Source: Sporichthyaceae bacterium (GTDB lineage: Bacteria > Actinomycetota > Actinomycetes > JAKEEW01). Taken from it: a DNA stretch of 33,285 bases. A program made the translations under genes and the position numbers. The stretch spans positions 1-33,285 of the forward strand of contig JAKEEW010000051.1 in assembly GCA_022616375.1 (NCBI GenBank). Direction: 5' to 3'. A model generated the notes under the pieces. That model was not told the DNA's origin. It worked only from the letters and a program-made list of their open reading frames with translations, and searched no databases. Of this stretch, positions 1-33,285 are shown in pieces (the stretch's first letter is position 1; the number at the start of each line of letters is the position of its first letter).

Positions 1-6
1 AGGAGG

Positions 7-31
7 AGTCGATAGTGGAGCTATGGCGACT
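7..31. other. Left-edge intergenic DNA with a small inverted repeat
   Basis: The first 97 bases lie downstream of the carbamate kinase stop and I see no convincing gene in them. Bases 7-15 and 21-31 can pair (AGTCG-ATAG with CTAT-gg-CGACT) around a 5-base loop with a two-base bulge. This could be the terminator stem of a gene left of the window or of the carbamate kinase, but it has no T-tract, so the role is open. Confidence 0.25.
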
Positions 32-97
32 CTCGACAACGCAGCCGGTCGTCGCCTGGGCGGCGATCCGCGCCGCCGACGACTTGGGAGACACACC

Positions 98-1036
98 CTA
101 GTCCGCACGTACCACGGTGCCGTATCCGCCGGTGACCGCATCGGTGATCCGATCCAGCGACGTGATCACCGCGAGTCGGCCACCACCCCGGACGAACCGC
201 ACCGCGGCGGTGACCTTCGGCCCCATACTTCCGGCCGCGAACTCCCCCGCCGCAGCCAACTCGGCCAGTGCGTCGGCGCTGATCTTACCGATCGGGGTCG
301 CGGCCGGCGTGCCGTAGCCGGTCACCACCTGGTCCACGTCGGTCGCGATGACCAGGATGTCCGCTGCCAGGGTGCGAGCCAGGATGGCGGCGGCCAGGTC
401 CTTGTCGATGACCGCTTCGACCCCGCGCAGCATCCCGCTGGACGAGTCGCGGACCACCGGAACCCCACCGCCGCCGGCCGCGACCACGATGAAGCCGGCG
501 TCCATCAGAGCGCGGGCGGCCGGCGCATCGACGATCTCGATCGGTTGCGGCGACGCCACCACCCGGCGCCAGCCCTTGTCGCCCAGGTTCTGCCAGTGCT
601 GGCCGCTGGCCCGGTGACGGGCTGCCTCCGCCTCCGGCAGGAACCGGCCGACCGGTTTGGTCGGTTGCTCGAAGGCGGGGTCGGCCGCGTCCACCAGGGT
701 GCGGGTGACCACGGTGGCGACCCGGCGGCGCAGCCCGCGCTCGGCCAGCGCCTGCTCGAGCGCGTTCAGGATCAGGAAGCCGATCGTGCCCTGGGTCTGC
801 GCGCCGCACCAGTCCAGCGACACCGGTGGCACCACGTCCGCGGCCAGCTCGTTCTTGACCAGCAGGTTGCCCACCTGCGGACCGTTGCCGTGGGTCAGCA
901 CCACCTCGATGCCCTGAGCCACCAGATCGGCGACCCGCTTCATGGCCAGCTCGACCGCGGCCTGCTGAGCTTGCTGGGTGGCGGATCCGTCCGGGCCGAT
1001 CATCGCGTTGCCGCCGAGGGCGATCAGTACTCGCAC
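98..1036 (-). CDS. arcC: Carbamate kinase
   Basis: Cytoplasmic amino-acid-kinase-fold enzyme that interconverts carbamoyl phosphate plus ADP with carbamate plus ATP; in catabolism it works in the ATP-forming direction. The 312-residue product has the family's usual length and motifs: ALGGNA at 6-11, THGNGPQVG at 48-56, PTKPVG at 125-130, GWRRVVASPQP at 155-165, AAGGGGVPV at 187-195, VIDKD at 209-213 and GSMGPKV at 269-275. I chose the GTG at 1036 because the family normally begins two or three residues before the first beta strand (VRVLIALGGN). An ATG at 1072 would add 12 residues, and neither start has a strong ribosome site. The gene lies 71 bases downstream of the CoA-transferase gene on the same strand. 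No arginine deiminase or ornithine carbamoyltransferase gene is nearby, so its carbamoyl phosphate more likely comes from the DUF2877/FdrA/DUF1116 proteins encoded at 28750-32497. Confidence 0.95.
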   Translation of the reverse strand: MRVLIALGGNAMIGPDGSATQQAQQAAVELAMKRVADLVAQGIEVVLTHGNGPQVGNLLVKNELAADVVPPVSLDWCGAQTQGTIGFLILNALEQALAERGLRRRVATVVTRTLVDAADPAFEQPTKPVGRFLPEAEAARHRASGQHWQNLGDKGWRRVVASPQPIEIVDAPAARALMDAGFIVVAAGGGGVPVVRDSSSGMLRGVEAVIDKDLAAAILARTLAADILVIATDVDQVVTGYGTPAATPIGKISADALAELAAAGEFAAGSMGPKVTAAVRFVRGGGRLAVITSLDRITDAVTGGYGTVVRAD

Positions 1037-1107
1037 GGCAGTGACTCTAGGTCGCGGCACCGGGCCTGACATGGGCGGGTCTTGCCCATCCCAGGATTCG
1101 ATGATCG

Positions 1108-2355
1108 TCACTTGGTGCCGGTACCACCGCCGGACGTCGGCGCGTCGCCGGCCAAACCCTGCGGATCGGCCGACCGGTCCGGTTCGACGATGCTGTCCAG
1201 GCCGTCCAGCCAGGCCAGCACCGAGTCGGTGTGCTGCCCGAGGGTCGGCGGAGGGTCGTGATCCAGCAGCCGTTCGGTCCCGTCCGGGTCGAACAGCCGT
1301 AGCGGCGGGCCGGGCAGCGTGATCGTGCCGAGGCTGGCGTGCGCGACGTCGATCAGCAGCCGCTGCGCGCGGGTCTGCTCCCAGCCGTATACCCGGTCCA
1401 GGCTGCGCACCTCGCCGGCCGGTAACCCGATCTCCGCCAGCTTGGGTAGCCAGTGGCCGGTCGGGTGGGCGCCGAACGCGGCGTCGAGTAGCTCGATGAG
1501 CTCGGCCCGCCGGCGGACCCGGTCCGGGTTGGTGGCGAACCTGGCGTCCTCGGCGAGCCCGACCAGCGGCGCGAACCGCCGCCACAGCGCCTCGCTACCG
1601 ACCGAGATCTGCACGATGCCGTCGGCGGTGTGGAACGCGCCGTACGGGCAGATCGACGGGTGGTGGTTGCCCTGGGCGGTGCCCACCTCGCCGGCGACCG
1701 TGTAGCGGGTGCCTTGGAACGCGTGCACTCCGACCACCGCGGCCAGCAGCGAGGTGCGTACCGTGCTCCCCCGGCCGGTCAGCTCCCGCTCGCGTAGCGC
1801 GGCCAGCACACCGTAGGCGCCGTACATCCCGGCCAGCAGGTCCGCGATCGGCACCCCGACCCGAGTCGGCGAGTCCGGGTCGGGACCGGTCAGGCTCATC
1901 AGCCCGGCCTCGCCTTGGGCGATCTGGTCGTAGCCGGGCCGGCCGCCTTCCGGGCCGTCATGCCCGAACCCGGTGATGGACAGCACCACCAGGCGCGGGT
2001 TCAGCTCGTGCAGCCGCGCGACCGGGAAGCCGAGCCGGTCGAACACGCCGGTCCGGAAGTTCTCCACCAGCACGTCGGCATGCTCGATCAGCCGCGCTAA
2101 GGTCCGCCCGCCGTCGGCCGACTTCAGGTCGAGCACCACCGACTCCTTGTTCCGGTTGCAGGACAGGAAGTAGGTGGCCTCGGGCGCGCCGGCCGGTCCG
2201 GCGAACGGCGGGCCCCAGCCACGCGAGTCGTCCCCGGCCGGGCCCTCTATCTTGATGACCCGGGCGCCCAGATCACCGAGCATCATCGCGGCGTGCGGGC
2301 CGGCCAGCGCCCTGGACAGATCGAGCACGACCAGGCGGTCCAGTGGTCCGGGCAC
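1108..2355 (-). CDS. CaiB/BaiF family (class III) CoA-transferase
   Basis: Moves CoA from an acyl-CoA donor to a carboxylic acid through an aspartyl-CoA thioester intermediate. The 415-residue protein shows the family N-terminus (LDLSRALAGPHAAMMLGDLG, 11-30, then ARVIKIEGPAGDDSRGWGPP, 31-50), the NRNKESVVLDLK motif (68-79) and VGVPIADLLAGMYG (167-180), in which Asp172 aligns with the catalytic aspartate of formyl-CoA:oxalate CoA-transferase. The GTG at 2355 is preceded by GGAGG with a 5-base spacer, which decides the start; the frame stays open further upstream but without family similarity. The substrate cannot be read from sequence. In this context the acid could be a product of N-heterocycle breakdown, with oxalate an attractive but unproven candidate. 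The extreme C-terminus is Gly/Thr-rich and looks unstructured. Confidence 0.9.
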   Translation of the reverse strand: MPGPLDRLVVLDLSRALAGPHAAMMLGDLGARVIKIEGPAGDDSRGWGPPFAGPAGAPEATYFLSCNRNKESVVLDLKSADGGRTLARLIEHADVLVENFRTGVFDRLGFPVARLHELNPRLVVLSITGFGHDGPEGGRPGYDQIAQGEAGLMSLTGPDPDSPTRVGVPIADLLAGMYGAYGVLAALRERELTGRGSTVRTSLLAAVVGVHAFQGTRYTVAGEVGTAQGNHHPSICPYGAFHTADGIVQISVGSEALWRRFAPLVGLAEDARFATNPDRVRRRAELIELLDAAFGAHPTGHWLPKLAEIGLPAGEVRSLDRVYGWEQTRAQRLLIDVAHASLGTITLPGPPLRLFDPDGTERLLDHDPPPTLGQHTDSVLAWLDGLDSIVEPDRSADPQGLAGDAPTSGGGTGTK

Positions 2356-2415
2356 GGCATCCTCCGCGGGTGATCGTGGATGTGGCCAGCTCAGGCTAGT
2401 AGGCGGCTGGTCCGG

Positions 2416-2465
2416 CGACCGGTCCGCTACCGCCGACGGCTGAGCACTCGACCGGTCCGCTACCG
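2416..2465. repeat. 17-bp direct repeat pair in a divergent promoter region
   Basis: The 17-mer CGACCGGTCCGCTACCG occurs at 2416-2432 and again at 2449-2465. The copies start 33 bases apart, close to three helical turns, so they would lie on the same face of DNA. They occupy the 117-bp region between the CoA-transferase gene (leftward) and the kinase-like gene (rightward), and the second copy runs into the proposed -10 element of the latter. A paired operator is one reading; a chance local duplication is the other. Confidence 0.5.
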
Positions 2466-2466
2466 T
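2461..2466 (+). promoter_or_regulatory. Candidate -10 element, leaderless start of the kinase-like gene
   Basis: TACCGT fits the actinobacterial TANNNT -10 pattern and ends exactly six bases before the GTG at 2473. That spacing would place transcription initiation at or beside the start codon. There is no ribosome binding site before this GTG, as expected for a leaderless message. No good -35 hexamer is visible. Confidence 0.4.
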
Positions 2467-2472
2467 CGCCGG

Positions 2473-3051
2473 GTGCTGACCAGCCAGTGGTACGCCGACC
2501 TGGCCACCGCGATCCGGCGGCGCGAGCCGCGCTGCGGGCCGGTCAGCGTCGTGGCCGTGGACGGAGTCGCCGGCGCCGGCAAGTCCACGCTGGCGGCCGG
2601 TCTCGCGCGAGCGCTGGACGGCGCGCCGATCGTGCCGACCGACGGCCTGGCCAGCCACCAGCGGCTGTTCGACTGGTGGCCGGAGTTGGTCGCGGACGTG
2701 TTCGAGCCGCTGGCCGCCGGCCGACCTGGGAGCTACCGGCCCTACGACTGGGTCGCACGGCGGCGCGGCGAGCCGCACGCGGTGCCGGTGGTTCCGGTGC
2801 TCATCGTGGAGGGCGTCGGTGCCGGCCGGCGCGAGCTCGCACCCTGGCTGTCCTACCTGATCTGGATGGACGCCGACCCGGCCGCGGCACACGATCGGGG
2901 CCTGCGGCGTGACCTGGACGCGCTCGGTGCCGGGTGGGAGCCCGAGCTCGCCGAGTTCTGGACCGGCTGGGTGGCGGCCGAGCAGGCGCACTTCGCCGCC
3001 GATCCGACGGCTGACCGGGCCGACCTGAACGTCCCGGGCCGGCCGACCTGA
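2473..3051 (+). CDS. Uridine-kinase-like P-loop NTPase
   Basis: A 192-residue protein of the small (uridine) kinase type of P-loop fold. Residues 26-39 form a beta strand and Walker A loop (VVAVDGVAGAGKST). PTDG at 55-58, SYRPYDW at 87-93 and VLIVEGVGAG at 109-118 match, in order, the phosphoacceptor-side and Walker-B-like segments of uridine kinase homologs. A phosphotransferase acting on a nucleoside or similar alcohol is likely, but the substrate is not certain. The GTG at 2473 was chosen because the upstream in-frame sequence is Arg-rich, low-complexity and translated from the direct repeats; a -10-like hexamer six bases before it supports a leaderless start. The last codons and stop lie in a 42-bp tandem repeat, so the C-terminal DLNVPGRPT tail may be repeat-derived rather than functional. 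Confidence 0.75.
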   Translation: MLTSQWYADLATAIRRREPRCGPVSVVAVDGVAGAGKSTLAAGLARALDGAPIVPTDGLASHQRLFDWWPELVADVFEPLAAGRPGSYRPYDWVARRRGEPHAVPVVPVLIVEGVGAGRRELAPWLSYLIWMDADPAAAHDRGLRRDLDALGAGWEPELAEFWTGWVAAEQAHFAADPTADRADLNVPGRPT

Positions 3052-3126
3052 CCGTCCCGGCCCGGCCTGACCGTCCCAAGCGGGCCGACCTGACCGTCCC
3101 GGCCCGGCCTGACCGTCCCGAGCGCG
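3043..3126. repeat. 42-bp tandem repeat between convergent genes
   Basis: Two near-identical 42-bp units lie at 3043-3084 and 3085-3126. They differ only near the end of each unit, and each carries an internal partial duplication of a CCTGACCGTCCC core. A degenerate partial unit precedes them (3020-3042) and the beginning of another follows (3127-3133). The array starts inside the 3' end of the kinase-like gene and fills most of the 102-bp gap before the stop of the ACT-domain gene on the other strand. I see no strong hairpin in it. It resembles a replication-slippage minisatellite. Confidence 0.8.
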
Positions 3127-3153
3127 CCGACCTACCAGCCGAACCAGCGACGC

Positions 3154-3543
3154 CTAACCGACCCGGTGACCGGCCACCCGAAGCGCATTGACGGCCAGCC
3201 GGACGTCCCCGTCCCGGACCAGCACGTAGTCGGTCGTGAACGTGGACAGCGCGTACACCGCAACCTTCGCGGCCACCAGTGGGGTGAGCAGCGAGTCCAG
3301 GATGCCGACCAAGCTGGTGTCCAGCGGCCCCTCGATCTTGAAGGCGCGCCAGCCCCGCTCGACATCCGCGCCGGCCGGGACGTCGGACGCGCGGCACACC
3401 ACGGTGACCGCGTCCTGGTCGGCGGTCACCGAGTACAGCGGAGTCCCCACCCGATGGCGGGCCAGCTCCGCATCGGCGGGCAGCCGGCAGACCGCCATCT
3501 CGTCCTCGAGGAGTGCCACGTGCAGGTTGGGGGGCAGCAGCAT
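3154..3543 (-). CDS. ACT domain-containing protein
   Basis: A 129-residue cytoplasmic protein whose C-terminal half (about 66-128) is an ACT-type fold. The stretches RAFKIEGPLDTSLVGILDSL and AVYALSTFTTDYVLV are characteristic of the stand-alone ACT proteins related to CASTOR-type amino-acid sensors and to the regulatory tail of aspartate kinase. The N-terminal half (LPADAELARHRVGTPLYSVT and following) matches the companion domain usually seen in these proteins. ATG 3543 is preceded by CAGGAGAGG at good spacing, which decides the start. The likely role is small-ligand binding, perhaps an amino acid; no catalytic motif is visible. It follows hyuB on the same strand after 118 bases, but an inverted repeat lies in that gap, so co-transcription is uncertain. 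Confidence 0.75.
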   Translation of the reverse strand: MLLPPNLHVALLEDEMAVCRLPADAELARHRVGTPLYSVTADQDAVTVVCRASDVPAGADVERGWRAFKIEGPLDTSLVGILDSLLTPLVAAKVAVYALSTFTTDYVLVRDGDVRLAVNALRVAGHRVG

Positions 3544-3569
3544 GGACGGATCCTCTCCTGTTCCGGCCC

Positions 3570-3644
3570 GATCATTGCACGCGGCGCGCCCCAATCATCA
3601 CCCGATATAGACCAGTTTGCGGCGCAGCGCAGCGCGCAATGATC
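3570..3644. other. Inverted repeat between hyuB and the ACT-domain gene
   Basis: GATCATTGC at 3570-3578 is the perfect reverse complement of GCAATGATC at 3636-3644; the arms are 57 bases apart. The spacing is too long for an ordinary terminator hairpin. The positions just upstream of the ACT-gene start and just downstream of the hyuB stop would suit two half-sites of a DNA-binding protein. Confidence 0.4.
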
Positions 3645-3661
3645 GCGAACCGCCGGATCGG

Positions 3662-5542
3662 CTAGCGGAAGTCCAGGTCGGCGGCCGGCTGGCCGGCCAG
3701 GCGTTGGTAACCGGGCCCGCGGTCGAAGAACGGTTCCGTGCCATCCGGCCACCGGGCGGCCCGTTCGGCGCGGCGCTGCTCCCGCAACCGGGCCGTGCCG
3801 TCCTGGTCCGCTACCCCGCCGGACAGCACGACGCCGTAGTCGTGCCTGGCCCCGGTCTCCGACACCTTGCCGTCCCTGACGTCGTCGGCGACCCGGGCCG
3901 GGTCGCGAGACAGCGGGTCACCCCAGCCGCCACCGCCGGTGGTCCGGATCCGGATCACCTCACCGGCCCGGACCGGCTCGGCGTCGGCGAGCGCGTCGAC
4001 CTCGCGCTCGTTCGGCCCGCCGGGGTCCACCACGATCGAGAACGGCCGCCCGGCCTGCCCGCCGCGCACGCCCCAGCAGGCCAGGATCGAGCGGTCGGCG
4101 ATGGACATGAAGTAGCCGTCGCGGAGCACCCGGATGTGCTTGTCGTAGCCGAGCCCACCACGGAACTCGCCCGGCCCGCCCGAGTCGCAGGCCAGTCCGA
4201 GCCGCTCCACCCGCAGCGGAAACCGGGACTCGGTGAACTCGGCCGGCAGGTTCCGCGAGTCCGGCACCACGTGGATGGTGTCCTCGCCGTCGGCGTACCA
4301 CCGGCCGCCCGATCCACCACCGAGCACCTCGCGCATCAGATACGGCTGGCCGGACAGGTCCACGCCGTAGACCCCGGTGTAGCGGATGGTCTCCTGGTCG
4401 GCCGGCATCCGGCCGTCCACCGCCTTGGCCAGCGCCCCGGCCAACACGCCGAGCAGCCGCAGGATCACGAACGTGCGCGCGTTGGTGGGCGCCGGGAACA
4501 CCGGGGTGAGCAGTGTGCCCTTCGGCGGGAAGCGCAGCTCGAGCAGCGGCACTACCCCTTCGTTGACGTCCAGCTGGGCGGCCCGCTCCGGGGTGTCGGC
4601 CAGGTTGCGCAGGATCGGCGCCAGCCACTTGGCCAGGAAGTTGCCGTCCGTGTAGTCGCCGGCGTGGTTGATCGGGCCCTTCGCCTGCGGCCCGGTGCCG
4701 GTGAAGTCCAGCACCAGCCGATCCGCGGTCTTGGTCAGTGTGATCCGCTGCCGGTGCAGCGCGGGCGGGTCGACGCCGTCGTGCTCGGCGTAGTCCTCCC
4801 AGGCGTAGCTGCCGTCCGGGATCTTCGCCAGGATCTCGCGCCGGAACGTGGCGGTGGTCGCGGACAGGATCGCCTCGAAGCACGCCTCCACGGTGTCCCG
4901 GCCGTACCGGTCGACCAGCTCGGCCAGCCGGGCCGCGCCCATCAGGCAGGCCGAGCATTCCGCGTCCAGGTCGCCGGCCAGCGAGTCCGGCATCCGCGAG
5001 TTGCGGGTCATGATCCGCAACGCGGCCTGGTTCGGCACGCCCTGATCCCACAGCTTGATCGGCGGGACCATCAGGCCTTCCTCGTACACGGACGTGGCCC
5101 CGGACGGCATCGAGCCAGGCACCGCACCGCCGATGTCGTCGTGGTGCCCGAACGCCTGGACGAACGCGACCACCTGCGGGCCGGCGCCGTCGCCCGCGTC
5201 GTGGAACACCGGCACGGTCACGCAGAGGTCGGGCAGGTGCCCGATGCCGCCCTCGGACAGATACACGTCGTTGTGGAAGAACACGTCGCCCGGGCGCATC
5301 GTCTCCAGCGGAAAGTCCCTGACCACCGGATGCACCAGCGCCGAGTAGGACCGGCCGGTCAGCTTGCGCAGCTTGCGGTCGTGGATGCCGGCCCGGAAGT
5401 CGTGCGCGTCCCTGATCATCGGCGACCGTGCGGTGCGCCCGATCGCGGTCTCGACCTCCTTCTCGACCGAGGCCAACGTGCCGGCCACGATCTCGACCAG
5501 CACCGGATCGGGTCCGGGCATCGCGGAGTCGGGGCGCGTCAT
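3662..5542 (-). CDS. hyuB: Hydantoinase B/oxoprolinase family protein
   Basis: Beta-type subunit of the ATP-dependent hydantoinase/5-oxoprolinase family, which pairs with HyuA to open cyclic amides or ureides. The 626-residue product is of normal family length. It carries the hallmark segments PGDVFFHNDVY (84-94), GGIGHLPD (98-105), AFGHHDDIGGAVPGSMP (130-146) and a C-terminal TTGGGGWGDPL motif. Its ATG overlaps the hyuA stop in an ATGA tetranucleotide (5539-5542), so translation is coupled and a HyuA-HyuB complex is expected. Which ring is opened (hydantoin, N-methylhydantoin, 5-oxoproline or another) cannot be decided from sequence. A long open frame that continues upstream of the ATG through the hyuA region is only a shadow of hyuA. 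Confidence 0.92.
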   Translation of the reverse strand: MTRPDSAMPGPDPVLVEIVAGTLASVEKEVETAIGRTARSPMIRDAHDFRAGIHDRKLRKLTGRSYSALVHPVVRDFPLETMRPGDVFFHNDVYLSEGGIGHLPDLCVTVPVFHDAGDGAGPQVVAFVQAFGHHDDIGGAVPGSMPSGATSVYEEGLMVPPIKLWDQGVPNQAALRIMTRNSRMPDSLAGDLDAECSACLMGAARLAELVDRYGRDTVEACFEAILSATTATFRREILAKIPDGSYAWEDYAEHDGVDPPALHRQRITLTKTADRLVLDFTGTGPQAKGPINHAGDYTDGNFLAKWLAPILRNLADTPERAAQLDVNEGVVPLLELRFPPKGTLLTPVFPAPTNARTFVILRLLGVLAGALAKAVDGRMPADQETIRYTGVYGVDLSGQPYLMREVLGGGSGGRWYADGEDTIHVVPDSRNLPAEFTESRFPLRVERLGLACDSGGPGEFRGGLGYDKHIRVLRDGYFMSIADRSILACWGVRGGQAGRPFSIVVDPGGPNEREVDALADAEPVRAGEVIRIRTTGGGGWGDPLSRDPARVADDVRDGKVSETGARHDYGVVLSGGVADQDGTARLREQRRAERAARWPDGTEPFFDRGPGYQRLAGQPAADLDFR

Positions 5543-7596
5543 CGGGTCACCACCAGGTTGGTGTAGTCGTCCACCGCGGCGGTGAAGCCGGGATGGATCG
5601 GCACGGTCGAGCCGAACTCCTCGATCACCGCCGGGCCGGCGACCAGATCGCCGGGGGCCAGCCGAGCCCGGTCGTAGCTGGGCACGTCGGCCCACTCGTC
5701 GAACCGCACCGGACGGATGCCGATCAGCGCCCGTTCGAGCCGGCCGTCGCCGCGCTCCGCCGCGACCAGCGCCGGCCGGGTGATCGGCCCGATCCCGGTC
5801 ACCCGCAGGTTGACCCACTCGACCGGGTGGCGCTGCGACTGGTCGCGGTAGCAGTAGCCGTACAACCGCTCGTGCGCATCGTGGAACGCGGCGAGCACGG
5901 TTGCGGCGAAGGATCCGTCCACCGGGCCGGCCGGGGCATCCACCCTGACCTCGAACGCCTGGCCGTAGTAGCGCAGGTCGGCCGAGCGCACCAGCCGCTG
6001 CGCATCCGGGCCGAAGCCCTCCCGATCCAGCGCTGCCGCGGCCTGTGCGGCCAGCTCCTCGTACGCCTTCGCGGTCGCGTCCAGGTCCAGCTCGTCGGCC
6101 CGGCTCACCCTGGTCCGCACGTAGTCGTTGCGGACGTCGACGGTCAGCAACCCGAACGCGCTGACCGTGCCGGGATCCCGCGGCACCAGCACACCGCGCA
6201 GCCCGAGAATGTCCACCAGTCGGCAGGCCAGCAGCGAGCCGGAGCCGCCGAACGTGGTGAGCATGAACTCGCGGACGTCCAGACCGCGCTTGACCGTGAC
6301 CTGGCGGATCGCGTTGGCCTGGTTCCAGGCGAAGATCTCCAGGATGCCGTCCGCGACCCGGTCCGGATCCATTCCCAGCTGCCCGGCCAGCGCCGCCAGC
6401 CCGGCCTCCGCGGCGGCCACGTCCAGCGGGATCTCGCCGCCGAGCAGGTGCGGCGGGATCCGGCCCAGCGCCACGCAGGCGTCGGTCACGGTCGGCTCGG
6501 TGCCGCCTTTGCGGTAGCACAGCGGTCCCGGGTCGGCCCCGGCCGAGCGCGGGCCGACCTTGAGCGTGCCCTCCGGGGAGACCGCGGCGATCGAGCCGCC
6601 GCCGGCTCCTACCGTGACCACGTCGATCATCGGAATCCGGGTCGGGTAGCGCCCGACCTGCCCCTCGGTGGTGACCGACGGCTGCCCGCCGACGATGACC
6701 GAGACATCGGTCGAGGTGCCGCCGCCGTCCAGGGTCAGCACCGAGTCGTAGCCGGCCACCGAGGCGACCAAGGCGGCACCGAGTGCACCGGCGGCCGGGC
6801 CGGACAGCACGGTCGTGATCGGCTGGTGCACGACCTCGGTCGCGGACAGCACGCCACCGTTGGACTTCATCACGTAGAACGGCAGGCCCTCGCGCTCGGC
6901 GTCGAGCCGGTCCCTGATCCCGGCCACATAGGCGGCGATCCGCGGCTTGACCGCGGCGTCGACCAGCGTGGTCATGGACCGCTCGTACTCCCGGTATTCC
7001 GGCAGCACCTCGCAAGACAGCGAGACCACGGCCTGCGGATGCTCGCGGGCCAGCACCTCACGCATGGCCAGCTCATGCGCCGGGTTCGCATAGGAATGCA
7101 GCAGGCACACCCCGATCGTGCTGATGCCGCGCCGGTGGAACGCCCGGGCGACGGCCTCGGCCTGCTCGGTGTCGAACGGGCGCACCTCGGCACCGGCGTG
7201 GTCGAGCCGCCCCGGCACGGTGCTCACCCGGTGCACCGGCACGATCCGCGGTGGCTTGACCCAGAAGTAAGAGTTGCCGTATCCGTCCGGCACCGCCTGC
7301 CGGGCGATCTCGAGCACGAACTCGAAGCCCTCGGTGGTGATGAAACCGAGCTCGCCGATATCGTCTTCGAGCAACTGGTTGGTGGCCACCGTGGTGCCGT
7401 GCGAGATCGCCTCGACCGCGTCGTAGTCGAGCCCGAGCAGCCCGAGCACCTTCGCGATCCCGGCCATGAACGCGGTGGCCGGCTCGGCCGGGGTGCTCGC
7501 GGTCTTGGTCGCTAGCAGCCGGCCGGTGGCCGCGTCGAACGCCACGACGTCGGTGAACGTGCCGCCGGTGTCGATCCCGATACGGATGCGCGCCAT
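5539..7596 (-). CDS. hyuA: Hydantoinase/oxoprolinase A family protein
   Basis: ATP-binding subunit of the HyuAB-type enzyme; the family activates a ring carbonyl with ATP for hydrolysis. It has 685 residues, the usual length. ASKHA-fold motifs are clear: phosphate-1 GIDTGGTFTD (7-16), HGTTVATNQLLE (66-77), MKSNGGVLS (243-251), VLSGPAAG (263-270), phosphate-2 LDGGGTSTDVSV (289-300) and VGAGGGSIA (329-337). The ATG at 7596 places GIDTGGTFTD at residue 7, as is usual in the family; its ribosome site is weak. An upstream in-frame ATG near 7640 would prepend residues encoded by a local direct repeat and is less likely. The gene lies 91 bases downstream of the Hsp70-like gene and is translationally coupled to hyuB. 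Confidence 0.93.
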   Translation of the reverse strand: MARIRIGIDTGGTFTDVVAFDAATGRLLATKTASTPAEPATAFMAGIAKVLGLLGLDYDAVEAISHGTTVATNQLLEDDIGELGFITTEGFEFVLEIARQAVPDGYGNSYFWVKPPRIVPVHRVSTVPGRLDHAGAEVRPFDTEQAEAVARAFHRRGISTIGVCLLHSYANPAHELAMREVLAREHPQAVVSLSCEVLPEYREYERSMTTLVDAAVKPRIAAYVAGIRDRLDAEREGLPFYVMKSNGGVLSATEVVHQPITTVLSGPAAGALGAALVASVAGYDSVLTLDGGGTSTDVSVIVGGQPSVTTEGQVGRYPTRIPMIDVVTVGAGGGSIAAVSPEGTLKVGPRSAGADPGPLCYRKGGTEPTVTDACVALGRIPPHLLGGEIPLDVAAAEAGLAALAGQLGMDPDRVADGILEIFAWNQANAIRQVTVKRGLDVREFMLTTFGGSGSLLACRLVDILGLRGVLVPRDPGTVSAFGLLTVDVRNDYVRTRVSRADELDLDATAKAYEELAAQAAAALDREGFGPDAQRLVRSADLRYYGQAFEVRVDAPAGPVDGSFAATVLAAFHDAHERLYGYCYRDQSQRHPVEWVNLRVTGIGPITRPALVAAERGDGRLERALIGIRPVRFDEWADVPSYDRARLAPGDLVAGPAVIEEFGSTVPIHPGFTAAVDDYTNLVVTR

Positions 7597-7620
7597 GCCG
7601 ATCTTGTCTAGCGGTTGTCG

Positions 7621-7651
7621 CAGGTCGTCGGCAACCATCAGGTCGTCGGCA
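7621..7651. repeat. 13-bp direct repeat upstream of hyuA
   Basis: CAGGTCGTCGGCA occurs at 7621-7633 and at 7639-7651, starting 18 bases apart, in the 91-bp gap between the Hsp70-like stop and the hyuA start. It may be a regulatory pair for hyuAB or a simple slippage product. Confidence 0.4.
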
Positions 7652-7687
7652 GAGTCGTTAGCAGGCCGCCGGCCGCGGCCGACCGGG

Positions 7688-9727
7688 TCAAAGCAGCCGG
7701 ATCGGGACGCAGTTGCCGGTGTTGAACCCGCCGTTCCCGTCCGGCACCAGGGCATGGTTGGAGTCGGCGATCCGGGCGCACACCTTGGGCGGCAGATCGC
7801 TCCCGATCGCCTCGAGGAAGTCCTGACTGTCGGCCGCGCGGACCGACGGGTTCTCGTCCTCGATGTACCAGTCACCGGCGTTCCCACCGGCCTGCGAACC
7901 CATGATCTCCGCCGGTGGGTTGGTGCCGTCCCCACCGTAGATGTGCAGGTGGAACCCGGCGTGCCGATCCGGGGCGATGCCGGCGAACTCGGCCTGGTAC
8001 TCGATGACGATCTCGTTGCCGTCGAATGTGGCGCTGGTCAGGCACACCCAGCGCTCGTTCGACTGGATCTCCTCGGTGCACTGCTCGTCGGCCGGCACCT
8101 CGGGCTCGGACGGGCTCGGCTCCGGCTCGGAGGCGGTGGGCTCCGGCTCGGTCTGCTCACCGCCGCCAGGGGTGTTCACCGCCGGGCTGGTCGGCGGGCT
8201 GGCGGTGTTGCCACCGTCGTCCCGGTTGGCCAGCGCGATCGCAGCTCCGAGCACGACGGCCGCGATGGCGCCGGCGGCCACGATCGCGCCGAGCTTGCGG
8301 CCGGACGGGCCGGCGCCGCCGCTCCCGTTGCCGGCAGTCGGCGGCTGCCCGCCGCCCGGACCGCCACCCGGGGCGGCGTGGGTGCGCGGCACCATCCTGG
8401 TCCGGGCTACTTCAGGCTCGTCGTAGCCGGGGTGGCCGAGCGGGGTTCGGGTCGGCGGCGGTGCGGAGGTCGGCGAGGGTGGGCCGGGTGGTCGCGGCGT
8501 CGCCGGCGGTCTCGCGGCCGCAGCCGCCGCAGTGGCAGCCGTAGCCGGCGGGGTTGTCGCTGCTGCTGCCCCTGCCGCTGCTCCGGCAGCCCCCGCCGCC
8601 GCGGCAGGTGCCGGGGCGGCCGGGCGATGCTGCGCGCTCCCCGATCTGACCTCGCGCGCGTTCGTCGCCTCACCGCTGGCCAGCCAGGCCGCGCCGAGCG
8701 CGACCGCGTGCTTGGGGTGCGCGTCCACCGCGACCGGACGGCCGAGCTCGGCACCAACCAGCTGGGCCACGATCGGCATCCGCGACGACCCACCGACCAG
8801 CAGCACCGAATGCAGCTGGTCCGGGGTCACTCCGGCCGACCGCAAGGCACGGCGCAGCGCCTCGATCGACTCGTATAGCGCCGGACGGACCATCGCCTCC
8901 AGCTCGGTGCGAGTCAACCGGACCTCGCTGGACACGTTGGGCAGCAGCACCGGAATCGACACGTCGGTGTCCGACGACAACGCCTCCTTGGCGTCCACGC
9001 ACTCCTCGCGCAGCCGCCCGACCCCGGCGATCGCGGCCGGGTCCGACTCGTCCAGCTCCTCGAGCTTGCCGCCGAGTGCCGCGCGCACGTGGTTGAACAC
9101 CGCCGCGTCGAAGTCGATCCCGCCGAGCCGCTCGATCCCCTCCGGGTGGCCAAGAATGGCGAAGCCGGTGTCGGTCTTGCGCAACACCGCGGCATCGAAC
9201 GTGCCACCGCCGAGGTCGTAGACCGCGACCACGGACCCCGGCTCGATCCGCTGGGCCTGGGCATACGACGCGGCGGCCGCCTCGGGCTCGGTGGATAGGC
9301 ACACAGTGGTTTCTAGGTTGGCCATCCGGATCGCCTGCCGGAGCAGATCGGTCTTGTAGGGCCCCCAGTTCGCCGGGTGGCTCACACAGATCGTGTTCGG
9401 TAACCCGCCCTCGCGCGCACTCACCTCGTCGATCGCGAACCGCAACAGCCGCGACATCAGCGCCTCGGCCGAGTACGGAACCCCGGCCAGCAGGATCGGC
9501 GTGGTGTCGCCGAGCCGGCGCTTGAACTCCCGGGCCACCCGGCCCGGCTCGGTCAGTGCCCGGCGGTTGGCCGTCTCACCGGTCAGGAACGTCTCGTCCT
9601 GCCGCAGCAGTACCACGGACGGGATCGCGGCCGCCCTCGAGCCGAGCGAGGCGATCTCGGCCCGACCGTCCCGCCAGACCGCGGCCGCGGTGAACGTGGT
9701 GCCGAGATCGATACCGAGTGCGTACAT
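7688..9727 (-). CDS. Membrane-anchored Hsp70-family protein with disulfide-type C-terminal domain
   Basis: A 679-residue protein with an Hsp70-type ATPase domain at about 1-352: phosphate-1 GIDLGTTFTAAAV (5-17), phosphate-2 VYDLGGGTFDAAVL (169-182) and adenosine motif VLLVGGSSRMPIV (308-320). It has no Hsp70 substrate-binding domain. After the ATPase come an Ala/Pro-rich linker (about 366-430), a Gly-rich stretch, one hydrophobic segment (about 479-500), an acidic Pro/Glu/Ser spacer and a domain from about 548 with four cysteines (550, 562, 650, 673) that could form two disulfides outside the cell. The predicted topology is ATPase inside, C-terminus outside. GGAG eight bases before ATG 9727 supports the start. 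Residues 1-360 are nearly the same as in the protein encoded at 10433-12892. It faces a divergent gene at 9822. Its function is unknown; ATP-driven signalling across the membrane is an inference. Confidence 0.85.
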   Translation of the reverse strand: MYALGIDLGTTFTAAAVWRDGRAEIASLGSRAAAIPSVVLLRQDETFLTGETANRRALTEPGRVAREFKRRLGDTTPILLAGVPYSAEALMSRLLRFAIDEVSAREGGLPNTICVSHPANWGPYKTDLLRQAIRMANLETTVCLSTEPEAAAASYAQAQRIEPGSVVAVYDLGGGTFDAAVLRKTDTGFAILGHPEGIERLGGIDFDAAVFNHVRAALGGKLEELDESDPAAIAGVGRLREECVDAKEALSSDTDVSIPVLLPNVSSEVRLTRTELEAMVRPALYESIEALRRALRSAGVTPDQLHSVLLVGGSSRMPIVAQLVGAELGRPVAVDAHPKHAVALGAAWLASGEATNAREVRSGSAQHRPAAPAPAAAAGAAGAAAGAAAATTPPATAATAAAAAARPPATPRPPGPPSPTSAPPPTRTPLGHPGYDEPEVARTRMVPRTHAAPGGGPGGGQPPTAGNGSGGAGPSGRKLGAIVAAGAIAAVVLGAAIALANRDDGGNTASPPTSPAVNTPGGGEQTEPEPTASEPEPSPSEPEVPADEQCTEEIQSNERWVCLTSATFDGNEIVIEYQAEFAGIAPDRHAGFHLHIYGGDGTNPPAEIMGSQAGGNAGDWYIEDENPSVRAADSQDFLEAIGSDLPPKVCARIADSNHALVPDGNGGFNTGNCVPIRLL

Positions 9728-9771
9728 GAACCGCTCCGTATCAGCCAGCCGCCCTGGACCGGGGTAGGTAG

Positions 9772-9783
9772 GGGGATCTCCCC
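9772..9783. promoter_or_regulatory. Palindrome in a divergent promoter region
   Basis: GGGGATCTCCCC, with 5-base arms around TC, lies in the 94-bp region between the Hsp70-like gene (minus) and the small IniB-N-like gene (plus). The 8-mer GGGGATCT also occurs on the minus strand at 17398-17405, upstream of the IniB-like gene. A shared operator is possible but this is weak evidence. Confidence 0.25.
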
Positions 9784-9809
9784 GACGCCGACGGCGGTGT
9801 GTGTGCGCC

Positions 9810-9815
9810 TACAGT
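9810..9815 (+). promoter_or_regulatory. Candidate -10 element, leaderless start
   Basis: TACAGT fits TANNNT and ends six bases before the ATG at 9822, the geometry expected for a leaderless transcript. No clear -35 is visible. A GGAG lies only two bases before the ATG, too close to work well as a ribosome site. Confidence 0.4.
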
Positions 9816-9821
9816 GGAGCC

Positions 9822-10436
9822 ATGGAATCGGGCCGCCCCCTTCGCGAAGCATTCGCCGAGCTTCTCCACGACGACGGCGCCCGTGACGCGTACGCGACTG
9901 ATCCCGATGGCTTCCTCGGAGCATACGGCCACCACGACCTCCCGGGCAGCCTGGTCGCGGAGGCGATTGTCAGCTTCGCCGACGCGTCCCCGCCCGAGGT
10001 GGCCGAGCATCTGGCCCCGTTCGTGCAGGCACACACCGGCATCGGATCGGCACCGTACGACGCGGCTACCGACCCCGGACAACCGCTTGACCTGCTCGCG
10101 TCCGCACCGCCCGGGCTAGGGTTTGCCGACCCGGCCGATGCCGGCGAGTTCGCGCTGGACGGCACCGGACTGGAGCTGGACGGCGCCGAACCGGCCGGCG
10201 AATCGATGGCCGACCTGGGCTTCGGAGCCGGCGCGACCTGGCAGCCCGCGCAGCTGGATCGGGATCCGGCCGGCCAGGATGAGCCGGACCAGAGCGTCGA
10301 CGGCGACGCGACCGAGCTCACCGATTTCGACGAGGCCGATGCCGAGCTGCCGGCGCACGCGCTGGAACTGCCGGTGCACGAGCCCCCGGCCGACGCCGAC
10401 GAGCCCGAGAAGGACGGCCAGGTCGACGGCTTCTAG
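9822..10436 (+). CDS. Small acidic protein with an IniB-like N-terminal domain
   Basis: A 204-residue protein with no recognisable enzyme motif. Residues about 5-66 are predicted helical and share a pattern with the IniB-like protein encoded at 16316-17269: a leucine-rich helix, then A..YA.DP.G.L...G and a further helix (here AYATDPDGFLGAYGHHDLPG). The rest is low-complexity, rich in Asp, Glu, Ala and Pro, strongly acidic and probably disordered. No signal peptide or membrane segment is visible. It is the only plus-strand gene inside a minus-strand block. It is divergent from one Hsp70-like gene, and its stop overlaps the stop of the other in a CTAG palindrome (10433-10436). It could be a soluble partner or client of the two Hsp70-like proteins, or a second IniB-type subunit; both are inferences. 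Confidence 0.75.
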   Translation: MESGRPLREAFAELLHDDGARDAYATDPDGFLGAYGHHDLPGSLVAEAIVSFADASPPEVAEHLAPFVQAHTGIGSAPYDAATDPGQPLDLLASAPPGLGFADPADAGEFALDGTGLELDGAEPAGESMADLGFGAGATWQPAQLDRDPAGQDEPDQSVDGDATELTDFDEADAELPAHALELPVHEPPADADEPEKDGQVDGF

Positions 10437-12892
10437 CCGGCCGGCCGCACCGTCACTTCAGCTACTGCCGCACCCTGAGACAGCGTGACCCAGACGCTGT
10501 CGCCGAGGACCGCCAGCCCGAGCGGCCTGGCGCCTACCTCGACCGAGCTCACCACCTCGCGGCTGACCCGGTCGACCAGTACCAGGGTGTTGTCCAGGTT
10601 GTCGATGACCCAGACCCGGTCGCCGTCGATCGCGATGCCGGCCGGTGCGGCACCGACCGGGATCGTATCGGTGACCTGCTCGGTGGCCAGGTCGATCCGG
10701 GACAGCGTGCCGGCACCGCGGTTGGACACCCACAGCGCCTCGCCGTCGGAGGCGAGCGTGTCCGGCCGCCGGCCGACATCGATCGTGCCGACCACGGCGT
10801 TGCTGGCCAGATCGATCTTGGAAACCTGGTTGAGGTCGGACTGGGTGACCCAGGCCGCGTCGCCGGTCACCACGACCCCGGTCGGGCCTTCCAGCTCGAC
10901 CGCCCCGGTGATGGTCCGGGTCTGCGGGTCGATCCGTTCCACCCGGTTGGATGTCGTCACCACCCACAGCGACCCGGCCCCGACGCTGAGCGCGAACGGC
11001 CTGGATCCGACCGGGATCTGGTCGGTGACCTGACCCGAGTCCGGATCGATCCGTGCAACCTCTGCGGCAGTGCGCCGGGTCACCCAGACCGCCCCGTCGT
11101 CGGTGACCGCGAGCGCGAGCGGCTGGCCGCCGCCAACCGGCACCAGGGTTGCCTGCCCGGTTGCCGGATCGAGCCGGGTGATCTCGTTCGTGCTGGTGGC
11201 GGCAACCCACAGCGCCCCGGCGTCGTCGGCCACGATGCCGTCCGGCAGCCTGGCGACCTCGACCGCGCGGGCCCGGGTCAGCTCGACATCGGTGGAGCCC
11301 GGTCCGGTCGGGTTGTTGCCGCCTGGCTCACCGTCGCCATTGCCCCCAAGCAGCACGATCAGGCCAACGACAAGGGCCACCACGACTGCGGCGGCGCCAC
11401 CGATCCAGACCACCATCGGCACCCGCGGGCCGGGGCCGCCGTCCGGCCGTTCGCCGTAGCCGACCAATGCCGGCCGGTCACCGGCCTCGGTGGTGGGCCG
11501 GTCGAGCAGGTAGTCGGCGTAGGTCCGCACCTGGGTGGCGTCCGACACGGCGTCCGGTTCACCCTCGTCCAGGTCAGCCTCGTCCAGCTCAGCGTCGTCC
11601 GACTCGGCGTCGGGCTCGGCGACAGCCGGCTCCGTCGCCATGACCAGGTCGGGCGGAGTGTCGACTACCGGTGCGGTCCCGAGCGCCAAGGCCGGCCGGG
11701 CCTCGGCGATCAGGGCGGTCTCGGGCTCGGTGACGCGCGCCGCCTCGGGTTCGGTGACCACGGCCGTCTCGGGCTCGGGCGTGAGCACTGCCGACGCCAC
11801 GGACGAGGTCCGGACCTCCCGGGCGCCTGACACCTCGCCACTGGCCAGGAACGCGGCGCCGAGCGCGACCGCATGCTTGGGGTGCGCGTCCACCGCGACC
11901 GGACGGCCGAGTTCGGCACCGACCAGCTGGGCCACGATCGGCATCCGCGACGACCCACCGACCAGCAATACCGAATGCAGCTGGTCCGGGGTCACCCCGG
12001 CCGACCGCAACGCCCGGCGCAGCGCCTCGATCGACTCGTACAGGGCAGGACGGACCATCGCCTCCAGCTCGGTGCGAGTCAGCCGCACCTCGGTGGACAC
12101 GTTGGGCAGCAGCACCGGGATCGACACGTCGGTGTCCGACGACAACGCTTCCTTGGCGTCTACGCACTCCTCGCGCAGCCGGCCCACCGCCGCGATCGCG
12201 GCGAAATCGGTGTCGTCCAGGTCGTCGAGCTTGCCGCCCAACGCCTGCCGGACGTGGTTGAACACGGCCGCGTCGAAGTCGATCCCGCCGAGCCGCTCGA
12301 TCCCCTCCGGACGGCCGAGGATCGCGAACCCGGTGTCGGTCTTGCGCAACACCGCGGCATCGAACGTGCCACCACCGAGGTCGTAGACCGCCACCGCCGC
12401 GCCCGGCTCGACATACCGGTCCTGGGCGTAGAACACCGCGGCCGCCTCCGGCTCGGTGGTCAGCGTGACCGGCTGCTCGAGGTTGGCCATCCGGACCGCC
12501 TGCCGGAGCAGATCGGTCTTGTACGGTCCCCAGTTCGCCGGATGGCTCACGCAGATCCGCGCGGGTGACTCGCCTTCGCGGGCGGTCACCTCGTCCACGA
12601 CCGAGCGCAGCAGCTTGGACATCAGCGCCTCGGCCGAGTACGGCACCCCGGCCAGCAGGATCGGCGTGGTGTCGCCGAGCCGGCGCTTGAACTCCCGGGC
12701 CACCCGGCCCGGCTCGGTCAGCGCCCGGCGGTTGGCCGTCTCGCCGGTCAGCAGAGTCTCGTCGTCGCGCAGCAGCACGACGGAGGGAATGGCGGCGGTG
12801 CGGCCGCCCAGCGTGGCGATCTCAGCCCGGCCGTCCCGCCAAACCGCGGCCGCGGTGAACGTGGTGCCGAGGTCGATTCCGAGTGCATACAT
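10433..12892 (-). CDS. Membrane-anchored Hsp70-family protein with extracellular beta-propeller
   Basis: An 819-residue protein. Residues 1-352 are an Hsp70-type ATPase (GIDLGTTFTAAAV 5-17, VYDLGGGTFDAAVL 169-182, VLLVGGSSRMPIV 308-320). Then come a Thr/Glu/Pro-repeat and acidic linker (about 365-490), one membrane segment (about 494-516), a short Gly/Asn/Pro spacer and seven repeats of about 40 residues. The repeats are marked by LWV/VWV/AWV near 561, 602, 642, 680, 720, 760 and 800 and by IDP/IDL-type strands, as in YVTN/NHL-type beta-propellers. The canonical substrate-binding domain is absent. Predicted topology is ATPase inside and propeller outside. The ATG lies six bases after the IniC-like stop, so the gene is probably the last of the LuxR-IniB-IniA-IniC-Hsp70 series; no strong ribosome site is visible. 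A sensor or envelope-binding role for the propeller is inferred. Confidence 0.85.
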   Translation of the reverse strand: MYALGIDLGTTFTAAAVWRDGRAEIATLGGRTAAIPSVVLLRDDETLLTGETANRRALTEPGRVAREFKRRLGDTTPILLAGVPYSAEALMSKLLRSVVDEVTAREGESPARICVSHPANWGPYKTDLLRQAVRMANLEQPVTLTTEPEAAAVFYAQDRYVEPGAAVAVYDLGGGTFDAAVLRKTDTGFAILGRPEGIERLGGIDFDAAVFNHVRQALGGKLDDLDDTDFAAIAAVGRLREECVDAKEALSSDTDVSIPVLLPNVSTEVRLTRTELEAMVRPALYESIEALRRALRSAGVTPDQLHSVLLVGGSSRMPIVAQLVGAELGRPVAVDAHPKHAVALGAAFLASGEVSGAREVRTSSVASAVLTPEPETAVVTEPEAARVTEPETALIAEARPALALGTAPVVDTPPDLVMATEPAVAEPDAESDDAELDEADLDEGEPDAVSDATQVRTYADYLLDRPTTEAGDRPALVGYGERPDGGPGPRVPMVVWIGGAAAVVVALVVGLIVLLGGNGDGEPGGNNPTGPGSTDVELTRARAVEVARLPDGIVADDAGALWVAATSTNEITRLDPATGQATLVPVGGGQPLALAVTDDGAVWVTRRTAAEVARIDPDSGQVTDQIPVGSRPFALSVGAGSLWVVTTSNRVERIDPQTRTITGAVELEGPTGVVVTGDAAWVTQSDLNQVSKIDLASNAVVGTIDVGRRPDTLASDGEALWVSNRGAGTLSRIDLATEQVTDTIPVGAAPAGIAIDGDRVWVIDNLDNTLVLVDRVSREVVSSVEVGARPLGLAVLGDSVWVTLSQGAAVAEVTVRPAG

Positions 12893-12898
12893 CGCCGG

Positions 12899-14371
12899 CT
12901 ACCGTACCGAGGCCCGAAGCTCGGCCAGCATGCCCTCGCAGGAACGCACCGCGACCCGGGCCGCCATCTGCAGCTCGTGGCTGGTCAGCGGATTCTCGGC
13001 GCGTTGCTGCCAGCGGGCCAGCGCACCGTTCGCGGCCGCCGCGAGCACATCGGGCTCGGCGTCCACCGGCAGCCGCAACCGCAGATGAGTGGCCGCCCCG
13101 GTGCCACCGATCAGGTGCTCCAGCTCTTCGACCACATCGGGTTTGCCGGTGACCCAGCCGGCCCGCACCGAGGACAGCACCCGCAGCTCGTTGAACGGGT
13201 GCGCGGACGCGATGATCTCTTCGATCTCGGCCGCGACCGCCTGGCTGCCGGCCACCGGCTCGGACCGGGTAAGCGCGTCGACGGCAAGCAGCGCGGACCG
13301 GCTCTTGAGCACGTCCCGGCGCTCGAAGAACAGCGAGCCGAGCACCTCGCGCAGGTCGGTGAGGCCGCTGCGCTCGGCCAGCACCTTGGCCAGGTCGGTG
13401 GCCGTGGACACCGCACCGCGGCGCAGCAAGGTGGAGCCGAGCCGCACCCCGAACAGGCCGAACCGGTTGAGCAACCCCTGCCGCTCGATCGAGGTCAGCC
13501 CGAGCTCGGGCATCAGGTTGACGAACCGGTCGGCGGACAGCAGCAGCGCCTCCACCTCGCGCGGGGTCCGGTCCCCGATCGTCCGCAGCTGGCGGACCTC
13601 CTCCTCGGTCAGCGTGACCGCGGTCTCGGCCAGTAGCCCGGCGACCGGAACCACGGTCTGCACCACTCGGCGCACCTTGTCATCCGTGGCCAGCCGGGTC
13701 GCGATCTTCCGGGCCGACGCCATCGCGTCCAGCCGGCCGGCGCCGATCTCGTCCGCCCTGGACAGGATCCCGATCGCGTTGACCGGGTTGGGCCGGGACA
13801 CCTCGGTGTCGTGGAACGCGCGCAGGAAGTCCAGGTCCTGCGAGTGCAAGTGGCGCATCAGGTAGAGAACCGCGTCCGCCGGGGTCTCCTGCTCCTCGGC
13901 GGCGAACATGTCCCAGGTGCGCTTGGCCACGTGTTCGGACAGCGACCCGATGCCCGGGGTGTCGACCAGGGTGGCGGTGCGCAGCGCCTGCGACGGCCAG
14001 GTGACCTCGAGGGCGTGGATGTCGTCGGTGGTCAGGCCGCCCAGGTCGATCTCGATGGTGCCGGCGTCCCGGCTGAACCGCAGCTGCCGCTGCTGGCCGT
14101 CGCGCTGGTTGGCCAGCACCTGGTAGGTGTGACCGTCCCGGTACCAGGTGACGATCCGGGTGCACTCGCCGGCGTCGGTCGGCGCCAGCCGCTCCCCCAC
14201 CAGCGCGTTGAGCAAGGTGGACTTGCCGGCCTTGATCCGTCCGGCGACCGCCACCCGCAGCGGCTTGTCCAGCCGGTCGCGCACCTCCTGCAGGCGGCGC
14301 TCGTGCTCGGTGCCGCGGTAGAGCTCGACCGCACGTGCGAGGACTGCCCGAGTCCGCTCGATCAACGTCAT
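12899..14371 (-). CDS. Dynamin-like GTPase, IniC-like
   Basis: A 490-residue dynamin-superfamily GTPase, close in length to mycobacterial IniC. G1 is GRIKAGKS (44-51) and G3 is DTPG (137-140). The G4 position reads LSRADE (203-208), a departure from NKxD also common in bacterial dynamins. The rest is mostly alpha-helical, with no hydrophobic hairpin, so membrane contact may depend on its partner. The start ATG overlaps the stop of the IniA-like gene in ATGA (14368-14371), indicating coupled translation and a likely heteromeric pair. Bacterial dynamins bind and remodel membranes; in mycobacteria the ini genes respond to cell-wall inhibitors. The same job here is inferred from gene order and family. 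Confidence 0.88.
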   Translation of the reverse strand: MTLIERTRAVLARAVELYRGTEHERRLQEVRDRLDKPLRVAVAGRIKAGKSTLLNALVGERLAPTDAGECTRIVTWYRDGHTYQVLANQRDGQQRQLRFSRDAGTIEIDLGGLTTDDIHALEVTWPSQALRTATLVDTPGIGSLSEHVAKRTWDMFAAEEQETPADAVLYLMRHLHSQDLDFLRAFHDTEVSRPNPVNAIGILSRADEIGAGRLDAMASARKIATRLATDDKVRRVVQTVVPVAGLLAETAVTLTEEEVRQLRTIGDRTPREVEALLLSADRFVNLMPELGLTSIERQGLLNRFGLFGVRLGSTLLRRGAVSTATDLAKVLAERSGLTDLREVLGSLFFERRDVLKSRSALLAVDALTRSEPVAGSQAVAAEIEEIIASAHPFNELRVLSSVRAGWVTGKPDVVEELEHLIGGTGAATHLRLRLPVDAEPDVLAAAANGALARWQQRAENPLTSHELQMAARVAVRSCEGMLAELRASVR

Positions 14372-16209
14372 CCGGTCACCGCCAAGGCCATGCCGCGGAG
14401 CTGGCGGAGCCTGGCGAGCTCGGCATCGAGATCCTTCAGCCGCTTCTGCGCCTCACCGGTGGTGCGGTTGGCCGCTTCCTGCGCGGCCGACAGCGCCTGC
14501 GAGCAGGACCGGTTGAGCTCCTCGGCGCGCGTGCTGTAGTGGTCGCGTAGCTCGCGCTGGATCCGGCGCAGGGTATCCCTGGAGTCCTTGCCGACCCGGA
14601 AGCTTACCTCGTCGCAATACCGCCGGATCGCGTTCTTGGCCTGGCTGCGCCGGCTCAGCAGCTGCCGTTTCTTCTCGGTGCGCAGGCTGCCCACGCCCAT
14701 CACCAGGCCGATTCCCACCGCGAGCGGGCCGAGCGCCAGGCCGGCCATGCTGCCCAGCATGGTGAACATCAGGATTCCCATGTAGGAGCCCTTGAGCGCG
14801 GTCATCGCCTGCTTGCTTACGCTCATCTTCTCCAGGTCGATCTTGTTGTCGACCTCGGCCCGGTTGAGCAGCTCGGTCGGGTTGTAGACGGTGAGCCGGT
14901 CGAACACCTCGCTGGACGCGGCCTGAAAGTGCTGGTAGACCTCCTCGCTGAGCTCGTCCGCCTTGAACCGCAGGAACGCGTAGTTCGCGACCAGCTCCTC
15001 GGCCACCCGGCTCTCCAGCCAGCCTTCGACCTCGTGCCACACGTCGGCCGGGTCGTACTCGTCGACCAGCTCGTCGCCGGCATTGACCACATCGCGGATC
15101 CGGGCCCGCAGGTCGTGGTCGACGTCGGAGTTCAGGTCGGCAATGCCGTCGTTGAGGGTCTGGCTCCACCGGGCGGCCGCGCTGCGCAGCGCCTCGACCT
15201 TCGTCTTCACCTCGGTCAGGTCGTCGATCACCTGCTTGCCCCGAGTCGGGTCGGCCAGCACGGTCCGCTCCGCTTCGAACTGGGTCGCGATCTGGTCGCA
15301 GATTGCGGCCACCTCCGCGGCCGCGTTCGCCGCCAGCCGGTTGACCGCGCCGCCGGCGACCCGGCTGCTCACGAACGACACCAGGTCGGCGAACCCGGAC
15401 TCGGTGTTGAGCGCCTGGTCGTTGGCCTGGATCGCCCGGGCGCGCAGCGCCGAGGACACCGCGACCACTTGGATGCCGGGGAAGCTCTGCAGGTGCCGCA
15501 CATCCAGGTCGCGGATGGTCCGCCAAGCCGGGTAGAAGTCGCTCTTGGTGATGACGCAGACCACCGTCTCGCACATCTCCCTGGCCCGCCGGAGGAACTC
15601 GAACTCCGCGCTGGTCAGCTCCTGGGACGCGTCGGTGACGAACAGCACCGCGTCGGCCATCGAGATCGCGGCCAGGCTGGCCGCGGCGTGCGCCGAGTTG
15701 AGTCCGCCGACCCCGGGGGTGTCCACGATCACCAGGCCGGACTCGAGGATCTTGCGGGGCACCTGGACGATCACGCCGGCCGGCCGGTCGCCGTTCGGCC
15801 CGGCCTCGGAACCGTGATCAGAACCGGCGGCGCGGCCCGGCTCGACCACATACTTACGTATATCTGCGACGTCGATCGGGTCGCGCCGCGGCGGGTCGCC
15901 CTCGCGCAGCAGCTCGGCCTTGAACTCCGGGCCGTAGCGCAGGTAGGTCGGCACCGCGGTGGCGATGTCGTCGTCCACCGGGCAGACCGTGATCCCGAGC
16001 AGCGAGTTGACCAGCGAGCTCTTGCCCTGCTTGAAGTCCCCCGCGACCACGATATGGATGGCCGGATCGGCCAGCGTACGCTTCACGGCCTGCAGCCGGT
16101 CGGCCAGATCGCGCCGGCCGTAGGCGGTGCACGCCCGCAGACCCAGGTCGACGATCTCGGCCACCCGCGGCCCGATCGTTGCGGTTGCGGCCTCAGCTGA
16201 CGCGGTCAC
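14368..16209 (-). CDS. Dynamin-like GTPase with membrane hairpin, IniA-like
   Basis: A 613-residue bacterial dynamin, similar in size to mycobacterial IniA. Motifs: G1 GDFKQGKSS (57-65), G3 DTPG (163-166), G4 TKSD (221-224). A long helical stalk follows. A hydrophobic double segment (about 474-508) is probably the membrane paddle. A C-terminal Arg/Glu/Ala-rich coiled coil spans about 555-605. I chose the GTG at 16209 because GGGAG lies about eight bases upstream and the protein then begins shortly before the conserved helix; the open frame extends further upstream through the intergenic hairpin but without family similarity. It lies after the IniB-like gene, separated by 106 bases that contain a large hairpin. 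It is coupled to the IniC-like gene downstream. Confidence 0.88.
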   Translation of the reverse strand: MTASAEAATATIGPRVAEIVDLGLRACTAYGRRDLADRLQAVKRTLADPAIHIVVAGDFKQGKSSLVNSLLGITVCPVDDDIATAVPTYLRYGPEFKAELLREGDPPRRDPIDVADIRKYVVEPGRAAGSDHGSEAGPNGDRPAGVIVQVPRKILESGLVIVDTPGVGGLNSAHAAASLAAISMADAVLFVTDASQELTSAEFEFLRRAREMCETVVCVITKSDFYPAWRTIRDLDVRHLQSFPGIQVVAVSSALRARAIQANDQALNTESGFADLVSFVSSRVAGGAVNRLAANAAAEVAAICDQIATQFEAERTVLADPTRGKQVIDDLTEVKTKVEALRSAAARWSQTLNDGIADLNSDVDHDLRARIRDVVNAGDELVDEYDPADVWHEVEGWLESRVAEELVANYAFLRFKADELSEEVYQHFQAASSEVFDRLTVYNPTELLNRAEVDNKIDLEKMSVSKQAMTALKGSYMGILMFTMLGSMAGLALGPLAVGIGLVMGVGSLRTEKKRQLLSRRSQAKNAIRRYCDEVSFRVGKDSRDTLRRIQRELRDHYSTRAEELNRSCSQALSAAQEAANRTTGEAQKRLKDLDAELARLRQLRGMALAVTG

Positions 16210-16240
16210 GGCGTGCTCTCCCGTTCGTAGCTCTCTCTCG

Positions 16241-16289
16241 TGCCAGCGGGCCCCGAAGACCGTGTGGTGGTCTTCCGAGCCCGCTGGCA
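16241..16289 (-). terminator. Large intercistronic hairpin between IniB-like and IniA-like genes
   Basis: Bases 16241-16251 pair perfectly with 16279-16289 (11 bp). After a 3x3 internal mismatch, 16255-16261 pair with 16269-16275 (7 bp), leaving a 7-base loop. It lies 26 bases past the IniB-like stop and before the ribosome site of the IniA-like gene. There is no T-tract on the minus strand, so it may be a partial terminator, an RNA-stability element or a processing site that sets IniB above IniA and IniC, rather than a complete terminator. Confidence 0.7.
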
Positions 16290-16315
16290 TCGTTCGGTGC
16301 GGAGATCGGATCAGA

Positions 16316-17269
16316 TCAGAGCGCCTCGAGCGTCTCCGGCGCCTCGTCGCCGCCCTCGTCGCCGCCCTCGCGCTCGAGCAGCCGGACCGGCTCGGCGCGC
16401 AGGTCCTCGAGGTCGAACCCCTCGTCCTGCTGTGCGTGCTGGTCGCCCGGGCCCTGCTCGACCGCGACGTTGGAGCCCACGGCCTGGATCTGGGTCTGCT
16501 CGGTGATGTCGTTGTCCTCGTAGTGGCCGGTCGCGTCGCCGGTACCCGAGAGCGCGCCACCCGGGCCTACCACGTTGCCGATCTGGTTGACGGCGTCGCC
16601 CTCGCCGAAGCTCATCACGGCGCCGGGAGCGTTGATCGGGCCGTCGGCCTGGATGCCGGTGAACTCACCGGTGTTGATCGGGCCCACGTCGCTGCCGACC
16701 GCCTGGACCTGCACCGCATCGTCGCCGGTGTTCATGTTGCCCAGGTTCAAACCGGTGTTGACGACGTTCTCGTCGCCGGCGGTCGCCGGGCCGAAGCCGG
16801 AAGCCGCGGATCCGTCGCCGGTCGCGTTCGCGTTGACGTCGTGCGAGTCGACGTTCACGCTGCCGTGAACCTCTCCCTCGACGTTGACGTTCTGCGACTG
16901 GTCGATGTTGGTGATCTCCCCGATGATCGTCTCGTCACCCTCGTACGCGACGTAGGTGACGTAGTTCAGGTGCTGCATGACCTGCTCGACACCGGTTGCC
17001 GGTCCGGCCGGAGGCGGGGCATACCCGCTCGGGCCGCCGCCACCGCCGGTGTAGCTCTGCACGGCGCTGCGCGCGCCGTCCGGCAGGTCCAGACCCTGGC
17101 AGCTGTCGGCCACGATCTGCTGCATGTTCAGGCCCTCGAGGTCGCCCTCGGTGATGCCCTGCGCAACCAGGGTCCCGTACGGGTCCTGGGCGTACTGCTG
17201 AGCTGCGTCCCGGTTCCCCAGGATGTCCTTGATGAGGTCTTCCAGCTTGTCAACGACGTCAACTGGCAT
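16316..17269 (-). CDS. IniB N-terminal domain-containing protein
   Basis: A 317-residue protein. Residues 1-55 form the helical IniB-type N-terminal domain (KLEDLIKDILGN, then AAQQYAQDPYGTLVAQGI). A Gly/Pro linker follows (about 74-92). The remainder is rich in Asn, Gly, Asp, Val and Gln, with irregular beta-type repeats such as VQAVGSDVG (188-196) and IQAVGSNVA (261-269) plus several INTG/NTG turns. The C-terminus is acidic. No signal peptide or membrane segment is visible. The ATG at 17269 has an excellent AAGGAGGG site eight bases upstream. It is the first gene after a 183-bp gap that holds a promoter-like region, and it precedes IniA-like and IniC-like genes, the order of the mycobacterial iniBAC operon. 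The repeat region may be a structural or surface-assembly element; function is unknown. Confidence 0.82.
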   Translation of the reverse strand: MPVDVVDKLEDLIKDILGNRDAAQQYAQDPYGTLVAQGITEGDLEGLNMQQIVADSCQGLDLPDGARSAVQSYTGGGGGPSGYAPPPAGPATGVEQVMQHLNYVTYVAYEGDETIIGEITNIDQSQNVNVEGEVHGSVNVDSHDVNANATGDGSAASGFGPATAGDENVVNTGLNLGNMNTGDDAVQVQAVGSDVGPINTGEFTGIQADGPINAPGAVMSFGEGDAVNQIGNVVGPGGALSGTGDATGHYEDNDITEQTQIQAVGSNVAVEQGPGDQHAQQDEGFDLEDLRAEPVRLLEREGGDEGGDEAPETLEAL

Positions 17270-17358
17270 TGCTCGGCCCTCCTTGGCATTTGCCCGTCCG
17301 GGGTGGCCGGGCACGTGCTAAGCGTGCGACTGGCCAATGCCCCTCATCATCGGGGCGA

Positions 17359-17387
17359 CCCCCATGCTTATGAGACAGCATTAGGGG
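17359..17387 (-). promoter_or_regulatory. Operator-like inverted repeat in the IniB-like promoter
   Basis: CCCC-c-ATGCT (17359-17368) and AGCAT-ta-GGGG (17377-17387) form an imperfect palindrome around an 8-base centre. On the minus strand it falls between and over a candidate -35 (TTGCAA, 17388-17393) and -10 (TAAGCA, 17365-17370) with a 17-base spacer. A second small palindrome, GCCCC-N8-GGGGC, follows at 17339-17356. The adjacent LuxR-type regulator is the natural candidate to bind here. Promoter hexamers are weak matches, so the assignment is tentative. Confidence 0.45.
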
Positions 17388-17452
17388 TTGCAAAGCTAGA
17401 TCCCCGGAACATGTTTTCATTGTGCGGTTCCAACCCGGGCGCCGGGCCGAAT

Positions 17453-19852
17453 TCACAGTTCACCGGGTTGATCCGCAGCCAGTGCGGCGCGCAGCGCGGC
17501 CACGAACTCGGCGCGGCTGCCCGCTCCGAGCTTGGTCCGGATCCGGGCGACGTGGTGTTCCACCGTCTTCGGGGCGATGTAGAGCTGCGCTCCGATCTCC
17601 TTGTGGGTGCGGCCGGCCAGCACCAGTTTCGCCACCTCGACCTCGCGCTCGGACAGTCCGGCCGCGGCGATCTCGGCGCGCGCGTCCGGCATCGGCTCGG
17701 CCACGGACAGCTCGCGGGCGCGCTCCAGCAGCCGGCGGGCCGTCGCGGGGTCCGCGGTCCGGATCGCGGCCTGCCCGGCCAGCCGGGATGCCTCCCACGG
17801 CAACTGTGCGGCCAGCAGCGCCTCGGTCGCGGCGAGCACCGCATCCGCGTCGATGTGACCGCGCAACACCTCGACCCAGCATCCGGCCGCCTGGCATTGC
17901 GCCTGTTGCCTGGCACCGGCGGCCTCGAGTCCGGCTAGCTGGGCGAGCTCGCTGGCCGCCGCGATCGCGGGTTCGTTGACTGCAGCGGTGTCGTCGGCGC
18001 CGGCCAGCGCGACCGCGAACGTGACCCAGCCCAGCGTCACCGACCAGGCCGGCGGCCGGCCGAGCTGGTCCACGATCGCGGCGAGCTGGTCGAGCACCGG
18101 TGCGATCCGCTGCCGCTGCCGCAACCTGGCGGCCGCGACCACCAGCTCCTCGACCGCTTCGAGCTGGAACAGCTCGACCGTGCGCCGGGCCAGCACCTGT
18201 TCCACCCCGGACCAGGTGTCGCGCAGCCGGGCGATGTCGCCGGACCGCCTGGCGATACCGGCGGCGATCGCGGCCGCGAGGATCCGGTCCCGGCCGGACA
18301 GCGGTTGGCCGGCCACCCGGCGCAGTTCGGCCTGTGCGGTGTCGTAGCGGCCGGCGCGCATCCGCACCCAGGCCAGCAGCAGGCGGTGCCGGTCGGCGCC
18401 GGCGGGACCGCCGGCGCCGGTGGCCAGCGCACGAGTCAGCAAGTGCTCCGCGGTGCTGGCGTCGCCTGCGGTCACCGCAATGACCGCGCCGAGGGCGTGC
18501 GCGGTGTCCGGCAGCACGACCGCGGGCGGACCGTGCTCGGCCGCATCGACCGCCTCGATCAGCAGCGGCACGGCTGCTACCGGATCGAGCCCGGCGAGCA
18601 CCGCCCCGGCGAGCCGGCGCAGGGCCAGCGGACCTGCGTCCGGATCGGTGCCCTTCCCGACGATCGCGCCGGCCTGCTCGGCCCGGCCGGTCCCGACCAG
18701 CGCGGGCACGGCAAGCAGCGGACCCGGTGGACCGGCGTCGAGCAGCTCCTGGCTGGCCCGGTCGGCCCGGCCGTCGTGTGCGGCTACCGCGCCCGCGACC
18801 AGCGCCAGCCGGGCCAGGTCGGCCCCGCCACGCGCGGGTCCGTCCAGCTCGACCCGCATCCCGGCCAGCGCGGCCGCCTCGGCCCGGTCGGCCAGCAGGT
18901 CGACCGGGTCGGCGCCGGCGTCGACCGCGTCCTCGAACCAGGCCAGCGCGGCCTCCGGGTCGATGAACCGCACCGTGGCACCGGCCGCCCGGTAGAGCTG
19001 CCCGGCCACCGCGGTGCGGGCTCCGGCCGCGCGCAGCTGTTCCGCCGCGACCAGTGAATCCGCACCGCCGGCGAGGAGCGCGTTGGCCACCGCGTCGTGG
19101 GTACGCCGGCGTTCGGCCGGCGGCAGCTCGGCCAGAATCGCCTCGGCCACCGCGGGCACCAGCTGCTCGCCACCGGGCACCAGCAGGCCGGCGTCGCGCA
19201 GCTCGCGCTGATGGGCGGCCAGCTCTGCCACGGTCAGGCCGGCCGCCGCGGCCAGCACGTCGTCGGTCAGCTCCAACCGCAGCGCCTGCACCCTGGCCAG
19301 CCGGCCGACCGCCGGGTCCACCATCGCCAACCGGCGCTGGATCCTGGCCACCAGGACCTGCGACACCGGGCTGGCCGGACCCACCGCTACCGCGGTGGCA
19401 ATCGCCGCCGCGATCGCCGGCAGCCCGGCCGATCCGGTCAGCACCGCATCGACGACCTCGGCCGAGCCCGGTTTGCCGAGCACGGTGCGCACCAGCCCGG
19501 CTACCGCGGCCGCGTCCAGCGGGACCAGCTGCTCGACCGATCCGCTGCGGGCGACTGCCTCGTCAAGCTCGGCCAGCTCGGGTGTGGCCAGGGTGGGCCG
19601 ACGGGCGATTGCCATCGGCTGGCCGGCGCGGGCCGCCGCCACCAGGATCCGTAACCTCTCGGCGTCCAGCCGGTGCGCGTCGTCGACCAGCACCAGCGAC
19701 CCGGCCGCGGCCGACTCCAGCCTCGCGACCAGCTCCGCGGTCGGCACCGCGGCGGAGACTCGCACACTTTTCCCGGGCGCGGCGGTCGCCAGCTCGTCGA
19801 GACGATGGGTCCGGCCGGCACCGTCCACCCCGACGATGACCGTCACGCGCAC
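17453..19852 (-). CDS. LuxR-family transcriptional regulator with degenerate AAA/MalT-type ATPase region
   Basis: A 799-residue large ATP-binding LuxR-type regulator. The N-terminus has a Walker-A-like loop GVDGAGRT (8-15), in which the usual lysine is arginine, and a Walker-B-like LVLVDDAH about 45 residues later. A long Ala/Leu-rich helical middle resembles TPR-type repeats. The LuxR helix-turn-helix occupies about 732-780 (GLSEREVEVAKLVLAGRTHK, then KTVEHHVARIRTKLG). GTG 19852 lies one base after the nitrilase stop; a GTG two codons later is an alternative. There is no ribosome site of its own, so translation probably depends on the upstream gene. It lies directly upstream of the IniB-like gene. 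To my knowledge a LuxR-type regulator (IniR) sits near iniBAC in mycobacteria, so regulation of that block is the likely role. Confidence 0.85.
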   Translation of the reverse strand: MRVTVIVGVDGAGRTHRLDELATAAPGKSVRVSAAVPTAELVARLESAAAGSLVLVDDAHRLDAERLRILVAAARAGQPMAIARRPTLATPELAELDEAVARSGSVEQLVPLDAAAVAGLVRTVLGKPGSAEVVDAVLTGSAGLPAIAAAIATAVAVGPASPVSQVLVARIQRRLAMVDPAVGRLARVQALRLELTDDVLAAAAGLTVAELAAHQRELRDAGLLVPGGEQLVPAVAEAILAELPPAERRRTHDAVANALLAGGADSLVAAEQLRAAGARTAVAGQLYRAAGATVRFIDPEAALAWFEDAVDAGADPVDLLADRAEAAALAGMRVELDGPARGGADLARLALVAGAVAAHDGRADRASQELLDAGPPGPLLAVPALVGTGRAEQAGAIVGKGTDPDAGPLALRRLAGAVLAGLDPVAAVPLLIEAVDAAEHGPPAVVLPDTAHALGAVIAVTAGDASTAEHLLTRALATGAGGPAGADRHRLLLAWVRMRAGRYDTAQAELRRVAGQPLSGRDRILAAAIAAGIARRSGDIARLRDTWSGVEQVLARRTVELFQLEAVEELVVAAARLRQRQRIAPVLDQLAAIVDQLGRPPAWSVTLGWVTFAVALAGADDTAAVNEPAIAAASELAQLAGLEAAGARQQAQCQAAGCWVEVLRGHIDADAVLAATEALLAAQLPWEASRLAGQAAIRTADPATARRLLERARELSVAEPMPDARAEIAAAGLSEREVEVAKLVLAGRTHKEIGAQLYIAPKTVEHHVARIRTKLGAGSRAEFVAALRAALAADQPGEL

Positions 19853-19853
19853 A

Positions 19854-20750
19854 TTATGGGCGCAACGGCGACCTGGCTTGCCGGGTTAGCTCGTCCCGAT
19901 ACCGGTGGTAGAGCTCGACGTTGCGGTCGGCCAGGTGGTCGAACCGCTGCGGCTGGCTGGAGCCGGGGCTCATCGCGCCCATCGCGGTGGCCGGGTCGAG
20001 CCGGGCCGCGACCCAGCCCTCGTGCGTGGTGGCCCGCGCCACGACCTCGGCGATCGGGGTCACGATGAGTGAGTTGCCGAAGTACAGCACGCCGGCCGGA
20101 TCGGTGCCGACCGCGTTGGCGGCAACCACGTAGACGTGATTGTCGTAGGCCCGCGCCCTGGTGGTCAGCTCCCAGATGTCCGCGGAGCGAAGCAGCGCCG
20201 ACGGGCGCAGCAGCACCTCGGCGCCGTGTACCGCCTGGATCCTGGCCAGCTCCGGGTAGTCGCCGTCGAAGCAGATGAACATGCCGATCCTGGCCAGCTC
20301 GGTGTCCACCACGGTCACCGAGTCGCCGGGGGTGACCCAGCCACCGTGGGCCGCGTCCTCACCGGTGTAGAGATGCGTCTTGCGGTAGTTGCCGAGCACC
20401 TCGCCGTCCGGGCCGATCAGCACCGCCGCGTTGTAGACCACGCCCGGTGCCGGGCCGCGCTCGTAGGTGCCAAGGCACACGTGCACCCCCAGCTCGCGAG
20501 CCACCTGCTGGACCGGCTCGGTCAGCGCACCGGGAACCTCGTCGACCAGTCCGTGCAAGGTCTGCGGCGGCACCGCCGGGTCGAAGCCGGTGGTCGCACT
20601 CTCCGGCAGCACTACCAGCTCGGCACCGCTACTGGCCACGCAGCGCTCGATCCAACCGACCGCGTTGTCCACGTTCGCCTTGATCGACGCCGGGGTGAGC
20701 GGACCGGGACGGGCCGCGGTCTGGATCGCCGCTGCGGTGAATGCCCTCAT
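19854..20750 (-). CDS. Nitrilase-superfamily carbon-nitrogen hydrolase
   Basis: A 298-residue amidohydrolase of the nitrilase/N-carbamoylase superfamily. The catalytic triad is complete: Glu50 (VVLPESATTGF), Lys124 (YRKTHLYTGED) and Cys160 (GMFICFDGDYPE). These enzymes cleave C-N bonds in amides, nitriles or N-carbamoyl amines. In this setting an N-carbamoyl amino acid or a simple amide such as oxamate is plausible, but sequence alone cannot choose. The ATG at 20750 overlaps the CoxG stop in ATGA (20747-20750). The TAA stop is followed after one base by the LuxR-type start. It therefore belongs to the molybdenum-hydroxylase operon. Confidence 0.9.
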   Translation of the reverse strand: MRAFTAAAIQTAARPGPLTPASIKANVDNAVGWIERCVASSGAELVVLPESATTGFDPAVPPQTLHGLVDEVPGALTEPVQQVARELGVHVCLGTYERGPAPGVVYNAAVLIGPDGEVLGNYRKTHLYTGEDAAHGGWVTPGDSVTVVDTELARIGMFICFDGDYPELARIQAVHGAEVLLRPSALLRSADIWELTTRARAYDNHVYVVAANAVGTDPAGVLYFGNSLIVTPIAEVVARATTHEGWVAARLDPATAMGAMSPGSSQPQRFDHLADRNVELYHRYRDELTRQARSPLRP

Positions 20751-21457
20751 CTGGCCAGCGTCCACCCGACCAGCACGCCAGTCAACGCGATCAACGCGCC
20801 GATCACCGCGGCCAGCACCAGCGACCAGCCCAGCCCGCCGGAGGTCCGCTCGGCCGCGCCTGGCGCGGTGAACACCGCCCCGACCGGAACCGGCCCGGCG
20901 CCCACCCCAGCCGCGGCCGGCTCGGTGCCGCCGGCCAGCCCGTACCCTGGCCCGGCGCCGGCCGGCAGCCCGCCGGGAACCCCGGCACCGCTCGGGACCA
21001 CGGCCGGTTGCGGCGCCCGACCGGTGAGCACGTCGTTGACCGCGGTGAAGAACTCGCCGGCCATCCGCTTGGACACCCCCGTGAGCACCCGATGCCCGAC
21101 CCCGCCGATCATGCCCCCGACCACCGCGTCGGCGTCGTAACTGAGCAGCGTCTGGTCCGGTCCCTCGGCGTCCAGCCGGACCTGGACGGTGGCGTCCACC
21201 ATGCCGGGACCACCGGCGCCCCTGGCCCGCATGATGAACGAGCCCGGCTCGTCCAGATCGGTGAGCAGCACCGTGCCCTGGTACTGGCCCTTGATCGCGG
21301 CGACTCCGGCGCTGACCGTCATCCGGTACTCGTCAGGTCCGATCGCGACCAGCTGCTCGCAGCCCGGGATGGTCCGGACCAGCACGGCCGGGTCGCGCAG
21401 CGCCGCCCACACGTGCTCGCGCGGGGCGGACAGGGTTGCGGTACCGGTAACCTTCAT
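20747..21457 (-). CDS. CoxG-like SRPBCC protein with C-terminal membrane anchor
   Basis: A 236-residue protein. Residues about 1-150 form the SRPBCC/CoxG fold, starting with KVTGTATLSAPREHVWAALR and including the family segment IPGCEQLVAIGPDEYRMTVS. A Gly/Ala/Pro linker follows, and a single hydrophobic helix closes the protein (about 209-234). In carbon monoxide oxidisers CoxG helps attach the molybdenum enzyme to the inner face of the membrane; a similar anchoring role fits the anchor and the operon. The start ATG has a strong GAGGAG site and overlaps the large-subunit stop by four bases (21454-21457). Confidence 0.88.
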   Translation of the reverse strand: MKVTGTATLSAPREHVWAALRDPAVLVRTIPGCEQLVAIGPDEYRMTVSAGVAAIKGQYQGTVLLTDLDEPGSFIMRARGAGGPGMVDATVQVRLDAEGPDQTLLSYDADAVVGGMIGGVGHRVLTGVSKRMAGEFFTAVNDVLTGRAPQPAVVPSGAGVPGGLPAGAGPGYGLAGGTEPAAAGVGAGPVPVGAVFTAPGAAERTSGGLGWSLVLAAVIGALIALTGVLVGWTLAR

Positions 21458-23877
21458 GCGCTCTCCTCAGGATTGCCGACCTCGGCCCGGCGCAGCGACA
21501 CAACCTTGCCGCGCGCGTGCCTGACCCGCAGGTGATACAGCTCGCTCGGCGAGATCGGCATCCGGCTCAGCACGAACCCCTCGGCATCCTCGATCGCGGA
21601 CGCGAACACGGCCATGCCGGGAATCACCCCGGCCTCGCCGGCGCCCTTGATCCCCAGCGGGTTCAGCGGGGACGGCGTCTCCATGTGGTCGATCTCGACC
21701 CGGGGAACCTCGGTGGCGTAGGGCATCAGGAAGTCCATGAACGAGGCGTTGAGCAGCTGCCCGCTGGCGTCGTAGGCCATCCGCTCGTACAGCGCCCCGC
21801 CGACTCCCTGGGCCACCCCGCCGTGGATCTGACCCTCCAGGATGCGCGGGTTCACCACGTTGCCGCAGTCGTGCACCACGGCGTAGCGCAGCACCCGGAT
21901 ATCCGCGGTCTGTGGATCGGTCTCGACGATCGCGGCGTGCATCCCGGCCGCGAACGTGGAACGCAGCGGCGAGTAGTAGTCGGTCGCCTCCAGGCCCGGC
22001 TCGTCGTCCTCGCCGATCGGCGGCTTGCTGATGTCGCCCTTGGCGAACTGGGTAGCCACTTGCGCGGCCTCGTCGAACGCGTACCGCAGCGGGTTGGCCA
22101 GCACTGCCACGGTCTTCAGCTCGATCGAGGCCTGCGGGTCACCCTTCACCCTGACCACCCCGTCGACGATCTCCAGGTCCGCCGGATCGACCTCCAGTGC
22201 GTCCCCGGCGATCCGTAGCGCCTTGTCCTTCACCGCGCGGGCGGCCAGCGCCACCGCGTTGCCTGACATCACCGCGGCCCGGGAGGCGAACGTGCCGATC
22301 GAGTAGCGGAACCTGCGGGTGTCGCCGGTGACCACCTCGACACTGTCGAACGGCACCCCGAGCTCGTCGGCCACGATCTGCGCGAACGCGGTCTGATGCC
22401 CCTGGCCCTGGCTGGTCAGCCCGGTCGCGACCCGGACCCGGCCGCTCGGCTCGACCAGCACGTGCCCGCCCTCGTACGGCCCGACCCCGGTGCCCTCGAC
22501 ATAGCAGCCGATGCCGATCCCGACCTTGCGGCCCTGCGCCCTGGCCTGCGCCCGGAACGTCTCGAACTCGTCCCAGCCGATCAGCTTCTTCAGCTTCTCC
22601 AGCAGCGCCGGGTAGTCGCCCGAGTCGTAGGTCAGCGGCCGCCCGTCCTGGAACGTCAGGCCCTGCTCGTAGGGCATCTCGTCGGGCTGGATGAAGTTGC
22701 GGGCCCGTACCTCGGCCCGGTCCAGCCCCAGGTAGTCCGCGATCGCGTCCATGGTGCGCTCCATCGCGAAAGCACCCTGCGGCCGGCCGGCCCCACGGTA
22801 CGGGGTGACGATGACCGTGCTGGTGTACAGCGACCAGAACTCGGCCCGGTAGGCCCTGGGTTTGTACGGCCCGAGCAGCTGGGTGGTGGTGATGATCGGC
22901 ACGATCAGGCCGTACGGGATGTAGGCCCCGTTGTCGTGCCAGACCTGCACGTCGAGCCCGAGGATCCGGCCGTCGGCGTCGAACCCTACGTTGACCAGGT
23001 GCTCCTGCTCGCGCTCGTGCGCGCTGGACACGAAGTGCTCGCGCCGGTCCTCGGTCCAGCCGACCGCCCGGCCGAGCCGGCGGGCCGCCCACGGCACCAG
23101 TACCTCTTCCGGCCACGGGTGCACGATCTTCACGCCGAAACCGCCGCCGACGTCCGGGGCGACCACCTCGACCCGGTCCAGCGGCAGGTCGAGCTTGGCG
23201 GCCAAGGCAGCACGCACGCTGGTCGAGGCCTGGGTCGAGGTGTAGATCCGCAGGATCCCGCCTGGGTCCTCGCGCGCTACTACCCCGCGACCCTCGAGCG
23301 GCATCGACGCGGACCGCTCGACCGACAGGCTTAGCAGCAACGTGTGCGGCGCCGCGATGATCTCCTCGCGGGCGTCGCCGCGCTCCTGCACCACGTGTCC
23401 GGCCACGTTGCCCGGCACGTCCGGGTGCACCAGCCGCTCGGCCCGCTTGGCCGCGGCCACCCCGATCACCGCGGGCAGCGGGTCGTAGTCGACCCGGATC
23501 AGCTCGGCCGCGTCCTCGGCCAGGTACCGGTCGGTGGCGACCACCATCGCGACCGCCTCGCCGACGTGGTGGACCAGCTCCTTGGCAAGCGGGTACGCGG
23601 TCTTCGGGTGGGTCAGGCCGGGATGCGGGATCAGCAGCGGCAGCGGCTCGGCGACCCGGCCGTCCAGATCCTCGTAGGTATAGATGGCCAGCACACCGTC
23701 CACCGCGAGCGCGTCGGTGACGTCGATGTCCACGATCCGGGCATGCGCGTGCGGGCTCCGCACGAACGCCGCGGCCAGCGCGTCCCCGGTGAGGTCGTCC
23801 AGGTAGCGGCCGTTGCCGGTGACCAGCCGCGGATCCTCCTTGCGCTGGATCGGGGCGCCGAACAGCCGGGTCGTCAT
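21454..23877 (-). CDS. Xanthine dehydrogenase-family molybdopterin-binding subunit (CoxL-like, not CO dehydrogenase)
   Basis: The 807-residue large catalytic subunit of a molybdenum hydroxylase, which inserts oxygen from water into C-H bonds of heterocycles or aldehydes. It begins with the family pattern GAPIQRKEDPRLVTGNGRYL and contains PDVGGGFGVK (241-250) and a C-terminal GIKGAGEAGVIP with the expected catalytic glutamate. The active-site loop reads PYRGAGRPQGAF (359-370). Form-I CO dehydrogenase has a CSFR sequence with a copper-binding cysteine here, so CO oxidation is unlikely. The ATG at 23877 overlaps the small-subunit stop. With a nucleobase-type permease and HyuAB nearby, an N-heterocycle is the likely substrate; that is inference. 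Confidence 0.93.
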   Translation of the reverse strand: MTTRLFGAPIQRKEDPRLVTGNGRYLDDLTGDALAAAFVRSPHAHARIVDIDVTDALAVDGVLAIYTYEDLDGRVAEPLPLLIPHPGLTHPKTAYPLAKELVHHVGEAVAMVVATDRYLAEDAAELIRVDYDPLPAVIGVAAAKRAERLVHPDVPGNVAGHVVQERGDAREEIIAAPHTLLLSLSVERSASMPLEGRGVVAREDPGGILRIYTSTQASTSVRAALAAKLDLPLDRVEVVAPDVGGGFGVKIVHPWPEEVLVPWAARRLGRAVGWTEDRREHFVSSAHEREQEHLVNVGFDADGRILGLDVQVWHDNGAYIPYGLIVPIITTTQLLGPYKPRAYRAEFWSLYTSTVIVTPYRGAGRPQGAFAMERTMDAIADYLGLDRAEVRARNFIQPDEMPYEQGLTFQDGRPLTYDSGDYPALLEKLKKLIGWDEFETFRAQARAQGRKVGIGIGCYVEGTGVGPYEGGHVLVEPSGRVRVATGLTSQGQGHQTAFAQIVADELGVPFDSVEVVTGDTRRFRYSIGTFASRAAVMSGNAVALAARAVKDKALRIAGDALEVDPADLEIVDGVVRVKGDPQASIELKTVAVLANPLRYAFDEAAQVATQFAKGDISKPPIGEDDEPGLEATDYYSPLRSTFAAGMHAAIVETDPQTADIRVLRYAVVHDCGNVVNPRILEGQIHGGVAQGVGGALYERMAYDASGQLLNASFMDFLMPYATEVPRVEIDHMETPSPLNPLGIKGAGEAGVIPGMAVFASAIEDAEGFVLSRMPISPSELYHLRVRHARGKVVSLRRAEVGNPEESA

Positions 23878-24419
23878 GGCTGTGCCAGTCCGGCCGGGGA
23901 GATCTGGTCGGCCCGGTCGGCCAGCAGCTCGGCTGCCCGGCGCACCGACTTCACGATGTTCTGGTAGCCGGTGCAACGGCACAGGTTGCCCGAGATCGCC
24001 TCGACGATCTCCTTCTCGTCCGGGTCGGGCCGCTCGGCCAGGAACGCCGCGGTGGTGGTCAGGAAGCCGGGCGTGCAGAAGCCGCACTGCAGCCCGTGGC
24101 ACTCCACGAATGCCTGCTGCACCGGATGCAGGGTGCCGTCCGGGTCGGTCAGCCCTTCCACGGTCGTGACCTCGTGGCCGGCCACGGTGACCGCGAGCAG
24201 CAGGCAGGACCGCACCGGTGCGCCGTCCAGCAGGACCGTGCAGCAGCCGCACACGCCGTGCTCGCAGCCGACGTGGGTACCGGTCAGGCCCAGGTCGTGG
24301 CGCAGGAAGTCGGACAGCAACCGGCGCACCGGCACGGTGGCCCGACGGGGCGCGCCGTTCACGGTCAGCGTGACCTCACCGTGCTGCTGGTAGTCGCTTC
24401 GCTCGCTTCGCTCGCTCAC
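23874..24419 (-). CDS. 2Fe-2S subunit of molybdenum hydroxylase (CoxS-like)
   Basis: A 181-residue iron-sulfur subunit passing electrons from the molybdenum site to FAD. The plant-type [2Fe-2S] cysteines are all present (52, 57, 60, 72), as are those of the second cluster (112, 115, 147, 149; QCGFC and CRC). The GTG start overlaps the stop of the FAD subunit in GTGA (24416-24419). The first ten residues (VSERSERSDY) come from a 9-bp tandem repeat and are absent from typical family members, which begin nearer to EVTLTVNG. AAGGGGG about ten bases upstream may be the ribosome site. Confidence 0.92.
   Translation of the reverse strand: MSERSERSDYQQHGEVTLTVNGAPRRATVPVRRLLSDFLRHDLGLTGTHVGCEHGVCGCCTVLLDGAPVRSCLLLAVTVAGHEVTTVEGLTDPDGTLHPVQQAFVECHGLQCGFCTPGFLTTTAAFLAERPDPDEKEIVEAISGNLCRCTGYQNIVKSVRRAAELLADRADQISPAGLAQP
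24394..24419. repeat. 9-bp tandem repeat at the coxS-like start codon
   Basis: TCGCTTCGC occurs at 24394-24402 and 24403-24411, followed by a partial copy to 24419. On the minus strand it forms the first codons of the iron-sulfur subunit (SERSERS) and includes the stop of the preceding gene. Confidence 0.75.
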
Positions 24420-25303
24420 GCCGCCTGTACCCCCTTGGCTCGCCGGGCGGCGATCCGGACCGCCCGCGCGGTGAGCACGCCGACCAGATGCTCGCGGTAT
24501 TCGGCGGTCGCGTGCAGGTCGTCCTCGGCGCGGATCTGCTCCTTGGCCCGCTGGCCGGCCGCGGCCCAGTCGGCCCGACCGATTGGCTGGCCGGCCAGCG
24601 ATTCGGTCAGGTCGAGCACGATCGGGGTCGCCCCGACCGCGAAGTAGGCCGCCATGGCCGAGCCGATCGCCTCGGTCTCGTCCAGGGTGACCGCAGCGGC
24701 CACCCCGCACATCGCGTAGTCGCCGTGCCGGCGGGCCAGCTCCTTGATGGCCAGCCCGGTGCGGCCGGCCGGCACCGGGAAGTAGGCCTCGGTGGCCAGC
24801 TCGCCGGGTCGGATGTCGGACTCGAGCGGGCCGACGAAGAAGTCCGTGGCGGCCACCGTGCGGGAGGTGCCGCCGTACCGGCGCAGCGCCACGCTGCCAC
24901 CGAGCAGTGCGAGCACCGCGGTCAGCTCGCCGGCCGGGTCGGCGTGCACCAGGCTGCCGACCACGGTGCCGCGGTTGCGGATCACCGGATGGGCGACCAG
25001 CCGCAGCGCCTGGTGCAGCAGCGGGAGCACCGCGAACGCGTCCTTGTCCCGCTCCAGCCTGGCGTGCCGGACCAGCGCGCCGACCCGAACCCCGGACGGG
25101 TCGGCGGCGAGCTGGTCCAGCTCGGTGATCCGGTTGATGTCGATCAGGTGCTTGGGTGCGGCCAGCCGCATGTTGAGGATCGGGATCAGGCTCTGCCCCC
25201 CGGCCAGCACCTTCCCGTCCGTGCCGACCTCGGCGAGGACGGCCAGCGCCTCCTCGACCGAGCGCGGCGCGTGGTAACGGAATGGCGGTGGTTTCACCCG
25301 CAC
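24416..25303 (-). CDS. FAD-binding subunit of molybdenum hydroxylase (CoxM-like)
   Basis: A 295-residue flavoprotein subunit of the xanthine-dehydrogenase/CO-dehydrogenase family. It begins with the typical KPPPFRYHAPRSVEEALAVL. FAD-binding motifs are LAGGQSLIPILNMR and RNRGTVVGSLVHADPAGE, and the C-terminal CoxM-type domain is complete. GTG 25303 is favoured because GGAG lies five bases upstream; a GTG two codons later has poorer spacing. It is the first gene of the run FAD subunit, 2Fe-2S subunit, Mo subunit, CoxG, nitrilase, LuxR, where the first five overlap by four bases at every junction. A terminator-like hairpin ends only 29 bases before the start. Confidence 0.92.
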   Translation of the reverse strand: MRVKPPPFRYHAPRSVEEALAVLAEVGTDGKVLAGGQSLIPILNMRLAAPKHLIDINRITELDQLAADPSGVRVGALVRHARLERDKDAFAVLPLLHQALRLVAHPVIRNRGTVVGSLVHADPAGELTAVLALLGGSVALRRYGGTSRTVAATDFFVGPLESDIRPGELATEAYFPVPAGRTGLAIKELARRHGDYAMCGVAAAVTLDETEAIGSAMAAYFAVGATPIVLDLTESLAGQPIGRADWAAAGQRAKEQIRAEDDLHATAEYREHLVGVLTARAVRIAARRAKGVQAA

Positions 25304-25332
25304 ATCCTCTCCTGACCAAGCTGAAGAGGAAA

Positions 25333-25379
25333 TGGTCCGGCGCAGGGTGGCCGATTGAGCCATCCCTGCGCCGGAACCA
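25333..25379 (-). terminator. Intrinsic terminator/attenuator after the permease gene
   Basis: Bases 25333-25350 and 25360-25379 form an 18-bp GC-rich stem with two single-base bulges and a 9-base loop. On the minus strand the stem is followed by TTTCCTCTTC. It begins 13 bases after the permease stop. Because only 29 bases separate it from the FAD-subunit start, it may also act as an attenuator of the molybdenum-hydroxylase operon. Confidence 0.75.
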
Positions 25380-25391
25380 CTCACCGTTGGC

Positions 25392-26791
25392 CTAGCCGGT
25401 CGGCTCGGGTTCCTTGGCCGCCGAGTCCCGCCAGGTCCCGGCTGGTGGTCGTTCGCGGGCCAGGTCGGCCTTCATGTGCTCTGGCGCCAGCCAGCGCAGT
25501 AGATGCCACCCGACCAGCACGACGATGGTGCCGAACGCGATGCCGGACAGCTCGAAGTCGTCGCTGATCTTGTGCGCGACGGGGCCGATGGCCAGGATGA
25601 TGCCAGCGGCGATCGGAACCATATTGATCGGGTTGGCGAAGTCCACCCGTTCTCGCTCCAGATCTTGGCACCGAGCAGTCCGGTCATGCCGTACAGCACC
25701 ACGGTCACGCCGCCGAGCACCCCGTCCGGGGTGGCGCTGACCAGTTCGCCGAACTTCGGACACAGGCCGAACAGGATCGCGACCACGCCGGCGACGTAGT
25801 ACGCCGCGGTCGAGTACACCCTGGTCGCCGCCATCACCCCGATGTTCTCGGCGTAGGTGGTGGTCGGCGAGCCGCCGACACCGGTGGCCACCGCGGTGCC
25901 GACACCGTCGGCGAAGATGGCCCGACCGACCTGATCGTCGAGGTCGGTCTGGGTGATCTCACCGACCGCCTTGACGTGCCCGGTGTTCTCTGCGATCAGC
26001 GCGATCACCGCGGGCAGCACCAGGATGATGGCCGACCACTTGAACTCGGGGCCGTGGAAGTTGGGCAGGTCGAACCACTTCGCGGCCTCTACCGCGTCGA
26101 AGTTGACCCGGTCTCCGGTGACCGCCTCACCCGTCGCCGGGTTGGTGACCGTCAGCGCGCCCGCGGTCTTGTCCAGCACCCAGGACAGCACGAAACCGAA
26201 CACCAACCCGAGCAGGATCGCGATCCGGGCCCAGAACCCACGCAGCATCACAGTCATCAGGAACACCGCGAACATCGTGGCCAGCGCCACCCAGTGGTCC
26301 ACCCACCAGTAGAAGTCCTGGACGACGAACGCCAAGCCAAACCCGATGAGCATGACTACCGCACCGGTCACGGCCGGCGGGAAGACCCGGTGCAGCACGT
26401 CGGGCCCGAGCCGGTGGATGATCAGACCGGCGGCGGCCAGCACCAGGCCGGCGACCAGGATGGCGCCGGTGACTAGCGCATCCGAATCGGACGCGGCTCG
26501 GATCGCGAACACACCACCGACGAAGGAGGCGCTGGTGCCCAGGTAGCTGGGCACCTTGCCGTTGGTAATGAGCAGGAACAGGATCGTGGCAACGCCGGAC
26601 ATCATGATCGCGACGTTCGGGTCGAGCCCCATCACCAGCGGGAAGACGAACGTCGCGCCGAACATCGCGACCACGTGCTGGGCGCCGATACCGACCGTGC
26701 GCGGCCAGGTCAACCGCTCGTCCGGCTTGACTACCTCACCGGGTGGCGGGGTCCGCCCGTCCCCGCCGTACAGCTTCCAACCGAAGGCCAT
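25392..26791 (-). pseudogene. NCS2-family uracil-type permease, frameshifted near its C-terminus
   Basis: Polytopic inner-membrane nucleobase:proton symporter of the NCS2/NAT family. The N-terminal part (from ATG 26791, with AAGGAGCG upstream) is canonical. GGSPTTTYAENIGVMAATRV carries the AENIG motif typical of uracil permeases such as UraA rather than the QN motif of xanthine/urate members. ENTGHVKAVGEIT is also present. After GAKIWSEN the reading frame shifts. The expected continuation (RVDFANPINMVPIAAGIILA, then IGPVAHKI) is encoded in another frame and ends at 25392. Adding one C between 25648 and 25649 restores a single 466-residue protein. As given, translation leaves frame there and stops at 25472 with a 439-residue product that loses its last membrane segment(s). 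A sequencing error is as likely as a real mutation. Confidence 0.88.
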
Positions 26792-26974
26792 GAACGCTCC
26801 TTAGGCCAGTACTGCCCAGCTCCGCGAGGCAGGCAGCGCGCCGCGGTAATAGGCAGGCTGAGCGCACCGTAGGGCGACCGGGATGGCCCGGCATTGTCGA
26901 GGGATGACAGGAAATCCGCCTGCCGGTTGTCGATCTCCAGGCATCGCCGGCGGCTCCCCGCTGGCGGACCGAGC
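26792..26974. other. Intergenic region between pucR-type gene and permease
   Basis: These 183 bases separate the PucR stop from the permease start. They hold a small palindrome (CCGGG-ATGG-CCCGG, 26878-26891) and presumably the permease promoter. I see no gene, no convincing -35/-10 pair and no T-tract terminator. Confidence 0.5.
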
Positions 26975-28669
26975 CTAGATCCCGCGCATCTGGATGACCT
27001 GCAGCGCCAGGGCGAGGTTGAGCCGAAGGTGTGGATCCGCGGTGAACGGTCCGAGCATCCGCTCCAGCTTGCCGATCCGGTAGCGCAGCGTGTTGTAGTG
27101 GTAGTGCAGCACCCGGGCGGTCTCGGCCACGTTCAGATTCGTGTCCAGCAGGACCTGCAGGGTCCGGCGCAGGTCCCGGCTCTCCGCGTCGTCGCCGTCG
27201 GCCAGCGGGCCGAGCGTCTCGCGCACGAACGAGTGCAGCTCGTCGCCATCCGGCACCAGGGAGAGCAGCCGGTAGACGCCGAGCTCGTCGAAGCCCGCAA
27301 CCACCTGGCGCCCATGCATCCGGCGTCCCACCCGCAAGGCCTGTCGGGACTGCTCGTACGCGCCCGGCAGCGCGGCCACGTTGCCGACTACCCGGCTCAC
27401 CCCGACGCTGAACGAGTGCTTGGACGCGGTCAGGTCCGCGGTGACCGTGGCGGCCAGCTGGCGGGCCGCCTCGACCGGGTCGGCCGAGCCGTCGACCAGG
27501 GCGACGACCTCCAGGCTGTATCCGACCACCGCGGTCCGCGGGTCCCTGGCCCGTAACGCCGCCCCCCAGGCCCCGGCCAACCGTTCCTGCGCACGCCGCA
27601 GCTCACCCGCCCTGGCCGATCCGGTGCCGGGCGCGCTGAGCTCGTCCAGCTCGACGACGAGCACCGCAAGCGACCGGTCGATGTCCCAGCCCAGCGAGAC
27701 CGCGTGGGCCAGCACCGACTCGCCTGGGCCACCGCGCCCGGACAGGATGTCGCGCAGGAAGTCGCCCTGGTAGCGGCCCTCCACCGCGGCCACCGCCAGC
27801 TGCTTGGTGATCACCAGCGCGGCCACCGTCGCGGCACGCTCCAGGATCTGCACGTCCTGGCTGGTCAGCTCGCGGTCACCGGGCACCGCCACGATCCGGC
27901 CGTGGTCGAGCGAGCCGGCCACGATCCGCACGACCGCGGTCTCCACGTCGCCGTAGCGGCGCAGCCCGGCCCGCCCGTGCAGCAACGCGGCCAGGTTCGC
28001 CGGCACCTGCCCGGACGCCGCCAGCACCCGGCCGCCCGGATCGGTCACGCACACCGGGCCGCCGAGCAGCCGGACCAGCTCGTCGGTAACCTCCTGCAGC
28101 CCGCCCCCGTCCAGCACGATCTGGACCAGTGCGTGGTGCACCTGCTCGGTCCTGGCCAGCAGCGCCGCCTGCCGGTTCAGGATGTCGGTGAGCACCTGGT
28201 TGATCACGTCGTCGAAGCTGACGTGGTCGGGCAGCTGGATCAGCGGGATGCCGAGCTCGTCGGCGGCGGTCAGCATCGCCGGGGGCAGCTCGTCCAGGTA
28301 GCGGCCGAGCTTGACCGCGACCGCGGCTAACCCGCGGGCATCCAGCTCGGCGAGCAGCGCGACCAGCTGCTCAGGGTTGTTGCGAAGCGGGTAGCCGGTG
28401 GTGAGCAGCAGCTCGTGAGGCTTCACCCAGGGCAGGATGTCGGGCACTTCCATCACGTTGAGCCGCTGCACCAGCCGGCCCAACCCCTCCTTGCCGGCCA
28501 GCAGCGACGAGCCGGCCAGGGAGGACGATTCGAGCACTTCGGCCACGGTAAGCCCGTATCCGAGCACGGCCTGGCCGCCAATCGGCCACCCGGCGGGCGG
28601 TGCAGCTAGGGGACCCCCCTCTGGCAACACCGGCGAACTGCTGGCACCATCGTTGGCAACTTTCCCCAT
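26975..28669 (-). CDS. PucR-family transcriptional regulator
   Basis: A 564-residue regulator with three parts. The N-terminal PucR-type ligand-sensing domain spans about 40-165 (LTVAEVLESSSLAGSSLLAG, then PWVKPHELLLTTGYPL). The middle is a CdaR/GGDEF-like region (about 300-450). The C-terminal PucR helix-turn-helix (about 501-560) contains LLDTNLNVAETARVLHYHYN and TLRYRIGKLE. The family usually controls purine, allantoin or other nitrogen-compound catabolism. ATG 28669 has no ribosome site, but TACCGT ends six bases upstream, so a leaderless transcript is likely. The first 35 residues are outside the conserved domain, so a later start is possible. It is divergent from the DUF2877/FdrA/DUF1116 operon by 80 bases and upstream of the permease, and probably regulates both. 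Confidence 0.92.
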   Translation of the reverse strand: MGKVANDGASSSPVLPEGGPLAAPPAGWPIGGQAVLGYGLTVAEVLESSSLAGSSLLAGKEGLGRLVQRLNVMEVPDILPWVKPHELLLTTGYPLRNNPEQLVALLAELDARGLAAVAVKLGRYLDELPPAMLTAADELGIPLIQLPDHVSFDDVINQVLTDILNRQAALLARTEQVHHALVQIVLDGGGLQEVTDELVRLLGGPVCVTDPGGRVLAASGQVPANLAALLHGRAGLRRYGDVETAVVRIVAGSLDHGRIVAVPGDRELTSQDVQILERAATVAALVITKQLAVAAVEGRYQGDFLRDILSGRGGPGESVLAHAVSLGWDIDRSLAVLVVELDELSAPGTGSARAGELRRAQERLAGAWGAALRARDPRTAVVGYSLEVVALVDGSADPVEAARQLAATVTADLTASKHSFSVGVSRVVGNVAALPGAYEQSRQALRVGRRMHGRQVVAGFDELGVYRLLSLVPDGDELHSFVRETLGPLADGDDAESRDLRRTLQVLLDTNLNVAETARVLHYHYNTLRYRIGKLERMLGPFTADPHLRLNLALALQVIQMRGI

Positions 28670-28749
28670 GTGGTGACGGTACTCGTCTAGTTAGCGTCCC
28701 TACAGTCGGATTGGTAGATCTTTGCCATCATTGGCGCGGGAGGTCTGGC
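28670..28749. promoter_or_regulatory. Divergent promoter region of the pucR-type gene and the DUF2877 operon
   Basis: In 80 bases there is a leftward -10 candidate TACCGT (minus strand, 28676-28681), six bases from the pucR ATG. A rightward -10 candidate, TACAGT (28701-28706), is followed by a leader with a GGGAGGT ribosome site before GTG 28750. An AGATCT palindrome at 28716-28721 lies within the leader and could be part of an operator. The -35 elements are not clear. Confidence 0.45.
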
Positions 28750-29646
28750 GTGACCGCGGTCCTCACCCGCAGCGCACCCGTCGGGGGGGTCGCTGTATCC
28801 GGCGCGGCGAGCACCGCGATTCGCGGTCTGGTAGAGGGGCCGCGCCGTGCGTTGACGTTGCTGGCCGCGTTCCCCTCCGCGGTCTACCTGACCACCGGTG
28901 ACATCACCGTGTTGGCTGCGGTGGCACCCGGTTCGGTCCGGTTGCCATGCGCCGTGGTGATGCCGTCCGCGAGCGATCTGCCGGTCGGCGAGGAGCTGAC
29001 CTCGGACTCCTGGGTCGGCCTCGGCGGGCTCACCCTGGACGGGAAGCGGATCGAGATCACCCAGTGGTGGCGGCCCACGCCACCAGCCCCGCCGCTGTCC
29101 TCCGATGTGCTGGCTCGCGGGCTCGATGCGCTGACCGCCCGGCTGGCGGTGCAGCAGCACCGGCTGCTCCGGGCGATCTCGGACGGGCTACGCCGGCTGG
29201 AGGCCGCGGTGCGGATGCGCGAGCCGGACTCGGCCGCGGATGCCGCGTCGGCACTGATCGGCCTCGGGCCGGGCCTGACCCCTTCGGGTGACGATGTGGT
29301 GGCCGGCTTCCTGGTCGGCCTGCACCACCTGGCCGTGCCGCGCGAGCCGACCCGGACCGGTCAGGCGCTGACCGCGGCTCGGGCGCACGTCCGGGACCGG
29401 ATCGCCGGCCGGATCCTGATCGAGGCCCCGGTGCGGACCACCACGCTGTCCGCCGCGCTGCTCGGCCACGCCGCCCGCGGGCACACCGCGGCCGAGGTGA
29501 CCGCCGTGCTCAACGCGCTGTCCGGGCGACGTCCGCTGTCCCCGGTGCTCATGCGGCTGATGGCGGTGGGTCACAGCTCCGGTTACGACATGGCATGCGG
29601 CATCCTGGCTGCAGGTCGAGCACTGCTCGGCCAGCGGGAGGGTTAG
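28750..29646 (+). CDS. DUF2877 domain-containing protein (YlbF/AllH-like, oxamate carbamoyltransferase component)
   Basis: A 298-residue cytoplasmic protein with the DUF2877 hallmark GLGPGLTPSGDDVVAGFLVG about two thirds along and a C-terminal GHSSGYDMACGI motif. In E. coli the DUF2877 protein YlbF is encoded with FdrA and the DUF1116 protein YlbE. To my knowledge this trio has been identified as the long-missing oxamate carbamoyltransferase of allantoin breakdown (carbamoyl-oxamate, i.e. oxalurate, plus phosphate giving oxamate plus carbamoyl phosphate). GTG 28750 has a good GGGAGGT site. It is the first gene of a three-gene operon; its TAG shares one base with the GTG of fdrA. The division of labour between the three proteins is not evident from sequence. 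Confidence 0.88.
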   Translation: MTAVLTRSAPVGGVAVSGAASTAIRGLVEGPRRALTLLAAFPSAVYLTTGDITVLAAVAPGSVRLPCAVVMPSASDLPVGEELTSDSWVGLGGLTLDGKRIEITQWWRPTPPAPPLSSDVLARGLDALTARLAVQQHRLLRAISDGLRRLEAAVRMREPDSAADAASALIGLGPGLTPSGDDVVAGFLVGLHHLAVPREPTRTGQALTAARAHVRDRIAGRILIEAPVRTTTLSAALLGHAARGHTAAEVTAVLNALSGRRPLSPVLMRLMAVGHSSGYDMACGILAAGRALLGQREG

Positions 29647-31106
29647 TGCCCCAGGAAGGCCAGGCACGGCACGTCGAGATCCGTCGCGGTGCCTATCGGG
29701 ACTCGGTCGCGCTCATGCAGGTAAGTCGTACCGTCGCGGCCGTTCCCGGCGTGTCCAGTGCCATGATCGCCATGGCCACCGAGCTCAACCTCGACCTGAT
29801 CCAGGACCTCGGCTTCGACCGGCCGGACGGCGCCGGACCCAACGACATGGTGGTGGCGATCGCGGCCGCCGACCAGGCGGGGGTTGACCGGGCTCTGACC
29901 GCGGTGGACACCGTGCTCTCCGCCGGTCCGAGTAGGCGGGCCGGGGCCGGTCCGGTGGCCGAGGCGGCCGCGCCGCACACCGTGTCTGCCGCCGCGCAGC
30001 AGCATCCCGATGCCGAGCTGGCGCTCATCTCGGTGCCGGGGCCGCACGCGTTCACCGAGGCGATGGATGCGCTCGAGTCCGGCATGTCGGTTCTGGTGTT
30101 CAGCGACAACGTTCCGGTCGAGCTGGAGAACCGGCTCAAGGACGAGGCCACCCGCCGCGGCCTGCTCGTGATGGGCCCGGACTGCGGCACCGCCCACGTC
30201 GGCGGGCTCGGACTCGGGTTCGCCAACGAGGTCCGGCCAGGGCCGGTCGGGATCGTGGCCGCCTCCGGTACCGGCGCCCAGCAGCTGATGTGCCTGCTGG
30301 ACGCGGCCGGCGTCGGGATCAGCCAGTGCGTTGGCGTGGGCGGCCGGGACCTGTCCGCCGCGGTCGGTGGCCGCTCGACCCGGCCCGCGCTGCGCCAGCT
30401 GGACGAAGACCCGGCCACCGACCTGATCGCGGTGATCTCCAAGCCGCCGGACCCGCAGGTCGCTCAACAGCTGCAGGCGGAGGTGGCCGGCCTGGCCACG
30501 CCGGTGGTCCTCGGCCTGCTCGGAGCCGGATCCGGTGATCTCACCTCGCTGGCCGAGCGGTTGCTCGATCAGCTCGGCGTCACGGTGCCCGTCTGGCCGA
30601 CCTGGACACCGGGACGGGCCAGACCGGCCAGGGCCGGCGTGCTGCGCGGGCTGTACTGCGGCGGCACGCTCGCGGCCGAGGCGCACGCGATCGCCGGCGC
30701 GACTCTGGGCGAGGTCGCGGTGGACGACCTGAGCGCGTCCGGCCACCTGGTGGTGGATTTCGGCGCGGACCAGTTTACGCTCGGCCGGGCCCACCCGATG
30801 CTCGACCCGGCGCTGCGCAACCAACGGCTGGCCACCGGCCTGGCCGACCCGCGGGTCGGCGTGGTCCTGCTGGATGTGGTGCTCGGGCACGGCAGCCACC
30901 CGGATCCCGCCGGCGAGCTGGCCGCGACGCTGGCCGCGGCACCGCACGACGCACCCGCGGTGGTGGTCGCGCTGGTGGGCACCCAGGCCGATCCGCAGGA
31001 CATGGACAGCCAGGCCAAGAAACTCACCGACGCCGGCGCCTACGTGTTCGCCGCGCATGCCCAGGCAGTCCGGCACGCGCTCGCGCTTCTTGGAGCAGCC
31101 GAGTGA
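29646..31106 (+). CDS. fdrA: FdrA family protein (acyl-CoA synthetase-like)
   Basis: A 486-residue protein related to the alpha subunit of succinyl-CoA synthetase. Family motifs are intact: LLVMGPDCGTAHVGGLGLGF in the central domain, VAASGTGAQQLMCLLDAAGV, LRGLYCGGTLAAEA at the start of the C-terminal half, and HPMLDPALRN and VVLLDVVLGHGSHPDPAGE near the end. It may be a phosphoryl- or carbamoyl-handling component of the oxamate carbamoyltransferase system. GTG 29646 with GGGAGGG upstream is the start; it overlaps the DUF2877 stop by one base. The TGA overlaps the next GTG in GTGA (31103-31106), so all three proteins are translationally coupled. Confidence 0.92.
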   Translation: MPQEGQARHVEIRRGAYRDSVALMQVSRTVAAVPGVSSAMIAMATELNLDLIQDLGFDRPDGAGPNDMVVAIAAADQAGVDRALTAVDTVLSAGPSRRAGAGPVAEAAAPHTVSAAAQQHPDAELALISVPGPHAFTEAMDALESGMSVLVFSDNVPVELENRLKDEATRRGLLVMGPDCGTAHVGGLGLGFANEVRPGPVGIVAASGTGAQQLMCLLDAAGVGISQCVGVGGRDLSAAVGGRSTRPALRQLDEDPATDLIAVISKPPDPQVAQQLQAEVAGLATPVVLGLLGAGSGDLTSLAERLLDQLGVTVPVWPTWTPGRARPARAGVLRGLYCGGTLAAEAHAIAGATLGEVAVDDLSASGHLVVDFGADQFTLGRAHPMLDPALRNQRLATGLADPRVGVVLLDVVLGHGSHPDPAGELAATLAAAPHDAPAVVVALVGTQADPQDMDSQAKKLTDAGAYVFAAHAQAVRHALALLGAAE

Positions 31107-32497
31107 GCCCAACCACCGTAATCACCGCCGGCGCCGATTTCCTCGCCGACGCGGTCGCTGCCCAGGCCGGGACCGTGCATCGGGTGGACTGGCAGCCCCC
31201 GGCGGCCGGCCTGGAAGGTCCACTCGCCCGGATCATGGCCGACCAGCGCCGGGCCGAGGCCAACGCGGTCGCGATCGACCGGGTGCTGGCCAGCACCGCT
31301 CAGCTGGTCGACGTGGCTCCGGCCAGGGAAGTGCTCCAGCTCGAGCACGGCGCTTTCCTGCACGCCGGCCCGCCGATCGACTGGGCGCGTGCGTCTGGGC
31401 CGCTGCGTGGTGCGCTGATCGGCGCGATGCTGTTCGAGGGTCTGTCCGGCGCGCCCGAGCAGGCCGAGCGCCAGCTGGCCGCCGGGGCCGGGATCTGGTT
31501 GGACAGTTGCCACCACCACGGCGCGGTCGGCCCGATGGCGGGCGTGGTCAGCCCGTCGATGTGGATGTTCGTGCTGGAGGATCCGGTGAGTGGCCGGCGG
31601 GCGTACTGCTCGCTCAACGAGGGCCTGGGCAAGGTGTTGCGGTACGGCGCCTACGCGCCCGCGGTGATCGAGCGGCTTGACTGGATGTCGACCGTGCTCG
31701 GTCCGACGCTGCGGGACGCGATCCGCCAGCACGGACCGTTGGACATCACCGCGATCACCGGCCAGATGGTCCAGATGGGCGACGAGGGCCACAACCGCAA
31801 CCGGGCCGGCACGCTGATGCTGCTGCGCGACCTGATGCCGACCATCGCCGAGGTCGGCGCGTCCAGCACCGACATCGCCGAGGTGGCCAAGTTCATCGGC
31901 GGCAACGACCACTTCTTCCTCAACCTGGTGATGCCGGCGTGCAAGCTGGCCATGGATGCCGGCCGCGGCGTGCCCGGCTCCTCGCTGGTGGTGGCGATCG
32001 CCCGCAACGGCACCGACGTCGGGATCCAGGTGTCAGGGACCGGCGACCAATGGTTCACCGCACCGGCGACCGTGCCCGACGGGCTCTACCTCGGCTCGTA
32101 CGGTCCGGCGGACGCCAACCCGGACATCGGCGACTCCTCCATCACCGAGACGGCCGGGCTCGGCGGATTCGCGATGGCCGCGGCCCCGGCAATCGTGCAG
32201 TTCGTCGGCGGCACCCCGGCGGACGCGCTGGCCGCGACCCTGCGGATGTACGAGATCACGCTCGCCGAGCACCCGCGCTTCCAGATCCCGGCGCTCGGGT
32301 TCCGCGGCACCCCGGTCGGGATCGACATCACCAAGGTGGTCAGGACCGGGATCCTGCCCCAGATCAACACCGGGATGGCCGGCCGGGTCGCCGGCACCGG
32401 CCAGGTCGGCGCCGGACTGGTCCGCCCGCCGATGGACTGCTTCCAGACCGCACTGCACGGCCTCGCCGAGCTCGCCCCCACCGTCACCGCCGGCTAG
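31103..32497 (+). CDS. DUF1116 domain-containing protein (YlbE/AllG-like)
   Basis: A 464-residue protein of the YlbE/YahG family. Diagnostic segments are DSCHHHGAVGPMAGVVSPSM, AYCSLNEGLGKVLRYGAYAP, TGQMVQMGDEGHNRNRAGTL, GGNDHFFLNLVMPACKLAMD and NPDIGDSSITETAGLGGFAM. The three consecutive histidines and the conserved GDEGHNRN and GGNDHFF segments look catalytic or metal-binding, but I cannot assign them. It is the last gene of the DUF2877-FdrA-DUF1116 operon. With carbamate kinase (98-1036) it would convert a carbamoylated product to ATP, ammonia and carbon dioxide. Confidence 0.92.
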   Translation: MSPTTVITAGADFLADAVAAQAGTVHRVDWQPPAAGLEGPLARIMADQRRAEANAVAIDRVLASTAQLVDVAPAREVLQLEHGAFLHAGPPIDWARASGPLRGALIGAMLFEGLSGAPEQAERQLAAGAGIWLDSCHHHGAVGPMAGVVSPSMWMFVLEDPVSGRRAYCSLNEGLGKVLRYGAYAPAVIERLDWMSTVLGPTLRDAIRQHGPLDITAITGQMVQMGDEGHNRNRAGTLMLLRDLMPTIAEVGASSTDIAEVAKFIGGNDHFFLNLVMPACKLAMDAGRGVPGSSLVVAIARNGTDVGIQVSGTGDQWFTAPATVPDGLYLGSYGPADANPDIGDSSITETAGLGGFAMAAAPAIVQFVGGTPADALAATLRMYEITLAEHPRFQIPALGFRGTPVGIDITKVVRTGILPQINTGMAGRVAGTGQVGAGLVRPPMDCFQTALHGLAELAPTVTAG

Positions 32498-32531
32498 AGC
32501 GGCGGCTCGACCCACCTCCATCCGCTCACCT

Positions 32532-32567
32532 GTCGGGAATCGACGACATAGGTCGGGGATTCCCGAC
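32532..32567. terminator. Hairpin after the DUF1116 gene
   Basis: GTCGGGAATC (32532-32541) and GATTCCCGAC (32558-32567) are perfect 10-base inverted arms around a 16-base loop. It lies 34 bases past the DUF1116 stop and 86 before the next gene. A smaller CGGCTC-c-GAGCCG follows at 32567-32579. There is no T-tract, so it may be either a terminator or a palindromic operator of the XRE-type gene. Confidence 0.5.
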
Positions 32568-32653
32568 GGCTCCGAGCCGAGACTCCCCGGGTTGTCCACA
32601 GGCCGAGCCGGCTGACCCGAGAACTGTCGGTGCAACCGCCCATCGTTAGGCGC

Positions 32654-33285
32654 GTGGACACCGCGCTACTGCTCAAACAGGCCAGGTATCGAGCGATGCT
32701 GAGTCAGGCGGAGCTCGGCGCCCGGGCCGGGGTGGCTCGCTCGGTCATCGCGGACTACGAGCGCGGCCGACACTCCCCCAGCGTGCGGCAACTCGACCGG
32801 CTGCTCGCCGCTGCCGGCCTGCGGCTCGAGGCTCGGTTGGAGCCGCTCGGCAGCGATCTCGACAGCGCGATCCTGCGCTGCCTGAACCTTCCGATGCGCG
32901 AGCGGCTGTTCGAGCTGCCGTTCTACCTAGGCTCGTTGCTCCGTTGCCTGGACGGCATTCGCTACCGGATCGAGGGCATGGCCGCAGCGCTGCTCCAGGG
33001 CGCACCGGTGCCGGTTCCGGTGGTCGAGATCGCCGTTGCCGACACCGACACCGCGTTGGCCCAGCTGGTGCGATGCAGCGTCGAGCTCCCATACCTGCAG
33101 CTGCTGATCGAGGAGGACGGGCGCTGGCTGCCGGTCGAGCCGACCGTCGCGGCGATCCGAGCACGCGGACCTTTCAGCCGCTGGGTGGTCGTCGACGGCG
33201 AGGCGCAGATCCGCCTCGCCGATCCGGACGAGCTTGCGACCAGCGTGCACGTCGACGTGGACGGCGCCGAAGTCCCGGTTCTCGG
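32654..33285 (+). CDS. XRE-family helix-turn-helix protein, cut by the right window edge
   Basis: The reading frame is open from GTG 32654 to the end of the window (210 codons, no stop). Residues about 5-60 form an XRE-type helix-turn-helix: LLKQARYRAMLSQAELGARA, then VARSVIADYERGRHSPSVRQ and LDRLLAAAGL. The rest is leucine-rich and continues with beta-rich segments (VPVVEIAVADTD, WVVVDGEAQIRLAD); I do not recognise it as a known domain. Proteins of this architecture are sometimes the DNA-binding partner in toxin-antitoxin pairs, with the partner gene downstream, but the window ends before this can be seen. No clear ribosome site precedes the GTG; CATCGT seven bases upstream is a weak -10 candidate for a leaderless start. 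Confidence 0.75.
   Translation, partial: MDTALLLKQARYRAMLSQAELGARAGVARSVIADYERGRHSPSVRQLDRLLAAAGLRLEARLEPLGSDLDSAILRCLNLPMRERLFELPFYLGSLLRCLDGIRYRIEGMAAALLQGAPVPVPVVEIAVADTDTALAQLVRCSVELPYLQLLIEEDGRWLPVEPTVAAIRARGPFSRWVVVDGEAQIRLADPDELATSVHVDVDGAEVPVL

Follow-up and report, generated by a model that had tools for sequence, protein, structure and literature searches.

The AllFGH-like gene trio of this Sporichthyaceae genome likely encodes a carbamoyltransferase that serves oxidative pyrimidine catabolism and not allantoin catabolism. Gene content, conserved gene order, co-occurrence and the signature residues of an associated barbiturase are shown; the catalytic steps, the regulation and the substrate are inferred, without any assay. 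The reading is favored by the order of the cluster on single contigs, the co-occurrence of AllG with the barbiturase family (PF09663), the barbiturase signature, the adjacency of carbamate kinase (CK) and barbiturase genes, a cytosine deaminase gene within the cluster, a separate clade of barbiturase-linked AllG proteins, and a cyanurate version of the cluster with atzF. The window, i.e. the whole 33,285-nucleotide stretch of DNA analyzed, is an entire contig (C797 of genome G000), with the CK gene at its edge and the next neighbor cut off.

The trio and its surroundings

The trio lies on the forward strand. The AllH-like subunit (PF11392, 28750-29646; 85.7 bits against a Pfam cut-off of 25) begins with GTG, preceded by GGGAGG, which resembles a ribosome-binding site. 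The AllF/FdrA-like subunit (29646-31106), with a succinyl-CoA-synthetase-alpha-like fold, matches Ligase_CoA (PF00549) at 107.5 bits (cut-off 24.5) and has 3dmy, 'Protein fdrA', as its top PDB match; at 396.7 bits it stays under the cut-off of 433 of the NCBIfam FdrA model NF004760, whose membership criterion is not met. The AllG-like subunit (PF06545, DUF1116, 31103-32497) reaches 318.3 bits (cut-off 27) and is related to the PDB entry 3clq. Membership in AllFGH, understood as co-presence of the three subunit families, is met by PF11392 and PF06545 above cut-off together with an FdrA-type protein. All three reading frames are complete, AllH and AllF sharing 1 base (29646) and AllF and AllG sharing 4 (31103-31106). 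The original prediction of three complete genes with such overlaps, divergent from a PucR-type regulator and about 28 kb from CK, held entirely.

The regulator (26975-28669, reverse strand; PF07905, HTH_30, GGDEF_2) is separated from the trio by 80 bp. A candidate operator, GTTGGCAA, recurs in 34 of 55 intergenic stretches between PucR and the trio, but it lies over the first PucR codons and was dropped, because conservation of the PucR protein explains the sequence equally well. Rfam gave no match anywhere in the window.

Next on the reverse strand come an NCS2 nucleobase permease (25472-26791, PF00860), whose frame is broken near 25650 and whose top NCBIfam score, RutG at 322 bits, is under the cut-off, and the three subunits of a molybdenum hydroxylase: medium, FAD-binding (24416-25300; PF00941, PF03450), small, 2Fe-2S (23874-24365; PF01799, PF00111), and large (21454-23880; MoCoBD domains). 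The large subunit, a candidate uracil/thymine dehydrogenase, resembles aerobic carbon monoxide (CO) dehydrogenase group 5 (NCBIfam NF040766) at 1477 bits against a cut-off of 950. It differs from that group in lacking CSFR and in having quinoline 2-oxidoreductase as its closest match in the PDB. CSFR is the active-site motif of the form I CO dehydrogenase large subunit; with PYRGAGR present and CSFR absent, the form I criterion is not met.

Further reverse-strand genes encode a CoxG/SRPBCC protein (20747-21457, PF06240), a carbon-nitrogen hydrolase (19854-20765, PF00795) with its catalytic Glu, Lys and Cys all present, a candidate malonamate amidohydrolase, and both subunits of an ATP-dependent hydantoinase, HyuA (5539-7590; PF01968, PF05378) and HyuB (3662-5521, PF02538), each with the N-methylhydantoinase 7hk5 as top PDB match. 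An ACT_7-domain protein (3154-3594, reverse strand, PF13840) has no tblastn match in the other annotated loci, and its membership in the cluster is not shown. A CaiB/BaiF CoA-transferase (1108-2355, reverse strand; PF02515, 375 bits) is a candidate malonate CoA-transferase whose gene stands close to CK or barbiturase in relatives. CK itself (98 to about 1060, reverse strand, start codon uncertain) passes TIGR00746 (arcC) narrowly, at 359 against 358.25 bits, and meets the criterion for a catabolic carbamate kinase.

Conservation of the cluster in relatives

The comparison of actinobacterial gene neighborhoods that had been proposed as a check places the trio in a widely conserved barbiturase/CK cluster. 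On single contigs of three relatives (G157, G201, G236) the order is AllHFG, then divergently PucR, NCS2 permease, molybdenum hydroxylase medium, small and large subunits, CoxG, amidase, HyuAB, CK and barbiturase. AllH gave no tblastn match in G201 or G236, and in G201 an Amidase-family gene stands in place of the carbon-nitrogen hydrolase; CaiB lies ahead of CK in G157, behind barbiturase in G201, and was not seen in G236. A more spread form occurs in six further genomes (G044, G029, G018, G015, G027, G047). HyuA and HyuB are found in every cluster read end to end. Of the 50 named loci that extend at least 9 kb upstream, 46 have PucR; of the 50 long named loci, 40 have the molybdenum hydroxylase. 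Twenty loci of the barbiturase type were read on both sides, and in 18 of them CK directly adjoins barbiturase. The distance of about 28 kb between trio and CK is explained: CK terminates the same cluster at its opposite end in relatives, and a block of about 12 kb is inserted here.

The Embleya cluster contains a cytosine deaminase gene (580 bits, cut-off 483), to which a Pseudonocardia locus (L181) gave a tblastn match. In the PDB, the Embleya PF09663 homologue matches 5hwe, 'Barbiturase', best, at 595 bits; the top-scoring cyanurate enzyme reaches 324.

Of 246 genomes in the class, 65 have AllG, 62 have PF09663 and 56 have the two together (p 1e-38 by Fisher's test, with no correction for kinship); they share a contig in 33 genomes and lie at most 50 kb apart in 26. 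At family level, in a 60-genome sample, 11 families have both, 2 have each alone and 18 have neither (p 2.6e-5). Signature residues were examined in 34 of the 56 genomes that have both families; all 34 sets were of the NHKV(A/S) type, one of these being NYKVS. In the AllG tree the barbiturase-linked proteins, including that of the window, form one clade with 100/100 support, separate from the allantoin-linked pair. The tree has 40 rows, comprising the window and 39 loci (2 of 41 listed loci had no usable AllG stretch), and for some rows the barbiturase label is based on co-occurrence at genome level.

The barbiturase gene of the same genome

The PF09663 gene of this genome sits at the end of another contig (C564). 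Its protein carries N-H-K-V-A at the five specificity positions and meets the residue criterion of barbiturase group VI, which is Asn195, His321, Lys325, Val345 and Ser/Ala346 in AtzD numbering (Peat 2013, PMC3758960). Half of a palindromic repeat of about 160 bp forms the window's contig end (1-103, forward strand) and the other half terminates C564; a full 160-bp copy was found in another locus (L116). The two ends have 35 exact bases in common. Joining the contigs by this overlap was rejected as proof of linkage, because the 35-mer matches 20 times in the genome when up to 3 mismatches are allowed. A second AllG match in this genome, on a contig of 10.4 kb (C879), scored 24.8 bits, below cut-off, and was dropped; none of the window proteins matched that contig by tblastn.

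Allantoin genes

The absence of visible allantoinase, allantoate amidohydrolase and ureidoglycolate dehydrogenase genes, as originally predicted, held for the proteins scanned: a Pfam scan of 19 window proteins, not all open reading frames, turned up neither allantoinase nor M20 amidohydrolase nor ureidoglycolate dehydrogenase. The accompanying inference, that the substrate may not derive from allantoin, is also supported, but not by these missing genes; it is supported because of the conserved tie to the barbiturase gene, CK and the block of molybdenum hydroxylase, NCS2 permease and PucR. The proposed search of the rest of the genome found allantoinase (576.8 bits, cut-off 357.85), allantoicase (TIGR02961, 385.4 bits, cut-off 277.9) and malate synthase together on one contig (C65), a set that makes up the glyoxylate route. 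Ureidoglycolate dehydrogenase (AllD, TIGR03175), needed to form oxalurate, has no match in the genome. A full allantoin pathway under the same PucR-type regulator would have refuted the inference; no relative of the window's PucR occurs in the 12.7 kb of C65 that were read. Linkage of AllFGH to allantoin genes yielding oxalurate is therefore not met, as AllD is absent from the genome and allCDE from the scanned window proteins.

Proposed pathway

In the pathway proposed here, the NCS2 permease would import uracil (or thymine or cytosine), and the molybdenum hydroxylase would oxidize uracil to barbiturate. The barbiturase encoded on C564 would open the ring to ureidomalonate (3-oxo-3-ureidopropanoate), and AllFGH would convert ureidomalonate and phosphate to malonamate and carbamoyl phosphate. 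CK would turn the latter into ATP, CO2 and ammonia, the carbon-nitrogen hydrolase would deaminate malonamate to malonate, CaiB would form malonyl-CoA, and PucR would control the whole cluster. Ureidomalonate is oxalurate plus one CH2, and the substrate is assigned by this chemical homology alone, N-carbamoyl-malonamate standing by analogy for N-carbamoyl-oxamate.

Several observations count against this reading. HyuA and HyuB, a second ring-opening type, have no role in it. The NCBIfam model NF052395 calls the genome's own barbiturase 'cyanuric acid amidohydrolase' (477 bits, cut-off 360), and the known Rhodococcus pathway uses ureidomalonase and not a carbamoyltransferase. There are exceptions among relatives: one genome (G205) has a full-signature barbiturase without AllG or an adjoining CK, one locus (L174) a barbiturase without an adjoining CK, and 9 genomes, mostly with divergent AllG, have AllG without PF09663. 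CK and barbiturase are on different contigs here, with a repeat as their common end, and the genome has an allantoin route as well as 5.77% contamination.

A bolder reading, which we lean toward by a small margin and whose chemistry is inferred, is that AllFGH and CK form a swappable module converting R-CO-NH-CO-NH2 to R-CO-NH2 and carbamoyl phosphate. It would act on oxalurate in allantoin clusters, on ureidomalonate in the actinobacterial barbiturate cluster and on carboxybiuret in plasmid cyanurate clusters, where the product would be allophanate, the substrate of AtzF. In that case the function of the actinobacterial cluster would be ATP-yielding pyrimidine catabolism, with its 'CO dehydrogenase group 5' as uracil/thymine dehydrogenase, an activity to which, to our knowledge, no gene has been assigned. 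A part in pyrimidine catabolism would be a new role for the oxamate carbamoyltransferase (OXTCase) family. The proposal gives a cluster present in many families of Actinomycetes a testable function and puts the OXTCase, CO dehydrogenase and cyanuric acid hydrolase labels on its proteins in question. It also offers candidate genes for uracil oxidation and for a step that could replace ureidomalonase and conserve energy. The genes of this carbamoyltransferase were not identified until 2024, and the enzyme may be a general tool for ureide breakdown, that of the pollutant cyanuric acid included. In the open-licence PMC literature searched, no title or abstract start proposed a link of FdrA/DUF1116/AllG to barbiturase.

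Alternative explanations

That the trio is a true oxamate carbamoyltransferase, acting on oxalurate from allantoin genes elsewhere in the genome, is very improbable. Pfam does name the families OXTCase subunits, allantoinase and allantoicase are present, and among 60 relatives allantoinase is above cut-off in 13 of 18 with AllG versus 11 of 42 without (p 0.0014). Against this, AllD is missing, and with allantoicase the route runs to ureidoglycolate and glyoxylate; AllG is tied far more strongly to barbiturase (16 of 18 versus 2 of 42, p 1.4e-10); four genomes (G005, G019, G022, G027) have AllG and PF09663 without allantoinase above cut-off; and allantoin-linked AllGs form a separate clade. Oxalurate could also arise within the cluster, the molybdenum hydroxylase taking hydantoin to parabanate and HyuAB taking parabanate to oxalurate for a genuine OXTCase. 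This was the initial idea, and it finds some support in the N-methylhydantoinase likeness of HyuAB and in the title of a 1965 paper on parabanate as inducer of oxamate transcarbamylase in a Streptococcus. It lost its lead after the ring-opening amidohydrolase adjoining CK was recognized and counted; with the near-constant barbiturase, the cytosine deaminase and CaiB left unexplained, there is little reason to retain it.

It is less remote, though still unlikely, that the pathway is right and the substrate a related N-carbamoyl compound, e.g. a thymine-derived methyl homologue or a HyuAB product. The constant presence of HyuAB without an assigned role speaks for this; barbiturase and CK, however, already define substrate and product. 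Finally, the ring-opening enzyme could be a cyanuric acid hydrolase in a triazine-degrading cluster, as the NF052395 match and the plasmid relatives with an RTRGG signature might suggest. This is highly improbable, given that the genome's own and the linked homologues carry the barbiturase signature and that the molybdenum hydroxylase and cytosine deaminase suit pyrimidines.

Comparison with known systems

The E. coli oxamic transcarbamylase AllFGH with AllK (PMC11326118), the enzyme that completes allantoin breakdown there and belongs to a class defined by conversion of oxalurate and phosphate to oxamate and carbamoyl phosphate, has the same three subunit families and a CK, in the order fdrA-ylbE-ylbF-ybcF (L238), and carbamoyl phosphate is the predicted product in both systems. 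The window differs in that its AllG is about 46% identical, belongs to another clade and has no adjoining allCDE; its cluster has barbiturase and molybdenum hydroxylase instead, and its predicted substrate is ureidomalonate. In nitrifiers, allFGHK stands beside triuret/biuret genes and has been interpreted there as oxalurate degradation (PMC12625717).

Plasmid cyanurate clusters of Leclercia (L120), Aminobacter (L041) and Klebsiella (L245) likewise bring together a ring-opening amidohydrolase, FdrA, DUF1116 and CK, with DUF2877 annotated in the first two. They differ from the actinobacterial cluster in the RTRGG cyanuric-acid-hydrolase signature (Leclercia and Aminobacter) and in having no molybdenum hydroxylase annotated in the stretches read. 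In Klebsiella the trio genes and CK are paired with atzF (allophanate hydrolase), as would be expected because phosphorolysis of carboxybiuret to allophanate predicts such an enzyme.

The Rhodococcus oxidative pyrimidine pathway (PMC3758960) has a barbiturase of the same signature and the same first two predicted intermediates. The oxidizing enzyme of that pathway goes by the name uracil/thymine dehydrogenase. The two would part at ureidomalonate: in Rhodococcus, ureidomalonase releases malonate and urea, whereas here the trio and CK would save the energy as ATP.

Genomic context of the trio

The oxamate-carbamoyltransferase-like trio lies on the plus strand, with AllH at 28750-29646, AllF/FdrA at 29646-31106 and AllG/DUF1116 (PF06545) at 31103-32497, the genes overlapping by 1 base (AllH/AllF) and 4 bases (AllF/AllG). 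AllH and AllG are far over their Pfam cut-offs; AllF has a CoA-ligase domain match and falls below the cut-off of the NCBIfam FdrA model (396.7 bits versus 433). PucR (26975-28669, minus strand) is divergent from the trio, and the original prediction is confirmed as to the trio's position, its complete genes, their overlaps and this divergence. The sequence GTTGGCAA at 28640-28672, over the first PucR codons, is kept in 34 of 55 loci, which could reflect either an operator or conservation of the protein.

Beyond PucR, the minus strand carries an NCS2 permease, a three-subunit Mo-hydroxylase, CoxG, a carbon-nitrogen hydrolase and an inserted block, past which follow HyuA, HyuB, an ACT-domain protein, CaiB and carbamate kinase (CK). 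Because the window is the entire contig C797, CK stands at a contig edge. The inserted block (~12 kb, 7688-19852), which separates HyuA from the carbon-nitrogen hydrolase within the catabolic cluster and is missing from the compact clusters of relatives, holds a LuxR-type gene, GTPase-like genes (assigned by eye) and two Hsp70-like genes whose N-terminal regions are alike. Compared with two homologues, the NCS2 permease has a frame break near 25650 (25470-25660) that puts its last ~50-60 residues in another frame, through either an assembly error or damage to the gene.

The distance between the trio and CK had been remarked upon originally; comparison of neighbourhoods places the trio in a conserved cluster with CK at the far end. 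AllG occurs in 18 of 60 sampled genomes of the same class, and in most of these AllHFG points away from PucR, NCS2 and the Mo-hydroxylase, beyond which come CoxG, an amidase slot, HyuAB, CaiB and CK. Three genomes (G157, G201, G236) carry the set on a single contig without the inserted block, with some variation: CaiB precedes CK in G157, comes after the barbiturase in G201 and was not observed in G236, and AllH was undetected by tblastn in G201 and G236. HyuAB is present in every cluster read end to end. A separate scan of named genomes confirmed 137 AllG relatives, of which the 80 best were kept (titles almost all Actinomycetota). For the 50 loci among them with 9 kb or more of upstream sequence, the numbers with a tblastn match were 50 for AllF, 46 for PucR, 40 for each Mo-hydroxylase subunit, 39 for NCS2, 33 for AllH and 27 for CoxG. 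The two sets are not independent, as some genomes are apparently common to both.

Association with a ring-opening amidohydrolase

In four loci, the ~385-residue gene immediately past CK is a ring-opening amidohydrolase (PF09663), the Embleya copy scoring 543.5 bits against TIGR02714. Across 246 class genomes, PF06545 is found in 65 and PF09663 in 62; 56 genomes have both, 9 only AllG, 6 only PF09663 and 175 neither (Fisher p 1e-38, without kinship correction). Of the 56 co-occurring genomes, 33 have the two genes on one contig, and in 26 they are no more than 50 kb apart. In the 60-genome sample, 16/18 AllG genomes have PF09663 versus 2/42 without AllG; for allantoinase over cut-off the figures are 13/18 and 11/42. 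Grouping this sample into its 33 families gives 11 with both in one genome, 2 with each alone and 18 with neither (p 2.6e-5).

The own-genome homologue is on another contig, C564, whose last 35 bases are identical to the first 35 of the window in an orientation that agrees with the conserved order. This 35-mer is matched 20 times across the genome (16 exactly), several of the matches at contig ends, and in one copy (locus L116) lies in a ~160-bp inverted repeat; physical linkage of the two contigs is thus only inferred. The repeat resembles a MITE and is seen at window 1-103, at 4690-4795 of C564 and in L116.

Barbiturate, cyanurate or allantoin

Barbiturase and cyanuric acid hydrolase differ at five positions, which read N, H, K, V, S/A in the former and R, T, R, G, G in the latter (Peat 2013, PMC3758960). 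The C564 protein reads NHKVA, and of 34 co-occurring genomes examined among the 56, 33 have NHKVA or NHKVS and one NYKVS. Among the 6 genomes with PF09663 that lack AllG, NHKVA is found in G013 and G205, RTRGG in G030, RTRGG and NHKGG copies in G092, NHKGG in G099 and NPKGG in G121. Among solved structures, the Embleya homologue scores 595 bits with 'Barbiturase' 5hwe and 324 with the best cyanurate enzyme. Against barbiturase, the NCBIfam cyanurate equivalog model accepts the own-genome protein (477 bits, cut-off 360); RTRGG plasmid enzymes score higher (577 and 544). CK adjoins the barbiturase in 18 of 20 barbiturase-type loci readable on both sides (exceptions G205 and L174), a count leaving out genes at contig or locus edges (own C564, G013, L157, L181).

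An allantoin origin was also considered, the original prediction having held that the substrate may not come from allantoin. Allantoinase, allantoicase and malate synthase do occur together elsewhere in this genome, on contig C65, and ureidoglycolate dehydrogenase (AllD) has no match in the genome; this gene content fits a route that takes allantoin to glyoxylate and not on to oxalurate. The part of C65 that was read (12,749 of its 20,248 bases) showed no relatives of the window's cluster proteins, PucR included. The prediction is supported.

Proposed pathway

Barbiturase yields 3-oxo-3-ureidopropanoate (PMC3758960), that is, N-carbamoyl-malonamate, a homologue of oxalurate one CH2 longer. As E. 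coli AllFGH interconverts oxalurate and phosphate with oxamate and carbamoyl phosphate (PMC11326118), we infer that the trio would convert 3-oxo-3-ureidopropanoate and phosphate to malonamate and carbamoyl phosphate, from which CK would make ATP. Malonamate would be hydrolyzed by the amidase-slot enzyme, which is a carbon-nitrogen hydrolase with catalytic Glu, Lys and Cys in the window and an Amidase-family gene in G201; occupation by two enzyme families is what malonamate hydrolysis would allow. CaiB may form malonyl-CoA. The Mo-hydroxylase is a candidate uracil dehydrogenase, its substrate being predicted only; its best match is quinoline 2-oxidoreductase. A cytosine deaminase gene lies inside the Embleya cluster, with a match in L181. 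HyuAB, closest among solved structures to N-methylhydantoinase, has no role in the proposed route. No paper stating a link between the trio and a barbiturate pathway was found in the open-licence literature searched.

CSFR is the CO-dehydrogenase motif. It is absent from the Mo-hydroxylase large subunit (21454-23880), which despite this matches the NCBIfam 'aerobic carbon-monoxide dehydrogenase large subunit' (group 5) at 1477 bits. CO oxidation is perhaps over-predicted in genomes with this cluster.

Comparison with known systems

FdrA, DUF1116 and CK accompany a ring-opening amidohydrolase in plasmid clusters of Leclercia (L120), Aminobacter (L041) and Klebsiella (L245). Those of L120 and L041 have the RTRGG residues, and the L245 enzyme shares its protein accession with that of L041. 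In L245, atzF is present as well, and nothing but a short hypothetical gene precedes fdrA. In this cyanurate version, carboxybiuret and phosphate would yield carbamoyl phosphate and allophanate, on which AtzF acts. On pTC1 of Paenarthrobacter aurescens TC1 (L244), the stretch between atzB and atzC holds a truncated DUF1116-like gene and, after it, one annotated as carbamoyl phosphate synthetase-like, apparently the remnant of a triazine cluster. Caballeronia (L241) and Azospirillum (L243) have a lone divergent DUF1116 with a Mo-hydroxylase, an SRPBCC protein, hpxZ and an amidase, FdrA not being annotated, and may represent another ureide pathway. An E. coli IncF plasmid (L042) and Peptoclostridium (L240) combine the trio and CK with a cysteine hydrolase and a cytosine or xanthine permease, without an annotated ring-opening amidohydrolase. 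Allantoin versions of the trio occur in E. coli (locus L238) and in Enterococcus (locus L242). An AllG tree of 40 rows has a 100/100 branch that sets the barbiturase-linked rows apart as one side; the allantoin pair forms another group, and the cyanurate rows fall in two places.
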